Shown: positions 1 to 64,000 of the stretch, one piece after another
Numbering within the stretch: position 1 is the stretch's first letter
Layout: every line of letters begins with the position of its first letter
DNA from: Micromonospora deserti
GTDB taxonomy: Bacteria > Actinomycetota > Actinomycetes > Mycobacteriales > Micromonosporaceae
Assembly (NCBI RefSeq): GCF_003236335.1
Contig: NZ_POUB01000003.1
Coordinates: 1 to 64,000 of the forward strand
Length of the DNA stretch: 64,000 bases
Direction: 5' to 3'
Translations under genes and position numbers: made by a program
Notes under the pieces: model-generated
What the model saw: only the letters and a program-made list of their open reading frames with translations
What the model was told of the DNA's origin: nothing
Databases searched by the model: none

Positions 1-2
1 GG

Positions 3-875
3 TCAGGTGCCGGGGCGCCGGCCGATCAACACCACCCGGGACCCCACCTTGCCCAGCTTCCAGTAGCGGACCGCGTCGGCGTGCAGCAGGTTCACGCAGC
101 CGTGCGAGCCGATGGCCTTGTTGTGGAGGTACGTGGTGGTCTCGTGGAAGCCCATCCCCCGGGTGAAGTGCTGCCAGTACGGCAGCCAGACCTCGTACGG
201 GTCGGACCATTCCTTGATGTTGCGGTAGTTGATGGTGAAGGTGCCGGCCGGCGTGCGGTAGCCGGGCATTCCCGTCCGGGTCACCGTCGGCTTGACGAGC
301 ACCTCCCCGTTGCGCATCACCCAGGTGGTCTGCCGGGTCAGGTCGATGCAGAAGGTGGTGCCGGCGCCGGCCCCGCACCGGCTGGTGTCGGTGGTGGCCA
401 GACGCTTCGCCACGTCGTACGTGGTGGGGCCGGCCCGGCCGTGGGCCGGGCGGATGTCGTACCGCTTCTGGAACTTCTTGATCGCGGCGCAGTCGGCGGC
501 GGACTGGCGGCCGTCCACGCTGATCGTGCCGAACCCGCCCAGCCGGGCCAGGTACGCCTCCACCTCGCGCTGGCGCTCCCCCTGCGGGCAGCCCGCGGCG
601 GGGGCCGAGCTGCTCGGCTTCGCCGCGGGGCGGGTCGGCTTCAGCGTGCTCCGGGTGGGCTTCGCGGCCGGGGTGGACGGTGGCCCGGTGGGCCGGACCC
701 GCTGGTCCGGCCCGGGCGTACCGCTCGCCCCCGTTACCTGCTCCGCGGCACCGACCGGGACGGCTCCCCCGCCGCCACCTCCATCGGCCCCCCGGTCGAA
801 CGCGCACGCGCCGGCACCGACCAACGTGACCAGCGCCAGGGCGACGATGCGGACCCCGAACCGGACATGCATCAT
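3..875 (-). CDS. L,D-transpeptidase lipoprotein (YkuD) with peptidoglycan-binding domain
   Basis: This 290-aa protein should form 3-3 cross-links in peptidoglycan outside the membrane. The N-terminus has a hydrophobic segment ending in a lipobox-like LVGAGAC, so it is probably a lipoprotein. A Gly/Pro/Lys/Thr-rich linker follows (residues ~25-90). Next comes a peptidoglycan_binding_1-type helical domain (VEAYLARLGG, AIKKFQKRYDI). The C-terminal YkuD domain has the catalytic signature SHGCVNL with an upstream His in HNKAIG; the Cys is the nucleophile. The ATG at 875 was chosen because a strong GGGGAGG lies 5-11 bases upstream and the signal peptide starts there. The reading frame stays open further upstream, but that part is arginine-rich antisense of XPB's upstream region. 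It is divergent from the XPB gene, 170 bp away. Confidence 0.93.
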   Translation of the reverse strand: MMHVRFGVRIVALALVTLVGAGACAFDRGADGGGGGGAVPVGAAEQVTGASGTPGPDQRVRPTGPPSTPAAKPTRSTLKPTRPAAKPSSSAPAAGCPQGERQREVEAYLARLGGFGTISVDGRQSAADCAAIKKFQKRYDIRPAHGRAGPTTYDVAKRLATTDTSRCGAGAGTTFCIDLTRQTTWVMRNGEVLVKPTVTRTGMPGYRTPAGTFTINYRNIKEWSDPYEVWLPYWQHFTRGMGFHETTTYLHNKAIGSHGCVNLLHADAVRYWKLGKVGSRVVLIGRRPGT

Positions 876-1045
876 GAGACCTCCCCTGGCAGGCCGCTCT
901 TCTGCTAGACGTCCCAGACGGCGCCACGGTTGCATCCCGTCGGCACTTTTCTCCGTCTGCGCGACATGCGTGCAACACTGGATGGTCGGCCAGGCGGCGG
1001 TTGAGCTGCGGGCCGGCATCCCCGAGGCGGAGGAGAGGCGCTGGC

Positions 1046-2725
1046 GTGAGCGGTGGACCCCTGATCGTGCAGTCGGACAAGACCCTGCTGCTGGAGATCG
1101 ACCACCCCGACGCGCAGGCCTGCCGGATGGCCATCGCGCCCTTCGCCGAGCTGGAGCGTTCGCCCGAGCACGTGCACACCTACCGGCTGACCCCGCTGGG
1201 GCTGTGGAACGCCCGGGCCGCCGGGCACGACGCGGAGGGCGTCGTCGACGCACTGATCACGTACTCCCGCTACCCGGTGCCGCACGCGCTGCTGGTCGAC
1301 GTGGCCGAGACGATGGACCGGTACGGCCGGCTCCAGCTCGCCAACGACCCGGCGCACGGGCTGGTGCTGCGCGCGCTGGACCGGGTGGTGCTGGTCGAGG
1401 TCGCCAAGAGCAAGAAGCTCGCCGGGATGCTCGGCGCGAAGATCGACGACGACACCGTCGCGGTGCACCCGTCCGAGCGGGGCCGGCTCAAGCAGGCGCT
1501 GCTGAAGCTCGGCTGGCCGGCCGAGGACCTGGCCGGGTACGTCGACGGCGAGGCGCACCCGATCGAGCTGGCCGAGGCCGGCAAGGACGGCGGGAAGCCG
1601 TGGACGCTGCGGTCGTACCAGCGGGAGGCGGTCGAGGCGTTCTGGGCCGGCGGGTCGGGTGTGGTGGTGCTCCCGTGCGGCGCCGGTAAGACCCTCGTGG
1701 GCGCGGCGGCGATGGCGGAGGCGAAGGCGACCACGCTGATCCTGGTCACCAACACGGTGGCCGGCCGGCAGTGGAAGCGGGAGCTGATCGCCCGCACCTC
1801 GCTGACCGAGGAGGAGATCGGCGAGTACTCCGGCGAGCGCAAGGAGATCCGCCCGGTCACCATCGCCACGTACCAGGTGCTCACCTCGCGCCGTAAGGGC
1901 GCCTTCACCCACCTGGACCTGTTCGGCGCCCGCGACTGGGGTCTGGTCGTCTACGACGAGGTGCACCTGCTGCCCGCGCCGATCTTCCGGTTCACCGCGG
2001 ACCTCCAGGCCCGCCGCCGGCTCGGCCTGACCGCCACCCTGGTCCGCGAGGACGGCCGGGAGGGCGACGTGTTCAGCCTGATCGGCCCGAAGCGGTACGA
2101 CGCGCCGTGGAAGGACATCGAGTCGCAGGGCTGGATCGCCCCGGCCGAGTGCACCGAGGTCCGGGTGACACTGACCGACGCGGAGCGGATGGCGTACGCG
2201 ACGGCGGAGGCGGAGGAGCGCTACCGGATGGCGGCGACCGCCCGCACCAAGCTGCCCGTGGTCAAGGCGCTGGTCGACCGCCACCCGGGCGAGCAGATCC
2301 TGGTGATCGGCGGGTACATCGACCAGCTGCACCAGCTCGGCGAATACCTGGACGCGCCGATCGTGCAGGGCTCGACCACCAACAAGGAGCGGGAGCGGCT
2401 GTTCGACGCGTTCCGCTCCGGCGAGGTGCGCACCCTGGTCATCTCGAAGGTCGGCAACTTCTCCATCGACCTGCCCGAAGCAGCTGTGGCGATCCAGGTC
2501 TCCGGCACGTTCGGCTCCCGGCAGGAGGAGGCGCAGCGGCTCGGCCGGGTGCTCCGCCCGAAGGCCGACGGCCGGCAGGCGCACTTCTACACGGTCGTCT
2601 CCCGGGACACCATCGACACCGAGTACGCCGCCCACCGGCAGCGCTTCCTCGCGGAGCAGGGGTACGCGTACACCATCGTCGACGCCGACGACGTCCTCGG
2701 CCCGAAGCTCCCGACGATCGATTGA
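1046..2725 (+). CDS. DNA repair helicase XPB (3'-5' SF2 helicase)
   Basis: 559 aa, full length for bacterial XPB. An N-terminal helicase_C_3/XPB-specific region (residues ~1-190) precedes two RecA-like domains. Walker A is CGAGKT, the DExH box is YDEVHLLPAP, motif III is GLTATLVREDG and motif VI is [14 protein letters not shown]. The family unwinds DNA 3' to 5' in nucleotide excision repair, often with a Bax1-type nuclease in archaea; no such nuclease lies next to it here. The GTG at 1046 has a GGAGGAGAGG ribosome-binding site at ideal spacing. The gene is intact, but two broken copies of its own 3' region lie downstream (3249-3390 and 4049-4690), so this locus has undergone partial duplication. 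Confidence 0.95.
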   Translation: MSGGPLIVQSDKTLLLEIDHPDAQACRMAIAPFAELERSPEHVHTYRLTPLGLWNARAAGHDAEGVVDALITYSRYPVPHALLVDVAETMDRYGRLQLANDPAHGLVLRALDRVVLVEVAKSKKLAGMLGAKIDDDTVAVHPSERGRLKQALLKLGWPAEDLAGYVDGEAHPIELAEAGKDGGKPWTLRSYQREAVEAFWAGGSGVVVLPCGAGKTLVGAAAMAEAKATTLILVTNTVAGRQWKRELIARTSLTEEEIGEYSGERKEIRPVTIATYQVLTSRRKGAFTHLDLFGARDWGLVVYDEVHLLPAPIFRFTADLQARRRLGLTATLVREDGREGDVFSLIGPKRYDAPWKDIESQGWIAPAECTEVRVTLTDAERMAYATAEAEERYRMAATARTKLPVVKALVDRHPGEQILVIGGYIDQLHQLGEYLDAPIVQGSTTNKERERLFDAFRSGEVRTLVISKVGNFSIDLPEAAVAIQVSGTFGSRQEEAQRLGRVLRPKADGRQAHFYTVVSRDTIDTEYAAHRQRFLAEQGYAYTIVDADDVLGPKLPTID

Positions 2726-2773
2726 ATGGGGCCCCTCGGCTCCTGGGCTTGAGGTGAAAGGGGGGCGTCGTTG

Positions 2774-3217
2774 ATGAAGTACACCGCCAGATGCGTACGC
2801 TCGGGCGACTGGTGGGCGATCAGCGTGCCGGAGATCAAGGGCGTGTTCTCCCAGGCTCGTCGTCTCGACCAGGTCGAAGAGATGGCACGTGAAGCTATCG
2901 CCCTCATGCTCGACGTCGACCCGCACAGCTTCGACGTCGACGTACAGCCTGACCTGCCGCAAGAGGTGACCCGCGCCCGCAAGGCCCGCAGCGCCCTGCG
3001 CAAGGCCGAAGAGTCCGCCGAGGAGGCGACTGTCACCGCCGCACGCGCACTACTCGCAAAGGGCTACACGGTCCGCGATGCGGGCGCGCTCCTTGGCATC
3101 TCCCCGCAGCGCGTGTCGCAGCTTGCACCGCAGAAGGCCGCAGCCGGTGATGCCCGCAAGATCAGGAAGGGCGGAAAGGCCAGGCTCAAGCAGGACCACG
3201 GGACCGTCGCCGCTTGA
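2774..3217 (+). CDS. Orphan HicB-like antitoxin with C-terminal helix-turn-helix
   Basis: 147 aa. The first ~60 residues have the HicB-like partial RNase-H fold pattern (MKYTARCVRSGDWWAISVPE, then a VEEMAREAIALML helix). The C-terminus has a sigma-region-4/HTH-like helix pair (ALLAKGYTVRDAGALLGIS). HicB antitoxins bind HicA and repress their own operon through the C-terminal domain. No hicA is adjacent, so this copy is an orphan or acts on another partner; a separate hicAB pair lies 200 bp downstream on the other strand. A purine-rich AAAGGGGGGC precedes the ATG at 2774; a TTG at 2771 is the alternative start. It sits exactly between the end of XPB and a duplicated XPB tail, suggesting it arrived with that rearrangement. 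Confidence 0.75.
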   Translation: MKYTARCVRSGDWWAISVPEIKGVFSQARRLDQVEEMAREAIALMLDVDPHSFDVDVQPDLPQEVTRARKARSALRKAEESAEEATVTAARALLAKGYTVRDAGALLGISPQRVSQLAPQKAAAGDARKIRKGGKARLKQDHGTVAA

Positions 3218-3248
3218 TGCGACGATCTCCGGCACCGAAACGCCCTGC

Positions 3249-3390
3249 CCGGCAGGCGCACTTCTACACGGTCGTCTCCCGGGACACCATCGACACCGAG
3301 CACGCCGCCCACCGGCAGCGCTTCCTCGCCGAGCAGGGGTACGCGTACACCATCGTCGACGCCGACGACGTCCTCGGCCCGAAGCTCCCG
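3249..3390 (+). pseudogene. Duplicated 3' tail of the XPB gene (copy A)
   Basis: Bases 3249-3390 match 2572-2713 of the intact XPB gene with only two mismatches by eye (about 98-99% over 142 bp). They encode the same last ~47 residues up to GPKLP, then diverge (SVDRPALVRQP) and stop near 3426. There is no start codon, RBS or helicase core, so this is a remnant. It lies between the orphan hicB and the hicB of the downstream operon, whose stop codon sits within the last few codons of this frame. The very high identity means a recent duplication or ongoing gene conversion. Confidence 0.88.
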
Positions 3391-3412
3391 AGCGTCGACC
3401 GACCCGCGTTGG

Positions 3413-3757
3413 TCAGGCAGCCCTGAGCTTTCGCAGGACGTACTGGTTGAGGCTCATGCCATCCTCGGCGGCCTGGATGGCGAGCTCGCGATGCAGGCTC
3501 TCTCCGACGCGGAGGTTGAACTTGCCGGAGTAGCTGCGCTCAGCGAACGGCTGCGGCACGGGCTCGCCCTGCTCCTCCATGTCCGCGATCACTTCACGCA
3601 GCAGGTCCTGGAGCCCTTGCAGAGCCTCGATCTGAGAGGACGCCAGCCACGAGAGAGACGGGAACTCGGCGCAGGTGGCGACGAACTCGTTGTCCTGGGC
3701 GGACCACGTAACGCGGTAGGTGTAGTGGGACACCTCAGGATGGGGATCGGTCTGCAT
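3413..3757 (-). CDS. hicB: HicB-family antitoxin
   Basis: 114 aa, second gene of a toxin-antitoxin operon. The N-terminal half is a HicB-like domain (HYTYRVTWSAQDNEFVATCAEFPSLSWL, given here only as a landmark: HYTYRVTW...EFPSLSWL) followed by an EALQGLQDLLREVIADMEE helix. The C-terminal half looks like a ribbon-helix-helix DNA-binding segment (GKFNLRVGESLHRELAIQAA, then SLNQYVLRKL). Its ATG overlaps the toxin stop codon by one base (TGATG), so the two are translationally coupled, toxin first. In the family the antitoxin neutralises HicA and represses the operon. Its 3' end runs into the XPB tail copy, marking the left edge of the inserted block. Confidence 0.9.
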   Translation of the reverse strand: MQTDPHPEVSHYTYRVTWSAQDNEFVATCAEFPSLSWLASSQIEALQGLQDLLREVIADMEEQGEPVPQPFAERSYSGKFNLRVGESLHRELAIQAAEDGMSLNQYVLRKLRAA

Positions 3758-4002
3758 CACATGGCCTCCTTCTTGTCGATCGCCTTGAGCACTTGCCGCA
3801 CCTGGTATGCCTTGGCCTTGCCCTTGTCGTTCTGGATGTTGACGCGTGGGTCGCCCGCCCAGGGCATCTTGAACACCGCATGGGAGGTGCCGGCTTGCCG
3901 CGGCTTCCCGAAGTAGTGCTCGCACACTCCGTAGAGATCGTTGTAGGCGATGTTCTGTTGGTTCTTCCGCATCGCTGCAACGAGCTTGTCTATGGAGGGC
4001 AC
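3757..4002 (-). CDS. hicA: HicA-family toxin (mRNA interferase-like)
   Basis: 81 aa, a small basic protein with the actinobacterial HicA pattern: YNDLYGVCEHYFGKPRQ, then GTSHAVFKMPW, DPRVNIQ and KAYQVRQVLKAID. The GTSHxVF segment carries the His expected of the dsRBD-like HicA fold, which cleaves mRNA when free of HicB. The start is taken as GTG at 4002 because homologues of this type begin with a VDKLVxxMR helix, seen here as SIDKLVAAMRKN; ATG at 3972 is the alternative. No good RBS precedes the GTG, and a perfect 22-bp palindrome lies 8-29 bases upstream, so promoter and operator are probably packed against the start. Confidence 0.85.
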   Translation of the reverse strand: MPSIDKLVAAMRKNQQNIAYNDLYGVCEHYFGKPRQAGTSHAVFKMPWAGDPRVNIQNDKGKAKAYQVRQVLKAIDKKEAM

Positions 4003-4009
4003 ACGGCTA

Positions 4010-4031
4010 ATGGTACTGCCGGCAGTACCAT
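4010..4031. promoter_or_regulatory. 22-bp perfect palindrome, candidate hicAB operator
   Basis: Half-site ATGGTACTGCC is followed directly by its exact reverse complement, with no spacer. It lies immediately upstream of hicA (start 4002) and just outside the XPB copy that begins at 4049. A perfect two-fold-symmetric site at this position fits binding by the dimeric ribbon-helix-helix domain of HicB for autorepression. The function is inferred from position and symmetry only. Confidence 0.65.
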
Positions 4032-4048
4032 AGCTGCAACGCTTCACC

Positions 4049-4690
4049 CGGCTCGGGCTGACCGCGACGCTGGTCCGCGAGGACGGCCGGGAGGGCGACG
4101 TGTTCAGCCTGATCGGCCCGAAGCGGTACGACGCGCCGTGGAAGGACATCGAGTCGCAGGGCTGGATCGCCCCGGCCGAGTGCACCGAGGTCCGGGTGAC
4201 ACTGACCGACGCGGAGCGGATGGCGTACGCGACGGCGGAGGCGGAGGAGCGCTACCGGATGGCGGCGACCGCCCGCACCAAGCTCCCGGTGGTCAAGGCC
4301 CTGGTCGACCGGCACCCGGGCGAACAATCGGCGAATACCTGAACGCCCCGATCATGCAGGGCTCCACCACGAAAGGCGGCTGATCGACGCGTTCCGCTCC
4401 GGCGAGCTGCGCACCCTCGTCATCTCCAAGGTCGGCAACTTCTCCATCGACCTGCCCGAGGCGGCGGTGGCGATTCAGGTGTCGGGAACGTTCGGGTCGC
4501 GGCAGGAGGAGGCGCAGCGGCTCGGGCGGGTGCTGCGGCCGAAGGCCGACGGGCGGCAGGCGCACTTCTACACGGTGGTCTCCGGGGCACGATCGATACC
4601 GAGTACGCGGCGCACCGGCAGCGGTTCTTGGCTGAGCAGGGGTACGCGTACATCATCGTGGACGCCAACGACATCTTCGGGCCGAAGCGC
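4049..4690 (+). pseudogene. Degenerate internal-to-3' copy of XPB (copy B)
   Basis: This matches XPB from the GLTATL motif to the C-terminus (2018-2713), but has lost about 40 bp near 4327, a smaller piece near 4372, and one base near 4590. The frame is therefore broken three times and there is no N-terminal half or start. Identity is uneven: bases 4070-4284 are identical to 2039-2253 of the intact gene, while the segment after ~4285 differs at many third positions (for example in the [11 protein letters not shown] region). The last residues, GPKRP, correspond to GPKLP. It is a pseudogene, not a second helicase. Confidence 0.9.
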
Positions 4691-4778
4691 CCGGCATGGT
4701 GCGGGCACGCGCTTACAAGTTGCACGCCTCTAGGGCAGGAAGCTGATCATTCGGGTGGCGGCCGGCGGCCAGCGCGGG

Positions 4779-5006
4779 TCAGCGCCGGCCGGCCTCCGCG
4801 ACGAATACGCCGCGGCCTGGCCGGCCGACCAGCACACCCTGCTGCCGTAGCCTCGCCACCGCCCGACTGATCGTGGACTGCGAGACGTCGTACTCATCTG
4901 CCAGCGCCCGCCCGGATGGCAGCTGAGAACCGGGCGGATACGTCCCGTTCTTGATCTTTCCTAGGAGATCGTCGAGCAGCTCGTCCATTGTGGGCGGAAT
5001 AGGCAC
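4779..5006 (-). CDS. Short GntR-family DNA-binding protein
   Basis: 75 aa, consisting almost only of a GntR-type winged helix: LLGKIKNGTYPPGSQLPSGR, then ALADEYDVSQSTISRAVARL and GVLVGRPGRGVFV. The effector-binding domain of full GntR regulators is absent, as in many short actinobacterial members. It begins at GTG 5006, preceded by AAGGGG at good spacing. It lies between the XPB debris and the DivIVA-like pair and has no obvious target gene. A short stand-alone HTH of this kind may act as a local repressor. Confidence 0.85.
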   Translation of the reverse strand: MPIPPTMDELLDDLLGKIKNGTYPPGSQLPSGRALADEYDVSQSTISRAVARLRQQGVLVGRPGRGVFVAEAGRR

Positions 5007-5360
5007 GTCAGGCCCCTTGCAGTCGGTTGGCCCGCCCAGTATCGATCAACTGCTGCGGAACAGGCAACGCACGTAGCACGGGTGACATAGGTGGGTAGAT
5101 GACTCGGAGACATGCTTGACATAGGTGACTCGATGGCAATAGCGTCGCTCTCGGTGATGCGGTGCCGCTGCGGTCGGTTGGCGCCTCTCGTACCGGTTTC
5201 GCATCGCCGCCGAGACCTCACCCTCCGCGCTCCCCCGGCGCGGCCCTGCTGCCGTACCGCCGATCGAGGCTGCGGTGGCAGGGCGGGGTGGCCTCCGCCG
5301 ACCGCAACCGGCGGAGGCCGCCCCCTCCATTTCGACGCGATCCGACGAAGGGCGGTCACC

Positions 5361-5648
5361 GTGCGCAACCTGATCCGTCGGCTGAGGGGCCGACACGAGG
5401 AACGACGTCCGATGAGAGATGTCCGCCCGCCACAAGGGATCCGGCCCTGGCAGATCCGCGACCGGTGCTTCAACGTCCGCCGTCGCGGCCTCGACCCGGT
5501 CGAGATCCGCGCCTTCCTGCATCAGGTGGCCGACGAACTCACCGTCGCGCAGACCGCCCTGGCCTCGGTGCGGGAAGAGAACGTACGGATCAAGAACGCC
5601 CTGCGCGCGTGGCAGAGCGCCCAGTCGGCGAACCACCGCTACCGGTGA
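5361..5648 (+). CDS. DivIVA-domain small protein
   Basis: 95 aa from GTG 5361 (AAGGGCGG seven bases upstream); ATG 5412 is an alternative start. The core RDRCFNVRRRGLDPVEIRAFL followed by VADELTVAQTALASVREEN is the DivIVA/Wag31 N-terminal pattern (F-x-x-x-x-x-GLDP-x-E-V-x-x-FL), then a short coiled coil. It is much smaller than Wag31, lacking the long C-terminal coiled coil, so it is a DivIVA-domain accessory protein rather than the polar growth organiser. Its stop overlaps the next start (GTGA), so it is co-translated with the 88-aa protein. Confidence 0.75.
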   Translation: MRNLIRRLRGRHEERRPMRDVRPPQGIRPWQIRDRCFNVRRRGLDPVEIRAFLHQVADELTVAQTALASVREENVRIKNALRAWQSAQSANHRYR

Positions 5649-5911
5649 CCGACCGCTGGGTGATCCACCTGCCGGTCACCGCGCCCGACCTGCACCGCGC
5701 GCAGATCTTCGCCCGGACCGCCGCGCGGTTGCTGGCCCGGCTCAGCACCCGGGTCGAGCCGGGCGGGGTGACCGTCTCGGCCGAGGACCAGCAGGGCGTA
5801 CGCCACTGGGTCTTCTGCGACCGGCCGCTGCCCGGCGGCGCGCGGTGTGCCCTGCCGTCCGACGACACCGCGCCCTGCTCGCGGCGCGCGCCCTGGCTCG
5901 ACCGCCGATGA
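5645..5911 (+). CDS. Hypothetical protein, co-translated with DivIVA-domain protein
   Basis: 88 aa, unrecognised. It starts at GTG 5645 inside the stop of the preceding gene (4-nt overlap). The sequence alternates short strands and one amphipathic helix (LHRAQIFARTAARLLARLS) and contains three cysteines (WVFCDRPLPGGARCALPSDD and PCSR), which could bind a metal. There is no signal peptide or membrane segment. The tight coupling suggests it works with the DivIVA-domain protein. Confidence 0.65.
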   Translation: MTDRWVIHLPVTAPDLHRAQIFARTAARLLARLSTRVEPGGVTVSAEDQQGVRHWVFCDRPLPGGARCALPSDDTAPCSRRAPWLDRR

Positions 5912-6013
5912 GGACGGGCGGGTTGGCGGATGTCCTGCCAGGCACGCCCGGCCCACAAAGGAAAGGGGGTGACGGGCCGCTCACCGCGACCCGTCAACCC
6001 CAGCAAGGCTTGG

Positions 6014-6973
6014 TTACTTGACGCCACCGGCGCGGAACGCCACCCAGGCGTCGCTCATCCGGTCCGCCTGTCCGGCGGTGAACATGTTCATGCAGGAGTC
6101 CTGCGTGTAGTCCATGAAGTTGTGGATCGGGTCCAGCCCGGGTGCGGTGCAGGTGTCCGCGCCCACCGGGCAGTTGAACTGCGGCGCCGCCTCCCGCGGA
6201 GTGTCCGCGACGAAGTCGCCGGAAGCGGAACACCCGTGCGCGAACGTGTGCTCCAGCATCAGCCAGTGCCCGACCTCGTGCGTCAGCGTGTCACCGAGGG
6301 CGTACTTGCCCGCCGTTCCGCCCGGCATCGACTCGTCGAGGATCACCACGCCGTCGATGTAGTCCCGACCGTTGTTGTAACCCTTCGGGAAGTACGCCCA
6401 GCCGAGCAGACCTCCGCCGATGTTCGCCGCGTACACGTTCAGGGTGCGGGCGTCGCCGGTGTACAGCGCCTTCTTCATGTCCCGCTCGTTCTTCCCCGGC
6501 ACGACGGTGTACCAGTCGCTGTTCGTCGTCCACGTGGTGTCGACGAGCTCGAACCGGAACGGCGTGTCGGAGGCGTCCGGCGCGGTGCGGCCCGCGAAGG
6601 AGTCGTTGAGCACCTCCATCTGGTCCGCGATCATGGTGTTCCACCTGGCCGTCTCGGCCGCGGTGAGCGGGTGGTCGGAGATCATGTGGAAGACCGTCGG
6701 CACGGTGACGCTGCCGTTGGCCAGGCGCGGCGCATCCTTGATCACGCCGTAGGCGTTCGCCTCGTTCTTCGAGTACAACTCCGGCTCTTTGGCGGTGGCG
6801 CCCTCCGCCACCCGGGCCACGCTGTGCTCGTCGGCACCCGGCTCACACGCCTCGACACCCGGGGAGACGGTCACGGGTGCTGCCGCTACCGCGCCGTAGG
6901 CGCCACCGGACGCCAGGAACGTCGCGGCGGTGGCGGTGAGGAATGCCAGTCGGAAGGTCGGTCTCCTGTGCAT
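6014..6973 (-). CDS. Secreted zinc metalloprotease, M43 (pappalysin/cytophagalysin-like)
   Basis: 319 aa with an N-terminal signal peptide (basic MHRRPTFR, hydrophobic core, AYGAVAAAP cleavage region). The zinc site is HEVGHWLMLEH, fitting HExxHxxxxxH; the usual Gly at the eighth position of the M43 motif is Met here. The Met-turn follows as FMDYTQDSC. Cysteines in the C-terminal part (GCSASG, FNCPVG, DTCTAP, DSCMN) fit the paired disulphides of this family. The start at 6973 has GAAAGGTG six bases upstream. It is a single gene, convergent with the DivIVA pair and divergent from the small membrane protein at 7280. Substrate unknown. Confidence 0.92.
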   Translation of the reverse strand: MHRRPTFRLAFLTATAATFLASGGAYGAVAAAPVTVSPGVEACEPGADEHSVARVAEGATAKEPELYSKNEANAYGVIKDAPRLANGSVTVPTVFHMISDHPLTAAETARWNTMIADQMEVLNDSFAGRTAPDASDTPFRFELVDTTWTTNSDWYTVVPGKNERDMKKALYTGDARTLNVYAANIGGGLLGWAYFPKGYNNGRDYIDGVVILDESMPGGTAGKYALGDTLTHEVGHWLMLEHTFAHGCSASGDFVADTPREAAPQFNCPVGADTCTAPGLDPIHNFMDYTQDSCMNMFTAGQADRMSDAWVAFRAGGVK

Positions 6974-7279
6974 CGGTGCACCTTTCAGGGGATGGATGCC
7001 GGTGCGGAAACGACGCGGGGTTTGCCATGACCAGGTCAGGGCGTCGTCTTCCCGGTATGAGACCACGTCGGTGACGCCGACAACAGACCTGGGGATTGTG
7101 CGCTGCCAGCGGGTCACGTGTCGCCCTGCGCCCGCCCGGGTCCGTCGCCGAGCACGTGGCCGGACCGGTCAGGAATCGAGAAGCACCCGGCACCGGGCCG
7201 CACCTAGCGTGGCCGCCATGGACATCCCACCCGGCAGGTCGCCGGGGCCTGGGGTTGCTCGTCGTATGAGGAGGTCGCG
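6974..7279. other. Divergent intergenic region with candidate promoter and 21-codon leader ORF
   Basis: 306 bp between the M43 protease and the small membrane protein. On the + strand a TAGCGT hexamer (7205-7210) fits an actinobacterial -10. Eight bases later an ATG (7218) opens a 21-codon ORF (MDIPPGRSPGPGVARRMRRSR). Its stop TGA (7281-7283) overlaps the TTG start of the next gene at 7280. The RBS of that gene (GAGGAGG, 7269-7275) lies inside the leader ORF, so translation of the two could be coupled. No -35 is convincing. Confidence 0.3.
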
Positions 7280-7507
7280 TTGAACGCGAACAAGTGGGTT
7301 CGGCAGATCCACCGCTGGCTGGCCATTGCCTTCACGGTGACCGTCATCGTCACTTTTATCGCCTTGGCACAGGAGAACCCTGTCGTCTGGGTGTCCTACG
7401 TGCCGCTGCTCCCGCTCGCCCTGCTCCTGTTCACCGGCCTGTACCTGTTCGCGCTGCCGTACGCCGCCAAGTGGCGCCGTGGACGAACCGTCGCTGGCGG
7501 GAGGTGA
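7280..7507 (+). CDS. Small membrane protein, two transmembrane helices
   Basis: 75 aa. It starts at TTG 7280 with GAGGAGG five to eleven bases upstream. Two hydrophobic helices (residues ~13-28 AIAFTVTVIVTFIAL and ~38-58 WVSYVPLLPLALLLFTGLYLF) are separated by a short loop and followed by a basic tail (KWRRGR), suggesting both ends are cytoplasmic. Similar short proteins are common in Micromonosporaceae, but I cannot assign a role. A 21-codon leader ORF overlaps its start. Confidence 0.75.
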   Translation: MNANKWVRQIHRWLAIAFTVTVIVTFIALAQENPVVWVSYVPLLPLALLLFTGLYLFALPYAAKWRRGRTVAGGR

Positions 7508-7667
7508 GTGTGCTGACGGACCGCTTCACCGACTCGTCCGGGTTCGCCGCCTGCACCGGCACCGACGGGAGACCTCTGACCGGAGGTGCCCGCGACCGTC
7601 GGGCCGCGGGCACCTCGTCGCCGTACGGGAAACCACCAACCGGTCAGGGGTCGTCCCTGGTACGGGA

Positions 7668-8555
7668 CTACTTCTTGACCATGACAACGTCGATCGGGCG
7701 CTTCACCGTCACCGTGACGCCGTAGTCGAAGAGTTCGAGCTTCGAGGTGATGGTCCCCTTGTCGAGCCGGCCCTTCGCCGTCGTCTGCCACCTGACGGTG
7801 AGCGCCACCTCCGCGATCCGGCCGTCGCGGTCGAGCGTGACGTCACCGATCGTCGTGCTCGACCCCTTCTCCTGCTCCGTGGTGTACGTGAAGTGCAGCG
7901 TGCCGTCCGGATTCTCGGTGATGGTCGCGTTCGCGCTCTTCAACGCCTTGAACAGGGCCGCCGGGTCGGGTGCGGCGGCACCCAGGACTCCGCTGCCGTC
8001 GTCGTGGAGGGACAGCCGATCGTACTTGCCCGGGTATTGACCGTAGCGGCCGTACGTCTCGCCCGGGCCCTTGTCGGCCGGCAGCTTGCCCAGCGGCGGC
8101 TCCCCGCCGACGTACCTGATGCCGTTGATCAGGAGCTCGGTCATGACCGAATCGTCCTGCGGCGCGCGGACGTACCCGGTGGCGGTCTTCGGGTCGAACG
8201 CACCCTCGTACGTCAGGCCGCCCGGCCCCGAGTAGGTCAGCCGCATCCGGTAACTGATGTTCTCGCTGGCGGTGACGGCCGAGACCAGCTCCATCGCCGG
8301 CGAGACCGTCCCCGGCTGCGACGGCCCCTCGGCGGTGACGCCCGGACGGCCCGACGTCGGCGTCGTCGCCACGGTCGCCGCCGAGGCGACGCCCAGCGCC
8401 AGCAGCGCGCACGTCGCACTGACCAGCGTGGTCGTCCGGCGCCGGCGTGCCCGCCGACCACGATCCAGCAGCGCATTCACCGGGGGTACGGACTCCGGTT
8501 CGCCGTCGACGATGTCGTGCAGCCGGTGGGCGAGCTGCTCATCAAGCATGTTCAT
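7668..8555 (-). CDS. Membrane-anchored partner of SigE-family sigma factor
   Basis: 295 aa, starting 6 bp after the sigma factor stop. A cytoplasmic N-terminus (DEQLAHRLHDIVDGEPESVPP) and a basic stretch (RGRRARRRRTTT) precede one transmembrane helix (residues ~41-65). A large extracytoplasmic domain rich in beta strands follows, with a LolA/outer-membrane-carrier-like pattern (SYRMRLTYSGPGGLTYEGAFD, WQTTAKGRLDKGTITSKLELFDYG). The layout is that of the membrane partners or anti-sigma-like genes coupled to TIGR02983 SigE-family factors. The N-terminus lacks a clear zinc-binding anti-sigma motif. It probably senses or modulates a cell-envelope signal; that part is inference. Confidence 0.75.
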   Translation of the reverse strand: MNMLDEQLAHRLHDIVDGEPESVPPVNALLDRGRRARRRRTTTLVSATCALLALGVASAATVATTPTSGRPGVTAEGPSQPGTVSPAMELVSAVTASENISYRMRLTYSGPGGLTYEGAFDPKTATGYVRAPQDDSVMTELLINGIRYVGGEPPLGKLPADKGPGETYGRYGQYPGKYDRLSLHDDGSGVLGAAAPDPAALFKALKSANATITENPDGTLHFTYTTEQEKGSSTTIGDVTLDRDGRIAEVALTVRWQTTAKGRLDKGTITSKLELFDYGVTVTVKRPIDVVMVKK

Positions 8556-8561
8556 GACTGG

Positions 8562-9077
8562 TCACCTGCTTACCGCGTAGGAGGGTTCATCGAGAAGGTG
8601 GCGAAGCTTGTCCAGTGCCCGGGCGTTCTGGCTCTTGACCGTGCCCAGCGAACAGCCCAGCACCTGGGCGACCTCGCGCTCGGTCAGGTCCTCGTAGTGG
8701 CGGAGCACCACGACCGCACGCTGCTTCGCCGGTAGCGACATCAGCGCCCGGCGCAGGACGACGGCGTCCGGGCCGACGTCGCCCGGGGCGGCCCGGTCGG
8801 GGACGTCCGCGACGAGACTCTCGCGGCGACGCCGTCGCCAGCCGGACGTGTGGTTGTTGACCAGGGCGCGACGAAGGTAGGCGTGCGGGTCGTCCAGCCG
8901 CGACAGCCGCCGCCACCGCTCGTACACCTTGACCAGGCTGTCCTGGAGCAGTTCCTCGGCCCGCCACCGGTCGCCGGTCAGCAGCATGGCCAGCCGGATA
9001 TGTCGCTGCCAGGCCACCTCGACGAACGCGACGTACGACCGGTCCGCCGCGGACAGTGGCTGCGTTTTGTCGGTCAC
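8562..9077 (-). CDS. SigE-family ECF RNA polymerase sigma factor
   Basis: 171 aa. Region 2 is seen as RHIRLAMLLTGDRWRAEELLQDSLVKVYERWRRL (landmarks LLTGD, AEELLQDSL, VYERW). Region 4 is seen as LPAKQRAVVVLRHYEDLTE followed by EVAQVLGCSLGTVKSQNARALDKL. This is the actinobacterial SigE family (TIGR02983 type). It directs RNA polymerase to envelope-stress-type promoters. It starts at GTG 9077 and is followed 6 bp later by its membrane partner. A near-canonical ECF promoter (AACC-N16-CGTGTTA) lies directly upstream, so it probably activates its own operon. Confidence 0.92.
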   Translation of the reverse strand: MTDKTQPLSAADRSYVAFVEVAWQRHIRLAMLLTGDRWRAEELLQDSLVKVYERWRRLSRLDDPHAYLRRALVNNHTSGWRRRRRESLVADVPDRAAPGDVGPDAVVLRRALMSLPAKQRAVVVLRHYEDLTEREVAQVLGCSLGTVKSQNARALDKLRHLLDEPSYAVSR

Positions 9078-9082
9078 GCCCC

Positions 9083-9111
9083 TAACACGTGCCCGTGGCG
9101 CAGAAGGTTGT
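9083..9111 (-). promoter_or_regulatory. Candidate autoregulated ECF promoter of the sigma operon
   Basis: Read on the minus strand, ACAACC (9111-9106) is followed by a 16-nt spacer and CGTGTTA (9089-9083), six bases before the GTG start of the sigma gene. AACC near -35 and CGT near -10 with a 16-17 nt spacer is the usual ECF promoter form. The short distance means the transcript would be nearly leaderless. Confidence 0.6.
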
Positions 9112-9191
9112 CTGGGATCGCGGGATCACCGGATTCGCTCCCTGGGAGGTCCGGCCCAGGTTGGCGCGGATCAGCAGACGCGCCGGCGGCC

Positions 9192-9227
9192 GAGCGCGAG
9201 CAGCCGCTGAAGTGGCTGCTCACGCTC
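9192..9227 (-). terminator. Hairpin terminator downstream of S1 peptidase
   Basis: A 14-bp stem (GAGCGCGAGCAGCC paired with GGCTGCTCACGCTC, one G-T pair) with an 8-nt loop lies 54-89 bases past the stop of the S1 peptidase gene. There is no U-tract, as is common in high-GC actinomycetes. The sigma gene starts on the other side, so read-through into its promoter would be prevented. Confidence 0.6.
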
Positions 9228-9280
9228 GGCCGCGTAGACCAGGGGCCGGTCGCCGGCCCGCAGGTTGAGCTGGGCGGGCC

Positions 9281-10414
9281 TCAGCTGGTGACGATCCGCA
9301 GGCCGTACGCGGTGAGCGCCTCGTTGACCGGCTGGAAGTACGTCTCGCCGCCGTCGGTGCAGTCACCGGAGCCGCCGGAGGTCATGCCCTGGGCCTGCCC
9401 GGTGCCGGTGATGAACGAGCCGCCGGAGTCACCGGGCTCGGCGCACGCGTCGGTCTGCGTGAGCCCGCCTACCGCGCCGCCGTTGATGTAGATGACGGTC
9501 CGGTTCTTGGCCTTGATGGTGCCGCAGTGCCAACCCGTGGTCGACCCGGACCGGCACACCGACGCCCCGATCGGCGCCTCGGTGGATCCCTTGACCGCGA
9601 TGTCGCCACCGCCGTACCTGTTCACCGTGCCGGCCAGGGTCCACGCCGCACTGGTCACGTCGACCTTTCCATAGTCACCGAACAGGCTGAACGTGCTGCC
9701 GCCGAGGCTGCCCATCTGCTCGTCGTTGTAGCCGTAGGCCGGGCCGGCCCCCTGCGTGCAGTGCCCGGCGGTGACGAAGTGCCTACTGCCACCGCTGCCA
9801 GTCGCGCTGAACCCGACCGAGCATCGCCAGGCCAGGGTGGTCCAGGCATCACCGCCGCGTACGTTGTACAACGCCCTCGGTGAGGAGGTCACCTCGGCGA
9901 CCCGCACAGCCGGACCCAGCGCCCGCAGCCGGTCGAGGTACGCGCTGGTCTCCCGGGTCGCCGCTGCCCGGTTCACCTCCACCACGACCCGGTTGCGGTA
10001 GACGTCGACGTACCAGCCGGTCACGCCGGCAGGCGCGTCGGTTTCGTCCAACATGGACTTGATCCCGTCCAGCTCTCGCTGGGAGTAGCGCGCTTCGGTG
10101 GCTTCCGCGCCGGCAGCCCGCACCACAGCCGTCATGGCCGGATCGGTGACGCCCACCACCAGCTTGCCGGTCGACGGATCGAAGTGCGCGCCGCCAAATG
10201 CCGCGCCGAGTGTGTCACGCAGCCTGCTCTCGATGGCCGAGGCGTGGTCCTGCTGGGCGAACCGGGCCTCCGCCTGTCGCGGGCTGAGGCCAAGGTCGCG
10301 CTCCACCGCGACGTTGAAGGGGATGTCGGCCGAGGCGGGCGGCCCGACAACCATGGACGCGCCAACGATGAGTAGGGCCACGCCGGACAAGCGAAGCGCT
10401 CGGGTCTTTGTCAT
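9281..10414 (-). CDS. Secreted S1-family serine protease with pro-domain (streptogrisin/alpha-lytic type)
   Basis: 377 aa. A signal peptide (MTKTRALRLSGVALLIVGAS, then PPASA) is followed by an alpha-lytic-protease-type pro-domain (residues ~30-185; repeated VVRAAGAEAT and AGVTGWYVDVYRNRVVVEV elements). The mature chymotrypsin-fold protease carries the triad as His in FVTAGHCT, Asp in the GDYGKVDV region and Ser in EPGDSGGSF. Paired cysteines (RCSV/GHCT, VCRSG/WHCGT, ACAEPG/DCTDG) match the three disulphides of this family. The ATG at 10414 has AGGGAGAG upstream. It is likely exported and self-activated by cleavage of the pro-region. Confidence 0.95.
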   Translation of the reverse strand: MTKTRALRLSGVALLIVGASMVVGPPASADIPFNVAVERDLGLSPRQAEARFAQQDHASAIESRLRDTLGAAFGGAHFDPSTGKLVVGVTDPAMTAVVRAAGAEATEARYSQRELDGIKSMLDETDAPAGVTGWYVDVYRNRVVVEVNRAAATRETSAYLDRLRALGPAVRVAEVTSSPRALYNVRGGDAWTTLAWRCSVGFSATGSGGSRHFVTAGHCTQGAGPAYGYNDEQMGSLGGSTFSLFGDYGKVDVTSAAWTLAGTVNRYGGGDIAVKGSTEAPIGASVCRSGSTTGWHCGTIKAKNRTVIYINGGAVGGLTQTDACAEPGDSGGSFITGTGQAQGMTSGGSGDCTDGGETYFQPVNEALTAYGLRIVTS

Positions 10415-10660
10415 CTGCTCTCCCTCTGATTTGCCGGCGCGGGGGATGCGCTCGATCGCTCAGCAGCTGGTTGGCGGATTGAGACCTGGTCGTTCGGGGG
10501 ATGACGCAGTGCAATCACTCTATGTCCCCTGTTATAGGACATCAATCCTTGTACATGCATCACTTGGGATCGAATGCTGGGCCGACTCCTCGGGACACGC
10601 CCTCGGCACGCTCGGGGCCGAGTCAAGCCCGCCGCTCTATCAGGCCACCGTCGGCGACGC

Positions 10661-11545
10661 TCACGAGCGGCGGCGCAGGTAGCGGGCGCGGCGGCCGGCG
10701 TCGCGGAAGCCGAGTCGCCGGTACAGCCCGGCGGCCGGGTTGTCGTCGTTCACGCAGAGCCACGCCTCCCGGGCGCCGTCGGCGGACAGCGACCGCAGCG
10801 CCGTGGCCACCAGGTACGCCCCGACCCGCCGACCCCGCCAGTCGGGCACAACGCCCACCTGGTCGACCCAGTTGTCGATGACGTTGAGGAAGCCGACGGG
10901 GACGCCGTCCGTCGCGCGGGCGATCAGGGACAGCTCCGGCCGGTACCCGTCGTCGTCCCGCAACTCGGCCAACCACTCCTCGGCCGCCGGTTCCACGAAG
11001 CCGGGCCGGTCCGCGAAGGACGCCCGGTACGTGGCGAACAGCTCGGGACCCGCCGCCCAGGTCACCGGTGCGGTGCGGATCCCGTCCGGTTGGGCCGCGT
11101 CGGGGAGCGCGTCCAGGTCGTGCCGCAGCACCCACTCCAGGAAGATCCGTGCGAAGCCGCGTGCCGTGAACAGCTTCTCGCCGCCGAGGCTCCAGGACTC
11201 GGTCGTCATCAGCAGGTCGGCGTCGCCGGCTTGCTCGCCCGCCCAGCTCAACAGCCGGCTGCCCAGACCCCGCCCGCGCCAGTCCGGATGCACCAGGCCG
11301 GTGCCGGTGGCCGGTACGCGACCGGCGCCGACGCTGACGGCCGCAACCAGGCCGCCCCCGTGCCAGGCACCGAGCGTACGGTTCTGGAGCAGCCGCGCCC
11401 GCAGCAGCGGCGGACGGGCAAACAGCGGCAACCCACCGTCGGCGGCCAGACACGCCTCGGCCAGCTCGGTCAGCGCCGCAAGGTGGTCCTCGCCGAACTC
11501 TTTCCAGGTGAGGTCGTCCACGCCCACGTCTGTCCGGTCCACCAT
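10661..11545 (-). CDS. Two-domain GNAT N-acetyltransferase
   Basis: 294 aa with two GNAT folds. The acetyl-CoA-binding motif A appears twice: VHPDWRGRGLGSRLL near residue 83 and VVPDWRGRRVGAYLV near residue 240. Each is followed by the C-terminal helix segment (EKLFTARGF, AAGLYRRLGF). The layout resembles mycothiol synthase MshD and other double-GNAT enzymes, but sequence alone does not show the substrate. The start ATG at 11545 has GAAGGA only two bases upstream; GTG 11542 would give better spacing. It is a single gene on the minus strand. Confidence 0.85.
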   Translation of the reverse strand: MVDRTDVGVDDLTWKEFGEDHLAALTELAEACLAADGGLPLFARPPLLRARLLQNRTLGAWHGGGLVAAVSVGAGRVPATGTGLVHPDWRGRGLGSRLLSWAGEQAGDADLLMTTESWSLGGEKLFTARGFARIFLEWVLRHDLDALPDAAQPDGIRTAPVTWAAGPELFATYRASFADRPGFVEPAAEEWLAELRDDDGYRPELSLIARATDGVPVGFLNVIDNWVDQVGVVPDWRGRRVGAYLVATALRSLSADGAREAWLCVNDDNPAAGLYRRLGFRDAGRRARYLRRRS

Positions 11546-11734
11546 GATCCTTCGTCGCACTTGTCCGGTGGCCCAGTAGGCCGCTCCAGCGCTGGCAACG
11601 TCAAGCGGATTCAACCAGGTGTCCAAGATCCTGACGGCAGGCTGGCCGGTCAGCGGGCGGACGCTGCTGTTCGCCCTGTGGGCACACCCAATCCCCGCGA
11701 TGTCAGAGCAGGCCCCGAACTGCCCGGGCCCCGC

Positions 11735-12649
11735 TCAGGAGCCGGGCAGTTCGGGCCCGCCCTCCAGCAGGGGGGCCAGCAGGTCGCCCTGCTTCTCCAC
11801 GCGCTTGAGCACCTCACCCGCCGTGTACGGCTTGCTCGACGGGCGCTTGCCCGCCGCGCCCGCCTCGACCTCGTCCCAGGTCAGCGGGGTGGACACCGAC
11901 GGCACCGACTGGGCTCGCAGCGAGTACGGCGCCACCGTGGTCTTCGCCGCATTGTTCTGGCTCCAGTCGATGAAGACCTTCCCCGGCCGCAGGTTCTTCG
12001 CCATCTTCGACACGATCGACTTCGGGTGCGCCCGCTCCAACTCCTGGGCGATCCGCTTCGCGTACGCCGACACCTCGTCAGAGGACTGGGTGCCGGCGAC
12101 CGGGCAGCAGAGCTGCATACCCTTCTTGCCGGACGTCTTCGGGTAGCTGTCGATGCCGTCCTCGGCGAGCCGGTCCCGCATCAGCAGCGCCACCTCGCAG
12201 CACTGCCGTAGCGCCGCCGGCACGCCCGGGTCAAGGTCGACGACCATCATGTCCGGGTGCTCGCCGATCTTCCACTGCGGCGTGTGCAGCTCCAGCGCGG
12301 CGAGATTCGCCAGCCAGACCAGGGTGGGCAGGTCGTCGGCAACGACGTAGTCGATGGTCTCCCGCCCCTTGCTCGATCCGGGCGCGGGCAGTGTCTCGGT
12401 GCGTACCCAGCCGGGGGTGGCGGCCGGGGCGTTCTTCTCGAAGAAGGAGCCGCCGTCGACGCCGTTGGGGAACCGGATGCGGGTGACCGCCCGGTCCCGC
12501 AGGTGCGGCAGGAGCACCGGGGCGACCCGGGTGTAGTAGTCGATCACCTCACCCTTGGTGAACCCGGCCGCCGGGTAGAGCACCTTGTCCAGGTTGGACA
12601 GCTCCAGGGAGCGCCCCTCGACGTCGACCCGGAACCGCTCAGCCGGCAT
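11735..12649 (-). CDS. ligD: LigD-type NHEJ polymerase/primase domain protein
   Basis: 304 aa, equivalent to the stand-alone polymerase (PolDom, AEP superfamily) of LigD. Visible family features are SNLDKVLYPAAGFTKGEVIDYY at the N-terminus (landmark DKVLYP), VRIRFPNGV-like RIRFPNG, FFEKNAP, the metal-binding VVDLDPG (DxD) and SGKKGMQL. It fills ends and adds ribonucleotides in non-homologous end joining. Its start overlaps the ligase gene by 11 bp, so the two are co-translated, and Ku is divergent on the far side of the ligase. LigD activities are split into separate genes here rather than fused as in mycobacteria. Confidence 0.93.
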   Translation of the reverse strand: MPAERFRVDVEGRSLELSNLDKVLYPAAGFTKGEVIDYYTRVAPVLLPHLRDRAVTRIRFPNGVDGGSFFEKNAPAATPGWVRTETLPAPGSSKGRETIDYVVADDLPTLVWLANLAALELHTPQWKIGEHPDMMVVDLDPGVPAALRQCCEVALLMRDRLAEDGIDSYPKTSGKKGMQLCCPVAGTQSSDEVSAYAKRIAQELERAHPKSIVSKMAKNLRPGKVFIDWSQNNAAKTTVAPYSLRAQSVPSVSTPLTWDEVEAGAAGKRPSSKPYTAGEVLKRVEKQGDLLAPLLEGGPELPGS

Positions 12650-13628
12650 CCTCGACCTCCTCGACGGGTTTGTCCGGGCGCAGCCGGAGCACCCGCGGGA
12701 ACCGCAGCCGCCCGTCCGGGGTGCGCTGGCCGTACTTCACCTCCACCACGACCCGGGGGGCCACCCAGGTCGCGCCTCGGGCATCCTCGCGGGGCACGTC
12801 TCCGGCGAATGGCGACCCGGCGACCCGCAGCGGCTCCAGCTCGCGCAGCAGTTCCCGCTCGATGGCGGCGCCGATCCCGCCGCCGACCCGGCCGCGGTAG
12901 GTCAGCCGGCCGTCAGGGCGGGGGACCCCGACCAGCAGGCCGCCGATCCGCCGCGCCCCGGGCCGCCAGCCGCCGACCACGAAGTCGCCGGTGACCTCCA
13001 GCTTGACCTTCACCCAGTCGGGCGAGCGCACACCGGGACGGTAGACCGAGTCGACCCGCTTGGCCATCACCCCTTCCAGGCCGTGTTCGCCGGCGGTCTC
13101 GTAGGTGGCCCGGCCGTCAGGGAAGACCGGCGACACCGCCCACCGCGCGCCGCCGAGGGCCAGGGCGTCCAGGGCCTCCCGCCGCCGGGTGTACGCCCAG
13201 CCGGTCAGGTCCGCCCCGTCGAGCCGGAGCAGGTCGAAGATCATGTACGTCACCGGCATGACCGCCGCCAGCCGGGCCGCCTTGTTCCGGTCCCGGACGT
13301 GCATCCGCTCGGCCAGCGCGGTGAACGACGGTTGCCCGGTCTCGCCGAGCAGCACCACCTCGCCGTCGAGCAGCGCGTCGTCCACCTGCCGGTGCAGGGT
13401 GGCCAGCTCGGGGTAGGCGACGGTGATCTCGACCCCGGACCGGGCGTAGAGGTGCTGCCGGCCGCCGGAGATGTCGGCGAGCGCGCGGACGCCGTCCCAC
13501 TTGAACTCGTACGCCCAGCCGTCGTCCGGCGGGAGCTGCCCGGTCATCGCGAGCATCGGCTTGAGCGGCGCGCCGGGCACCTCCTGACTGTACTTGCGCA
13601 CGGAAGCGCTCGCGCGGCCTTCGATCAT
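12639..13628 (-). CDS. ATP-dependent DNA ligase (LigD ligase domain type)
   Basis: 329 aa. The nucleotidyltransferase motif is EFKWDGVRAL, with Lys as the adenylation site. Further motifs are LLDGEVVLL (motif III), EGVMAKR (motif IV) and DWVKVKL (motif V), followed by an OB-fold domain ending RFPRVLRLRPDKP. It seals ends in NHEJ. ATG 13628 was chosen (AGGATCC upstream). The frame stays open to 13676, but that would overlap the Ku start region. It is co-transcribed with the polymerase gene downstream and divergent from ku with only 37 bp between starts, so both promoters share one short region. Confidence 0.93.
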   Translation of the reverse strand: MIEGRASASVRKYSQEVPGAPLKPMLAMTGQLPPDDGWAYEFKWDGVRALADISGGRQHLYARSGVEITVAYPELATLHRQVDDALLDGEVVLLGETGQPSFTALAERMHVRDRNKAARLAAVMPVTYMIFDLLRLDGADLTGWAYTRRREALDALALGGARWAVSPVFPDGRATYETAGEHGLEGVMAKRVDSVYRPGVRSPDWVKVKLEVTGDFVVGGWRPGARRIGGLLVGVPRPDGRLTYRGRVGGGIGAAIERELLRELEPLRVAGSPFAGDVPREDARGATWVAPRVVVEVKYGQRTPDGRLRFPRVLRLRPDKPVEEVEDAG

Positions 13629-13665
13629 TTGGGATCCTGGGCTGTACCGGGGAGAGGAGCACGGG

Positions 13666-14688
13666 ATGCGGGCCATCTGGAAGGGAGCGGTCTCGTTCGG
13701 GCTGGTCTCGATCGCGGTGAAGCTCTACTCCGCCACCGAGGAGAAGGACATCCGTTTCCACCAGGTGCACCGGGACGACGGCGGCCGGATCCGCTACAAG
13801 CGCACCTGCCAGGTCTGCGGCGAAGAGGTCAGCTACGACGACATCGCCAAGGGCTACGACATCGGCGGCGGCGAGATGGTGATCCTGACCGACCAGGATT
13901 TCGCCGAGCTACCGCTGTCCACCTCGCACGCCATCGACGTGCTGGAGTTCGTCCCCGCCGAGCAGGTCGACCCGATCCTCTACAACAAGGCGTACTTCCT
14001 CGAGCCGGACGGCGCGGCGACCAAGCCGTACGTGCTGCTGCGCGACGCGCTGACCGATTCGGAGCGGGTGGCGATCGTCAAGGTGGCGCTGCGCCAGCGG
14101 GAACAGCTCGCCACGCTGCGGGTCCGTGGGGGCGTGCTGCTGCTGAACACGATGCTCTGGCCGGACGAGATCCGTACCCCCGACTTCGGCTTCCTCGACG
14201 AGGACCTGAAGGTCCGGCCGCCGGAGCTGGCGATGGCCAGCTCGCTGATCGACTCGATGGCCGGCGACTTCGAGCCGGACGCCTTCACCGACGACTACCG
14301 GGCCGCGTTGCAGGAGGTCATCGACGCCAAGGTGGAGGGCCGCGAGGTGGTCCAGCCGGAGGAGGTCGAGGAGGCCCCGGCCGCGGCGGTCGACCTGATG
14401 GCGGCGCTGAAAGCGTCCGTGGAGCGGGCCCGGACCGCCCGCGGCGAGCAGCCCGAGGGCGGTCGCGGCGCCGAGCCGACCCCGATCTCGGCGGCCCGGT
14501 CGGCGCAGAAGAAGGCGGCGGAGAAGAAGGCGGCGAAGGCTCCGGCCAAGAAGGCCGCCGCGAAGAAGGCGGCGCCGAAGAAGGCGGAGGCCGCGAAGAA
14601 GGCGGCCCCGAAGAAGGCCGCCGCGGCGGAGAAGAAGACCGGGGCCAAGAAGGCCGCCCCGAAGAAGGCGGCCCGCAAGACCGCCTGA
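13666..14688 (+). CDS. ku: Ku protein with lysine-rich C-terminal tail
   Basis: 340 aa. The core Ku fold (residues 1-~260) shows MRAIWKGAVSFGLVSIAV, RFHQVHRDDGGRIRYKRTCQ, GYDIGGGEMVILT and AYFLEPDGAATKPYVLLRDA (each a family landmark). It binds DNA ends as a homodimer ring and recruits LigD. The last ~65 residues are repeats of KKAA/PKKA type, like the lysine-rich tails of some actinobacterial Ku proteins that add DNA binding away from ends. The start ATG has GGAGAGGAG upstream. It is divergent from the ligase-polymerase operon, giving a complete two-operon NHEJ set. Confidence 0.96.
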   Translation: MRAIWKGAVSFGLVSIAVKLYSATEEKDIRFHQVHRDDGGRIRYKRTCQVCGEEVSYDDIAKGYDIGGGEMVILTDQDFAELPLSTSHAIDVLEFVPAEQVDPILYNKAYFLEPDGAATKPYVLLRDALTDSERVAIVKVALRQREQLATLRVRGGVLLLNTMLWPDEIRTPDFGFLDEDLKVRPPELAMASSLIDSMAGDFEPDAFTDDYRAALQEVIDAKVEGREVVQPEEVEEAPAAAVDLMAALKASVERARTARGEQPEGGRGAEPTPISAARSAQKKAAEKKAAKAPAKKAAAKKAAPKKAEAAKKAAPKKAAAAEKKTGAKKAAPKKAARKTA

Positions 14689-14751
14689 CCGTTCCGGGTC
14701 TCCGCGGGCCCGCGGAGACCGCTGACGTACGCCTCGCTGGAGCCCCCGCCG

Positions 14752-15144
14752 TCAGCCGCGGCCGAGCCTGTGGGTGGGGGTGATCCGGACGATCACCCGT
14801 TCCTCGCCGGCCTGCCGGAACGGGTAGGTGTCCTGCCCGAGGTACTTCTTCGCCATCCGGTCGATGTGCTCGTCGGCGCCTTCGTCGATCAGCTCGGCGG
14901 TGCCCTTCACCCAGAGCGTGCGGAAGTCGTTCGCCTTGTCCACCACGGACACCGCGACGCCGGGGTTGCGGCGGATGTTCTCGTACTTCACCCGCCCCTT
15001 GGCGGTGTTGAACAGGATGTGCTGGCCGTCGGTGTCCACCCAGACCGGGGTGACGTGTGGGCTGCCGTCGGCCTCGACGGTGGCCACGTGGGCCAGCTGC
15101 GGCTCGCTCAACAGGGCAAGGTCGTCATCGGTGAGGATCGCCAT
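14752..15144 (-). CDS. PPOX-class F420-dependent enzyme
   Basis: 130 aa, a split-barrel flavin/F420-binding protein: LSEPQLAHVATVEADGSPHVTPVW, FNTAKGRVKYENIRRNP, VAVSVVDKANDFRTLWVKG (landmarks). This matches the PPOX F420 family, which reduces substrates such as biliverdin or unsaturated xenobiotics with F420H2. The actual substrate is not visible. No ribosome-binding site precedes the ATG; TAGATT lies six bases upstream, so the mRNA is probably leaderless. It is convergent with ku and divergent from the DUF4241 gene. Confidence 0.88.
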   Translation of the reverse strand: MAILTDDDLALLSEPQLAHVATVEADGSPHVTPVWVDTDGQHILFNTAKGRVKYENIRRNPGVAVSVVDKANDFRTLWVKGTAELIDEGADEHIDRMAKKYLGQDTYPFRQAGEERVIVRITPTHRLGRG

Positions 15145-15279
15145 GGCCGGAATCTACCGGCGCGCGGGCGGGACCGGGGCCCTTCTCCCGCGCGCCACAC
15201 CCAGCAGCCGAGCACGCGGTCCCGCCCGGCTGGTCGCGGCTTGCCTTGACGTCGAGGGCAAGGTCTGGTGCGTCTCCAC

Positions 15280-15308
15280 CAACATTCACCGGGTCCCGGT
15301 GAATGTTG
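15280..15308. promoter_or_regulatory. 29-nt near-perfect palindrome, candidate operator
   Basis: Arms CAACATTCACCGGG and their exact reverse complement flank a single T (15294). It lies between the divergent F420 enzyme (start 15144) and DUF4241 gene (start 15407), not after a stop codon, so an operator is more likely than a terminator. Fourteen paired bases per arm is unusually long. The regulator is unknown. Confidence 0.6.
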
Positions 15309-15406
15309 CCTCACCGGCCGGCTGACACACCGCCCGCCGGCGACGGCCGGCGCCGAGCGTCGGCCGCTCCGGGTACGCTCCGGCGGCCCGCCGCGAGAGG
15401 AGACCC

Positions 15407-16051
15407 ATGCCGTACACCCCGGACCTGGACCGGTTGCTGACGCCCGGCGCCCGCTTCACCGACGAGCACGGCGCGTACGTCATGGAGGCGCACCCGGTGG
15501 GCGAGATCGTGCTGCCGACCGGCCGCGTGGCGGGCTGCGATCCGCTGGTCTGCCCCGACGCCGAACCGTTCACGGTCGAGCTGCCCCCCGGCCGCTACCC
15601 GGCGCGGGCCTGGGTGGCGGTGGTGCTCCGCGACGGCGCGGAGGCGGACCGGCGGGTGGCCGCCCTGGAGCTGATGGTCCACGACGGGCAGGCGACCGGC
15701 TGGGAGATGGCGTTGGTGGGCGGCCAGGACGTCAGCACCCTGGAGGCCGACGGCTACTTCGGCTACGGGGTCGACGCCGGCACCGGCACCCTGGCCGACC
15801 CGGTCGCGCTGTCGGCCCTCGAGTCGTGGGACTACGAGCAGGTCGAGGACGTCTTCATCCCGGCCCAACTGCCCGAGGCGCCGGTGCCGGGGCTGATCAC
15901 GGCGGTGCTGGACGAGGCGACGGGCGCCAACGTGGTCACCGTCTCGTCCGGCTGGGGTGACGGCTGCTACGGCACCTGGATCGGGCGTACCGCGGACGGC
16001 CGGGTCACCTCGTTCGTGACCGACTTCATGGTGGTGCCGGAGCCTGCGTGA
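15407..16051 (+). CDS. DUF4241-domain protein
   Basis: 214 aa. Features of the DUF4241 family are the early PVGEIVLPTGRVAGCDPLV, then GRYPARAWVAVV, a central GYFGYGVDAGTGTLAD segment and the C-terminal SSGWGDGCYGTWIGRTADGRV. The family has no established function and often appears near immunity or polymorphic-toxin loci, but no toxin is seen here. The start ATG has GAGAGGAG upstream. There is no signal peptide. A long palindrome 100 bp upstream may control it. Confidence 0.85.
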   Translation: MPYTPDLDRLLTPGARFTDEHGAYVMEAHPVGEIVLPTGRVAGCDPLVCPDAEPFTVELPPGRYPARAWVAVVLRDGAEADRRVAALELMVHDGQATGWEMALVGGQDVSTLEADGYFGYGVDAGTGTLADPVALSALESWDYEQVEDVFIPAQLPEAPVPGLITAVLDEATGANVVTVSSGWGDGCYGTWIGRTADGRVTSFVTDFMVVPEPA

Positions 16052-16185
16052 TCTCTGCCGTCGATTGGGCCGACGGGGCGAACGGCCGAGGCGGCACGGT
16101 GGGCGGCCGGCCGGGTACCGTGTGCGTCTGCCTTCCCGTCCCGGCACCGATGCCGGCCACACCTTCGCAGCAGGGAGTCGACGCC

Positions 16186-16833
16186 GTGAGCGAGCGTACG
16201 CAGAACCGGTCCCAGAAGTCGGAGCGGCGGCTGGCCGCCCAGTTGGCCGCGCGGAAGGCGGCCGAGGCGAAGCGGCGCCGGCAGGCGTGGGCCGGCGGCC
16301 TCGCCGGGCTCGCCGTGGTGGCGGTGCTGATCACCGTCTTCGTGCTGGTCGGCCCGGGCGACGACGACTCGACCGAGCCGACGGCCGGTAGCCCCTCGGC
16401 GGGCGCCTCCGCCACCGCCCCGGCCGGCGAGGCCCCCGCCGGGCAGCTCCCGGCGAACGCGGACCCGGCGCTGGGCAGCAAGCCGACGGTCGAGGCCGGC
16501 AAGGGTGAACTGACCAAGCTCACCGTGACCCCGCTGATCAGGGGGACGGGCCCGGCGGTGCAGACCGGCCAGACGATCACCACGAACTACGTGGGTGTGT
16601 TCTACAAGGACGGCAAGGAGTTCGACTCCTCGTGGAGCGCCGGCCAGCCGGCCTCCTTCGCGATCGGGGTCGGCCAGGTCATCCCCGGCTGGGACCAGGG
16701 CCTGGTCGGGGTGACCGTGGGCAGCCGGGTGCAGCTCGACATCCCGGCCGAGCTGGCGTACGGCGACGACCCGTCCGGCGGGCGTCCGACCGGCCCGCTG
16801 CGCTTCGTCGTCGACGTGCTGGCCGCCCAGTGA
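16186..16833 (+). CDS. Membrane-anchored FKBP-type peptidyl-prolyl isomerase
   Basis: 215 aa. A basic cytoplasmic N-terminus (ERRLAAQLAARKAAEAKRRR) precedes one transmembrane helix (residues ~35-57), a Ser/Ala/Pro-rich linker, and a C-terminal FKBP domain: TNYVGVFYKDGKEFDSSW, FAIGVGQVIPGWDQGLVG, LDIPAELAYGDDP. These include the conserved VIPGWD and YGD residues of active FKBPs. It should assist folding of exported proteins. The start is GTG 16186 with AGGGAG nine bases upstream. It is a single gene. Confidence 0.93.
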   Translation: MSERTQNRSQKSERRLAAQLAARKAAEAKRRRQAWAGGLAGLAVVAVLITVFVLVGPGDDDSTEPTAGSPSAGASATAPAGEAPAGQLPANADPALGSKPTVEAGKGELTKLTVTPLIRGTGPAVQTGQTITTNYVGVFYKDGKEFDSSWSAGQPASFAIGVGQVIPGWDQGLVGVTVGSRVQLDIPAELAYGDDPSGGRPTGPLRFVVDVLAAQ

Positions 16834-16983
16834 CAGCCGGCCCGGTTCGCCCCGGATGTCACCGGCAGCCGGTGCGGTAGCCCACAGCGGGCTTCCGGCC
16901 CGTCACCCAGCGGCAGTAGGTTCGGGGGCACTCGGGGCGGCCCACCGCCCGGAGTGACCACCGGAGTGGACGCGGAGGTGCAC

Positions 16984-17847
16984 GTGACGGCGCTGGACGA
17001 CCCGGGGCGGACCGCCCGGCTGATGTGGACGCACTTCGAGCCGGTGCACGCCGTCACCTACTTCCACCCCCGCTCCCGCGCCGCCTACGAGGCGGTCGGG
17101 CTGCGCGGCTACTGGCGGGGCTACTTCGCCGGCCGGGCCGCCCCGCTGGGGCCCACCGACGCCGCCCCGGTGATCGCGGCGTTCTTCAGCTTCGCCCCGC
17201 ACATGGTGGCCCGGGCGCTGCCCGCCGTGTGGCGGCTGGCCACCCCCGAGGAGGCGCTGCGGGCCCGCCTCACCGGCGCCGTGCAGGCGCTGGCCGAGCT
17301 CACCTACGAGCTGCCGGAGTCGCACCTGGCCGAGGCCGCCGAACTGCTGGAGGCCGCGGCCGACACGGTGGAGCCCGCCGGGCGGGTGCTCGGGGCGGCC
17401 AACGCAGCCCTGCCCCGCGGCGAGTACCCGCTGGCCCGGCTCTGGCAGGCCGCCACCACGCTGCGCGAGCACCGCGGCGACGGGCACGTGGCGGCCCTGG
17501 TCGCCGCCGACCTCGACCCGGTGGAGACGCTGGCCTGGCGGGTCGCGGTCGACATGTCCCCGCAGAACCTGCTGGGCCGGGGCTGGTCCGAGGAGCAGTG
17601 GGCGGCGGCGCGCGGCCGGCTGGTCGAGCGGGGCTGGCTCACCCCGCAGGGCGAGCCGACCGGGCACGGGCGAGCCGGGTTCCGGGCCGTCGAGGACGCC
17701 ACCGACGCCGCGGCCGCGCGGCCGTGGCGGGCGCTCGGCGGCGAGCCCATTGAGCGGCTGCGGGAGCTGCTGGAGCCGATCGCCCGGGCCGGGCACACGG
17801 TCATCCCGGCGGGCAGCCCGATCGGCCTGCCCTCGTTGCAGGGCTGA
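16984..17847 (+). CDS. SCO6745-family helical protein (SalK-like)
   Basis: 287 aa, mostly alpha-helical, starting RTARLMWTHFEPVHAVTYFHP and continuing with GLRGYWRGYFAGRAAPLG, AAFFSFAPHMVARALPAVW and DMSPQNLLGRGWSEEQWAAAR. This matches the SCO6745 family, whose best-known relative is annotated as a regulator in salinosporamide clusters (SalK). The biochemical role is unknown. GTG 16984 is chosen because GGAGG lies 5 bases upstream; GTG 16954 would add ten residues without an RBS. It is followed by a HAD phosphatase 31 bp later, probably co-transcribed. Confidence 0.8.
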   Translation: MTALDDPGRTARLMWTHFEPVHAVTYFHPRSRAAYEAVGLRGYWRGYFAGRAAPLGPTDAAPVIAAFFSFAPHMVARALPAVWRLATPEEALRARLTGAVQALAELTYELPESHLAEAAELLEAAADTVEPAGRVLGAANAALPRGEYPLARLWQAATTLREHRGDGHVAALVAADLDPVETLAWRVAVDMSPQNLLGRGWSEEQWAAARGRLVERGWLTPQGEPTGHGRAGFRAVEDATDAAAARPWRALGGEPIERLRELLEPIARAGHTVIPAGSPIGLPSLQG

Positions 17848-17878
17848 CCGCCCCCGTCCCGTCGGGCAGGATGGGCAC

Positions 17879-18532
17879 GTGGCGGATGCGGTGGTCTTCG
17901 ACCTGGACGGCGTGATCGTGGATTCGGAGCCGGTCTGGGAGGAGGTGCGGCGGGCGTACGTGGCGGCGCACGGTGGGACGTGGCAGGCCGACACCCAGCA
18001 CCGGCTGATGGGCATGAGCACCGGCGAGTGGTCCCGCTACCTCAGCGGCGAGCTGCGCGTCGACCGGGGCCCCGAGCAGGTCGCCACCGAGGTGGTTGAG
18101 GAGATGACCCGCCGGTACGCGGCCCGCGTACCGCTGATCGACGGGGCGGACCAGGTGGTGCGCCGGCTGGCGGCGCGGTGGCCGATGGGGCTGGCCAGTT
18201 CGTCGCCGACCCGGCTGATCGCGGCGGCGCTGGCCGCGACGGGCCTGACCGACGCGTTCGGCGCGACGCTGTCGACGGAGGAGACCGCCCGGGGCAAGCC
18301 GGCGCCCGACGTCTACCTTGCCGTGGCGGAGCGTCTCGGCGTCGCGCCCGCCCGCTGCGTCGCGGTGGAGGACTCCTCCAACGGCGTCCGCTCGGCGGCG
18401 GCGGCCGGGATGCGGGTGGTGGCCGTGCCGCACGGCGCGTACCCGCTGGACCCGGACGCGGAGCGGCTGGCGGCCGTGGTGCTCGGCTCGGTCGGCGAGC
18501 TCACGCCGGAGGCCGTGGAGCGGCTCGGATAG
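17879..18532 (+). CDS. HAD-superfamily hydrolase (beta-phosphoglucomutase-like)
   Basis: 217 aa. HAD motif I is VVFDLDGVIVDSEP, motif II is LASSSP, motif III is GKPAPDVYL (Lys), and motif IV is VAVEDSSNG. The cap is helical (residues ~17-80), fitting subfamily IA phosphatases or phosphoglycolate/phosphoglucomutase-like enzymes. The substrate cannot be read from sequence. It starts at GTG 17879, 31 bp after the SCO6745-type gene. Confidence 0.92.
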   Translation: MADAVVFDLDGVIVDSEPVWEEVRRAYVAAHGGTWQADTQHRLMGMSTGEWSRYLSGELRVDRGPEQVATEVVEEMTRRYAARVPLIDGADQVVRRLAARWPMGLASSSPTRLIAAALAATGLTDAFGATLSTEETARGKPAPDVYLAVAERLGVAPARCVAVEDSSNGVRSAAAAGMRVVAVPHGAYPLDPDAERLAAVVLGSVGELTPEAVERLG

Positions 18533-18970
18533 CGGCTGGCCCTGGCTCGGGCCGGTCAGATCGCCCGGCTCCGGCTCGATCTGGGCAGCCGGCGCCAACC
18601 GGCGCCGGCGTCTGGCCGCTCTGGTGGCGCCCCGAAACCGGCGCTGGCGTCTCGCCGCGCCGGTGGTGGCCGGAGACCGGTGCCGGCCGGCCCGTCGGCG
18701 GTGCCCGGCTCCGGCCGGTCGCCGTCGCCGTCCGCCCCCGATCGTGCCAACCTGGTCCCGGCCGCCTCGCACGCCGCCGCTCCGCCGGGCTCCCACCCGG
18801 TGCACGGAGGCTCCCCGTCGACCGCCACGGTGTCCCGCATGACCGCTCCCTTCCGCCGGCTACCCGGTTGTACGGTTTCCGGGGCCGCCGGGATCGGCAT
18901 GAGCGCGGATCGGTCGGGTACCGGACCCGACGGCCGGCCGGCCGGGTGTGGCGAGGGTGAGGAGACGGCG
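18533..18970. other. 438-bp gene-free stretch, very GC-rich
   Basis: Between the HAD gene and the MDR oxidoreductase. It contains imperfect repeats of a GGCGCCGGCGTCT/ACCGGCGCTGGCGTCT type and several short inverted repeats, but no convincing ORF with a start and RBS. The MDR gene's RBS (GAGGAG) ends the region. The repeats may fold into structured RNA; nothing more can be supported. Confidence 0.4.
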
Positions 18971-19984
18971 ATGAAGGCGATCGTGTACGAGCGCACCGGC
19001 GATCCCTCGGTGCTGCAATTGGTCGACCGGCCGGAGCCGGAGCCGGGACCGGGTGAGGTGCTGGTGCGGGTGGCCGTCTCCGGGGTCAACCCGACGGACT
19101 GGAAGGCCCGCCGGCAGTCGCCGTTGCCGGCCGGGTGGCAGACGCCGGGGCAGGACGGCGCCGGGGTGGTCGAAGCGGTCGGCGCGGGCGTGGACCGGAA
19201 CCTGATCGGCGAGCGGGTCTGGCTCTGGGAGGCCGCCTGGCAACGGCCGTGGGGTACCGCCGCCGAGTACACGCTGGTGCCGGTCCGCCAGGCGGTACGC
19301 CTCGGCGACGCCTCCTTCGACCTCGGCGCCTGCCTGGGCATCCCGTTCCTCACCGCGCACCGCTGCCTGACCGCCGGGGAGTACATGCCGGACAAGCTGC
19401 ACGCCGGGGCGCTCAGCGACCACACGGTCCTGGTGCAGGGCGGTGCGGGCGCGGTCGGCAACGCCGCGATCCAGCTCGCCCGGTGGGCGGACGCCTGCGT
19501 CATCACCACGGTCAGCAGCCCCGAGAAGGGGCAGCTGGCGGCGGCGGCCGGTGCCTCCTTCGTGATCAACTATCGGGAGGAGGACGTGGTGGCGGAGATC
19601 CGCAAGATTGCTCCCGGCGGGGTGCACACGATCGTCGAGGTCTCGGCCGCGCGCAACGCCGCCACCGACGTCCAACTGCTCCGCGACGGGGGCGCGGTCT
19701 GCGTCTACGCCGACGACGGCGGTGCCGAGGTGACCCTGCCGATCCGGCCACTGATGGTGCCGAACGCGCGCTGGCAGTTCGTGCTCGTCTACACCGAGCC
19801 GACGGCGGCCAAAGCGCAGGGGGTGGCCGACGTCGCGGCGGCGGCCGCCCAGGGCGGCATCCGGGTCGGCGAGGAGGCCGGCCTGCCGCTGCACCACTAC
19901 CCGATGTCGGCGGCCGTGGCAGCCCACCGGGCGGTGGAGGACTCGGTGGTCGGCAAGGTGCTGATCACCACTAGCGGGCAGTGA
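18971..19984 (+). CDS. Zinc-independent MDR-family NADPH:quinone oxidoreductase-like enzyme
   Basis: 337 aa, medium-chain dehydrogenase/reductase fold. The N-terminal GroES-like domain has GEVLVRVAVSGVNPTDWKAR and GQDGAGVVEAVGAGV. The Rossmann domain has the nucleotide-binding VLVQGGAGAVGNAAIQLAR. The structural zinc cysteines of alcohol dehydrogenases are absent, as in quinone oxidoreductases (QOR). ATG 18971 has GAGGAG upstream. It is a single gene that shares a bidirectional terminator with the convergent acyl-CoA ligase. Confidence 0.88.
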   Translation: MKAIVYERTGDPSVLQLVDRPEPEPGPGEVLVRVAVSGVNPTDWKARRQSPLPAGWQTPGQDGAGVVEAVGAGVDRNLIGERVWLWEAAWQRPWGTAAEYTLVPVRQAVRLGDASFDLGACLGIPFLTAHRCLTAGEYMPDKLHAGALSDHTVLVQGGAGAVGNAAIQLARWADACVITTVSSPEKGQLAAAAGASFVINYREEDVVAEIRKIAPGGVHTIVEVSAARNAATDVQLLRDGGAVCVYADDGGAEVTLPIRPLMVPNARWQFVLVYTEPTAAKAQGVADVAAAAAQGGIRVGEEAGLPLHHYPMSAAVAAHRAVEDSVVGKVLITTSGQ

Positions 19985-20116
19985 GTCTGCCGTCGATCAC
20001 ACGAATCGCCGCCGACAACCCCGAAAACGGCCCGAGCTGGGCAGATTTGCCCGTACTCGGGACGGAGGCGAACAACTTTCGCAAGAATGGCAGTGCGGGT
20101 CGCCCCGCAAAGGAAC

Positions 20117-20153
20117 GGGCGGCCCCGGCGCGGTGCGAACGCCGGGGCCGCCC
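20117..20153. terminator. Bidirectional hairpin terminator
   Basis: A perfect 14-bp stem (GGGCGGCCCCGGCG with its exact complement) and 9-nt loop lie 63 bp past the acyl-CoA ligase stop and 133 bp past the MDR gene stop. The two genes converge on it. There is no U-run. Confidence 0.75.
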
Positions 20154-20215
20154 CTGGGGAGGGATGTCTCAGGAGTGTGTCCCTACCCCTAACGGCGACA
20201 GTGCGGTGGAAAACG

Positions 20216-21865
20216 TTACGAGGCTGTCAGCTCCCGGACAGTCAGCTCGCCCTGGGCGTACCGGGACCGGACCACCTTCTTGTCGAACTTGCCGACGCTG
20301 GTCTTCGGCACCGCGTCGATGACCGCCCACCGCTCGGGCACCTGCCAGCGGGCCACCGAGCCGGACAGGAACTCCTGCAGCTCCTCCGCGCCGACCGGCG
20401 CCCCCTCGCGGAGCACCACGGTGGCCAGCGGCCGCTCGCCCCAGCGCTCGTCGGGCACCCCGACCACGCACGCCTCCAGCACGTCCGGGTGGGCCATCAG
20501 GGCGTTCTCCAGCTCCACCGAGGAGATCCACTCACCGCCGGACTTGATGACGTCCTTGGCCCGGTCGGTGAGGGTGATGTAGCCGTCCGGCGAGAGCCTG
20601 CCGACGTCACCGGTGCGCAGCCAGCCGTCGCGGAACTTCTCCTCGTCCGGGGCCTCGTCCCCGACGTACCGGGCGGTCACCCACGGCCCCCGGACCTCCA
20701 GCTCGCCCACGGAGGTCCCGTCCGCGGGCAGCGGCTCGCCCAGCGGGCCGACGATCCGCGCCTCGACCCCCGCCGGCACCCGCCCCTGCGTGTAGCGGTA
20801 GCGCCACGCCTGTTCGCCGCTCACGCCCGCCGGCGGCCGGGAGACCGACCCCAGCGGGGACATCTCGGTCATCCCCCAGGCGTGGATGACCTCGATGCCG
20901 TGCCGCTCGGCGAACGCGTGCATCAACGCCGGCGGGCACGCCGAGCCGCCGACGATCACCTCCCTCAGCGAGGAGGTGTCCACGTCGTGGCTGTCCAGGT
21001 GGCCCAGCAGGTCGTTCCAGATGGTCGGCACCGCGCCGGCCAGGGTGGGCCGTTCGGCGGCGATCATCTCGGCGATCGGCGCGGCCTGGAGGAACCGGTC
21101 CGGCATGATCAGCGACGCGCCGGAGAGGAATGCGGCGTACGGCAGGCCCCAGGACATGGCGTGGAACATCGGCACGATGGCCAACTCCCGGTCGGTCGGC
21201 CCGAGGGCGAACCCCTCCGGCATACAGACCTGGAGCGAGTGCAGGTAGATCGAACGGTGCGAGTACGCCACGCCCTTGGGGTTGCCGGTGGTCCCGGAGG
21301 TGTAGCACAGGGCGGCGGCGTCGCGCTCGTCCACCTCCGGCCAGTCGTAGCCGTCCGGCCGGCCGGCCAGCAGCGCGTCCCAGTGGTGCACCGCGATCCG
21401 GTCGCCGGTCGCCGCCACCAGCGGGGCCGGGTCGCCGCCGCCGATCACCACCACGTGCCGCACCGTGGCCATCTCGCCGATCACCTTGGCCAGCAGCGGA
21501 ATCAGCGTCGAGTCGACCAGCACCACCCGGTCCTCGGCGTGGTTGGCAATGTAGGCGACCTGGTCGGGGAAGAGCCGGATGTTGAGCGTGTGCAGCACCG
21601 CGCCCATGCTCGGCACCGCGAAGTACGCCACCAGGTGCTCGGTGTTGTTCCACATGAAGGTGGCGACCCGCTCGTCGCCGGTGACGCCACACTCGTCCCG
21701 CAACGCGTGGGCGAGTCGGGCGGCCAGCCGGCCGACCTCGGCGTACGTCGTCCGGCGGGGCTCGGCGCCGGTCCACGTGACCACCTCGGCCGTGCCGTGC
21801 ACGGTGGAGCCGTGATCGAGGATCCGGGAGACCTGGAGGGAGGCGTCCATCATCGTGCTACGCAT
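20216..21865 (-). CDS. Fatty-acyl-CoA / long-chain-fatty-acid CoA ligase (ANL superfamily)
   Basis: 549 aa. Adenylation motifs are LCYTSGTTGNPKGVAYSH (P-loop), HAWGMTEMSP, WLRTGDVGRLSPDGY and the catalytic Lys in PKTSVGKFDKK. The enzyme activates a fatty acid to the acyl-AMP and then the CoA thioester for beta-oxidation or lipid assembly. ATG 21865 is chosen because family members commonly start MRSTMxD. No RBS is present, and TAGCTT lies seven bases upstream, so the transcript is probably leaderless. It is divergent from the NUDIX gene with 83 bp between starts. Confidence 0.92.
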   Translation of the reverse strand: MRSTMMDASLQVSRILDHGSTVHGTAEVVTWTGAEPRRTTYAEVGRLAARLAHALRDECGVTGDERVATFMWNNTEHLVAYFAVPSMGAVLHTLNIRLFPDQVAYIANHAEDRVVLVDSTLIPLLAKVIGEMATVRHVVVIGGGDPAPLVAATGDRIAVHHWDALLAGRPDGYDWPEVDERDAAALCYTSGTTGNPKGVAYSHRSIYLHSLQVCMPEGFALGPTDRELAIVPMFHAMSWGLPYAAFLSGASLIMPDRFLQAAPIAEMIAAERPTLAGAVPTIWNDLLGHLDSHDVDTSSLREVIVGGSACPPALMHAFAERHGIEVIHAWGMTEMSPLGSVSRPPAGVSGEQAWRYRYTQGRVPAGVEARIVGPLGEPLPADGTSVGELEVRGPWVTARYVGDEAPDEEKFRDGWLRTGDVGRLSPDGYITLTDRAKDVIKSGGEWISSVELENALMAHPDVLEACVVGVPDERWGERPLATVVLREGAPVGAEELQEFLSGSVARWQVPERWAVIDAVPKTSVGKFDKKVVRSRYAQGELTVRELTAS

Positions 21866-21948
21866 GAGTAACAAGCTAGTGTCGGCGGTCACAGCTTGGG
21901 AACCCCGGAAATCCGGTCCGGCCCGGCGAACCCTCGTAAATTGTCCGG

Positions 21949-22440
21949 GTGAGCATCTCCTGGGCCGACTCGTACGTGGGGCAGCTGCGCGCCCTCGCCG
22001 GTGACCGGACGCTGATGTTCGTCGGCGCCCGCGCGGTGGTCCGCGACAACGCCGGGCGGGTCCTGCTGATCCAGCGGTCGGACAACGGCCAGTGGGCCAT
22101 GCCCGCCGGGGCGATGGAACTCGGCGAGTCGATCGCCGACTGCGCCGTCCGCGAGGTACGCGAGGAGACCGGGCTGCGCGCGCTGCGGGTCAGCGCCTTC
22201 GCCCTCTACACCGGCCCGGACCGTACCCACACCAACATGTACGGCCACACCTACCAGATCTTCACCACCGCCTTCCGCGTCGAGGAGTGGGACGGCGAGC
22301 TGGCCAGGATGACCGACGAGACCGTGGACGCCGGCTTCTTCCACCGCGGGCAACTGCCGGCCCCGCTCTCCGCGAGCGTCCCCGAGACCCTCGCCGACCT
22401 CGACGTCTTCGAACAGACCAACCGCCTGATCCTCAAGTAA
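21949..22440 (+). CDS. NUDIX hydrolase
   Basis: 163 aa. The Nudix box is intact: G(AMEL)GE..(IADCAV)REVREETGL, with both glutamates needed for Mg2+. The segment NGQWAMPAGAME before it is typical of nucleotide or sugar-nucleotide pyrophosphatases. The start is GTG 21949; TAAATT (21937-21942) stands six bases upstream with no RBS, pointing to a leaderless message. It is convergent with the MFS transporter, 29 bp apart. Confidence 0.93.
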   Translation: MSISWADSYVGQLRALAGDRTLMFVGARAVVRDNAGRVLLIQRSDNGQWAMPAGAMELGESIADCAVREVREETGLRALRVSAFALYTGPDRTHTNMYGHTYQIFTTAFRVEEWDGELARMTDETVDAGFFHRGQLPAPLSASVPETLADLDVFEQTNRLILK

Positions 22441-22469
22441 CCCCACCGAGGCCGGCCGGGCGCGGCGGG

Positions 22470-24149
22470 TCAGAGCATCGTCTGGGACTTGGCCTCCATC
22501 TCGGCGGCGGCCTCCTCCTTGGATTCCCGGGTCAACGGCTTGCCACCCGGGGCCGGGGCTGCTCCGCCGAACCCGTCCGCGCCGCCGGTGGTGGTGCCCC
22601 GCGGGCCGGCGCCGCGCAGCTTCTCGTTGGGCAGGGCCACGGTGACCAGCACCGCCACGATCGCGATCAGGCCGGTCGTCACGAAGACCCGGTCCAGCGA
22701 CTCGACGAACGCGCCCTGCACGGCAGCGCGTACCGGGCCGGGCAGGGCCAGGATGGTGGCCGGGTCGTTGACCGAGATGTCCGCGCCCCCGCTCGCCACC
22801 ACCTCGGCCTGCTGCTGCGGCGGCAGCGCCGCGATCGCCCCCGGCAGCCGGTCGGCCAACGCGGCGGTGAGCCGGGTGGAGAGCACCGCGCCGAGGATGG
22901 CGACGCCGAACGAGCCGCCCAGCGAGCGGAAGAACGTCGCCGAGGAGGTTCCGGCGCCCAGGTCCCGCATCGAGACGGCGTTCTGCACCGCGAGGATCAG
23001 CGACTGCATGCAGAGCCCCAGCCCGACGCCGATCACCACCATGTAGCCGAACGCCGCCCACAGGGAGGTGTCCACCTGCAGCCGGCTGAACAACAGCATC
23101 CCGACCACGAGTACCCCGGAGCCGGCCACCGGGAACCACTTGTACCGGCCGATCCGGCTCATCGCCCGCCCGGTGAGCACGGAGGTGACGATGATGCCGG
23201 CCATCATCGGCAGCATCAGCAGACCACTGCGCGTCGGCGAGGCCCCCTTGACGATCTGCAGGTAGAGCGGGATGAAGATGATCGACCCGAACATCACCAG
23301 GCCGAGCACGAACCCGGCCGAGTTGGCCAGCGCGAAGGTCGGGCTGCGGAACAGCCGCAGCGGCAGGATCGGCTCGGCGACCCGGGCCTCCTGGAGCACG
23401 AAGAGCACGCCCAGCACCGCGCCCGCGACGAAGAGCCCGATGATCACGCCGGAGTCCCAGGCGTACTCGTTGCCGCCCCAGCTGAGCGCCAGCAGCAGGC
23501 AGCTCACCCCGGCCACCAGCAACGCCGCGCCGAGCCAGTCGATGGCGTGCCGGCGCCGGGTGAACGGGATCAGCCGCATCACGTGGTAGCAGACCACGAG
23601 GGCGAGGATCGCCAACGGCACGTTGATGTAGAAGATCCACCGCCAGTTCGTCTCCGCGAAGTAGCCACCCACCAGCGGCCCGGCCACCGAGGAGAGCCCG
23701 AAGACCGCGCCGAAGAGGCCCTGGTAGCGACCGCGTTCCCGGGGGGACACCACGTCCGAGATGATGGTGAACGCCAGGGTCAGCAGGCCGCCCGCGCCCA
23801 GGCCCTGGATCCCTCGGGTCACGATCAGCTGGGTCATGTCCTGGGACAGGCCGGCCAGCAGCGAGCCGACCAGGAAGGTGCCGATCGAAAAGAGGAAGAC
23901 CGGCCGGCGCCCGTACAGGTCGGCCATCTTGCCGTACAGCGGGGTCGAGGCGGTCGAGGCGAGCAGGTACGCGGTCACCACCCAGGAGTAGTGGTTGATC
24001 CCGCCCAGCTCACCGACGATGGTCGGCAGCGCGGTGCCGACGATGGTCTGGTCGAGCGCCGCCAACAGCATGCCGGTCATCAGCCCGAACATCAGCAGCC
24101 GGAGCTGGCGGCCGGTCAGCGTGGGCGGATTGCTGTCCTCGATGGTCAC
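22470..24149 (-). CDS. DHA2/EmrB-QacA-type MFS drug efflux transporter
   Basis: 559 aa with about 14 predicted membrane helices. Visible motifs are LDQTIVGTALPTIVGEL (DHA2 N-terminal motif), GKMADLYGRRPVFLF (motif A), RGIQGLGAGGLL (motif B) and GPLVGGYF (motif C). It should export hydrophobic compounds by proton antiport. The C-terminal tail (~50 residues, Gly/Pro/Glu-rich) is cytoplasmic. The start is GTG 24149 after AGAGGCGAG. It is divergent from the HldE-like gene with a 280-bp region between. No regulator is adjacent. Confidence 0.93.
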   Translation of the reverse strand: MTIEDSNPPTLTGRQLRLLMFGLMTGMLLAALDQTIVGTALPTIVGELGGINHYSWVVTAYLLASTASTPLYGKMADLYGRRPVFLFSIGTFLVGSLLAGLSQDMTQLIVTRGIQGLGAGGLLTLAFTIISDVVSPRERGRYQGLFGAVFGLSSVAGPLVGGYFAETNWRWIFYINVPLAILALVVCYHVMRLIPFTRRRHAIDWLGAALLVAGVSCLLLALSWGGNEYAWDSGVIIGLFVAGAVLGVLFVLQEARVAEPILPLRLFRSPTFALANSAGFVLGLVMFGSIIFIPLYLQIVKGASPTRSGLLMLPMMAGIIVTSVLTGRAMSRIGRYKWFPVAGSGVLVVGMLLFSRLQVDTSLWAAFGYMVVIGVGLGLCMQSLILAVQNAVSMRDLGAGTSSATFFRSLGGSFGVAILGAVLSTRLTAALADRLPGAIAALPPQQQAEVVASGGADISVNDPATILALPGPVRAAVQGAFVESLDRVFVTTGLIAIVAVLVTVALPNEKLRGAGPRGTTTGGADGFGGAAPAPGGKPLTRESKEEAAAEMEAKSQTML

Positions 24150-24429
24150 CTCGCCTCTTTTCCCCACCGACCCCGAACATGCCCGTACACCGGAAAAACC
24201 CGCCTCCGGCGCGATGGTGACGGCTGGACGTACTCGATCTCCCCCACGCCGCCGGCGCCAGGAACCCGTGCCCGACGTGTGGTCGCCGCCGTCGAGGTAT
24301 CTCCGGCGCGGTACGTCCGGTTCTCTTCCGGCCGAGGGGCCCGAGACGTGACGGCCACGCCCCGACGGCCCCAACCCCCGCCGCCCGGCGCCAGGTTTGA
24401 CCCGGCGGACCGGGGGGACCCCGAAGGGC

Positions 24430-26226
24430 ATGGCAGGAGCAGCAGCGGAACAGCGCCGGCTCGCCACCGTCGTGGAGAGCTGGCGGGAACGTCCCGTCCT
24501 GGTCGTCGGCGACGCCATGCTCGACGAGTGGCGGTTCGCCGAGTCCGACCGGCTCTGCCGCGAGGCGCCCGCCCCGGTCCTGACCCTGCGCCGGCGGATC
24601 TCCGCGGCCGGCGGGGCGGCGAACACCGCGGTGAACGTGGCGGCGCTCGGCGGCCGGGCCATGCTGGTGGCCCCGGTCGGCGCCGACGTGGCCGGCGACG
24701 AACTGCACGACTGTCTGGACCGTGCCGGCGTCTGGGACCGTACGGTCAACCAGCCGGGCCGCCCGACACCGGTGAAGCGGCGGATGCTGGCCGGCAACCA
24801 GATCCTGCTGCGCGAGGACTCCGGCGACCCCGACGACACGCTCGACGACGACGGGCTGGCCCGGCTGCTCACCGCACTCGACTGCGCCACCGAGGAGCTG
24901 AGCGCCGCCGCCGGTGGCGAGGCTCCGACCCTGGTGGTCTGCGACTACGGCCTCGGGGCGCTGCCCGCACCGGTACGCGCCTGGCTGGTCGCCCGGCGGG
25001 AGCGCTACGCCACCGTCGCGCTGGACGCACACGACCTGGCCGACTGGCGGGGACTCGCCCCGACCGTGGTGACCCCGAGCTTCGCCGAGGCCACCCGGCT
25101 GCTCGCCCGGGCCGCCACCCGGCCGGCCGGCCGCAGCGAGCTGCACCTGGACCACCCCGACGGCGACCCGGCCGACGGCCCCTCCGAGCTCACCGTCGGC
25201 GCCGCCCCGGGCGGCGCCGACCGCACCGGCCCCTACGGCACGACGGCCGGTGCCGCCGGCCCGACCGGGGAGCCGACGCCCAGCGAGGACCGGGTGGCGA
25301 TGACCGGCGACGGGCTCAGCGTGACCGGCACCGGGGTGACCGTGAACGCCAGCGCCGGCGAGGGGGTGGACCGGGCGGTGCTGGCCGAGTCCCGCCTGGC
25401 CGAGCTGCGCGCGCACACCGGCGCCGACGTGGTGGCGGTAACCCTGGACACCGACGGGGCGGTGGTCGCCGGCGCCGACGGTGAGCCCCGGCGCAGCCAC
25501 AGCACGCCCGTACCGGCCAGCCACGCGGTCGGGGCGGGCGACGCGTACCTGGCGGCGATGACGCTGGCCCTGGCCGCCGACGCGGCACTGCCCACCGCAG
25601 CTCAGCTGGCCCAGCTCGCCGCCACGATCACCGTCTCGGACACCGGCACCTGCGTGTGCCGCCGGGAGGACCTGCTCGCCGCGCTGGACGCCCCGGTCGG
25701 CGGGGCCGACCAGCCGGCACTGATCGACGCCGACCAGCTGGCGGCCATCGTGGCCGACCACCGGCGGGCCGACCGCTCGGTGGTGTTCACCAACGGCTGC
25801 TTCGACGTGCTGCACCGCGGGCACGTCCGGTACCTGGAGCAGGCCCGGAGGCTCGGCGACCTGCTGGTGGTGGCAGTCAACTCCGACGGCAGCGTCCGCC
25901 GGTTGAAGGGGCCGGACCGGCCGGTGAACCCGGTCGAGGACCGGGCCGCCCTGCTCGCCGCGCTGGCCTGTGTGGACCACGTGGTGGTCTTCGAGGACGA
26001 CTCCCCGGCGGGGCTGATCGAGCGGGTCCGCCCCGATATCTACGTCAAGGGCGGCGACTATCCGCCCGAGATGGTGCCCGAGGCGCCGCTGGTCCGCCGG
26101 CTCGGTGGCCAGGTGCGCACCCTCGGGTACGTGCCGGACCGCTCCACCTCGGCGATCATCGACCGGATCCGGGCCCACGGCCAGGAGCGGGAGACGGGTT
26201 CCTCCATCCCGAGCACGCCGTCGTGA
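24430..26226 (+). CDS. hldE: Bifunctional heptose-7-phosphate kinase / heptose-1-phosphate adenylyltransferase (HldE-like)
   Basis: 598 aa. The N-terminal PfkB-type kinase has VVGDAMLDEW, AAGGAANTAVNVAALGG and, near residue 360, the catalytic GAGDAYLAAM (usual GAGD). The C-terminal cytidylyltransferase-fold domain has FTNGCFDVLHRGHVRYLEQA with the HxGH motif and KGGDY. It makes ADP-heptose from heptose-7-P. The kinase has an extra ~75-residue Gly/Pro/Asp/Thr-rich insertion (about residues 237-315), not expected in HldE. The start ATG 24430 has a poorly spaced RBS; TTG 24397 is possible. It overlaps the GT2 gene by four bases (GTGA). Confidence 0.9.
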   Translation: MAGAAAEQRRLATVVESWRERPVLVVGDAMLDEWRFAESDRLCREAPAPVLTLRRRISAAGGAANTAVNVAALGGRAMLVAPVGADVAGDELHDCLDRAGVWDRTVNQPGRPTPVKRRMLAGNQILLREDSGDPDDTLDDDGLARLLTALDCATEELSAAAGGEAPTLVVCDYGLGALPAPVRAWLVARRERYATVALDAHDLADWRGLAPTVVTPSFAEATRLLARAATRPAGRSELHLDHPDGDPADGPSELTVGAAPGGADRTGPYGTTAGAAGPTGEPTPSEDRVAMTGDGLSVTGTGVTVNASAGEGVDRAVLAESRLAELRAHTGADVVAVTLDTDGAVVAGADGEPRRSHSTPVPASHAVGAGDAYLAAMTLALAADAALPTAAQLAQLAATITVSDTGTCVCRREDLLAALDAPVGGADQPALIDADQLAAIVADHRRADRSVVFTNGCFDVLHRGHVRYLEQARRLGDLLVVAVNSDGSVRRLKGPDRPVNPVEDRAALLAALACVDHVVVFEDDSPAGLIERVRPDIYVKGGDYPPEMVPEAPLVRRLGGQVRTLGYVPDRSTSAIIDRIRAHGQERETGSSIPSTPS

Positions 26227-27101
26227 GCCGGCCACTCGACCTCGGCACGCCCGAGCAGTTCCGTGCCGGGCGGCTGCTGGACGTGCTGATCCCGACCCGC
26301 AACCGTCCCGCCGAGTTGGCGGTCACCCTCTCCGGGCTGGCCGCCCAGGAGGGCGTGCCCGGCTTCGGCGTGGTGATCAGTGACCAGTCCGACGGCGAGC
26401 CCGCATACCTGGATCCGGCGGCGGCCACCATGATCCGCGCGCTGCGCCACCGGGAGCACCCGGTGCTGCTGACCCGCCGGCTGCCCCGCCGCGGGTTGGC
26501 CGAGCACCGGGCCTACCTGCTCGCCACCTCCGCCGCCCGGTACGTGCTCTGCCTCGACGACGACGTCTGGCTGGAGCCGGGCGCGGTGCGCCGGCTGGTC
26601 ACCGCGATCGAGGAACTGGGCTGCGGCTTCGTCGGCAACGGGGTGCACGGGCTGTCCTACGTCGACGACGTCCGGCCGGAGACGCACCGGCACTACGAGG
26701 AGTGGACCGGCCGCCCCACCCCGGAGCGGATCCGCCCGGGCACGCCGGAGTGGCACCGGGCGTCGATCCACTCGGCGGCGAACCTGCTGCACGTGACGCA
26801 GAAGCTCGACCTGCCGCCGGGGGCGTGGCGGGCGTACAAGGTCTCCTGGATCGGCGGCTGCGTGCTCTACGACCGGGCCAAGCTGGTCGACTCGGGTGGC
26901 TACGACTTCTGGCGGCGGGTGCAGGAAAAGCACCAGGGCGAGGACGTCGCCGCCCAGCTCGCGGTGCTGGCGAGGCACGGCGGCGCGGGTGTGCTGCCCA
27001 GCGGGGCGTACCACCTGGAGTCACCGACCACCGTCACCGACCGGGACGTGGAAGCGTGGGAGGTCGTCCTCGCCGAGGAGGACGCGGCCCAGCCCGCCTG
27101 A
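26223..27101 (+). CDS. Family 2 glycosyltransferase
   Basis: 292 aa, GT-A fold. The N-terminal LLDVLIPTRNRPAELAVTL, the VISDQSD segment and the metal-binding CLDDDVW (DxD) fit GT2. ADDs such as GGCVLYDRAKLVDSGGYDFW and EKHQGEDVAAQLAVL match the acceptor side. It is translationally coupled to hldE and convergent with a GT9 heptosyltransferase-like gene, so a heptose-containing glycan is the likely product. There is no membrane segment. Confidence 0.88.
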   Translation: MSRPLDLGTPEQFRAGRLLDVLIPTRNRPAELAVTLSGLAAQEGVPGFGVVISDQSDGEPAYLDPAAATMIRALRHREHPVLLTRRLPRRGLAEHRAYLLATSAARYVLCLDDDVWLEPGAVRRLVTAIEELGCGFVGNGVHGLSYVDDVRPETHRHYEEWTGRPTPERIRPGTPEWHRASIHSAANLLHVTQKLDLPPGAWRAYKVSWIGGCVLYDRAKLVDSGGYDFWRRVQEKHQGEDVAAQLAVLARHGGAGVLPSGAYHLESPTTVTDRDVEAWEVVLAEEDAAQPA

Positions 27102-27138
27102 CGACCGGCGCTCACACCGCGGCCCGGCGACCGGCGGC

Positions 27139-28296
27139 TCAGCCGGCGCTCGACCGCGCCCCGGCGCCCGGCGGTTCAGGGGCCCCGGGCTGCGGGTGCA
27201 GCAGCTCCCGGGCAGACTCCAGCACCTCCACCACCGGCACGTCCGTGACGAACGAATCCCGGTGCGGGCACTCGCCGTCCCCGGGCCGGTGCGGGTAGAT
27301 GCCGGGGGTGCAGTCCACGCCGCAGACCGGGCAGTGCACGGCCCAGGAACTGATCGGCCGGTGCCGGCCGCGCAGCGGGTTCCCCGTGTTGATCAGGTTG
27401 CCCACCCAGTAGATGCCGACGGTCGCCGTGCCCACCGCGGCGGCCAGGTGCAGCGGGCCGGTGTCGTTGGAGACCACCAGGTCGCAACCGGCGTAGCAGG
27501 CGGCCAGCCCGCCCAGGCTGAGCGTGCCCACCTGCGGCCGGACCGGCACGCCGGCCGCCGCGACCACCCGGTCCACCACCTCCTGCTCCGCGGGGGTGCC
27601 GGTGACCAGCACCTCGTAGCCGTCGCCGGCCAGCTCGCGGGCCACCTCGGCGAAGCGTTCGGCGGGCCAGCGCCGCCGGGTGTCGGTGGCGCCGGGGTGC
27701 AGCGCCACCCGGGGCCGTTCCGGCGGGCCGAGCACCTCGGCCGCCTCGGCCCGGTCGGCGTCGGTGACCGCCAGCGCCGGCACGATGGTGGTGGCCGGGG
27801 CGCCGACCAGCGCGGCCACCTCCAGATAGCGGATCACCTCGTGCTGGTAGTAGACGTACCGGATCCAGCGGTCCAGCGGCGGCGCCTCCTCGGTACGCAG
27901 CCCGGCGGTGATCCGCGCCCCGAGACCGCCGACCACCGGGTTGGAGTTCGCCCCGCCCCCGTGCAGCTGCAACGCCAGATCGAAACGTTCCTTGCGGGCT
28001 GCGGCCAGGAAGTCCTCCATCGCGGACTGCGGCTCACCGGACTCCGGTTGACGGATCCCGGGCGCGGGCGGCACCACCAGCACCCGGTCCACCGGGCCGG
28101 GCCGGTCGCGCCAGAGCTTCGCGTGCCACGGCGCGCCGAGCAGCACGATCTCCGCCGAGGGGTACGCGGCCCGCAGCGCGTCCAGGGCCGGCAGGACGAA
28201 GATGAAGTCGCCGAGGGCATTGGCCCGCAGCACGGCGATCCGCTCGACGTCAGGCACGCGCTCGGCGGTGGGGCCGAGCAGGCTCGGGATGACCAC
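27139..28296 (-). CDS. Family 9 glycosyltransferase (ADP-heptose transferase-like)
   Basis: 385 aa, GT-B fold. Family landmarks are IAVLRANALGDFIFVLPALDAL at the N-terminus, LQLHGGG, VALHPGATDTRRRWP, and VVSNDTGPLHLAAAVG near residue 280 (the conserved D-x-G-x-x-H). It would transfer heptose from ADP-heptose to an acceptor. In the C-terminal region, CPVCGVDC and ECPHRDSF give a Cys/His cluster that might bind metal. It starts at GTG 28296 and lies on the opposite strand from hldE and GT2, 37 bp beyond the GT2 stop; all three probably serve one pathway. Confidence 0.9.
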   Translation of the reverse strand: MVIPSLLGPTAERVPDVERIAVLRANALGDFIFVLPALDALRAAYPSAEIVLLGAPWHAKLWRDRPGPVDRVLVVPPAPGIRQPESGEPQSAMEDFLAAARKERFDLALQLHGGGANSNPVVGGLGARITAGLRTEEAPPLDRWIRYVYYQHEVIRYLEVAALVGAPATTIVPALAVTDADRAEAAEVLGPPERPRVALHPGATDTRRRWPAERFAEVARELAGDGYEVLVTGTPAEQEVVDRVVAAAGVPVRPQVGTLSLGGLAACYAGCDLVVSNDTGPLHLAAAVGTATVGIYWVGNLINTGNPLRGRHRPISSWAVHCPVCGVDCTPGIYPHRPGDGECPHRDSFVTDVPVVEVLESARELLHPQPGAPEPPGAGARSSAG

Positions 28297-28305
28297 GGGC
28301 CCCCG

Positions 28306-28836
28306 CTACGGCTGGTCGATCCCGCCGGCGGCGGTGTCCGGATGGTGCAGTTCCCGGTCCGCGGCCGGGTCGATCGGCACACGCCCGGGCTGGCCGGCGG
28401 CGCGGCCGACGGTGATGGTGCGCGGCGCGGGCCGGGCCGCGCGGGGCAGCCGGACCCGGAGCAGGCCGTGGTCCATCACCGCGTCGATGGCGTCCGGGTC
28501 CACCCGGGACGGCAGGTCCACGCGGTACTCGAAGCCACGGGTCTCGAAGCCGCCGGGAATGCCGTGGTCGGCGTTGACCTCGGCCTCGGAGCGGGCCCGC
28601 ACGCAGAGTTCGCGGTCGTCCAGCTCGACAGCCACCTCCTCCGGCGCCACCCCGGGCAGCCGGACGACGGCCTCCCAGCCGTCGGCGGTCTCGGCCAGCT
28701 CGACGTCCGGCGGCCCGGACCGCCCGCCGACCAGCCGGCGCAGCTCGGTACGGAGCGACTGCAGCTCAGCCATCGGGTCCCAGCCCTGCTGCCGGCCGCG
28801 CCAGGCCCGGCCGAACCCGCCGCTCAGTTCGCTCAT
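28306..28836 (-). CDS. Hsp20/alpha-crystallin family chaperone
   Basis: 176 aa. The alpha-crystallin domain is seen from DVELAETADGWEAVVRLPGVAPEEVAVELDD (landmark VRLPGVAPEEVAVEL) to GLLRVRLPRAA, the usual G-x-L motif. The N-terminal arm and the ~30-residue C-terminal tail are short. As an ATP-independent holdase it prevents aggregation under stress. The start ATG 28836 overlaps the upstream DUF2231 stop by one base (TGATG), so the two are co-expressed. Confidence 0.92.
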   Translation of the reverse strand: MSELSGGFGRAWRGRQQGWDPMAELQSLRTELRRLVGGRSGPPDVELAETADGWEAVVRLPGVAPEEVAVELDDRELCVRARSEAEVNADHGIPGGFETRGFEYRVDLPSRVDPDAIDAVMDHGLLRVRLPRAARPAPRTITVGRAAGQPGRVPIDPAADRELHHPDTAAGGIDQP

Positions 28837-29339
28837 CACACCTCTCCGATCCGCTGGGTGGCCGCCGGGGGCCGCAGTGAGCTGGGCGCGTCCAGGCCGG
28901 CCTCCCGGTCGACGCCGACGCCGAGCCGGTCGACCAGTTCCCCGCCCAGCCAGGCGCTGACGCTGAGGATGGCCAGCGCGACCACCTCGATGGCGATCAG
29001 CGCGCCGCCGGCGGCCCGGGAATCGGCGTTGAGCCGGACCACCCAGACCGCGGCGAAGAGCAGGACGACGGCCACGTTGGCGGCGGCGTGGGTGAGCGCC
29101 ACCCGCTTCGCCCGGGTGCCGGACGGGATAGCCAGCAGGTCGAACGCCCCGGCCGCCGCGGCGAGCAGGCCGCCGACCAGGCCGACGGTGATGTTCCAGT
29201 ACGCGACCTCGCCGAGGAAGTCCGGGCCGCCCACGGTGTCGACGATGTCGAAGAGCACCGCGGTGACCAGCAGGCCCACCGGGAACATCACCAGCATGGG
29301 GTGGACAGGGTGGCCCAGTATCTTGAGTCGGCTCTCCAT
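28836..29339 (-). CDS. DUF2231 membrane protein
   Basis: 167 aa with four hydrophobic segments (starting MLVMFPVGLLVTAVLFDIVD, WNITVGLVGGLLAAAAGAFD, ANVAVVLLFAAVWVV and ALIAIEVVALAILSVSAWLGG). The early GHPVHPMLVMFPVG is the signature of the DUF2231 family. The His residues there might coordinate haem or metal, but no function is established. It is the first gene of a two-gene operon with Hsp20. Confidence 0.88.
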   Translation of the reverse strand: MESRLKILGHPVHPMLVMFPVGLLVTAVLFDIVDTVGGPDFLGEVAYWNITVGLVGGLLAAAAGAFDLLAIPSGTRAKRVALTHAAANVAVVLLFAAVWVVRLNADSRAAGGALIAIEVVALAILSVSAWLGGELVDRLGVGVDREAGLDAPSSLRPPAATQRIGEV

Positions 29340-29521
29340 CTCCGGGCCTCCACTGCTCGGTCGCTCCGGGCGCGTCGGGTGAGGCGGTACCCCCGGCTCG
29401 GGAGGGCAAACCTCGCGCTGGTGACGCCCGCCTAGGCTGGTGGGCGGCGGCTCGCCCGTCGGGCCGCCCCGCCCGCGGCGCGGCTCGCCGCCATCGGGGT
29501 CAACGGTCGGGGGAGGATCAC

Positions 29522-30139
29522 GTGACGGTGGAGATCACGTCGCACGAGGAGTTGCGGGAGTTGCTGGGCACGCCCACCGCACGGGCCGTCGACAAGGAGC
29601 GCACCCGGCTGCACGTGCGGGACCGGCAGTGGCTCGCCGCGTCACCGTTCTGCCTGGTCGCCACCGCCGGCGCGGACGGCACCTGCGACGTGTCGCCGAA
29701 GGGCGACCCGCCCGGCTTCGCCCTGGTGCTCGACGACCAGACCATCGCCATCCCCGAGCGGCCGGGCAACCGGCGCGCCGACGGCTACCGCAACATCCTG
29801 GACAACCCGCACGTCGGGCTGATCTTCCTGATTCCCGGGCGCACCGACACCCTGCGGATCAACGGCCGCGCCCGGCTGGTCCGGGACGCCCCCTGGTTCG
29901 ATGACATGGTCGTCCGGGGGCACCGGCCGGTGCTCGCCGTCGTCGTGGAGATCGAGCAGGTCTTCTACCACTGCGCCAAGGCGTTCCTCCGCTCCGAGCT
30001 GTGGCAGCCGGAGACCTGGCAGCCGGACGTCCTGCCGACCCGGGCCCGGCTGGTCAAGGAGGTGGAGGCGCCGGCCGAGAGCCTCGCCGACCTGGAACGC
30101 CACTACGGCCCGGACTACGCCAGGAACATCTACGTCTGA
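29522..30139 (+). CDS. FMN-dependent pyridoxamine-phosphate-oxidase-like protein (MSMEG_1061 family)
   Basis: 205 aa, split-barrel flavoprotein. Landmarks are FCLVATAGADGTCDVSPKGDPPGF, IAIPERPGNRRADGYRNIL and VGLIFLIPGRTDTLRINGRA, which fit the MSMEG_1061-type family (TIGR04025). Residues after ~140 (HCAKAFLRSELWQPETWQ) match the family C-terminus. The reaction is not known. The GTG start at 29522 has GGGGAGGATCAC upstream. It is a single gene. Confidence 0.87.
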   Translation: MTVEITSHEELRELLGTPTARAVDKERTRLHVRDRQWLAASPFCLVATAGADGTCDVSPKGDPPGFALVLDDQTIAIPERPGNRRADGYRNILDNPHVGLIFLIPGRTDTLRINGRARLVRDAPWFDDMVVRGHRPVLAVVVEIEQVFYHCAKAFLRSELWQPETWQPDVLPTRARLVKEVEAPAESLADLERHYGPDYARNIYV

Positions 30140-30190
30140 CCGTCGCCCCGGCACGCATCTCCCGTCAGGCCGGTCCACTCTGGCGACCGA

Positions 30191-30406
30191 CTACCTGCCC
30201 GGGCCGACGAGGTCGTAGCCGGCCTCCTCGACCGCGGCGCGCACCTCGGCGACGGCGAGGTCCCGGTCGCTGGTGATGATCACCGTACCCGCCTCGACGT
30301 CCACCGCCACGGCGGTGACGCCGGCGAGGCGTTCGATCTCGTCGGTGACGAAGCCGGCGCAGTGCCCGCAGGCCATGCCGCTCACGGCGTACGTCTTCGC
30401 GGTCAT
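30191..30406 (-). CDS. CopZ-like heavy-metal-associated domain protein
   Basis: 71 aa, a single HMA ferredoxin-like domain. The metal site is GMACGHCAGFV (MxCxxC), the usual Cu(I)-binding motif. It probably acts as a copper chaperone, though no copper ATPase is nearby. Its ATG overlaps the NTF2-like gene stop by four bases (ATGA), and both are divergent from the TetR gene, so this metal protein is under that regulator. The pairing with an NTF2-like protein is unusual. Confidence 0.92.
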   Translation of the reverse strand: MTAKTYAVSGMACGHCAGFVTDEIERLAGVTAVAVDVEAGTVIITSDRDLAVAEVRAAVEEAGYDLVGPGR

Positions 30407-30864
30407 GCCCCCGCCTCTCGCCCGTCGGGGGCCGGCCGCCCGTTCTCGGCTGCGACGTCCACGCCGACGCCGTCGCGGGCGGCGGGGATGGTGCGGGTGA
30501 GCATCTTCGCTCGCCGCATCCGGCCGTCGGGCGTGAACTGCCCGAAGAAGTACACCTCGACGGCGAGGGCTCGCTTGCGGTCCCGCACGTGGAGGGTGTA
30601 ATGCGCGGCAATCCGGTCCCCGTCCGCCAGCGCCTCGTGCACCTCCAGCCGGCCGCTGGGCCGGTTCTTGCGCACCGGCCGGGTGTGCGCGATCAGCTTG
30701 TCCCGGTCCATCCGGTGCCCGTCGGCGATCTGGACCACGTCCGGCGTGTGGTAGCGGTCGACGATCAGTGCGGGGTCCCCGTCGCTGCGCAACAGCTCGC
30801 CCATGTAGGAGGTGAAGAAATCGGCGATGAACTGCTTCGGATCGGAGGCGTTTAGAGATCTCAT
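30403..30864 (-). CDS. NTF2-like/SnoaL-type protein
   Basis: 153 aa. The cone-shaped NTF2 fold is suggested by FIADFFTSYMGELLRSDGDPALIVDRYHTPDVVQIADG (landmarks FTSYMGELL and DRYHTPDVV), then GDRIAAHYTLHVRDRKRALAVEVYFFGQFTPDGRMRRAKML. Such proteins are small-molecule isomerases or binding proteins; the ligand here is unknown. It is the first gene of an operon with the CopZ-like protein and divergent from tetR across a palindromic site. Confidence 0.8.
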   Translation of the reverse strand: MRSLNASDPKQFIADFFTSYMGELLRSDGDPALIVDRYHTPDVVQIADGHRMDRDKLIAHTRPVRKNRPSGRLEVHEALADGDRIAAHYTLHVRDRKRALAVEVYFFGQFTPDGRMRRAKMLTRTIPAARDGVGVDVAAENGRPAPDGREAGA

Positions 30865-30896
30865 GGCGTTCCCGTCATGGGCGCGGATCAGGTAAC

Positions 30897-30913
30897 TCTT
30901 ACAGCCTGTAAGA
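30897..30913. promoter_or_regulatory. TetR-type palindromic operator
   Basis: TCTTACAGCCTGTAAGA: eight-base arms around one C. It lies between the NTF2-like start (30864) and the TetR start (30940). This is the size and symmetry of TetR-family sites in divergent promoters, so TetR probably controls both sides. Confidence 0.75.
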
Positions 30914-30939
30914 TATTCGTCGTCGACAACTTTGGCAAG

Positions 30940-31578
30940 ATGTCAGAGATGACTCCATCCCAAGCCCCGAACCGGCGCGCCGACGCCCGCCGCAGCCAGG
31001 CGGCCATCCTCGACGCGGCGGTCCACCTCCTCAACACCCACCCCGACGCCAGCGTCGAAGCCATCGCCACCGCCGCCGGCGTCACCCGGCAGACCGTCTA
31101 CGCCCACTTCCCCTCGCGGCAGCGCCTGCTGGCCGCCGCCCTCGACCGGGTCACCGAGGAGACCGTCACCGCGATGGACACCGCCGACCCCGCCACCGGT
31201 TCGGCCGCGGACGCACTACTGCGCCTGCTCGACGCCGGCACCCGCACCGCCGGGCGCTACCGGGTACTGCTCCAGCAGATCAACTCGATTCCGGTGAGCC
31301 CGCAGGCCGACCACGAACGCCACGTACCGGTCGCCGACCGCCTGCGGCGGGTGATCCGGCGCGGCCAGGATTCCGGCGAGTTCGACGACCAACTCCCCAC
31401 CGACTGGCTCATCGCGGTCACCATCGCACTCGGTCACGCCGCGAGCGAGGAGGCCGACACCGGGCGCATGTCCGCCGACGAGGCGACCAGCGCGCTGCAC
31501 ACCAGCCTGCTCCGCGTGTTCGGCGCGACCGCCACCACGCCGCCTCCGCCCGCCGTCCGCGGGCCTCTTGCCGACTAG
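30940..31578 (+). CDS. TetR-family transcriptional regulator
   Basis: 212 aa from ATG 30940; ATG 30949 is equally possible since neither has a clear RBS. The N-terminal HTH is RRSQAAILDAAVHLLNTHPDA, then VEAIATAAGVTRQTVYAHFPSRQRLLAAAL, the canonical TetR signature. The C-terminal ligand domain (residues ~70-210) is all-helical. A near-perfect operator lies 27-43 bp upstream. It likely represses itself and the NTF2/CopZ operon until an inducer, possibly linked to copper, binds. The inducer is inference. Confidence 0.92.
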   Translation: MSEMTPSQAPNRRADARRSQAAILDAAVHLLNTHPDASVEAIATAAGVTRQTVYAHFPSRQRLLAAALDRVTEETVTAMDTADPATGSAADALLRLLDAGTRTAGRYRVLLQQINSIPVSPQADHERHVPVADRLRRVIRRGQDSGEFDDQLPTDWLIAVTIALGHAASEEADTGRMSADEATSALHTSLLRVFGATATTPPPPAVRGPLAD

Positions 31579-31699
31579 ATGCGGGCCGTTCACCTGTCGG
31601 GAGGTACGGGGCGTCAGCGGCAGGGATGGTAGGCGGGCCAGACAAGCCGACCTGCCCCTCACCCGACGCGGCCCCACCTCACCCCTGGACGTGTCTGGG

Positions 31700-32010
31700 C
31701 CGACTCTCCAGCATCAGGTGCGACGCATCCGTCCAGCATGTGGCGGGACAGCGGGGGTTCCTGCGGAACACCACCTTCTGGTCCCGGATGTTCCGGCGGC
31801 GTCAGTCGGCCTGGTCGGGGTGATTCCACACGACCTGCGGCACGGCAGCGAGTTTGGTCATGGCGGGCGCCAACATCAACACGTGCAGCGGATGCTCGGA
31901 CACGCCTCGGCGTCGATGACGTCGGACGTGCACGTCGGCCTACTCGGTCCTGACCCGAACGCGGTGACGCATCGGCTGGGTCAAGTGGTCGCCGCGTGCG
32001 ATGTGTGGAC
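31700..32010 (+). pseudogene. Tyrosine integrase 3' remnant (decayed, first copy)
   Basis: Pieces of a phage-type integrase C-terminus are readable in shifting frames: FLRNTTFWSRMF, then PHDLRHG, then VQRMLGHASASMTSDVHVGLLG and VTHRLGQVVAA. The matching intact pattern in the second remnant is LRNTNFRTRVFG, PHDLRHTAASL, VQRMLGHASASMTLDVYAGLFG. At least two frameshifts lie between these pieces, so it is not functional. The catalytic Arg of HDLRH survives, but the second catalytic region (Tyr in DVY) is changed to His. It marks the edge of an old integrative element. Confidence 0.8.
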
Positions 32011-32055
32011 CATTCGAGGATCGCTGGCGGCGCCGTGGTCGATCTCGGAAACGGC

Positions 32056-32082
32056 GAAGCCCAGGTCGCTGACCTGGGCTTC
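32056..32082 (+). terminator. Integrase terminator hairpin (first copy)
   Basis: A perfect 12-bp stem (GAAGCCCAGGTC and complement) with a 3-nt loop, followed by TTT. The same hairpin follows the second integrase remnant at 37726-37752. Confidence 0.85.
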
Positions 32083-32089
32083 TTTACCG

Positions 32090-32132
32090 AGCCGCCTGAC
32101 GGAATCGAACCGTCGACCTACGCATTACGAGA
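32090..32132 (-). repeat. tRNA-Thr(CGT) 3' fragment, old attachment site (copy 1)
   Basis: On the minus strand it reads from the anticodon loop (CTCGTAATGCG) through the variable loop and the perfect T-arm (GACGG, loop TTCGATT, CCGTC) to acceptor strand AGGCGGC. The 5' half of the tRNA (expected GCCGCCT start) is absent, so it is not a working tRNA. Together with the adjacent integrase tail this is the typical att scar of elements that integrate in a tRNA 3' end. The identification as tRNA-Thr(CGT) is from recall of the actinomycete gene, plus the CGT anticodon. Confidence 0.75.
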
Positions 32133-32509
32133 TCAAGTTGCCCACCTCGGTCTACCTGCCCTAACCCCGCCTGGCCTGCGGAAATCCCTCTCGGCATCTC
32201 ACAGTGTCGGTGGTCGCGGTCCGGCCTCTTGAGGACTAAATGAGGACTGACGCAGTGCGATGCCGCCATATGATCCGTAGATTCCCAAGAGCGGGCCACA
32301 ACCGTTCGGCAAGGTTCGACTCCCCCTGGTCCTTGCGATTTCCGCAACTCGATCGGTCCGGTCTCGTCCGGCTCAGTTCGCCCCGGTGGCTCCCACCTGT
32401 GGCTCCCAAACCTGTCCCCTGGGGACCCTGGTCGCCGCCGGCCTGGCGCGGAACGCGGCCCGGAGGGAGCCTTCCGCGCCAGGCCCAGCGTGGGTCGTCA
32501 AGCGTCGGT
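32133..32509. other. 377-bp gene-free stretch between att scar and LamG gene
   Basis: No ORF with a start and RBS. It contains one tRNA-3'-end-like string (GGTTCGACTCC near 32310), but the flanking bases do not pair into a T-arm, so it is not called. The region runs into the LamG gene's 3' end at 32510. Confidence 0.4.
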
Positions 32510-34111
32510 TCAGAGAGCCTGCTCGGTGAAGAGGCGCTGCACGTCCGCCTCGTTCAGCACGCCCTGGTACACGCCGAGGTCATCGACCTGTCCGTACAAC
32601 CATCCGTCGGGTCCTGCGGGTGTGGTCGACCGGCCGACCAGGAGGGCACCCGGCGCCTGTCGGGGCTGCCAGGCGGCGTTCAGTCCGACCGCCCCGGCCG
32701 CCGTCCCGTCCACGTAGAGCCGCGCCTGCCGGTGAGTGGCGTCGAGGACCGCCACGAGGTGGTGCCACTGGTCGACGGCAGTCGCCGGTGCGGTCGCGTA
32801 GGTAGTGGCGGGGTCGTCAGCCCCGTCGGCCACTGCGAACACCCACTGGCCACCGTTGTTCGGTTCGTAGGCGACGCGGAAGGCGCTACGGTCCACATCG
32901 TCCTGCGACAGGACCGTCTGCGCGCCCTGAGCCGGGTCCAGGCGCACCCAGGTCGAGACCGTGAACGACTGGTCGGTGCGGAGCACGGGTCCGTCCTGCC
33001 ACACCGGGTTCTGCGGCTCGCCCAGGTTGGTCTGGGTGCGGGCGTACTCCCGGGTCGCCTCGCCGTAGTGCGGGTCAGACGGATCGTCGATCCAGTGGGT
33101 GCCGTCGAGCGCGAGGGCGCTGCTGCCCCGGTGGCCGTCGGACGCGATGAAAGCGCCCTGGGTGAGGGCGAGCTGGCGTCCGAAGGCGGTGGAGTCAGGT
33201 GCGGAGCAGAGGGTCGGGTCGAGGTTCTCCTCGTAGCACGGGGTCGCCGCCTCGAAGTTCCATCCCCCGACCTGCCATGGCTGCAGCAGACCCGGCTCGT
33301 TGAACCCTCCGGAGTCCGGGTCGGAGGCGAGCCAGCCGGTAAAGTCCTTGCCGACCAGCACTCGGTCGTACGCCCGGACGTTGGCCAGGTTGCCCTGCCA
33401 CCAGGTGGTGTCGCCGCGGCCCAGCCGGACCTCGCCGGACGGGTCGTTGACTGCGGTCACGTTGCCCACCGTCGCCTCCGCCACTCCGTCCACCCAGAGG
33501 GTGAGCGTCCGTGCGGTGACATCGTGCACGACCGCCAGGTGCGTCCAGAGCCCGATCTGGGGTGCCGACGTCGACCGAGCGATGGACACCTTGCCGCCCT
33601 TGCCGGTCTTCGACGGCATCTGGACCTGCCACCGGTCGCTGGTCTTGTCATAGCCGACGGAGAGGGTGGCCTGGCCGGCGCTGGCCTTGCTGGCGAAGAC
33701 CCGGCTGACGGACGTGTCGGTGAGCCGCACCCAGGCAGCGAGAGAGAAGGTCCCGGCGGTGTTCAGGGCCGAGGGTGACGCCGACAGGGACGACGAGGTG
33801 CCGTCGAAGGCCACCGTCTGGCCACCGACAAACCGGGCGTCGTCCTGCCAGGAGATGCCCGAGCCGGTCAGCGGGGTGTCGCCGCCAACCGCTGGCTGCC
33901 CGTCGGCGAGTCCCTGCGCCTGGGTTATCCCCGGATATGCCTCCAACCCCCACATCGCCGTCGCCGGGGACGGCCGGTCGAGGGTGGTGGCGCGGGGCTT
34001 TGCGTCCGCCGTGGTGGCTGCGGCAAGGGGTAGCAGCGCGGCGGTGAAGGCCACGGCCAGGCGCAGTGCGGCCTTGCGGGCAGGGCCGAAGAAGTAAATG
34101 TGGTTAGTCAT
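32510..34111 (-). CDS. Secreted protein with two LamG-like jellyroll domains
   Basis: 533 aa. A signal peptide is present (basic RKAALRLAV, hydrophobic core, TTADAKP). Two concanavalin-like LamG domains follow: first around residues 85-235 (TVAFDGTSSSLSAS, FSLAAWVRLTD, VWTHLAVVHD-type LWTHLAVVHD, WVDG), second around 330-520 (ALDGTHWIDD, SFTVSTWVRLDP, QWHHLVAVLD, ARLYVDG). Such domains bind glycans or proteins. In actinomycetes they often sit at the end of much larger proteins; here they form a whole secreted protein. ATG 34111 has GAAGGTG upstream. It lies within the mobile region, so it is probably cargo. Confidence 0.85.
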   Translation of the reverse strand: MTNHIYFFGPARKAALRLAVAFTAALLPLAAATTADAKPRATTLDRPSPATAMWGLEAYPGITQAQGLADGQPAVGGDTPLTGSGISWQDDARFVGGQTVAFDGTSSSLSASPSALNTAGTFSLAAWVRLTDTSVSRVFASKASAGQATLSVGYDKTSDRWQVQMPSKTGKGGKVSIARSTSAPQIGLWTHLAVVHDVTARTLTLWVDGVAEATVGNVTAVNDPSGEVRLGRGDTTWWQGNLANVRAYDRVLVGKDFTGWLASDPDSGGFNEPGLLQPWQVGGWNFEAATPCYEENLDPTLCSAPDSTAFGRQLALTQGAFIASDGHRGSSALALDGTHWIDDPSDPHYGEATREYARTQTNLGEPQNPVWQDGPVLRTDQSFTVSTWVRLDPAQGAQTVLSQDDVDRSAFRVAYEPNNGGQWVFAVADGADDPATTYATAPATAVDQWHHLVAVLDATHRQARLYVDGTAAGAVGLNAAWQPRQAPGALLVGRSTTPAGPDGWLYGQVDDLGVYQGVLNEADVQRLFTEQAL

Positions 34112-34158
34112 TGCACCTTCCCCGTGAAGATTGTGGAGAGGAGCGGCTAGGAAGACGA

Positions 34159-34188
34159 TCATCTAGCCGAGTCGCCGGGACAGTGTCA
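34159..34188 (-). promoter_or_regulatory. Candidate promoter of the LamG gene
   Basis: Minus strand: GTGACA (34188-34183), 18-nt spacer, TAGATG (34164-34159). Both boxes are close to the housekeeping consensus and lie about 48 bp before the ATG. Confidence 0.4.
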
Positions 34189-34767
34189 CAAGACGGCCGG
34201 CGGACCGCTACCCCCTATCGGTGCTGTAGGCGCGACCCTAGCGGGTGGGCAGCGAAAGCGGGCTAGGCGGATCTCCTCGTCGGGCAGTCGTAGACCTTCC
34301 GGCCTCCCCAGACGGGGACAAGGTGGAGCGCCTCATCAGCCGAACGACCTTGGCCCCGTCCGGGGAGGCTGGTAGCCCTTGTGGTGCCCGGCGAGGTGAT
34401 CCGCCCCGGCATCTCTGAGGAGGGCCGGGGTTCGGGGCGGAGCCCCGAGGTCTTCGGGTCTTGGTCGTCCCCAAGCGTGGCCGGCCGGCCCGGCCGGTGC
34501 CGGCCGGAGGTCGCCAGCAGGCCGGGGCCGGGCCGGCGCGGCCCGCTTGCGGGCCGCCTTGATCCCTGAAAGAGGCCAATTCGGCAGTGACTTCGGACTC
34601 CACTTCGGCACTCCGGCACTTCGGGGCACTCCCGGCAATCCAGAGTCGCACCAGCTGCAGCAGTGAGTGGTCTCGCTCATCGCGTGGAACGCGAGCACGG
34701 GCGAGACCACTCAGTGCTGTGGGTCTGAGGGTGTTTGGTGGTCGCTGTGGGACCTACGAGCGGTGGA
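34189..34767. other. Gene-free stretch with large inverted repeat (34664-34713)
   Basis: 579 bp without a supported gene. At 34664-34676 and 34701-34713 lie exact 13-bp arms (TGAGTGGTCTCGC and complement). Between them is a second 5-bp stem (TCGCG/CGCGA), giving a 50-nt cruciform-like structure 55-104 bp past the stop of the CU044_5270-type gene; it may be that operon's terminator. Around 34420-34460 a CGGGGC-GGA-GCCCCG hairpin of a kind common in actinomycete plasmid DNA is present. Confidence 0.5.
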
Positions 34768-35928
34768 TCAGTTGTGGGGTGTGGTTCCGATCTTGTTCAC
34801 GGTGCTGGTGCTGACTGCGGTGTAGGCGATGGTCGTGCCGGGCTTGATGGCGCCGGCGGTGCGGGTGATGACTTGGCGTTCGCCGATGAATTCGCCGGTA
34901 GCGGGGTCGATGAGGATGTCGTGTCGTTCGCCGTCGGTGTCCATGCCGAGTGCGGTGCCGGTGCGGCCGTCGAGGTTGACGGAGTGCTCCACGACCTTGA
35001 GGGAGGGCACGAGGGCGAGAGCGCGGTACAGAGCGGCGCGGAGGTCGGCGGGCAGCAGGCCGGTGCGTAGCGCGTCGGCGGCGTAGACGAGCAGTTCGAC
35101 GTCGCCGCGGTCGTTGCCCTCGTCTGCACCGGGTGCGTCGGCACGCAGCCGCTCGAGCAGCTTGTGCGGATCGCGGGGCAGGCCAGCCATCCACTCCTCG
35201 GTCGGCATCTGCCACCCTGCGGGCATGCCGACGCAAGGTTCGCGGCCGTCGTCCTTGGCGTTGAAGTCGCCGCACGGGGCGACCTCGGCCGGGCCCTGCT
35301 GCGGCCCCTCAAGCGGCAGGCCGACGGCCTTGGCGTCCTGCTCGGTCCCGGCGATCCACGTGCGGTTTCCGGTGGTGCTGGTTCGCTTCATCCACTGCTG
35401 GGACCACACGGTGGGCACCCACAGTTCCTGAAGCCCCTCACTGAGGTACTCGATGTGCTTGCCGTCCGGGCCGGCGGTGCCCCTCCCACTCCAGCCGTGG
35501 GTGGCGATGTAGCGGTACTGGCCAGGCTGAATCGCTGGGTCGCCGGTGCCGGTCTTGGCCGCGGCCGCGGTGAGGACGGCGGCAGCGGCGCTGTCGATCG
35601 GCGCTCGGCCACCGAGGGGCAGTGACGGTGCCACGAGGGCACCGGTGGCGACCGCGGCTGCCGCGGCGGCCGCGACCAGCCACCGCCGGGTACGGCGGCG
35701 GGCCTGGGTACGGTGGGTCCGCGGTGGGTCGGTGATCGTGGGGGTGGACTGTTCGGTGACGGTCATCGGTTTCCTTTCGTGATGTGGTGCTCCTACGGCG
35801 GCCATCAGGTCGGCGCGTGCGGCGGCCAGTGCACGTCCGTCGGTGGGCACGTCAGAGCGAAACGCGGCCAGCGCGGCGTCCAGTTCGTTTTCTGGCCACA
35901 TCCGGTACAGGTTGTCGTGTTCGGGCAT
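34768..35928 (-). CDS. CU044_5270-family membrane protein, sigma-factor partner
   Basis: 386 aa. A cytoplasmic N-terminus (LYRMWPENELDAALAAF) and a basic stretch (RTQARRRTRRW) precede one transmembrane helix (residues ~83-101). A large external domain ends in LYRALALVPSLKVVEHSVNLDGRTGTALG and DILIDPATGEFIGERQV, which is the C-terminal signature of CU044_5270-family proteins. These occur as the second gene after ECF sigma factors and are thought to act as anti-sigma or signal-receiving partners. The start has GGAGGACTGAGTA upstream, three bases after the sigma stop. Confidence 0.85.
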   Translation of the reverse strand: MPEHDNLYRMWPENELDAALAAFRSDVPTDGRALAAARADLMAAVGAPHHERKPMTVTEQSTPTITDPPRTHRTQARRRTRRWLVAAAAAAAVATGALVAPSLPLGGRAPIDSAAAAVLTAAAAKTGTGDPAIQPGQYRYIATHGWSGRGTAGPDGKHIEYLSEGLQELWVPTVWSQQWMKRTSTTGNRTWIAGTEQDAKAVGLPLEGPQQGPAEVAPCGDFNAKDDGREPCVGMPAGWQMPTEEWMAGLPRDPHKLLERLRADAPGADEGNDRGDVELLVYAADALRTGLLPADLRAALYRALALVPSLKVVEHSVNLDGRTGTALGMDTDGERHDILIDPATGEFIGERQVITRTAGAIKPGTTIAYTAVSTSTVNKIGTTPHN

Positions 35929-35931
35929 TAC

Positions 35932-36552
35932 TCAGTCCTCCTTCCGTGCCTGGGTAGGCTCGCTGTGACCGCCAGGTGCGGATAGCTGGGCTTGGAGTTG
36001 GCGGCGTACGCGGTGCAGCCGTGAGCGGACGGTGCCGACCGGGATGCCGAGTGCCTCGGCGATTTCGACGCTGTCCATCTCGGCCCAGGAGGCCAGCAGC
36101 AGCACGTCGCGGTCGCCGTCGAATAACGCGGCCAGCGCACCGGCGAGTCGGCGTGCGGTTACCGCAGCGTCGACCCGCTCGACCACGCGGCTCTGGTCCC
36201 CCGGGTCGTGGCGTTCGACGGTTCCCACGGCACGGGCGGCAGCGTGGAGTCCACGGACCTCCTGCCGCACGTGTCGGCGCAGCAGGTTCGTCGCGATCCC
36301 GTACAGCCAAGACCGCACCGTGGCGCGAGCCGGCTCGTACTGGTACCGCTCGCGCAGGGCGACGAGGAAAGTCTCCGAGACCAGGTCGTTGGCGGTCTCC
36401 TGACCCACCCGCCGTGCCAGGTACCGGTGCAACGGCCGGGCGTATGCGTCAAAGAGCACCCCGAACACCTTCGCCGGCTCCGGCCCGTCCAAGCGGGGCC
36501 GGTCGACGCCGGCCGGTGGCTCATCGGCGACGAACCCGCTGTCGTCAGTCAT
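35932..36552 (-). CDS. ECF RNA polymerase sigma factor
   Basis: 206 aa. Region 2: FDAYARPLHRYLARRVGQETANDLVSETFLVALRERYQY (landmarks LHRYLARR and DLVSETFLVAL), then VRSWLYGIATNLLRRHVR. Region 4: LLLASWAEMDSVEIAEALGIPVGTVRSRLHRVRRQL. ATG 36552 was chosen because upstream residues are unlike the family. It is the first gene of a two-gene operon with the CU044_5270-type membrane protein. It lies within the accreted mobile DNA; it may respond to an external signal read by its partner. Confidence 0.92.
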   Translation of the reverse strand: MTDDSGFVADEPPAGVDRPRLDGPEPAKVFGVLFDAYARPLHRYLARRVGQETANDLVSETFLVALRERYQYEPARATVRSWLYGIATNLLRRHVRQEVRGLHAAARAVGTVERHDPGDQSRVVERVDAAVTARRLAGALAALFDGDRDVLLLASWAEMDSVEIAEALGIPVGTVRSRLHRVRRQLQAQLSAPGGHSEPTQARKED

Positions 36553-36654
36553 CGCGTACACACCTGTTGTTGCCCGATAGCCAGCCCGGCGTTCACCCAG
36601 CCAGCGTGACCCCCGCCACAGCACCCCGCCGCAGGGCCCGACCCGAGCTCTTTA

Positions 36655-36935
36655 TTACGGGGTGTCGGCACCGCTGCTTGGGTAGCTGCCGCTTCGGCGG
36701 GCTAGCAACCTAACCGTCGGGGGTGCGGATCTCTTCGTAGAGGTCGTCTGCGGCGCTGGATCCTCGTTACGGCTCGCGGCGGAGTGTCGCGGCGAAGCGG
36801 CCGAGCGCTTCTTGATCCGAGAGATTTGGCGGTCTGCTGGTAGGTCGAGGATTGGCCGGATGGCTGCGGTGGCGGAGTCAAGGTCGCCGATTTGGAGGTA
36901 GGCGGTGCCTTGGTAGACGTGGGCTAGGTGTACTG
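36655..36935 (-). pseudogene. 3' remnant of a TPR-type transcriptional regulator
   Basis: Only the C-terminal ~85 residues remain: VHLAHVYQGTAYLQIGDLDSATAAIRPILDLPADRQISRI (landmarks HLAHVYQGTAYLQIGDLD and ILDLPADRQISRI). This is the tail of actinobacterial XRE/TPR regulators. After KKR the reading frame drifts into an unrelated tail. The 5' side is cut at ~36935 by the IS481-type fragment, so insertion of that element (or recombination with it) destroyed the gene. Confidence 0.65.
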
Positions 36936-37195
36936 CCCAGGGAGGTTGGTCAACCTGGTGATGGGGGGCCGGCCTCCTATGGCGGTGTGGGGCCGGTGGT
37001 GATTGTAGTGATGAAGCCAGGCGGGCAGGGCTGCTCGGCGGGCGTGTTCGGAGCTGTAGAAACGTCGTAGTGACCAACCGTCGGTCATGGTGCGGTGGAA
37101 GCGTTCGATCTTGCCGTTGGTTTGGGGTCGGTAGGGGTGGGTCTTCTTCGGCCGGATGCCGAGGTGGTGGCAGGCGTCGAGCCAGGCGTAGGACT
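36924..37195 (-). mobile_element. IS481-family transposase 3' fragment
   Basis: About 90 codons of the rve integrase-core C-terminus: LGIRPKKTHPYRPQTNGKIERFHRT, then RRFYSSEHARRAALPAWLHHYNHHRPHTAIGGRPPITRL (landmarks PYRPQTNGKIERFHRT, NHHRPHTAIGG). These carry the last acidic residue of the DDE triad (E in GKIERFH). The N-terminal HTH and the first two Asp are missing. It is truncated at ~37195, exactly where the second integrase remnant begins on the other strand. Confidence 0.88.
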
Positions 37196-37197
37196 TG

Positions 37198-37742
37198 CGT
37201 CGGCGCTGCGGGTGTCGCGGCTGGATCTGCTGCGGCGGGTGACGGTGGCTGTGGCGTTCGCGGAGGTTGGCGGGGAACTGGTGGAGGGCACGCCGAAGAA
37301 CCACCAGCGCCGGTCGGCGCCGATCCCGCGCTTCCTCGTCGACGAGCTGGCCGCGCACGTCGCCGGAAAGCGCCGCGACGAGCTGGTGTTCACCGCACCC
37401 AACGGCGGACCACTGCGCAACACGAACTTCCGGACGCGGGTCTTCGGGCCGGCGGCGGCATCGGTCGGGCTGGCCGGGCTCACGCCGCACGACCTGCGGC
37501 ACACGGCGGCGAGTCTGGCGGTGGCGGCCGGCGCGAACGTCAAGGCAGTGCAGCGGATGCTCGGGCACGCCTCCGCGTCGATGACCCTCGACGTGTACGC
37601 GGGCCTGTTCGGCGACGACCTGGACGCCGTCGCGAACCGGCTGGACGAGGCGGTCGCGGCGCGGGATGCGGACTATTTGCGGACTGGGACGGCCGCCGGC
37701 GGCGTCGTCGATCTTGGGAAACGGCGAAGCCCAGGTCGCTGA
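37198..37742 (+). pseudogene. Tyrosine integrase 3' remnant (second copy)
   Basis: About 180 codons of a tyrosine recombinase C-terminus in one frame: TPKNHQRRSAPIPRFL (catalytic Lys loop), VFTAPNGGPLRNTNF, LTPHDLRHTAASLAVAAG (Arg-His-Arg box), VQRMLGHASASMTLDVYAGLFG (Tyr nucleophile in DVY). It continues to a stop inside the terminator hairpin. There is no N-terminal arm-binding/SAM-like domain and no start, so it is a fragment, joined abruptly to the IS481 piece. Catalytic residues are intact, unlike the first copy. Confidence 0.85.
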
Positions 37743-37752
37743 CCTGGGCTTC
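37726..37752 (+). terminator. Integrase terminator hairpin (second copy)
   Basis: The same 12-bp stem and 3-nt loop as at 32056-32082. The two copies are identical across the stem. Confidence 0.85.
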
Positions 37753-37760
37753 TGTACCGA

Positions 37761-37795
37761 GCCGCCTGACGGAATCGAACCGTCGACCTACGCTT
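37761..37795 (-). repeat. tRNA-Thr(CGT) 3' fragment, old attachment site (copy 2)
   Basis: The acceptor AGGCGGC and the T-arm are identical to copy 1. From 32047-32123 versus 37717-37793 (offset 5670) I see one mismatch. Beyond the variable loop the two differ (copy 2 reads GGTAAGCG instead of the CGTAATGCG anticodon region), so copy 2 is truncated nearer the variable loop. Confidence 0.75.
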
Positions 37796-37939
37796 ACCGA
37801 ACGTCACGGCCCTGAGCTTGTCATTGACCGCCAGAACCCATCACTGACCTGCACAGACGCAATCGTCAGCTTGTCAACACTCGTCACTGATAGTCGACCC
37901 TTAGCAGGGGTTTTCGGGGGGTAAACGGGGGCACCGTTG
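37787..37939 (+). repeat. Direct repeat, left copy (element boundary)
   Basis: It begins CCTACGCTTACCGAA and ends AGCAGGGGTTTTCGGGGGGT plus a purine/C run. Both end blocks recur exactly at 47297-47311 and 47413-47435. The middle is partly conserved (CTGCACAGACGC and ATCGT). It overlaps the tRNA-fragment att site, so it is probably an att arm. Confidence 0.75.
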
Positions 37940-38074
37940 ACCCGTTGCCGGGACGTTCACGGCCCCACCAGGCACCCTTTCCAGGCACCAGTCGCCCTGC
38001 CAACGTCGCGCGCGCCTGGCAGGTCACTGATCCCAGAAGCTGGCTTCGCCATCACGTCGGCGGTCACGTCGGGT

Positions 38075-38404
38075 CTACTCGTCGTCGGCGTCTGGGTTAT
38101 CCACCGCATTGATCTGCATTGGATCCGGTTTGACGGGAGCAGGGGTAGGCATCGGGCCTAGCCCAATCTGCTCGAGCGCATCGTGCAACGTTCCTCGAAG
38201 CTGGGTGGCGGCATCTCGCTTGGCCTGAAGGTAGGCGAGGTGCGCAGCAGCTCCCCCAGCCGAGCCCGCGTTTTCATACCCGCCCCAAACCTCCGCTTAG
38301 TGGTAGTTCCCGCCGGTGTTGTCGATGCGAGCTACCCAGAAGACCTTGCCACGCTTCCGCACGGTCCAATACGTACCGTCAGCGGTGTAGTTCCTGTAAG
38401 CCAT
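38075..38404 (-). pseudogene. Small unknown gene interrupted by an in-frame TAA
   Basis: From ATG 38404 the frame reads MAYRNYTADGTYWTVRKR, continues for 35 residues to GGNYH, meets TAA (38299-38297), and then continues in the same frame without another stop for 73 codons (AEVWGGYENAGSAGGAAAHL, AYLQAKRDAATQLRGTLHDA, ending AVDNPDADDE) to a TAG at 38077. The second part has no start codon at its beginning. CAA to TAA at one base would explain it. TAGCGT lies six bases before the ATG, so the transcript may be leaderless. The function is unrecognised: an aromatic/basic N-terminus, a helical middle and an acidic end. Stop-codon read-through is the alternative. Confidence 0.55.
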
Positions 38405-38697
38405 GGATCTACGCTAGACATGGCATCGGAGCCTGCGGATACCACAAAGGCTCCGAAAGCTTGACGGACGGGCGCTATCGGTGTTCCTACCGATCCGATA
38501 TGCCTCACAACCTGTCCCGGCGCCTTGGCATGGACGGTCCCGGTGGCGGGCCCCGCAAGATCGCTACCGTCCCGGGCTCCTCCAGGCCACGAGGGGCGAC
38601 ACCGGTACCACAGTGTCGCCGCACGGAGATCCAGACCCGGCAGCTTAGAGTCACGGTCGAGGCCCGGAACCGTCGCTGCCGCCGTGAGGAGATAGAG

Positions 38698-39075
38698 ATG
38701 ACTAAATTTATCTGGGTGAGCGTTGCGCAACCGCTATACGTTGCCCGCACCGGCATGGAGCGCAGTCTCCTCGGCGGCGGCCCCAACAAGACTGAGGAGG
38801 AGTGGCAAGACACGCTGGAAAGCGCGCAGAGCGGGTTGGACCACTTCTGCCGACCCGAGCGCGTCTACGGCCTCGGCACGAGCGACGACGCCGGCGAGGA
38901 CGCCCGTCCGGCGTACCTGACCGCGTCCGGGATCTACCACGACACTGGGCGCAAGGACAGCGAGGTCTACGTGACAGGCGACGATCCGGCCACGGCGGAG
39001 GCCGACGCCCGGAAGTGGGTCTCGAACTGGCTGGAGCGGGCGAAGACAAGGGTGAGCGACCTGGACGCCGACTGA
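38698..39075 (+). CDS. Hypothetical 125-aa protein
   Basis: Unrecognised. It starts at ATG 38698 with GAGGAG seven bases upstream and ends before a strong hairpin at 39169-39199. The sequence is soluble and acidic (FIWVSVAQPLYVARTGMERS, GLGTSDDAGEDARPAYLTAS, EADARKWVSNWLERAKTRV). There is no signal peptide or membrane segment. A clear RBS and terminator argue for a real single-gene unit within the mobile region. Confidence 0.7.
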   Translation: MTKFIWVSVAQPLYVARTGMERSLLGGGPNKTEEEWQDTLESAQSGLDHFCRPERVYGLGTSDDAGEDARPAYLTASGIYHDTGRKDSEVYVTGDDPATAEADARKWVSNWLERAKTRVSDLDAD

Positions 39076-39168
39076 ACTTGCGGATGGGATTGGCGTCGTC
39101 GCCGACGCGAGGAACGAACGGCAACCTGCTGACCGTGGAAGCCAGCTTACCGTTGTACGAGCGTCTGT

Positions 39169-39199
39169 ACGACGCCCCGGCATGATGCCGGGGCGTCGT
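39169..39199 (+). terminator. Hairpin terminator of the 125-aa gene
   Basis: A perfect 14-bp stem (ACGACGCCCCGGCA and complement) with a 3-nt loop TGA, ending TCGTT, 94 bp past the stop. Confidence 0.8.
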
Positions 39200-39337
39200 T
39201 CGCGCCTACTCGAACATCGAGTCGCTCCCCGATTGTGTGGCTGCCCCGGTGAACACTGTTCCCCGTCAACACCTCTCACCCGGCGAGCCACTGGATGAGG
39301 ATGACGCGGCGTCGTACCGGTGTCCTAGAGTGCCGCC

Positions 39338-39490
39338 ATGGCCGACCGCACCTACGGCGACATCCCCGGTTTCCCTGCAGGCACAACGTTCGTCAACCGG
39401 AACTCGACGTCGGACGGGCTGGGCAACAGCCGCAGCCCGTGCGGTGCGGGAAGCGGCGGCGGGAACGGCGCACGGCGGTCGAAGCTGTAG
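39338..39490 (+). pseudogene. Truncated start of a YDG/SRA-domain protein
   Basis: ATG 39338 opens MADRTYGDIPGFPAGTTFVNR, which closely fits the start of bacterial YDG/SRA domains (G-x-IPG-x-P-x-GTTF-x-NR). After ~22 codons the sequence turns into antisense of the HNH-like gene and stops at 39488. SRA domains recognise modified cytosine and are often fused to HNH nucleases in modification-dependent restriction. Only the beginning survives, so this is a broken restriction gene. Confidence 0.6.
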
Positions 39491-40139
39491 ACCAGCAGCG
39501 CGACGCCGTTGACGACCAGGCAGCTGTCCAGGATGCGCCGTGGCTCCTCACCTGGTGTCGGCGGGCTCGTGCGGTCGTAGGTCACGTGGGCCTGAAGCTG
39601 CTGGCACAGGTCGAGGTCCCGGCAGGACGCGAGCCACACCCAGCAAGCGGCCGGCGGCTTGTTCTCCTCGCCGAGGCATCGCCGCATACCCTGAGGCATC
39701 CAGGCGTGCTCCAAGTTTTGGTCACCGAGCCCGGCCAGCTCCCAGGTCCACGAGGTCTTCACCGCCCAACGGGCGAGCACCGTAGCCTTCTACAACCGAC
39801 AGAGTCCCGCGTCTCGTTACGCCGACGGGCGGCGAACAGATCCTTGAGGAAGGGCTTGGCCGACGTCTCCAGGCGGCTCATCCACCCGTTGTTGCACGCC
39901 GTGCACACGGTGCGGGTTACCTGGTGCAGCAGCGAGTTGCGCGACACCTTCATCGTCTGGCCGACGCTGGCGTACGCACGCCCGTCGTCCATGGTGTCGA
40001 AGCCGGACCCGTAGGTGGTCCGCTCCATCGGCAGCGGGCCAACGACGTCGCGCATCCACTGGGCGAGCACATGTTCGCGTGACGCCCAGCCCGGCTCACC
40101 GCAGAACGCGCCCCGAAAGCCCACCCTTGGTGTGACCAT
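39352..40139 (-). pseudogene. Frameshifted HNH-like zinc-binding protein
   Basis: From ATG 40139: FCGEPGWASREHVLAQWM, then VCTACNNGWMSRLETSAKPFLKDLFAARR, which looks like the CxxC...EHV...CxxCN pattern of HNH-like nucleases; the first CxxC has lost a Cys (GAFCG). Near 39800 the frame breaks, and the remaining coding sequence continues in another frame as VLARWAVKTSWTWELAGLG to RLTNVVPAGKPGM. A single frameshift with loss of the link makes this a pseudogene. It directly follows the DUF4238 gene and was probably its operon partner. Confidence 0.65.
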
Positions 40140-40147
40140 CCCGCCCC

Positions 40148-41215
40148 CTACTGCCACCAGCGCGCGACGGGCAGCGGTGGAACGCGCTCCGCGTTGGCCC
40201 ACCGGGATGGACGGTATACGCGATGAACAGTCTGACCGGGTGATCCGATGCCGGTAAGCGGGCCTTCCATGACGGTGGCAGCAGCGGGCAGCGGCGGCAC
40301 GGTCAGCGCGAGCGTCGCGCGGCGCGAGCCGCGCTCGAACGCCCACCGGCTGGCGTTGGCGATGATCTCCCGGTTCACCTCGGCGGTCTCGGCATGGTCT
40401 AGCTCGAGCGGCGGCTCGACCTGCGTACCCTGGCGGAACAGGGCCAGCAGCGCGTTGGGGGCCAGCGGATACAGAATGACGGCGGCAGACTCCACACCCG
40501 CGCGTTCGGCGCGATCGTGATCCGGGCCGCCCAGCACGACGACGGGTTCATCGCATGTCACCAGCACGTTCGGGGTCCGCACGACGTACCACTCGCGGAA
40601 CAGGATGTGGCGGCACAGCTCGCTAGCCGTGGTCGCCGCGTTGCCGAGGATCATCGCGGTCTGCGGCTGCGCGACGATCTTTCCGGCCTGGACCTGGCCG
40701 ATAAACTCCCTGATCTCGGCGAAGTCGGCCTCGGCGAGGTCGCGTCCGAGCCGTGTGGCGAGCTGCTGGTCGGTCAGGTCCTTCGTGTCCATGCGAAAGA
40801 AGTCGGCGGCGGCCTGCCGCTGCTGGCGGCGAAACGCCTCGCCTCGGGTGAGCTGGAACGCCAAGAACCAGGCGAAGCCCATCATGAGCTCGGGGTCGAT
40901 CTGGCTCGGGTGCTTCACCAGCAGCTCATCGATCGCGCGCTTGCCGTATCCTTCGGCGCTACCGAGCATCGTCTCGAAGATCAGCGGCGGGATCTCCGCC
41001 GGGTCGAGGTCGTCGGACTCGATGCGGTAGTAGTCGGTCTCCCGCGCCGCGTTGGCGGGCGTCGCGTGGTAGCTGTATCTGTCGTCGGCCCGGGTCACCC
41101 GGACGGTGCCGCCGTCAGCCCACCGTTCCAGGTACGAGCGCGGCACTAGGTGATGCTTGCGCTGCCGGGACGGCCCGGCCTCCGACGCGGCGGCCTGGGC
41201 GATCAGCGTCTGCAT
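40148..41215 (-). CDS. DUF4238-domain protein
   Basis: 355 aa from ATG 41215. The signature HHLVPRSYLERWAD at the N-terminus, followed by ETDYYRI, and the central LAFQLTRGEAFR and MILGNAATTASELCRHILFREWYVVRTP fit DUF4238. It contains CDEPVVVLGG and SSRRATLALTVPPLP-like segments near the C-terminus. The family is of unknown function and frequent in defence or mobile regions. The start is uncertain since no RBS is visible. It lies 9 bp before the broken HNH-like gene on the same strand. Confidence 0.82.
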   Translation of the reverse strand: MQTLIAQAAASEAGPSRQRKHHLVPRSYLERWADGGTVRVTRADDRYSYHATPANAARETDYYRIESDDLDPAEIPPLIFETMLGSAEGYGKRAIDELLVKHPSQIDPELMMGFAWFLAFQLTRGEAFRRQQRQAAADFFRMDTKDLTDQQLATRLGRDLAEADFAEIREFIGQVQAGKIVAQPQTAMILGNAATTASELCRHILFREWYVVRTPNVLVTCDEPVVVLGGPDHDRAERAGVESAAVILYPLAPNALLALFRQGTQVEPPLELDHAETAEVNREIIANASRWAFERGSRRATLALTVPPLPAAATVMEGPLTGIGSPGQTVHRVYRPSRWANAERVPPLPVARWWQ

Positions 41216-41403
41216 GCCGGGCGGGAGAGCCGAGTGGCTCGGGTGAGCATGAGGCACCCGGCAAACGTTACTGCCGCGCGGGCGCGGCAGCGATCGAATT
41301 CCGTGCCGGTGCGGCTCACAGTTATGCGCGATGTCCACGCGGCCGTACCGCGTCACCGGGCTGGTCAGCGAATACCGGGCCCGGCGGTTCCAGATGGAGG
41401 AGT

Positions 41404-42831
41404 CTACTGAGGTTTAGGTCGGAGGCCCCGGGGCCACGCATCGAGGGCTTCTTCGGGCTGGTGTCGTTGCATCCATTTGCGGGCGGCCGCATGGCTGAAC
41501 CCGCGCTGTTGAAGGAGGTCGAGGGTGGCTGCCCGGACCTCCTGACTTTGGTCCTTGCTGTCAAGATAGTCCCTCATCCTGGTCACGATGTCGTCGTAGT
41601 CGACCTGGTAATGGCCGTTGACTTTCTGCGCGAACAGAGGCAGGAGCTTGTAGTAACGCCGCTCGCTGATGCCGAGCTGTGTCCACGGATAGCGTTGCGG
41701 CGATTCCCGCTTGTGGTGCTCCATGACGACGATCCTGGCCTTGCGGCGGACATATCGACGAGTGAGTTCTGCACCTTGCGCCGGGTCGAATCCAGGCTGG
41801 ATCAGCTGCTCCAGCAGCATCGCCGCAGCTGAGCCCGCGTCCGGTGCATCCGTTTTGCGATGAATCAGCCCGACCTGCTTCGGATAGGCCAGCGCGACCA
41901 CGTTCCTCAATGCCGGCTCGTCACCGCGCAGGTACCCATGCCAGTATGCCTTCAACACCACCTGGCAGGCGAGCTCGTACGGAGTCGATTTGTCGTCGAC
42001 CGTGATGGTCGGGATACCGGAGCCGTGGATCGCCGACGCTAACCGGCGCCAAGGTCGGTCCTTGGGCAGCTGCGCGCCTTCTGGCCATATGCGCGCGGTG
42101 AAGGCCCAGTCTGCGGGCTGCTTGGTCATCGGGGCCACGATCAGTGTGGGCTCGGCGGCGGCAAGAGGAATCCAGCTGTCGTCGGCCGATCTCTCGAACA
42201 GCGGTTCGACGAGCCTTCCGTCGTTCTGTGTCTCGTGGGTTATCCACATCAGACGACGGGTGACCTGAATCCACCAGCCGCCGATTGCTTCACCAATGAC
42301 CGGCACGTTGAATCTGGTGTTGGAGTCCATGACGCGACGGAAGAGATCCTTCCGCTCCTCATAGCCGACGAAGGTTCCTAACCATTCGATGACGTAGTCT
42401 CGCGTCAGGGCGCCCTGGCGCGCTGCGTGGGCGACCAGTTGACCGGCGAACCCGAGGCCGTCAGCCACGGACATGGCAGTAGGGCTGGGGTACGCCAACG
42501 CTCGAACCTGAAGTACCGCGGCGAACTCCGGCCGCACTGGATCGGGTACTTGCCACACAGTGTCCGTGGTTTCCATAGATCCCAGATGCATGTTGGGGAC
42601 CTCGATGAATGGCAGCCCGTTGGTCTCAAACACGGCGGTGGATCGCTGCACGGGGTCGAAGGTGCGCCCCGACAAGGTCTCGATCTCCTGCGCGGACTTT
42701 CGCAAGATCCTTCGCAGCTCCTCTGGGTCCGCGTCTCCGCCAACCTGACGGGCGAGATCATCCACGAGGCTCTCGGACCAATGTCCCACCGGGGCAGTAT
42801 ACGAGGGCGTGAAGCACGTTTCCGTTCCCAT
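41404..42831 (-). CDS. Unknown 475-aa protein with putative C-terminal HTH
   Basis: Unrecognised. From ATG 42831 the first ~330 residues mix helices and strands (WSESLVDDLARQVGGDADPE, ELRRILRKSAQEIETLSG, FGFA-like GLGFAGQLVAHAARQGAL, WWIQVTRRLMWITHE). A second part (TDAPDAGSAAAMLLEQLIQP, RRYVRRKARIVVMEHHKRE) leads to a C-terminal piece, LGISERRYYKLLPLFAQKVNGHYQVDYDDIVTRM, that looks like a helix-turn-helix. The last 30 residues (LDLLQQRGFSHAAARKWMQRH) resemble another short helical motif. There is no membrane segment. Neighbours suggest a mobile-element gene. Confidence 0.65.
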   Translation of the reverse strand: MGTETCFTPSYTAPVGHWSESLVDDLARQVGGDADPEELRRILRKSAQEIETLSGRTFDPVQRSTAVFETNGLPFIEVPNMHLGSMETTDTVWQVPDPVRPEFAAVLQVRALAYPSPTAMSVADGLGFAGQLVAHAARQGALTRDYVIEWLGTFVGYEERKDLFRRVMDSNTRFNVPVIGEAIGGWWIQVTRRLMWITHETQNDGRLVEPLFERSADDSWIPLAAAEPTLIVAPMTKQPADWAFTARIWPEGAQLPKDRPWRRLASAIHGSGIPTITVDDKSTPYELACQVVLKAYWHGYLRGDEPALRNVVALAYPKQVGLIHRKTDAPDAGSAAAMLLEQLIQPGFDPAQGAELTRRYVRRKARIVVMEHHKRESPQRYPWTQLGISERRYYKLLPLFAQKVNGHYQVDYDDIVTRMRDYLDSKDQSQEVRAATLDLLQQRGFSHAAARKWMQRHQPEEALDAWPRGLRPKPQ

Positions 42832-42912
42832 CACCGCCTGGTCGGCCGGTTGGCGATCCTTAGCGCCCGGTGCGTCGGCCCGTATGCCCACACTGCTGCC
42901 AGGTAGGAAGCC

Positions 42913-43101
42913 ATGACAGTCCTGCTGTGGATTGTCGTGCTCGCACCGACCATGCTGTTCCTTGTCTTCGGCGTAATGTACGTCTTTCTGGATTCGCCCA
43001 GAGACAAGAAAGCGCTGGCAATCCTGAAGCTGCTACCCAAGGCTCCAACCCAGGTCCTCAGCCTGATCGTGGATATGATCCGGTCGAGACTCGAGAACTG
43101 A
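42913..43101 (+). CDS. Small single-pass membrane protein
   Basis: 62 aa. ATG 42913 follows TAGGAAG at good spacing. One strong transmembrane helix (residues ~3-26, LLWIVVLAPTMLFLVFGVMY) is followed by a basic amphipathic tail (DSPRDKKALAILKLLPKAP). It is divergent from the 475-aa gene. Small membrane proteins near conflict systems can be effectors, but nothing ties this one to them. Confidence 0.6.
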   Translation: MTVLLWIVVLAPTMLFLVFGVMYVFLDSPRDKKALAILKLLPKAPTQVLSLIVDMIRSRLEN

Positions 43102-43284
43102 GCAGTGCCAGTTGTCCAAAATCCAGCACCCCGCCAGGTCATGCCTTGTCCATTTGCCAGACCAGTGATGACACCCGGCCCGTCGTCCGACGCGAGCCGT
43201 TCCCATGCTTGACGGCTCCCGCCGGGGGCATGTCACAGGCGGTGGACCTGCGGCTGGGACGGTACGCAGCCGGCTGTTCCGGTG

Positions 43285-43950
43285 TTACGGAGGACGAACC
43301 TGCCCGTGCTCTGACGCTCCAGCCGCCAGCATGCTGCCGCCCCGTGTCGGCCCTGAGCTGCTGCCGGCGGTGGCTGGGTCCGCGCTCCGGCGCGCAGGTG
43401 TGCGGATCCACAGCCTCAGTGGCGTGGTGTCGTCTGGGACGTTCACGACGGGAAACCAGTCCCTGGTGTCGGCGATCGTACCGTCGCCGACGAGGTCGGA
43501 GTCAAAAACCTGATCGGACGCTATGACGATAACGGCGACGTCGTCGTCCCCCACCAGCGCGTCCCGGACGGTCATCGACTCGTTGTGCGCGTGCAGTGTT
43601 AGCAAAACGGCGCCGGTGCACTCCGTGCCGTCGTACTCGACTTGGCCGGCATGTGTTACGAGCCGCAGCTGTGGGTACGGCCGCCGCCGGTAATGGTTGG
43701 CGCGCCGCTCGGAGGCGAGCAAGTCGTCAAACGCTGCCATCAGCCGGGCGAGGACCCCCGGATACGACCGACCGTCACCCTGCAGGACGAGCAGGCTGCC
43801 GTCGGTGCTGTCCCGACGGTTGACTACAAGCGTGTCGGATGCCGAGTCGGTGAGGGCAGCATCGACAAGTTGCCGGATGCGCTGGGTCGCCGGGAACGGC
43901 AACAGTGGCGCGTTCACCCATTCCACTACGACCAGCAAAGCGTCGAGCAT
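43285..43950 (-). CDS. Nucleotide-cyclase-fold-like protein of conflict-system type
   Basis: 221 aa from ATG 43950, one base after the stop of the upstream HTH gene. The pattern is that of the (often inactive) cyclase-homology-like proteins seen beside actinobacterial NTPase or effector genes: a first strand (MLDALLVVVEWVNAP), an ATQRIRQLVDAAL helix, NRRDSTDGSLLVLQGDGRS, a helix with LASERRANHYRRRPYPQLRLVTHAGQVEYDG, and the end VAVIVIASDQVFDSDLV followed by DWFPVVNVPDDTTPLRLWI. The metal-binding aspartates of real cyclases are not clear, so catalysis is doubtful. The last ~35 residues are low complexity. Confidence 0.6.
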   Translation of the reverse strand: MLDALLVVVEWVNAPLLPFPATQRIRQLVDAALTDSASDTLVVNRRDSTDGSLLVLQGDGRSYPGVLARLMAAFDDLLASERRANHYRRRPYPQLRLVTHAGQVEYDGTECTGAVLLTLHAHNESMTVRDALVGDDDVAVIVIASDQVFDSDLVGDGTIADTRDWFPVVNVPDDTTPLRLWIRTPARRSADPATAGSSSGPTRGGSMLAAGASEHGQVRPP

Positions 43951-43951
43951 G

Positions 43952-44281
43952 CTAGGGCCTGGCTGCGCGCTGCCCACAACTGGGATGTCCGGTCGCAGCC
44001 AGCCACAGCTGGTAAAAGCGGCGCACTTCGTCGCCCGGATCCGGACCCGCCGGTACCTTATTGGCAAGCTGCTCGACTAGGACGTCCAGCAGTCCCCAGT
44101 CGGGCACCCGGGCACTGATGAACGCCTCGTGGATGCGGCTGCGGCTTGCGACACCGGCGCCGATCCAGCGGACCATGGTGGTCAGCGAGGGACGGCCGGC
44201 GCGGGCGTGCAGGTCGTGCAAGGCGTCGTTGAGCGCCCGCGCCTCATCCGGCAGCGAGCCGGGACGCTTGAGCCCAGCCAC
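43952..44281 (-). CDS. Small HTH protein, first gene of conflict operon
   Basis: 109 aa from GTG 44281, preceded by an excellent AGGAGGAAG. Sequence: SLPDEARALNDALHDLHARA, then SLTTMVRWIGAGVASRSRIHEAFISARVPDWGLLDVLVEQL. This is an XRE-like helical domain of the kind fused to or placed next to NACHT/STAND proteins in actinomycetes. It probably acts as an adaptor or sensor rather than a repressor. The next gene (cyclase-fold-like) starts one base after its stop. The nucleosidase gene is divergent. Confidence 0.65.
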   Translation of the reverse strand: MAGLKRPGSLPDEARALNDALHDLHARAGRPSLTTMVRWIGAGVASRSRIHEAFISARVPDWGLLDVLVEQLANKVPAGPDPGDEVRRFYQLWLAATGHPSCGQRAARP

Positions 44282-44534
44282 CCTTCCTCCTTCGCACGCT
44301 GAATCTCGGCCTACGCGCATTGCATACCGTCCGATTTCGGTCTCTGTCATCCTGTCTCGTCCGGCGTCGTCTGGATTCGTCCGCGCCACTCGAACCTGCC
44401 GCAGGGTTGGTAGCGCTGGACCGACCGAATCGATGGGGGTTGTCGTGGAGACGCTGAATCCGGCCGCGCGTCTGGTGCTCGAAGGGTCCTTCCCCTGTGG
44501 ATCGGCGCGCGACGGGTTGGCGGACAATCGCTCC

Positions 44535-47153
44535 GTGACGTTGCCCGAGCCAGTCGGCGCTACCCACCAGGCCGCCCTCAACGCGATCTGGGACTTGCTG
44601 CTGCGCGGCGGACGCTGGCCGACTTTCCAAGAACTTGATCAACATCTTTACCGGGTCTATGACCTCGACGCGGCCCGTCTGCTACCGGAGTTGCCACCAG
44701 GTCTGCTTCACGGCGTCGATCCCGGCAGCATCATGCCGATCGCCCAAACTACGACGATCGGGCTGACGGCCGCAGGTGCTGGCGCGACCGGACGCGCGGA
44801 GCGCGAACTCGATCTGTTTCTCACCGTCGTACACCACGCGGTCGCGTTGGAACGCGACTACGATTCGCCAGCTGATCAGCCGTACCTGCAGCCAGGTTTG
44901 GTCTCGGCCGATGTCGCGGCGCTTTTGGAGCTGACCTTGCCCGAAGACGCCGCGTTGCTGAAGCGGCTCGGGGCAATCTTGTACACAGAACGGTGGGGTT
45001 GGACCAGCTTCGGTGGCCTGGGCACCGACGTGTGGGAGGTGCGAGTAGGACGGGAGGTTCGCCGGTTCCGGCACGCTCCTGACATTGCCACCTACTGGAA
45101 ACTTCGCCCAAAGCATTGGGTGCCGGACAAACCCGCGCCGGCAGCAAAGCGCTCCGTGGTACCGAGCACTCCGACGATGGCGTTCCTTGAGCCGGTGGCA
45201 GAGTATGGGTCGGCGCCTGAGCAGCAGGGTACGGCTGCACACGCCGCCCGCGACAGCGCACTGAATCACTACGGGGGAGACATGGACCGCGTTGATGTGC
45301 TGGTGATTGCGGCGTTGCCGGAGGAGTTCGATGCAGCCAAGGCGGCTGGTCTGGCGAGCGCTCCGGCGGGTCCAGGAGTGCTTCGGTGGGAGAACCGCGA
45401 CCTGGACGGTGTCCCGCCGTTTTTGTGGGGCGAGTACCACGTCGATGGGAAGCCTCGGTTTACGGTGGCGTTGGCCCGGCCGACGCAGATGGGCGGTCGC
45501 GCTACAGGCCCATTCGCTGCGTCGCTGGCCGATCGGCTGCGCCCGGCATCCCTGGCCATGTGTGGCGTATGCGCCGGTAACGCCACAGACACGGCGCTGG
45601 GTGACGTCGTGGTCGGTGAGCCCGTATACGAGTGGGACGAAGGCAAGCAGTCGGCCTCCGGGTTCGAGGGTGATCACCGGCAATTCCGGCTGCTGCCCCG
45701 CTGGCTACGCGCCGCACAGGACTTCGACCCCACCCGTTTGGCCAGCTACGGCGACGCCAGCGAGGGCGAGGCCTCGCTCTGGTTTCTCGAACAGCTACAC
45801 CGGGGGCAGCAACCACGCAGCCACCCTGCACGCGACGCCTACTTCCCGAGAGGCACGTGGCAGCGGCGCTTGGCGCAGCTTGAGGAGCAAGGTCTGATCC
45901 GGCGCGAGCCGACCGGCGAGGCCGTTCTGACCAGCGACGGGTCCGACCTCGTGCAGCGACGGCTCTACGACGACGCCGACGGGCCACAGCGGCTTCCGTT
46001 TCGCGTGCTCGCCGCTCCCATGGCCAGCGGCAGCGCCGTCGTAGCCGATCCCGACGTCTGGGGCCGGTTGAAGGCGATGGGCATGCGGAAGATCACCGCT
46101 GTCGAGATGGAATCCGCTACTATCGCGACCGTCGCCCATGATCGGGAACTTGCCTGGCTTGTCGCCAAGGGCGTAATGGACCATGCCGACACCAGGAAGG
46201 ACGACCGGTACAAGAAGTTCGCCGCCCGCGCCTCCGCGCAGGTCATGTTCGCCTTGTTGGAACGCCTCCTGACAAAGACAGAAGCGGTCACGCAACGCAT
46301 CACCGAGATGGTCGGAACAGCCGAGATCTCGAATGCGTATCGCCGCGGAGGCGCAGACGAGTCCCGCGCGCGGGTCACAGAGCCGGCCCGGGTGGATGTC
46401 GTGCCGTTGCTCGACGAGCTGGCCGCCGACGACCCTGTGCCGGACAACTCCGCGCGCACGAACGGCCGCCTCTACCTCGTTGCTCACCCGGTGGACGCTG
46501 CGGCTGACGCTCTCGCTGGCGTCAGCACGATGTCCGCGAGCGGAGACCTGGACGCCCTGATCCGTCAGGCGGTCGCCGCGCGTGGAGGACAGCCCTTTGC
46601 GCCTGACCTTGACAGCGGTATGTGGCGACGCCGTAGCAGCGGGATGGCCAAGGAGAACGGCATTCGCGATGACGGATCGGTCCGGGAGGACTCTCTGCTA
46701 GTTCTTAAAGTGCGGGAGAACGGGACTGTTGGTGTGCTCTGCGGTCGTGCAACCGCAATGGCGAGATCCCAATGGCGCCCTCTTGGCTCCGCCGCCGAAC
46801 CCGCCGAACACCGGGTGATCTTTCCCAGTCTGGTCCTCGGACTCGTGCACGGCGCGCTGTGTGTGGCCGGCGACCTCGCGAACCGCTACGCCGGGTACGA
46901 CGGCCGTTGGGTGATCGGCCTACGCCTCACCGGCGTCAAGACGGCGATTGCCTATGAGTACGTGCAAAACGGCGACGCGGACATGGTGCAACCCTACGAC
47001 GCAGACACCTACCAGAGGACCGCGACAGCAAGTACCGCAGACCTGATCAGGACACCCGACGTCCTCACCGAGCAACTCGTCGGAGCACTGCTGCGCGGCC
47101 TCAGCGTCGACAAGCGTTACCTGCCGTACGCGAAATCCGCAAGTGACAAGTAA
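44535..47153 (+). CDS. wHTH - nucleosidase (PNP fold) - C-terminal sensor protein
   Basis: 872 aa from GTG 44535 (GACAAT six bases upstream, so probably leaderless); ATG 44433 or GTG 44445 are possible. Domain order: (1) residues ~1-190, an effector-associated helical/winged domain beginning HQAALNAIWDLLLRGGRWPTF. (2) ~253-600, a phosphorylase/nucleosidase domain: VDVLVIAALPEEFDAAK, CGVCAGNATDTALGDVVV, TAVEMESATIATVA and GVMDHADTRKDDRYKKFAA, the last holding the putative catalytic Asp. A winged-helix segment (GTWQRRLAQLEEQGLIRREP, residues ~412-484) is inserted between the strands. (3) ~644-872, a C-terminal domain (RVIFPSLVLGLVHGALCVAG, GRWVIGLRLTGV) like that in actinobacterial AlbA_2/conflict proteins. 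PNP-fold effectors of phage defence can degrade ATP. Confidence 0.75.
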   Translation: MTLPEPVGATHQAALNAIWDLLLRGGRWPTFQELDQHLYRVYDLDAARLLPELPPGLLHGVDPGSIMPIAQTTTIGLTAAGAGATGRAERELDLFLTVVHHAVALERDYDSPADQPYLQPGLVSADVAALLELTLPEDAALLKRLGAILYTERWGWTSFGGLGTDVWEVRVGREVRRFRHAPDIATYWKLRPKHWVPDKPAPAAKRSVVPSTPTMAFLEPVAEYGSAPEQQGTAAHAARDSALNHYGGDMDRVDVLVIAALPEEFDAAKAAGLASAPAGPGVLRWENRDLDGVPPFLWGEYHVDGKPRFTVALARPTQMGGRATGPFAASLADRLRPASLAMCGVCAGNATDTALGDVVVGEPVYEWDEGKQSASGFEGDHRQFRLLPRWLRAAQDFDPTRLASYGDASEGEASLWFLEQLHRGQQPRSHPARDAYFPRGTWQRRLAQLEEQGLIRREPTGEAVLTSDGSDLVQRRLYDDADGPQRLPFRVLAAPMASGSAVVADPDVWGRLKAMGMRKITAVEMESATIATVAHDRELAWLVAKGVMDHADTRKDDRYKKFAARASAQVMFALLERLLTKTEAVTQRITEMVGTAEISNAYRRGGADESRARVTEPARVDVVPLLDELAADDPVPDNSARTNGRLYLVAHPVDAAADALAGVSTMSASGDLDALIRQAVAARGGQPFAPDLDSGMWRRRSSGMAKENGIRDDGSVREDSLLVLKVRENGTVGVLCGRATAMARSQWRPLGSAAEPAEHRVIFPSLVLGLVHGALCVAGDLANRYAGYDGRWVIGLRLTGVKTAIAYEYVQNGDADMVQPYDADTYQRTATASTADLIRTPDVLTEQLVGALLRGLSVDKRYLPYAKSASDK

Positions 47154-47568
47154 CTGCAGTGAGCGCTCAGCAAGGCGGTCAGCGGGGAGGAGGCCTCCCG
47201 TCAAGGCCGCCGGTTACTCCATGGGAACGACGAGATTTGAACCGACGAAAACCTCTTGTCGAGCATCCCTTCGTCGCTTGTCATTCGTTGTCAGAACCTA
47301 CGCTTACCGAATCTGACGGTTCCTGGCTTGTCAACGTTCACTACGAACTGCCACTGAGCTGCACAGACGCGATCGTGGAGTGGGCATCGATTGTCACCGA
47401 CAGTCGATGTTCAGCAGGGGTTTTCGGGGGGTAAAACGGGGGCACCGTTGGCTGCTGCCGTGACGTCTGGCGCGGTCCTGGCCGCCTACGCAAACCGCTA
47501 ACGGCAAGCACGAGAGCGGCGAGCAGGCAGTCTCAAGCTACTCGCGGCCTATCGAGAGACGATCAGCC
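47154..47568. other. Gene-free junction at right edge of element
   Basis: 415 bp between the nucleosidase gene and the pPIWI operon's last gene. It contains the right copy of the direct repeat. Before that lies a T-arm-like string (GATTTGAACC near 47234) whose flanks do not pair well, so no tRNA is called. No ORF is supported. Confidence 0.5.
47297..47449 (+). repeat. Direct repeat, right copy (element boundary)
   Basis: It shares CCTACGCTTACCGAA at its start and AGCAGGGGTTTTCGGGGGGT followed by AAA near its end with 37787-37939. One extra A separates the latter block from CGGGGGCACCGTTG compared with the left copy. The integrase and tRNA fragment of the left copy are absent here, so this is the bare arm. 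Confidence 0.75.
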
Positions 47569-50500
47569 TCAGTCGCGCGGCAGCAACGAGGTCGGTAGCG
47601 TCGTCTCCTCCATCTCATCCGATTCATCTGGAGCCTGCGCCAGTCCTGGGACATCCGAGTATTCAGCGTCCAGATCGACAACGTCCCCTGCCGGATTTCC
47701 GATGATGATGCCAAGCGCATTCTCCAACACTTCCGCCCTGTCGACTCCGTCCCGAACCTCAGCTTCACCGTCGGCCCCTTCGTCGGCTACGGTCGGCAGC
47801 ACATAATGTTGCGCCAAGCTTGCTAGGTGTAGCGGTAGCGGCATGGACAGGGCATCCAGATAGTCGGGGGCCTGACGAAGATGGTGGACAGCCAAGGCCA
47901 ACGCCTCCGGCACGTCGCCCTGTTGAGGGTGACACGCCAATACCGTGATTTCGATCAAAGCGGGGTTCCACGCCGGGATCTCTGTGTCGATGGTCGGTTT
48001 CCCCTTGTTCGCGCCTTGGCGCAAGGGACGAGGGGCCAGCTTGTCAGCTTCGACCGCGGACTTCTTGAAGGTGCCGGCTTTCGCTGTTGTGCTGTAGAAG
48101 GTGCGCCCGGTGCCCTCCGCCTCGGCCCACATGCCCGGCGGTAGGCCGTGGATCCCGCCGGTCGTTGGATTGCCCCACCACTGTGGAGTTTCCCGCCCGT
48201 CGGCGTCACGCACGCGGACGAGCCGCAGATCGGCGTCCACACTGGCTGCCGGCGCGTGGCCCGTCTTGATCAGATCGGGCTCCGCGTTGCCGTCCTGAAG
48301 CCAGGGCCAGTGCATTCGGCTGTTCTGCGAGTGCGTTAGAAGCATGGTGGGATGGCCGCGCAATGATCTGATCATTTTTTGCAAATAGCGACCCGTCTCC
48401 TTACGTTGTTCCTCCATATCCTGCTTCCATACCCGATACGTCACCCGTTTCATTGCACCGGTCGAGCTGCCGTCGGCGGCTACACGTTGTTGGGGAACGG
48501 TACCGGGCGGCACTGCGGCCAGGTCGAACGAGCCCGGATCCTGCTCATCGTCGACCTCTAAATCAGGAATCTCTGCAATCTTGACCAGTCTCAGCAGGAA
48601 TTTCGGGTAGGAAATCCACTGAAGGGAATTCGGGTCCCAGCCAGTAACCGCCGCGAGCCCTGACCCGCTCCCGAGAGGGCTGACCATGACCGCGACGGGG
48701 GTGTGCCGCGGCAGTCGAGTCGGGCCGTCCTTGCGTCGCTTCACCATCCAGGTAGCAACGTAGCGCAGTTTGTTGGGCAGGGTTCCCGCGACCGCGTGTT
48801 CCGGCAGGACCCGGACGCCGAGTTGGCGAAGCCCGTCCTGCCAGCCTGAGCGGACTCGGTGGTCAACGTTCTTTTCCGAGTTGTAGGACTTGGCCTTCTT
48901 CGGGACCAGCACGAACTGGGTCAGCACGCCGGCGTCAGCGCAGCCTAAGCGGAGGGCGTACTTCGGATCGTCCAGGTTGTGGGCATAGTCTTGCCGCCGA
49001 TCGATCTCGACCAGTGCGAGTTCCGGGTGGTCGGCATGGGCGCCGTCGGCTTCGAGGAACGACCGAATCATCTGGCGGCGGGCGTCGATGGCGTCGGCGA
49101 GGGCTTTGCCCTTTGGGCGTGCCTTGGGATCTATACCAAGGGTCTCGGCGAGTCCGTTGACCAGCCGTAGGCAGCGCAGTTCGAGCGTTAGCTCCGGGGT
49201 ACGCCACACCAGGAGCGCGGGGCTTCCGGGTTTGGCGCGGTCGAACGCCGCCTGAGTGTAGGCCGGTTCCGGCCAGCGGCCGTCCCCTTCCAATCCGAGG
49301 ATCTCGGCAATGGCACCGATCGCCGCGTCACGGAGGGAGGAGGTTTGCCACAAGAGTCGGGCCTTCACCGTCGGTGGCATCGCATCCGAGGCGAGCTCTG
49401 CGGGTAGGACTGGGACCGGATTTATGTTCACTTTCATCGCTACGGCTAGGGCGATCCGGCGAGCGTGCGCAGCCCTGGCTTGCTCGGCCTTCTTCCCCAC
49501 GTCGGTGGACGGGGTGACCCGTTGGTTGGAGGGGGCGCTGGGGCCGGCATGGCTGCGGGTCAGCTTGGGTACCCGGCGTAGTCCTTCGGGCAGTGCCTGT
49601 TCAGCCCACTCGGTGATCTGGGAGCGTTGGTGCGACATCAGGCCGGAGCCGATTTCGTGCGCGCCCATCCGGGTACTGTGCACGATCGCGGCGCGTACTC
49701 CTTGCCCATCGCCGATCCAGTCAGCTGGTGCAGTGAGGAGCCTATCGGGGTCGGGGAACGGTTGACTGAGGCTGAGGCGGCGAAGAATCCGCGCGGGTCC
49801 GTTGCCGCCCCACACATATTCACGGCTGCTTCGGTCGTAGGCGAGGCGGACGACCGCAAAGCGGTCGCTGGTGGGAGTTCCGCTGAGCCAAGGGATGGTG
49901 GGTCTCAGGTAGACCGACGTCGCGGTGCGGTAGGGCAGCCGGACTCTGTCGGTTCGAGAATCCACGTGAGTCACCCAGCGCCGAACGCCGGTATGCAGGT
50001 GGAGACGTGGTCGCGGATCGAATGGAACCGTGTGCAGAGACACGGCGATGTAGATTGAGAACCACCAGTTCCGGCCTTTGACATCGTGCCAAAGGGGCTG
50101 AGAAACCAGTTCTGCGCCCTGTTGGCGAGGGCCGCGGGGGACGGCTCGGAACCGTAACGTTCCTGCTCCACTGTCGTAGGGGTCGAGCGCGAGGATACGC
50201 CGCGCCAAGGCGTCAGTGGCCAGTTGGTATTGGCGAGCTAATGGGGCGGCGGTACCACCGTCGGTGGTTGGACAGCCGAGCAGGTCGACGGTGACCTCTT
50301 GCCATTGCGGCGGATCGGCGAGCAATTCAGTATGCGTAGATTGGACTTCCCGCAGATACTCTTCCTCTGGTCGTAGGTCACGTAGCCAGACGCCAAGCAA
50401 CCGATCGAGGGTGTTCGAAGGCAGCGGGTCAGGGGCGTCGGTCGGTACATAGAGCCACGCGTCTTGCGCGCGTTGGATGGGGTCGGTTGGTCGGCCACGC

Positions 50501-50724
50501 ACAACCAGGTCAGGCGCCAGGCATTGAAGCACGCCGTCCATCCGGCGAGTCGGCACGGCACGGTAGGGCTCCTGGTCGGGACCTCGGCCGAGGTTGCAAA
50601 GGGCTAGGACGCTGGGATTCCAGGTCTCGGGGAATGCCAGCGCGCGATACTGCCCGGTCAGTGGGGGGTACTGCGGGTCAAGGATGTACGCGGCGCGGCT
50701 GATGTCGTCATACCTGGGGGCCAT
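47569..50724 (-). CDS. pPIWI_RE-family protein (Argonaute/PIWI-like, DUF3962-DUF3893)
   Basis: 1051 aa, last gene of the operon. The N-terminal ~400 residues fit the DUF3962-type region (PETWNPSVLALCNLG, VDLLGCPTTDGGTAAPLARQ, WWFSIYIAVSLHTVPFDPRP). A MID-like middle follows (LLWQTSSLRDAAIGAIAEIL, ALLVWRTPELTLELRCLRLVN). The C-terminal RNase-H/PIWI (DUF3893) part has LRYVATWMVKRRKDGPTRLP, LTHSQNSRMHWPWLQDGN near residue 795, and the ending PDYLDALSMPLPLHLASLAQHYVLP. The family is a PIWI relative thought to use nucleic-acid-guided recognition in inter-genomic conflict. Catalytic aspartates cannot be confirmed by eye. Its start overlaps the helicase by 17 bp. Confidence 0.88.
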   Translation of the reverse strand: MAPRYDDISRAAYILDPQYPPLTGQYRALAFPETWNPSVLALCNLGRGPDQEPYRAVPTRRMDGVLQCLAPDLVVRGRPTDPIQRAQDAWLYVPTDAPDPLPSNTLDRLLGVWLRDLRPEEEYLREVQSTHTELLADPPQWQEVTVDLLGCPTTDGGTAAPLARQYQLATDALARRILALDPYDSGAGTLRFRAVPRGPRQQGAELVSQPLWHDVKGRNWWFSIYIAVSLHTVPFDPRPRLHLHTGVRRWVTHVDSRTDRVRLPYRTATSVYLRPTIPWLSGTPTSDRFAVVRLAYDRSSREYVWGGNGPARILRRLSLSQPFPDPDRLLTAPADWIGDGQGVRAAIVHSTRMGAHEIGSGLMSHQRSQITEWAEQALPEGLRRVPKLTRSHAGPSAPSNQRVTPSTDVGKKAEQARAAHARRIALAVAMKVNINPVPVLPAELASDAMPPTVKARLLWQTSSLRDAAIGAIAEILGLEGDGRWPEPAYTQAAFDRAKPGSPALLVWRTPELTLELRCLRLVNGLAETLGIDPKARPKGKALADAIDARRQMIRSFLEADGAHADHPELALVEIDRRQDYAHNLDDPKYALRLGCADAGVLTQFVLVPKKAKSYNSEKNVDHRVRSGWQDGLRQLGVRVLPEHAVAGTLPNKLRYVATWMVKRRKDGPTRLPRHTPVAVMVSPLGSGSGLAAVTGWDPNSLQWISYPKFLLRLVKIAEIPDLEVDDEQDPGSFDLAAVPPGTVPQQRVAADGSSTGAMKRVTYRVWKQDMEEQRKETGRYLQKMIRSLRGHPTMLLTHSQNSRMHWPWLQDGNAEPDLIKTGHAPAASVDADLRLVRVRDADGRETPQWWGNPTTGGIHGLPPGMWAEAEGTGRTFYSTTAKAGTFKKSAVEADKLAPRPLRQGANKGKPTIDTEIPAWNPALIEITVLACHPQQGDVPEALALAVHHLRQAPDYLDALSMPLPLHLASLAQHYVLPTVADEGADGEAEVRDGVDRAEVLENALGIIIGNPAGDVVDLDAEYSDVPGLAQAPDESDEMEETTLPTSLLPRD

Positions 50725-53700
50725 GGATACCTTCCGCGTCGTGGATGGCTGCCGGTTCGGATGGCGGGTTCGCCGTGGACCGCAGCTGGGTGAGCGCGTC
50801 GTACAACGGCTCGTAGAGAGTGCGAACAAGAGCCGGATCTGCTGGATTCGGAAAGGTTTCCGGGTCGTTGGTTGGGTCGAAGTACGGAGCAAGAACCTGG
50901 TGCAGCTTGGCCAGCAGCCCTTCGTCGGTCCGACGACGACGGCGCCCAGCCGTTTCGGTGGTTGGGTCAGGCGTCGGGCTGCGCGCTTCAGCGAGGGCCG
51001 GGGCGAAGGCGGCGTCGACGAATACGACCCTGGCGGGGACGCCGCCACGTACTAGGCGGCCGATGACCTGCCAGATCGTGACCATCTGGTCCCAAGCGAA
51101 GGAGGTCTGTTCGGTAGGGCTGAGTCGTGAGTAGGCGTAGCGGCGTGAAAGCAGCCGACGCCACTCTCGGCGAGCTAGATGCCGGAAGGCAAGGCCGGCC
51201 GCGTCGAGTTGTCCGGCCTCGCTAACGAGTTTGCTGAAGGTGCCGGTGAGTAGGCCGGGCTGATCACGGACGAAGCGGGTGACCCAGTCATTGATAGCAA
51301 AGACTGCCAAGGAAAGATCGTCGGGGCGGGGGTGTGGTCGGGCGAGGAAGAAGACAACGCCGAATGCCGCGGTTCGTTGTGCGTTGAGGATGTTGTGGCC
51401 CCGTTCGATAGCCAACAGTGGGGCGACAAGCAGCTCGGCATCAGGGTCTTCAGCGAAGGCAGCGAGGTCGCCTCGACGCACCGCGGTGGCCTGGGCGAGT
51501 TCATCGTGGCTGGTAGCGCCCGAAGAACTGGAAGTTTCCAGCTCGGCGTCGTCGGCGACGACCACCCGCACCCTGCCGGACCAGCGTGGGATCTCTTGGA
51601 GGAGGTTGGCCGCTGTGGTGGCTTCCCGGTAGCTGCCCACCAACAAGAGAGCACGTCGGCGGCCTTCGTCCTGGATCTGGCGCAGTTCCTGATCGAGTGG
51701 GCTGGGCTGCCCTGCAATGGATTTTCCAAGTCGCGTCACAATTTGACGGAGCACACCGGCGCGTGCGTCAAGGCGGGTACCGGACAGGGTCAGAGGCCCT
51801 GTGCTGTCGTAGAGGAAGTGGGTCCGGAAAGTGGTTCCCCGGATTGCCTGGAGCGCAGCCTCGTCGGGTTTGAGTACCGCTTTCACTGGTACCAGAATGT
51901 GAGCACGGGTGGAGGTGCCTGCCCAACTGGTCCCGGACATCAGCAGTACATGCGGGCCGGGCCGGCCGTTCGCCGGGTCAGCGCCCAATGACGGTAGGTT
52001 CAGCAGCAACTCTCGGCCAACGCCGGCGCAGCGGAAGAAGCGCAGGGTGCCACTTCGCCGGTCATCGCCCCCCGGTCCAGGCTCGTCGGGTAGGTATTGG
52101 AAGCCGAGAACGTTTCCCATGGGGGCTTCCGGCACGACGGGAGCGTAGTCGAGGGGTGGACGGCGGGAGAGCTCGTTGTCGGCGGTGTCGAGATGCATGG
52201 CGGCTTCGACCTGCGGCCACATGAACGACACTCGATCCAGCCGATGGTGCAGGGTGGCGAGGAGGAGGGTGAATTCCAGGCGGGTGGCGGTGCGCTCACG
52301 CCATGGTCGCGTTCCCCAAGTGTCGACCTCGTCGCGGCGCGCTCCGTCGGTGGGTTCCGGTTGGCAGACAGATCCATCAATGATCGGGGATCCGGCAAGC
52401 AGCAAGTCCAGGATAGCGTGGACACGCTCACGGGTGCCCCGTTCGTTGAGTGTGTGCAACAGGTCGCGAGCTCCGGCGACGAGCGCGTTGGTGTCGTCGT
52501 CATGGGGACCGCGGTCGCCGAGCGGATCGTCGCGGAAGTCGTCGAAGGTCGAGACTACGGCGCGACGACGCTCGGCCCACGGCTCAGCACCAGTGTTGGC
52601 TGGAGTGGGTCTGCCAGCGTCAGGATCGAGGGCCTCCTCATCGTCGTACACATCGGTGTCGGCACGCACCCCTTCTGGCGTCGATGCGGCACTGCCAGGT
52701 TGTGGGTACCAATCAGCGATGAGCTTCTCCTGGAGTGTCCATGCACTGAAGTACTCGATGTCAGCCCAGTTCCGGAGGTCAGCGTTGCTGATCAGCATGG
52801 CGTAGAGACGATTCGTGGCCGAACTGACCACGTCCAGGGCTGCGCCCCACCGTTCGACGTCACGCTCGGACAGCGGCAATCGCCCTTGGCGCGCTAGCTC
52901 ATCGATCTTGTGAGTATGCAGTCGGTCCAACCAGGACTCCGGACCCCGGATAACGAGCGTCGCGGCAGGTGCGAACGCGGTGTCCAACTGCATCTGGACG
53001 CGGTCTGCCTCATCAACGACGATGATGTCGCTGCGCAGACAGGCAAGTTCGAGGCGGCGCAGACGTTCCTCGTTGAGGTGCTGCGGGACGGCGCTCTGTA
53101 CAAGGCTGGCTGGGTTGGCTACCCAGATCAGTGCGTTGACCATGTCGCGGTCCGCGCTGTGCCGCGGGCAGATACTCCACATCGGGCAGCCATGTGCGGG
53201 TACCGTCTCGTCGTCACCATTTGGCGTGGACTGCGTGTCCGCTTGGGCTCCGGTTGGATATCGGTCGGGCAGTTGTATCCGGTTGATCTCGAGCGGGGCC
53301 GGCTTGTTGACGGGACGCAGATTGACGCAGGGGGCATCGGCGTAGCGAAGCGGTTCGGTGGCCTCCATCCCACGCAACGCGTCGACGACGCAGACGGTGC
53401 TGAGGTCGTCGAAGCCCGAATCATTGTGAGCGAGCAGGGAACCATGGCCCCGGGCGGCCAGCCGCCGGTGCAGGCGTGCCGCGTGCCGTTCCCGAGTTGT
53501 TCCGCCCAGGATCGGCACCGCGGTCAAGCCGAGGCAGCGGAAGAGGCTGGTCAGGGCGAGCTGCTCGGCGACATCGCCAACGATCAGTGTGGTGCGCAGA
53601 CCTCTACGCGCGCCCCATACTGCAATCAGGGTCATGATGGTGCTCTTGCCAGCACCGACCATGCCGACCATGTGTAGCAGCCGATCCAGGCGAAGGACAG

Positions 53701-54439
53701 TTGCGGCCTGGAATGAGCGGCCATCGGGCGACAGCGTGTCCAGTCGCAGGTCGCCCAACCGCTTAGCCCAGGAACCTGGCCGGAGGTCGAGATCCCGCTC
53801 GACCTGATCCATCCATTGCGCGGTATTAGCGAGTTCTTCCAGTGGTATGTCCAGTGGGATCCCGGCGGTACTGGGTACCGCCGTGAGGTCGTGGCCGAGT
53901 GCCGGCTCCAAGCAGAGCTCTTGGGGAATCGTGACCGCGGCCGGCCGGCGTCGCTCGACGAAGCGGCTCGGTCCCGCCCCAGCCAGGGGCAGCGCCCGCC
54001 GATCAAAATCCGGTAGTGCCGACAGTGCCTGGTCGAAAAGCGCATACCGGTCACCCGCGATAGTGGGCTCCACTCTGCGAACGGAAACATCTTCAGCAGC
54101 GATTCGGTAGCCACGCAGCCGCTCAGGTAGCAGGTTGTACGTTTCCAGGCTTTGGAGCCAGGTCCGGCGGCGCCGCAACTTCCACAGCAGGTGACGCGCT
54201 GCGTTGAGCATCACCTGCTCGTCCGCCGTCGCAGCGATTCCCGCGGCGGCGGCGAAGGGATAGCCACCGAGCAGCGTGTAAACACCGCTGGCGCTGGCTG
54301 ACGGGTCCAGGCGTTCGAGTAGCCGCAGGCCCAGCTCAACCTGACAAAGTAGGGCCGGTTTCACGTCGGCGTATTCGATGGGCCACGCCTTCGCAAGGTT
54401 CTTGGCCAAGGGCTGGTACCAATCACTGCTATTACGCAT
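50708..54439 (-). CDS. DinG-like Fe-S helicase of the pPIWI_RE module
   Basis: 1243 aa. An N-terminal ~230-residue module-specific region precedes a superfamily 2 helicase. Walker A is MVGAGKSTIM (~residue 260) and the DEAD box is IIVVDEADRVQ (~473). A cysteine cluster (APCVNL, HGCPMWSICPRH) between them matches the 4Fe-4S site of XPD/DinG enzymes. The C-terminal RecA domain has ALLLVGSYREATTAANLL, NILNAQRTAAFGVVFFLARPHP and TIWQVIGRLVRGGVPARVVFVD (motif VI). It should unwind DNA or R-loops for the PIWI protein and nuclease. It overlaps the genes on both sides (8 and 17 bp). Confidence 0.9.
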   Translation of the reverse strand: MRNSSDWYQPLAKNLAKAWPIEYADVKPALLCQVELGLRLLERLDPSASASGVYTLLGGYPFAAAAGIAATADEQVMLNAARHLLWKLRRRRTWLQSLETYNLLPERLRGYRIAAEDVSVRRVEPTIAGDRYALFDQALSALPDFDRRALPLAGAGPSRFVERRRPAAVTIPQELCLEPALGHDLTAVPSTAGIPLDIPLEELANTAQWMDQVERDLDLRPGSWAKRLGDLRLDTLSPDGRSFQAATVLRLDRLLHMVGMVGAGKSTIMTLIAVWGARRGLRTTLIVGDVAEQLALTSLFRCLGLTAVPILGGTTRERHAARLHRRLAARGHGSLLAHNDSGFDDLSTVCVVDALRGMEATEPLRYADAPCVNLRPVNKPAPLEINRIQLPDRYPTGAQADTQSTPNGDDETVPAHGCPMWSICPRHSADRDMVNALIWVANPASLVQSAVPQHLNEERLRRLELACLRSDIIVVDEADRVQMQLDTAFAPAATLVIRGPESWLDRLHTHKIDELARQGRLPLSERDVERWGAALDVVSSATNRLYAMLISNADLRNWADIEYFSAWTLQEKLIADWYPQPGSAASTPEGVRADTDVYDDEEALDPDAGRPTPANTGAEPWAERRRAVVSTFDDFRDDPLGDRGPHDDDTNALVAGARDLLHTLNERGTRERVHAILDLLLAGSPIIDGSVCQPEPTDGARRDEVDTWGTRPWRERTATRLEFTLLLATLHHRLDRVSFMWPQVEAAMHLDTADNELSRRPPLDYAPVVPEAPMGNVLGFQYLPDEPGPGGDDRRSGTLRFFRCAGVGRELLLNLPSLGADPANGRPGPHVLLMSGTSWAGTSTRAHILVPVKAVLKPDEAALQAIRGTTFRTHFLYDSTGPLTLSGTRLDARAGVLRQIVTRLGKSIAGQPSPLDQELRQIQDEGRRRALLLVGSYREATTAANLLQEIPRWSGRVRVVVADDAELETSSSSGATSHDELAQATAVRRGDLAAFAEDPDAELLVAPLLAIERGHNILNAQRTAAFGVVFFLARPHPRPDDLSLAVFAINDWVTRFVRDQPGLLTGTFSKLVSEAGQLDAAGLAFRHLARREWRRLLSRRYAYSRLSPTEQTSFAWDQMVTIWQVIGRLVRGGVPARVVFVDAAFAPALAEARSPTPDPTTETAGRRRRRTDEGLLAKLHQVLAPYFDPTNDPETFPNPADPALVRTLYEPLYDALTQLRSTANPPSEPAAIHDAEGIHGPQV

Positions 54440-55634
54440 TAGGACCTTTCTTCCCGCCGTAGGCCGCGACCAGGTGGACGTCGGTGTTGCCGCGCAGCCG
54501 TGTCCGGACGAGGTCCACGAGGTGCCGGTCGGTCAGAAGCGGCAGATCCTGCGCTGCGGGGGCAAGGTTGCGGTAGTACGTGGCGAGGTAGTCGCCATGG
54601 GCGTCCACCTGCTCTTGTGGGACGACCCAGCACGACTCGTCGTACGGCGGCTGCGCGGGTACAGCCTTCGCCGCCTTGGCGAGGAGCCCGGGGTGTTTCC
54701 AGTCCTTGACGTCGACAGCCCAAACGAGTCCGTCAGGGAACGTGATTCGCACGTCGTACGCATCGAATCCAGGCCACATAGCAACGTCGAGCCGCTTTGC
54801 GCCGGCTCGCAATGCGGTCAGCCGCCCTTCTAGATCGACCTCGGCCCGACCGGGGCCGGTCACGAACTGGCGTAAGGGCCTCACGAGCTGATAGACGACG
54901 TCCGCATCGGCCTCCTCCGTGAGCGCCCGACCCGTTGGCGCAGGTCCCCGTCGACGGCATGCATCACGCTCGCACCACCAGTCCCCGCCGGGAAGCGGAA
55001 GGAGCAGGGTCCGGCAGCGTCCGCACGTGGTGTAAACGCCGTCGCGCCGATGGCTGACCGGAGCTGGTTCGTAGCACCGATCGAGCAGCTCAGTCACCGG
55101 GTCGAGGTAAAGGTCTGTGCTGATCTCGAACTTCTCCGCGCTGCTCAGCACCGGTTTTTCGACTAGCAGACGACGGAAAGCGGTGTAGGACTCCGGTGAG
55201 GAGACTTGCTGGCAAAGCCGCATTGCCGAACGGACGACGTCTCGGTCGAACTGGGCGGCGGCGCTGTCGCGGGAATGAACCCACCACTCGTGGCACAGCT
55301 GTGTGGGTACGAGCGCCACGGGATCGACGAGTAGGTCGTCGGGTCCAAAGGCATCGGGCGGCAGGTCCAGTGGCCAGTCCTCCAACGGCCGTGTATGGCA
55401 CCAGGCGAGCAGGTCCGGCACGCTGCGAGGCATTTCGTCAATGCGGCGCAAAAGGCAAGACAGGACCAGCCGGTCCACGGCCCGTTGAGCCTCGGCCGGA
55501 TACGGCAACGTGAAGGCGTCCAATCCCCGTATGTCGGCCAGCCGGATCACTGCGCTAGCGATGGTATGCAGCAGCAGAACATCGGAATACGCGGCCCAGT
55601 CGGAGAACCGGGTCGCGGTGGCGGTTGGAGGCAT
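54432..55634 (-). CDS. PD-(D/E)XK nuclease with zinc ribbon (pPIWI_RE-associated REase)
   Basis: 400 aa from ATG 55634 (AGAGGATCG upstream). The first ~190 residues are helical. A zinc ribbon follows (CGRCRTLLLPLPGGDWWCERDAC, landmarks CGRC...CERDAC, residues ~204-227). The C-terminal restriction-endonuclease fold has RLDVAMWPGFDAYDVRITF, then LVWAVDVKDWKHP, where Asp-x-Lys completes the active site. This matches the REase found with pPIWI_RE proteins. It overlaps the upstream RecB-like gene by one base (TGATG) and the helicase by eight bases. Confidence 0.85.
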   Translation of the reverse strand: MPPTATATRFSDWAAYSDVLLLHTIASAVIRLADIRGLDAFTLPYPAEAQRAVDRLVLSCLLRRIDEMPRSVPDLLAWCHTRPLEDWPLDLPPDAFGPDDLLVDPVALVPTQLCHEWWVHSRDSAAAQFDRDVVRSAMRLCQQVSSPESYTAFRRLLVEKPVLSSAEKFEISTDLYLDPVTELLDRCYEPAPVSHRRDGVYTTCGRCRTLLLPLPGGDWWCERDACRRRGPAPTGRALTEEADADVVYQLVRPLRQFVTGPGRAEVDLEGRLTALRAGAKRLDVAMWPGFDAYDVRITFPDGLVWAVDVKDWKHPGLLAKAAKAVPAQPPYDESCWVVPQEQVDAHGDYLATYYRNLAPAAQDLPLLTDRHLVDLVRTRLRGNTDVHLVAAYGGKKGPNA

Positions 55635-57427
55635 CAGCGATCCTCTGGCTTGGCAGCGGTAGCGGTCAGGTGCGCTTGGCCTGGGCGGCACCATGCACGG
55701 ACTTCACAGTCCGCACAGTGCCTTCCCGGGGTGGGTTCGAACGAACCGTCCTGCAACCATGGGCGCAGTAGGTCTTCAAGGACGTCATGCGCCTCCCGGA
55801 CGACGCGTGGCTGAGAAGGGTCCAGCTCCTCCAGGGTCACGTCGTCGGCGTTCAGCAGTTCCAGCTCAACCCGTGACCGCGTCACGTCTCCACCAAGCAC
55901 ACCGGCGTGGAGTATCAACACGGCAAGAGCGAGCTGTGGATACTGCCGAAGCAACGGTTGGCCTTCGTACAGCCGCCCAGTGGAAGTCTTGGTCTCGCGC
56001 CAGGTCCAGCCACCAGCCCGGGTATGCAGCAGATCCGGGGTCGCGATCCACACCAGGTTCGCGACCGGCTCAAAGAAGCTGACCCGATGCTGGACAAGAA
56101 CCTGTTCATGATCACCTAGCCCGGCGAGCGGGCATACCGCCTCGTGGTGCGCCAACATCTTCGCGCCCTGGTCAGCTTCGTCGGCAGACAATGAGAAGGT
56201 TCCGGTCATCCAGGCAGACCGGTCGATGATCTCCAACGCCGTTCGGCATCCGCCGGCTGGCCGGTCGCGGTGTCGGTCATTGAGCCATGCGTCCACGGCG
56301 CGGCCACGGCGGATTGCGCCGTTCTCCAGCCGAGGTGCTTTCAGCTTGAGTTGCCGGGCAAGGTGGTACTGGGCAGGGCATGCGTCGTAGGTACGAAGAT
56401 CGGAGACCGAGACGCTTCGCCGCGCTCGGGGCTGCGTGCTTAATGAGACGGACAGTAGGTTCGGCGTGCGCGGTAGCGCATCGCAGCCTGAAAGCGCCTT
56501 GCACCGGACGCAACTTGAGCCTGGTCGGGCGTTGCGATCCACGACCGCCCGCGAGAGTACGACCTTGGCGTCCGCAGCGAAGTGTTGATCGACCTCATGA
56601 CGATCCCAATCCACGAGCGTCGTTGTGGTGCCGTCGCCACAGCCCACGTCAATGACACGCACCCGCGACGGAAACACCTGGTCGCGTTCCTCGGTTCTGA
56701 AGGTTTCGACCCGGTAGGGGCGACGCCCGCCACCTATGCAGGGCTCGCCATACGCAGCCACGTATGCGGCCGTTGCTTTCTCCGACGCGGGGCGGTCAGG
56801 CTTCGCCGCGCCGAACGACAGTAGCCAAAGATCCCGGGCACTTCCATCGAGGGCGACGTAGCCCCGGCCCCACGCAGTTGTTTCGTAGGCGAGAACGCCA
56901 CGAAGGTCCGGCTTGCTCAGCGTCCGTCGCGCAACCCACGCGTACCTGACTGGATGTGTGGGTAGCAGACCTGCGACTTCACGCCGATATTGGTCGGCTG
57001 CTCTGGCAGCGAGGTACTGGGATATGGCGGCGGCCGTCCATTCCAGCAGGCCGGGGTGCGCAGGCGGGCGGTTCCGCAGGCCGAAGGTGCCCCGTGTGCT
57101 GTGGAGCTGTTCGATTACCTTCGGTGTCGCCCTGCCGTCGTGTTCGATCCGGTCGAGGGCATCCATGAGCGGCTTCAAGGTAAAGCCCTGCAGCGGCGCT
57201 GCGACATACGGCGGGTATGGATCTTCGTCCAGCAGTGGTCGTGCGTTGGTGCTGCGCGCCAGAGGGCAGTCTTCGGGGTTATCACGTGCCGCAGCGAGAT
57301 TGATACGAATCAGGCTGATATCGCCTGCGGTGCCGTTGGGTCTAGACCAAGTGGACATCACGTTCCGTTGGGGGCTCGCAAGGAGTGCGTCTACGACAGC
57401 CGGGCGAGGTAACCGTACCGTCTTCAC
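55634..57427 (-). CDS. RecB/Cas4-like PD-(D/E)XK nuclease with Fe-S cluster and extended N-terminus
   Basis: 597 aa from GTG 57427 (starts at 57445 or 57358 also possible; none has a strong RBS). The N-terminal ~330 residues are unrecognised (DPYPPYVAAPLQGFTLKPLM, WGRGYVALDGSARDLWLLSFG, VRVIDVGCGDGTTTTLVDWD) and end in a Cys pair (SSCVRCKALSGCDAL). The C-terminal half is a RecB-like nuclease: SDLRTYDACPAQYHLARQL (first cluster Cys), LLHTRAGGWTWRETKTS (Asp...Glu-x-Lys) and CADCEVRAWCRP (three Cys), the AddB/Cas4 Fe-S pattern. It is the first gene of the operon, so its product is made with the pPIWI module. Confidence 0.8.
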   Translation of the reverse strand: MKTVRLPRPAVVDALLASPQRNVMSTWSRPNGTAGDISLIRINLAAARDNPEDCPLARSTNARPLLDEDPYPPYVAAPLQGFTLKPLMDALDRIEHDGRATPKVIEQLHSTRGTFGLRNRPPAHPGLLEWTAAAISQYLAARAADQYRREVAGLLPTHPVRYAWVARRTLSKPDLRGVLAYETTAWGRGYVALDGSARDLWLLSFGAAKPDRPASEKATAAYVAAYGEPCIGGGRRPYRVETFRTEERDQVFPSRVRVIDVGCGDGTTTTLVDWDRHEVDQHFAADAKVVLSRAVVDRNARPGSSCVRCKALSGCDALPRTPNLLSVSLSTQPRARRSVSVSDLRTYDACPAQYHLARQLKLKAPRLENGAIRRGRAVDAWLNDRHRDRPAGGCRTALEIIDRSAWMTGTFSLSADEADQGAKMLAHHEAVCPLAGLGDHEQVLVQHRVSFFEPVANLVWIATPDLLHTRAGGWTWRETKTSTGRLYEGQPLLRQYPQLALAVLILHAGVLGGDVTRSRVELELLNADDVTLEELDPSQPRVVREAHDVLEDLLRPWLQDGSFEPTPGRHCADCEVRAWCRPGQAHLTATAAKPEDR

Positions 57428-57445
57428 GTGACTACTCAAGCACAC

Positions 57446-57474
57446 CAACTCCGAGTTGTAAACTGAGTCAACTC
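57446..57474. promoter_or_regulatory. CAACT/AGTTG boxes in the pPIWI-kinase divergent region
   Basis: CAACT-ccg-AGTTG (57446-57458) followed by GAGTTG...CAACTC (57453-57458 with 57469-57474). Three half-sites of the same word in 30 bp between two divergent units suggest an operator. They overlap the longest possible starts of the RecB-like gene, which favours its shorter start. Confidence 0.35.
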
Positions 57475-57568
57475 ACTCTCACCCCCAGCGTGAGTTCACG
57501 TCGTCGCCTGCGGTATGCTGCTCCCGACGACCGGCCGGGTTGGCCCGTACCAGCCGTAAAGGACGGAC

Positions 57569-59071
57569 ATGAGGGCAGGCGACTTACTAGCCAACCGGTA
57601 TCGGTTGACGAGGATGCTCGGCAAGGGTGGCATGGCCGAGGTCTGGCAAGCTCACGACCAACAGTCGGATCGCCAGGTCGCGATGAAGTTCCTGCGCTCA
57701 GACCAGTTCCCAACCTCCGACACGGACGACAGTGAGCGTCATCAGGAACTTAGGATCCTGCGGCAGCGCTTCCGCAGGGAAGGCGCGCTCATGGAGCGTC
57801 TTCAGCACCCTGGGATCCCTCAGTTGTTTGATCGTGGGACACACGGCGCCGACCCATACATCGTGATGCGCCTGGTCGAGGGCATCTCCCTACACGACTT
57901 CCTGGAACGGCACACCACAACGGTCGGCGTGACTGCCTCCATCGCCGTACAGATCACCGACGCGCTCGCCTGCACCCATGCCTTGCCGGTCGTCCATCGT
58001 GATCTAAAGCCCCACAACGTGCTCATCGCTCGGGACGGGAGGGTCGTCCTCATCGATTTCGGGATCGCGAAGCCGCTGAGCCCCGACGCCACTGGCTACA
58101 CCCGCCAGGGTTCCACGGTGGGCAGCCGTGGCTACCAAGCGCCGGAGCAGATCCTCGAACGCCAGGTGACGCCGGCGACCGATCTCTACGCACTTGGCTG
58201 CGTTCTGTACCGCATGCTCGCGGGCCGCCCGCCCTTCATCGGCGACGGGCTGCCGGCCCAGCACATCTCGGACACGCCCCCGCCTCCGTCTGCCTTCTCG
58301 CCTCACGTCCCGCCTGAACTCGACGAGCTCACCCAGAGGCTGCTGGCTAAAAATCCGGAAGATCGCCCGGCCACCGCGTCTGAAGTACAAGCGGTCCTTG
58401 GCCAGTACCTTCCGAAGCCAGGCCAGCCGGAGCCTTCCCCACGCTTCGAGCCGGATCCTACGACCGTCTTCCGCGTCCCGAGAGGTCACGAACAGACTGC
58501 TGTGCCGACCGCACCGAGCCGTGCTGCAAGGTCAAACCGTAGGCGCGAACCATGGTTGCGTCGGCGTGAGGTCGAAGCCTTCCTCACAGAGGTTCGGACC
58601 CAGCTTCGAGCTGGTGACGTCGAACCCGACCCGCCTCGAACGGTCAGCTTGCTCGACGCGGCTCGGCGGCAATGGGGTCCATCCGACCCGCTAGCGCTGT
58701 CCCTCCACATGGCCGCCGCGGACGGCTACCGTGTCGCTGGGGACTGCCAAGAAGCGGCGATTCTCTACCAGGAGATCTACGACATCGGCGCCGCTAGCGA
58801 TGGCCAAGCGCATGAAGCCGACATGCTGGAGGCACAGCTGGGGTTTGCCGAATGCCGGATCCCCTTCGGAGATCTCGCGCCAGCGGTGCACGCCCTGGCC
58901 GAGGCGATCGACGGGCTTGCGCGACTGGTGCCGCATCGCGCACGGCAGCTGGCGGTGCGGTGCCGGGAGGTCGGGCTCGAATTGGAAGAACTCAAGTGTA
59001 AGGAGGCCAGGGCGATGCTTGATCGTCTGGATGGCTGGGATGCAAGCGCGCAGCCTTCGACGCCGGTCTGA
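57569..59071 (+). CDS. Soluble Ser/Thr protein kinase with TPR-like C-terminus
   Basis: 500 aa. Kinase subdomains are complete: glycine loop MLGKGGMAEVW (residues ~16-26), VAMKFL (Lys ~40), VHRDLKPHNVL (~143), LIDFGIAKP (DFG), GYQAPEQ and the RPATASEVQ end (~275). After a Pro-rich linker, residues ~345-500 form helical repeats (YRVAGDCQEAAILYQEIYDI, AVHALAEAIDGLARLV). There is no transmembrane helix, unlike PknB-type sensors. ATG 57569 has AAAGGACGG upstream. It is divergent from the pPIWI operon and convergent with the methyltransferase, suggesting a signalling role in the same system. Confidence 0.92.
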   Translation: MRAGDLLANRYRLTRMLGKGGMAEVWQAHDQQSDRQVAMKFLRSDQFPTSDTDDSERHQELRILRQRFRREGALMERLQHPGIPQLFDRGTHGADPYIVMRLVEGISLHDFLERHTTTVGVTASIAVQITDALACTHALPVVHRDLKPHNVLIARDGRVVLIDFGIAKPLSPDATGYTRQGSTVGSRGYQAPEQILERQVTPATDLYALGCVLYRMLAGRPPFIGDGLPAQHISDTPPPPSAFSPHVPPELDELTQRLLAKNPEDRPATASEVQAVLGQYLPKPGQPEPSPRFEPDPTTVFRVPRGHEQTAVPTAPSRAARSNRRREPWLRRREVEAFLTEVRTQLRAGDVEPDPPRTVSLLDAARRQWGPSDPLALSLHMAAADGYRVAGDCQEAAILYQEIYDIGAASDGQAHEADMLEAQLGFAECRIPFGDLAPAVHALAEAIDGLARLVPHRARQLAVRCREVGLELEELKCKEARAMLDRLDGWDASAQPSTPV

Positions 59072-59113
59072 GCTGCCACCCACCAAACGGCCGGACACGT
59101 AACGTACGCGGCG

Positions 59114-61201
59114 TCAGCTCGAGGAGAGTTTTCCTGCCGCAAGTTGATCACCCAACGTGTGCAGCAGGCCCTCGCCGACGTTGCGAATTGCCGCTAGCGC
59201 CGCCTCAAGTTGTACTACCGCGCGGAAAGCACGACCGTAATGTCGTTGCCGTACCAGAGGCATCTGGAGCACTTGAAGCTTGCGCACGTCGATCTTGGCC
59301 GAGGTGGAAGTGTGGGTGCTCGCCACTCGAAGGTTGTCCGGCGCCCGCAAGCAACCCGCCAGGAACCAGGGGTCCAGGAGCGCAGGGTCAACACGCAAGG
59401 CATAGATCTGCGGGCCCAGCACCAGGGGCTCACCTGCATGCACCCATGCACGAAACGCGCGCTCGACGCCCACGACTATCACCACGCCGGGCTCGACCAT
59501 CGTGAGCGTGCCGCCGCCGGCTTCGTGGGAGACGACATCCGCAGCACTAAGCCAAGCCCGCGCACGGCCGCTGATCATAAGATCAGGCACTCTGAGGGCC
59601 GGTACCGCGTCGGCCGGTGCGTGGTCTCCATCGCGCAGGCAGGCTGGCAACGCCTGGCCTGACTGCAGTGTCAAAGCTTCAGCACGGCTCAGGTCGCCGA
59701 CGGTGATCCTCGCAACCTGGCGATCATCAGCGGACAAATCCAGCGCGGACAGCGTTCGCGAAAGCTCGCCCAACTCCTTAACCAGCCCACCGAACCGACT
59801 CCACGATTCGTCCAGTTCAGCTGGTGCATGACCCGCGTTGGTCACGTGACGAGCCGGCGTGAGGTCTACGTGGTCATCGAGAAGCTCAACCACGGGTATC
59901 GCGGCACACCCCTCTGGCAAAACCGGCATGTCGTCGCCATGACCGTCATGCCCCGGCGGGGCGCCCCAGTGATAGGCGCTAATCGCACGAAGAGCGTTTC
60001 TGTGGAGGCGGGGCCAGTCAATCCCTGCCGCTCCTCTTCCGGACACCGAGGCAGCTCCACTATCCAGGAGAAACAGTCGGCGAGGACCATCGTCAAGGCC
60101 TGGGGCCTGCAGAATCCACAAATGCAAGGAGATGCTGTGTGGTTGGGCGCTGCCCGCTGGGAGCGCGATGATTCCTCGCAGTGCGCCGGACCGGAGCAGC
60201 GCGCCTCGGATTCGGCGGCCTGCTCGACGGGACGCCACGGCTGGTGGTAGCAAAAGCACGGCCACCCCGCCCGGCCGCAGTCGCGCAAGCACGTGCTCGA
60301 CCCAGGCGAGTTCCGATTCTGTCCGCGGCGGCAGGCCGTATGTCCAGCGTGGATCCGTAGCCAGCTCTTCGTGCCCCCAGTCACGCTCGTTAAAGGGCGG
60401 ATTGCATACGACTAGGTCGGCGCGTACGTCAACATGCGGGTCCTTCCGGAGCGAGTCACCGATACGAATATCGGCCGCCATTCCGACTTCATTGGCGTCG
60501 CTGACGGCGCCGCCTATAAATCCAAGACGGACGGCCGCCAGCGAAGCGGGAACAGGATCGCGTTCGACGCCGAGCAGTGTCGGACCGGACGCGGACGGGT
60601 CATTCCTGGTCATGCTCTGAGCTGCAGCGAGAAGCAGGCTTCCGGTTCCGCATGCCGGGTCGAATACTATCGCGTCCTGCCCTTCAATTCCCCGATCCAA
60701 CACCGCCTGCCCGACGTCTATCATGAGGCTGGCAAGCTGTGGTGGGGTTACGCTGACTTGGCGCACATATTTGTCCATCCAGCGTGTAAACAGAAAATCG
60801 AACGTTTTCTGTCCACCTTCGTGAGCCGCGACATCAGCCGCACGATTAACGAGTGTTCCTGCGTCACCGGTCAGGTCACACGCAGCACCCACTGCCCGAA
60901 TCTGCCTCTCCTGGACACGCCTACCGACCGCAGCGATCACATAACCACTCAGAGCCCGATCACCCACTGCCTCGATCTGAGGCCATAGCCGTTCCAGACG
61001 CCCGACATCTTGCAGTTTGCCGTGCTGCCGAAGCCATGCCTCAACGTCGGCAAGCGAGAACTGCGGGCTCGCGTCCGAGCCACCGACTGGAGTCGGAAAA
61101 GTACCGTGTCGGCGCCGCCAGTTGCTCACGGCGGCACGACCGACGCCCGCTATCCTCGCGATCTCCGCCAGGGTAATTGAACTATCGGCGGATCGCGGCA
61201 T
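59114..61201 (-). CDS. HsdM-like N6-adenine DNA methyltransferase with N-terminal HTH
   Basis: 695 aa. The N-terminus is a MerR/HTH-like domain (TLAEIARIAGVGRAAVSNWR, then QFSLADVEAWLRQ). The catalytic core has SAM motif I VFDPACGTGSLLLAAA (~residue 182) and motif IV VVCNPPFNERDWG (NPPF, ~267), placing it in the gamma class, N-6 adenine type, as in HsdM. The C-terminal ~300 residues (AEALTLQSGQALPACLR, LVLGPQIYALRVDP, RVASTHTSTSAKIDVRKLQ) look like an HsdS-type specificity half, so M and S functions are probably fused. The RBS is GGGGAGGA before ATG 61201. It converges on the kinase, 42 bp apart. Confidence 0.9.
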   Translation of the reverse strand: MPRSADSSITLAEIARIAGVGRAAVSNWRRRHGTFPTPVGGSDASPQFSLADVEAWLRQHGKLQDVGRLERLWPQIEAVGDRALSGYVIAAVGRRVQERQIRAVGAACDLTGDAGTLVNRAADVAAHEGGQKTFDFLFTRWMDKYVRQVSVTPPQLASLMIDVGQAVLDRGIEGQDAIVFDPACGTGSLLLAAAQSMTRNDPSASGPTLLGVERDPVPASLAAVRLGFIGGAVSDANEVGMAADIRIGDSLRKDPHVDVRADLVVCNPPFNERDWGHEELATDPRWTYGLPPRTESELAWVEHVLARLRPGGVAVLLLPPAVASRRAGRRIRGALLRSGALRGIIALPAGSAQPHSISLHLWILQAPGLDDGPRRLFLLDSGAASVSGRGAAGIDWPRLHRNALRAISAYHWGAPPGHDGHGDDMPVLPEGCAAIPVVELLDDHVDLTPARHVTNAGHAPAELDESWSRFGGLVKELGELSRTLSALDLSADDRQVARITVGDLSRAEALTLQSGQALPACLRDGDHAPADAVPALRVPDLMISGRARAWLSAADVVSHEAGGGTLTMVEPGVVIVVGVERAFRAWVHAGEPLVLGPQIYALRVDPALLDPWFLAGCLRAPDNLRVASTHTSTSAKIDVRKLQVLQMPLVRQRHYGRAFRAVVQLEAALAAIRNVGEGLLHTLGDQLAAGKLSSS

Positions 61202-61377
61202 TGGGTCCTCCCCGAGAACGAGACCAGCGGGCTGGACTCCCAGAGCGCCGCAGGAGATCCACTGCGGCCATCAAGTACAGATCCAACCAGATCTGATGTT
61301 GACTAAGTTTACATGAAGACGGGACGGCAGGGATGATCATCACGCCTGACCAGCACGCCCCTCGCCGCCACTCCGCA

Positions 61378-61397
61378 GATCGAACACAGGTTCGATC
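61378..61397 (-). terminator. Short hairpin downstream of the HsdR-side operon
   Basis: GATCGAAC and its complement GTTCGATC around a 4-nt loop ACAG. It lies about 50 bp past the small ORF that follows hsdR. No U-tract. Confidence 0.45.
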
Positions 61398-61445
61398 ACT
61401 GCGCCAGTGTCAGGCTGAGGCTCCCCCGGTAGCTCGGAGGACGCG

Positions 61446-61589
61446 TCAGACCCGGTCACGGAGGACTACCTCTGGGCGGGGCTCGTAGTTCAGCCGCACC
61501 TGCCTCTGCCCTCGGGGGTACACACCGACACCTTTGTGCTTGTCGGCGGCCCGCCATAGGTGCCGTGGCTCCGCGCATTCATCAATCAA
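61446..61589 (-). CDS. Small 47-aa ORF overlapping the hsdR stop
   Basis: TTG 61589 overlaps the hsdR stop by eight bases; the frame reads LIDECAEPRHLWRAADKHKG (first residue Met if used), continues GVYPRGQRQVRLNYEPRPE and ends VVLRDRV. It is basic and has no gaps. The tryptophan/lysine-rich composition and tight overlap suggest a real small protein translated by coupling, but it could also be the tail of a lost gene. No RBS is visible. Confidence 0.4.
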   Translation of the reverse strand: MIDECAEPRHLWRAADKHKGVGVYPRGQRQVRLNYEPRPEVVLRDRV

Positions 61590-64000
61590 CTAAATAGTGG
61601 GCTTCGATGTACGCGACGGTGGAGTCATACGGCTCCCCGAGCGGCTTCAGCATGTACCGGCGGAAGACGGCGGCAGTGGCGCGGCGGACGCCTCGGTTGC
61701 GGGCGTCTGCGTTGTCCCATGACTGGGCGAGTGTGCGGGTGACCACCTGGTCGATCTCCTCGGCCAGGTTCCTCTCCGTGATGGTGAGGCCGGCGGGTGC
61801 GTGGTCGTGGATGATCCGTGACAGGACGCCCACGTGGTCGTCGTCCAGTACGACAGCTTCCTCAGGGTGCTTCCCGGCGTTCACGATGGCGTGGGCGATC
61901 CGGAGGGCCTCGGAGAGGAAGTCCAGGGCGTCCTGGGCGGTCTGGATGATGCGGTCCCGCAGGAGCCTGATTCGGTCCGCGAGGGCGGTGTACTTCGCAG
62001 ACCCGGGTTCAACTCCCTTGTCGAGAGCGGCCTTGATTCGGTCCAGGATCTCCGCTGCGGACGGCGGCGGCTTGTCCTCGCCGTCGTCCTTGCCGGGCTT
62101 AGGGCGGACGAGAGCCATCAGCTCCTTGAGGATGGCGATGCCCTGGGCGTCCAGGACGAGGGGTTCCTCCTGGGAGGCGACCACGGCGAAGGAGTGGACG
62201 TGGGCGTTGATGATCTCCAGGACCATCGGTCCCAGCTCGGCCAGCCGTTCTTTCCGCTCCTCGTCGGAGGACTTCTTGAACAGGGTCGTGTACACGGACC
62301 CGAACAGCCCGAAGCCGTCCCGGTACTTGGCGATCCGCTTGTCCGTGTTGATAAGGGAGTACAGGCGGGCCAGCAGGCGGTAGTCCCTGCTGAACACCTC
62401 GGCGGCTCCGGGGTTGGCGTCCAGGAAGACGTTGATGGCTCGCACGGACTCGTATCCATGGACCGTGAGGTCTAGGTCGTCTACGTCGGCGAGGAGGTCT
62501 TCGATGCGGGCGAAGGTAGTGCGGAACTCGGCGACCAGCTCGGACACGTCGGTGACGAATCCGCCGCCCTTGCCGGCCCCTTCCGGGGTGGGATCGACGA
62601 CGGCCCGTTGGACTTCTTCGGCCAGCCCGATGTAGTCCACGACCACCCCGGACGTCTTTACGAACCCGGTCGGGGACACCCAGGTGCGGTTCGGACGAGT
62701 GATCGTCTGGAACAGGGTGTGGGCTTTCAGCGGCTTGTCCAGGTAGAGGACGCCCTCGTTGGGGGCGTCGAATCCCGTCATCAGCTTCGCGGTCACCACC
62801 AGGAAGCACAGCGGGTCGTCCGGGGTGAGGAAACGCCGCTTCTGGCCCTCTTCCTCGGCCTCCGAGAGCCGGTACGGCCGCATGGCCGGGTCTTCGTCCT
62901 TGGAGTCCGAGACGGAGATGTTCACCTCGGCCGTGATTCGGTCGTGTTTCCCCACTTCGGCGAGCACCTGTGACGCCTCGAAGCCGGCCAGCAGCTCGTT
63001 GATCTTGTCCGTGTATGCCACAGCCAGCTCACGGTTGTAGGCCACGACTTGAGCCTTGAGGCCGTTGCGGTAGGCACCGGTCAGGTAGTGGTCCACGATG
63101 TCCTGGCAGACCGTATGGATACGGTCGGGGTTAGCGAACACCGAGGTCAGGCGGCCAAACTTGCGGGACAGTGCCTCGCGGTCGGGATCGTCGAGGTCAA
63201 AGTCGTCGGCGAACTGGTCGAACTCGGCCTGCAACTCCTGGTCGTTCATCTCGAAGGACACCGGGTGCGGGTCCAGCATGACCGGAACGGTCGCCTCGTC
63301 CCGCAACGACCGGGACACCGAATACCGGTGTAGCACCCGACCCGGGTCGGCCTCGTCCCCGAAGAGGGCGAAGGTGTCGGTGGCGAGGTTCCGCAGCGGG
63401 GTGCCTGTCATGCCGAAGAACTTCGCCTGAGGGATCGCGGCGCGCATCTGCCCGGCCAGGGACTTTGATTTGGCGGACTGGGTCCGGTGCGCCTCGTCGA
63501 CCAGCACGATGATGTTGTCTCGCTTCGACAGGTTCCTGCCGGCTTCGGCGAACTTGTGCACGGTCGTGGAGATGACCCCGCGCACGTCGTCGGCGAGCAG
63601 GGACCGCAACTCATGACTGGTCTTCGGCTGGTGGAAGTAGGCGTCTCCCATTGCGGAGGTGAACACCCCGGAGGTCTGCCGCACGAGATCGGTCCGGTCC
63701 GAGAGCAGGATGATCGTGGGTGAGTCGGTACGGGTGTCGGCCAGCAGCAGCGAGGCAGCGAACACCATTAGCAGCGTCTTGCCGCTGCCTTGGTGGTGCC
63801 AGATCAGGCCCTTCTGTCCGCCGGCCAGGACTCTCTGGTGGATTAGGTGGGCGGCTTCCCGCTGCGGGTAGCGGGGCAGGTACTTCTTGTCCACCCCACC
63901 CCCCGCGGTGTCAAACAGGGCGAAGTTGGCGAGCATGTCTAGGACGGTCGCCGGGTTGAGCAGCAGCTCCACGGAACGCTGTACGTCAGCCTGCCCAGGC
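61582..64000 (-). CDS. hsdR: Type I restriction endonuclease subunit R (HsdR), cut by window edge
   Basis: At least 805 residues; the frame runs off the right end of the window, so the start and the N-terminal nuclease domain are not seen. Visible are the motor: WHHQGSGKTLLM (Walker A), VLVDEAHRTQ (DEAH), MTGTPLRN, FLVVTAKLMTGFDAPN and TRPNRTWVSPTGFVKT (motif VI region). A helical C-terminal domain ends in YMLKPLGEPYDSTVAYIEAHY. It should translocate DNA and cleave unmethylated sites with HsdM/HsdS, which are expected beyond the right edge. It is separated from the solo methyltransferase by 380 bp. Confidence 0.93.
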   Translation of the reverse strand, partial: PGQADVQRSVELLLNPATVLDMLANFALFDTAGGGVDKKYLPRYPQREAAHLIHQRVLAGGQKGLIWHHQGSGKTLLMVFAASLLLADTRTDSPTIILLSDRTDLVRQTSGVFTSAMGDAYFHQPKTSHELRSLLADDVRGVISTTVHKFAEAGRNLSKRDNIIVLVDEAHRTQSAKSKSLAGQMRAAIPQAKFFGMTGTPLRNLATDTFALFGDEADPGRVLHRYSVSRSLRDEATVPVMLDPHPVSFEMNDQELQAEFDQFADDFDLDDPDREALSRKFGRLTSVFANPDRIHTVCQDIVDHYLTGAYRNGLKAQVVAYNRELAVAYTDKINELLAGFEASQVLAEVGKHDRITAEVNISVSDSKDEDPAMRPYRLSEAEEEGQKRRFLTPDDPLCFLVVTAKLMTGFDAPNEGVLYLDKPLKAHTLFQTITRPNRTWVSPTGFVKTSGVVVDYIGLAEEVQRAVVDPTPEGAGKGGGFVTDVSELVAEFRTTFARIEDLLADVDDLDLTVHGYESVRAINVFLDANPGAAEVFSRDYRLLARLYSLINTDKRIAKYRDGFGLFGSVYTTLFKKSSDEERKERLAELGPMVLEIINAHVHSFAVVASQEEPLVLDAQGIAILKELMALVRPKPGKDDGEDKPPPSAAEILDRIKAALDKGVEPGSAKYTALADRIRLLRDRIIQTAQDALDFLSEALRIAHAIVNAGKHPEEAVVLDDDHVGVLSRIIHDHAPAGLTITERNLAEEIDQVVTRTLAQSWDNADARNRGVRRATAAVFRRYMLKPLGEPYDSTVAYIEAHYLVD

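Follow-up and report, generated by a model that had tools for sequence, protein, structure and literature searches.

The window analysed here, a 64-kb stretch of DNA from Micromonospora deserti, is part of contig C333 in a draft assembly of 614 contigs, and the contig continues past the window to position 86213. Two spans of 77 bases each (32047-32123 and 37717-37793, offset 5670) were compared within the window and are identical at 76 of 77 positions, the single mismatch being T at 32084 versus G at 37754; the original prediction of a hairpin, T-arm and acceptor repeated at this offset with one mismatch is thereby borne out. Each copy is composed of a hairpin and the 3' part of tRNA-Thr(CGT). 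The hairpin before scar 1 (32047-32088) folds at -25.1 and -27.3 kcal/mol on the two strands, and the scar itself (32089-32131, minus strand) holds the 3' 43 bases of the tRNA; in the same comparison, the second hairpin occupies 37717-37758, and scar 2 (37759-37793, minus strand) holds the 3' 35 bases. Besides these copies and a repeat family at 2039-4459, the window holds no exact direct repeats of at least 30 bases. No tRNA gene was detected by ARAGORN in the 64 kb, and an Rfam scan of the window produced no match at gathering score. It should be noted that a similar hairpin also adjoins the tRNA in another genome (G005), whose site is almost empty; therefore, the hairpin is probably better read as a terminator that the integrase and tRNA genes share where they converge than as a feature of the integrase.

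The intact tRNA-Thr gene was expected outside the window, and ARAGORN places it on a different contig of the same genome (C298:2860-2934), where it is adjoined by an intact integrase and an excisionase-like gene. Its 3' end is identical to scar 1 over 43/43 bases and to scar 2 over 35/35 bases, 35 bases being the unbroken match for the latter. The displaced 3' fragments lie in the orientation of the tRNA and on its 3' side. The segment 16160-30147, which has collinear DNA matches in 14 of the 20 same-genus loci around tRNA-Thr(CGT), corresponds to the chromosome beside this gene and includes the anchor gene PNPOx_N (29522-30139), present in 138 of 151 genomes; the interval 30200-31580 was dropped as a chromosomal marker, having partial matches only, and 29522-30139 was used instead. 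This synteny supports the view that all parts of the array belong to one locus, including the intact tRNA on its separate contig, and the probable order is chromosome (to about 30147), degraded E0, scar 1, E1, scar 2, E2, intact tRNA. The complete gene shares the att core with the scars and, judging by synteny, would occupy the same locus, not an unrelated place devoid of att-like duplication. Comparison with related strains (the 14 loci above, and G022 and G090 below) likewise supported the locus and its stacked elements.

A tyrosine-integrase C-terminus precedes each scar, as anticipated. That of E0 is a degraded 3' end (31761-32045, plus strand) with stops and frame breaks, and its C-terminal part (31796-32032) shares 55.6% identity with the E1 integrase over 81 aa. 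This integrase end is the only attachment end of E0 remaining; no older scar bounding E0 was found on C333, where a search allowing 8 mismatches over 39 bases gave no further core. Both ends of E1 (32132-37758; arm class I, hairpin class a) match a 5.2-kb element adjoining the intact tRNA in G022, and the span between the scars is a single element whose two ends are recognisable. Its cargo, all on the minus strand, comprises a Laminin_G_3 protein (32510-34162, Pfam E 7.4e-43), a protein without a match in the Pfam scan (34768-35928) and an ECF-type sigma factor (35932-36624, Sigma70_r2 and r4_2). A transposase fragment (rve_3, 36951-37187, minus strand, Pfam E 2.5e-20) occupies the place expected for the front of the E1 integrase; the integrase homology of relatives starts at 37197, and only the C-terminal part of the gene (37197-37742, plus strand; Pfam Phage_integrase; 93.5% over 154 aa to G022) is found beside this IS fragment. 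Excisionase queries gave no match in E1 at E below 0.2. Thus, with att sites kept and no working integrase or excisionase, E1 would be classified as a CIME.

E2 starts at 37794 and extends through the end of the window (64000). Contigs C333, C232 and C298 match, in this order, a 70.7-kb element of the closed relative G090, and C298 continues into the chromosome. The assembly contains no joins between the three contigs, and their ends share no overlap (none of at least 8 bases between C333 and C298). E2 is most likely a T4SS-type integrative conjugative element split over these contigs, and the comparison with G090 suggests a size of about 70 kb. Its integrase, on C298, is intact and belongs to a family that differs from the related E0 and E1 integrases, and a T4CP-like coupling protein is encoded on C232 (79% to G090), so that both integrase and coupling protein are present. 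A VirB4-like ATPase is present in G090; in the M. deserti genome there is a weak match only (32% over about 110 aa), and the position of VirB4 in G090 corresponds to the stretch missing between C232 and C298. E2 itself may lack parts, or VirB4 may be absent from the assembly. Defence genes were brought in by E2: the element carries a pPIWI-RE three-gene module (47569-55694, minus strand; Pfam and PADLOC) and a type I restriction system. E2 is presumably still able to move.

The distal arm of E2 (37794-37965), similar to arms in 49 of 151 genomes, contains the motif GGGGTTTTCGGGGGG at 37907-37921, i.e., at +148 from the core start. On C298, the motif is at position -82, and in 12 cases it is found at -82 ten times, once at -80 and once at -83; such a fixed spacing from the core is among the less expected findings. 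Among 38 readable core-to-core intervals, the hairpin class could be predicted from that of the distal arm in 31, and 7 break the rule; these classes were drawn up after inspection of the data, and a same-core control was also associated, though more weakly. Five of 43 intervals were left out of this test as unclassified (G013, G124, G048 and two of G090, one of them the 70.7-kb interval), and the repeat locus G073y was skipped. A second arm-like copy, in which the tRNA core is mostly absent, lies at 47269-47466 (75.7% over 173 bases to 37786-37956, motif at 47417), and it is at odds with a single E2. The interval 47200-47300 was also considered as a scar of another tRNA and rejected, the search of its own genome having returned the interval alone.

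We interpret the window, with a probability of about 0.92, as the distal portion of an array in which integrative elements are stacked in tandem at the 3' end of the tRNA-Thr(CGT) gene. An incoming element would bring its own copy of the 3' part of the tRNA together with the hairpin terminator, its integrase gene converging on both. The integrase of the element would recombine the carried copy with the intact tRNA, so that the gene is rebuilt with the 3' part and terminator of the element, and the old 3' part would be displaced to the far end as a scar. Repeated insertion would give the order described above, with the youngest element nearest to the tRNA. The present state would then be E0 reduced to its integrase end, E1 with both ends (matching G022) and a truncated integrase, and E2 as a T4SS-type ICE with an intact integrase, its arm on C333 and its integrase end on C298. 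An integrase in each unit, as in the Islander rule for tandems, is not found here: it is intact in E2 only. The initial suggestion of two elements of one family inserted in succession at one tRNA stands as to the succession and the relatedness of the E0 and E1 integrases; however, at least three elements are suggested, and the integrase of E2 is different.

Both scars could also stem, with no separate insertions, from a single integrase-att end duplicated locally or by an IS, which would agree with the near identity of hairpin and core and with the rve_3 fragment near scar 2. However, the integrase ends have only 79% DNA identity over 281 aligned bases, compared to 76/77 in hairpin and core, and the protein identity given above is lower still; the DNA to the right of the two cores represents two different arm classes, each also present in elements of other genomes, and core-bounded arrays recur in many genomes. 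We regard such a duplication as highly improbable. It is nearly as improbable that C298 derives from another element and that the arm at 37794 has lost its true partner or has it elsewhere. The three contigs do not overlap in this fragmented draft, and integrases of the C298 family also occur away from the tRNA-Thr(CGT) core in other genomes, e.g., G132; against this, all three contigs are collinear with one G090 element, C298 enters the same chromosomal flank, the arm motif is on both C333 and C298, and the pattern search found three cores in the M. deserti genome, two of which are the scars. A more serious, still unlikely alternative is that E2 represents two stacked elements, 37794-47269 and another from 47297 on, with the intervening scar destroyed. 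The second arm copy, with its motif at the right spacing, speaks for this scenario. Conversely, the core at that copy is mostly absent, an open frame extends to 47153, and the integrase searches, which used three queries and can miss other families, had no match on C333 from 37794 on.

Under the favoured reading of an ordered stack, the odd pair of scars is resolved, and one tRNA gene emerges as a stacking site for the genus. A pattern search with a complete per-genome table found at least two tRNA cores in 59 of 151 genus genomes and at least three in 20 of 151, under a rule that counts the core alone, does not require an integrase and admits some cores far apart; core spacings from this search are those among the matches listed. 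Across the 47 loci that retain an intact core, 39 scars were counted, all on the 3' side of that core (on the 5' side most stretches extend no more than 1-2 kb). Anchor typing covered 82 of 138 anchor rows, of which 79 had a core on their own contig and strand and two had one on the other side as well; the distance from the anchor gene to the farthest linked core varies from 0.76 kb to about 118 kb.

Small core-bounded units without a recognised integrase, found in relatives, are also among the less expected findings. These operon-sized units of about 2-4 kb are bounded by attachment ends, lack a recognisable integrase and carry an ABC transporter with PadR, an SDR with TetR, an old-yellow-enzyme with TetR, or a two-component system (the scan covered 20 of the 27 ORFs listed in seven short type II intervals; as the interval of G007 repeats that of G008, it was omitted). 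A 3.8-kb core-bounded unit common to G007 and G008 is 92.7% identical, with flanks at 80-85%, and adjoins the tRNA in one genome and lies one unit away in the other. It is conceivable, though rather doubtful, that the locus is integron-like, such units stacking beside the intact tRNA, with a resident ICE supplying the integrase that moves them. Counter to this, one of ten short type II intervals (G111) holds an E1-type integrase, another (G120) a 19-residue integrase remnant, and in G134 and G065 copies of units lack terminal cores; much of the pattern is explained by plain decay to CIMEs. The arm motif, together with the units lacking a recognised integrase, makes it testable whether passenger units are moved by an ICE integrase here.

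Tandem accretion at a target gene in the order CIME-ICE-target gene has been described in streptococci (PMC7563491, PMC5704250), and because of this the array is placed in a known class. The process itself is known; tRNA-Thr(CGT) is a busy site for stacking in its genus, and no literature on tRNA-Thr(CGT) arrays in Micromonospora was found among the top-ranked matches in open-licence papers. The streptococcal CIMEs, as described there, resemble E1 in being att-bounded units without working recombination genes beside an ICE and its target gene; here an actinomycete tRNA-Thr(CGT) serves as the target, and the likeness of E1 comes from its sequence. In Streptomyces, AICE accretion at tRNA-Arg involves, according to the account in PMC9513070, successive elements, direct repeats and a remnant at the far end, features shared with the present array, as is the actinomycete host; however, those are TraB-type AICEs at tRNA-Arg, in contrast to the T4SS-like E2 at tRNA-Thr(CGT). 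PMC3218068 treats actinobacterial ICEs of the T4SS type and pSE211-type elements that sit at tRNA-Thr, the likeness consisting in the T4SS-like transfer genes of G090 and the tRNA-Thr integration site. The Islander study (PMC4383910) describes a tDNA fragment marking each island end and an anticodon-centred attachment subsite, both as in our array; its table includes 125 tandems of at least two and 4 of at least three in 2168 genomes, compared to 59 and 20 of 151 genomes here by the looser core-only rule.

The original prediction of a near-identical repeat pair was confirmed: two copies of 77 bases (32047-32123 and 37717-37793, offset 5670) differ at one position (32084/37754). No other exact direct repeats of at least 30 bases occur in the window, except for one repeat family at 2039-4459. 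Each copy consists of a hairpin followed, on the minus strand, by a displaced 3' part of tRNA-Thr(CGT) (scar 1, 32089-32131; scar 2, 37759-37793), and the window contains no complete tRNA. It should be noted that 2017-4717 is a repeated coding stretch, in which 2017-2713 is 86% identical to 4048-4693, and 2572-2714 is present again at 3249-3391 (99%). The intact gene had been expected to lie outside the window or to be lost, and it was found on another contig of the same genome (C298:2860-2934). Searching the entire assembly (6.72 Mb, 614 contigs), we obtained four matches: the two scars, this gene and, more weakly, a tRNA-Thr(GGT) on contig C605. In its last 43 bases, which reach into the anticodon loop, the intact gene is identical to scar 1; to scar 2 it is identical over 35 bases. 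A hairpin lies on its 3' side in C298, as do genes for a tyrosine integrase of 405 aa and an HTH_17 excisionase-like protein.

Comparison with related genomes also agreed with the prediction. Of 20 stretches fetched around tRNA-Thr(CGT) in same-genus genomes, 14 contain DNA 3' of the tRNA that corresponds collinearly, at about 77-90%, to parts of window 16160-30147. This region was unmatched in the fetched stretches of the other six; the anchor, the chromosomal gene PNPOx_N (29522-30139), lies 21-41 kb from the tRNA in three of these (G012, G018, G022) and on a different contig in two (G015, G010), and no anchor was detected at the cut-off in G013. The anchor is present in 138 of 151 genomes, and it shares contig and strand with the core (the shared tRNA 3' segment) in 79 of the 82 anchor rows used. 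The farthest core lies 0.76 kb from the anchor in G005 and 118 kb in G090, the extremes of a range with a median of 8.5 kb, setting aside G129, in which a second core lies 213 kb further on. The G005 site is almost empty: 0.75 kb after the anchor come the hairpin and then the tRNA.

The 35-base core (up to two mismatches) was found in 148 of the 151 genomes, two or more times in 59 and three or more times in 20, and a reversed control pattern had no matches in the same set. Among the matches listed, at least 30 genomes have two or more cores no more than 90 kb apart on the same contig and strand, and in a further three pairs the cores are separated by more than 200 kb. All 39 scars in the 47 loci that have an intact core are on its 3' side, most stretches extending only 1-2 kb to the 5' side.

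For all cores read, the distal arms (such as 37794-37965, right of scar 2) and the hairpins were assigned, after inspection, to three classes each. Arm and hairpin classes agree in 31 of the 38 readable intervals (I-a, 14, including the interval between the scars; II-c, 10; III-b, 7) and the pairing is broken in seven; five of the 43 intervals were unreadable, and the count leaves out the tRNA-proximal element E2 (arm class II on C333, the contig of the window; hairpin class c on C298). Mutual information was 0.78 across the interval, compared to 0.36 in the same-core hairpin-arm control (39 cases), in which the association was also not nil (p 0.0009 versus 0.00005 for the interval pairing). 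With up to two mismatches allowed, 11 of 22 class c hairpins and one of 13 unclassified ones have the motif GGGGTTTTCGGGGGG on their left, between -80 and -83 relative to the core start (-82 in 10 of 12). Of 18 class II arms, 11 have the motif on their right, always at +148. It was not found at 39 class a or 21 class b hairpins, nor at 16 class I, 10 class III and four other arms; the loci searched (964 kb) contain 28 copies in total. This motif is a putative integrase arm site. C333 has two copies, at 37907 and 47417, the latter without a proper core beside it. Around it, 47200-47470 resembles an arm, in which the motif keeps its usual distance and the tRNA core is mostly replaced; 47222-47257 resembles a tRNA T-arm by eye.

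The outermost element, E0, is reduced to a degraded integrase end (31761-32045) left of scar 1; HMA, SnoaL_2 and TetR genes separate it from the chromosome, and no older scar bounding it was found. In G022, a displaced core and the intact tRNA flank a 5.2-kb element, the left end of which matches window 32067-32408 (85%, 342 bases) and the right end 37197-37797 (87%, 605 bases). Because both ends match, 32132-37758 represents one element, E1. Its integrase starts only within the catalytic part, adjoining an rve_3 transposase fragment, and excisionase queries had no match in E1; the cargo comprises a Laminin_G_3 protein, an ECF-type sigma factor and a protein without Pfam match.

The arm right of scar 2, where E2 begins, has relatives in 49 of 151 genomes. 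Third-position GC of genes predicted by a simple gene picker is 0.70-0.87 from 38461 on versus 0.79-0.98 left of 31578. In the closed genome G090, four cores span 85 kb, with a tRNA-proximal interval of 70.7 kb. Three M. deserti contigs are collinear with this interval: C333:81137-86206 corresponds to 68.2-73.2 kb, C232 to 80.8-87.6 kb and C298 to 95.3-100 kb, where the match continues through the tRNA into the chromosome. Genes of G090 there include those for a TraG/VirB4-like ATPase, a T4CP-like protein (79% identity to its C232 counterpart), TrbL_4 and peptidase M23; its VirB4 has only a weak match in M. deserti, and its place falls in the gap between C232 and C298. E2 cargo in the window includes DUF4238, a pPIWI-RE module, a Ser/Thr kinase and, from 61582 on, a type I restriction system; lantibiotic dehydratase genes lie beyond it (C333:72284-78746: a lantibiotic dehydratase and a dehydratase-PCMT fusion-like frame). 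The stretch 40148-55694, which combines the DUF4238 protein, a 1030-aa protein (PNP_UDP_1 and PADLOC effector matches) and the three-gene pPIWI-RE module, is possibly a defence region.

Ten class II intervals are shorter than 5 kb. Three integrase queries had no match in seven of the eight searched, the eighth (G120) having a 19-residue remnant; of the remaining two, G020 has no integrase match and G111 has an integrase of the E1 type. Of the 27 open frames listed for seven short intervals, 20 were scanned as proteins, and none matched an integrase family. The plain reading is that these units are elements decayed to CIMEs (att-bounded units without working recombination genes); a bolder one is that they were moved by an integrase acting in trans. 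Over 3.8 kb, up to the cores, the G007 and G008 copies of one unit are 92.7% identical, and their flanks 80-85%. Close relatives of this unit occur in four genomes besides G007 (87-94%, some partial); the G134 and G065 copies have no core in the fetched stretch, and the G147 copy has a poor core (eight mismatches) nearby. Core-bounded intervals of 15.9 kb (G116) and 17.7 kb (G164) contain very long open frames, of 2504 aa in the former and of 1461 and 2854 aa in the latter.

Tyrosine integrases catalyse recombination between attP and the 3' part of a tRNA gene, and the incoming element restores that gene. In the order chromosome, E0, scar 1, E1, scar 2, E2, intact tRNA, E0 would have arrived first and E2 last, in agreement with the decay seen. 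Every incoming element would also supply a terminator, as suggested by the hairpins that separate an integrase gene from the tRNA gene converging on it, and by the one present at the near-empty site. Accretion at a tRNA has been described in Streptomyces (PMC9513070), CIME-ICE-target gene tandems in streptococci (PMC7563491, PMC5704250), tRNA-Thr and T4SS-type integrative conjugative elements (ICEs) in actinobacteria (PMC3218068), and tandem islands in a further study (PMC4383910). The M. deserti array is of one kind with these published cases.
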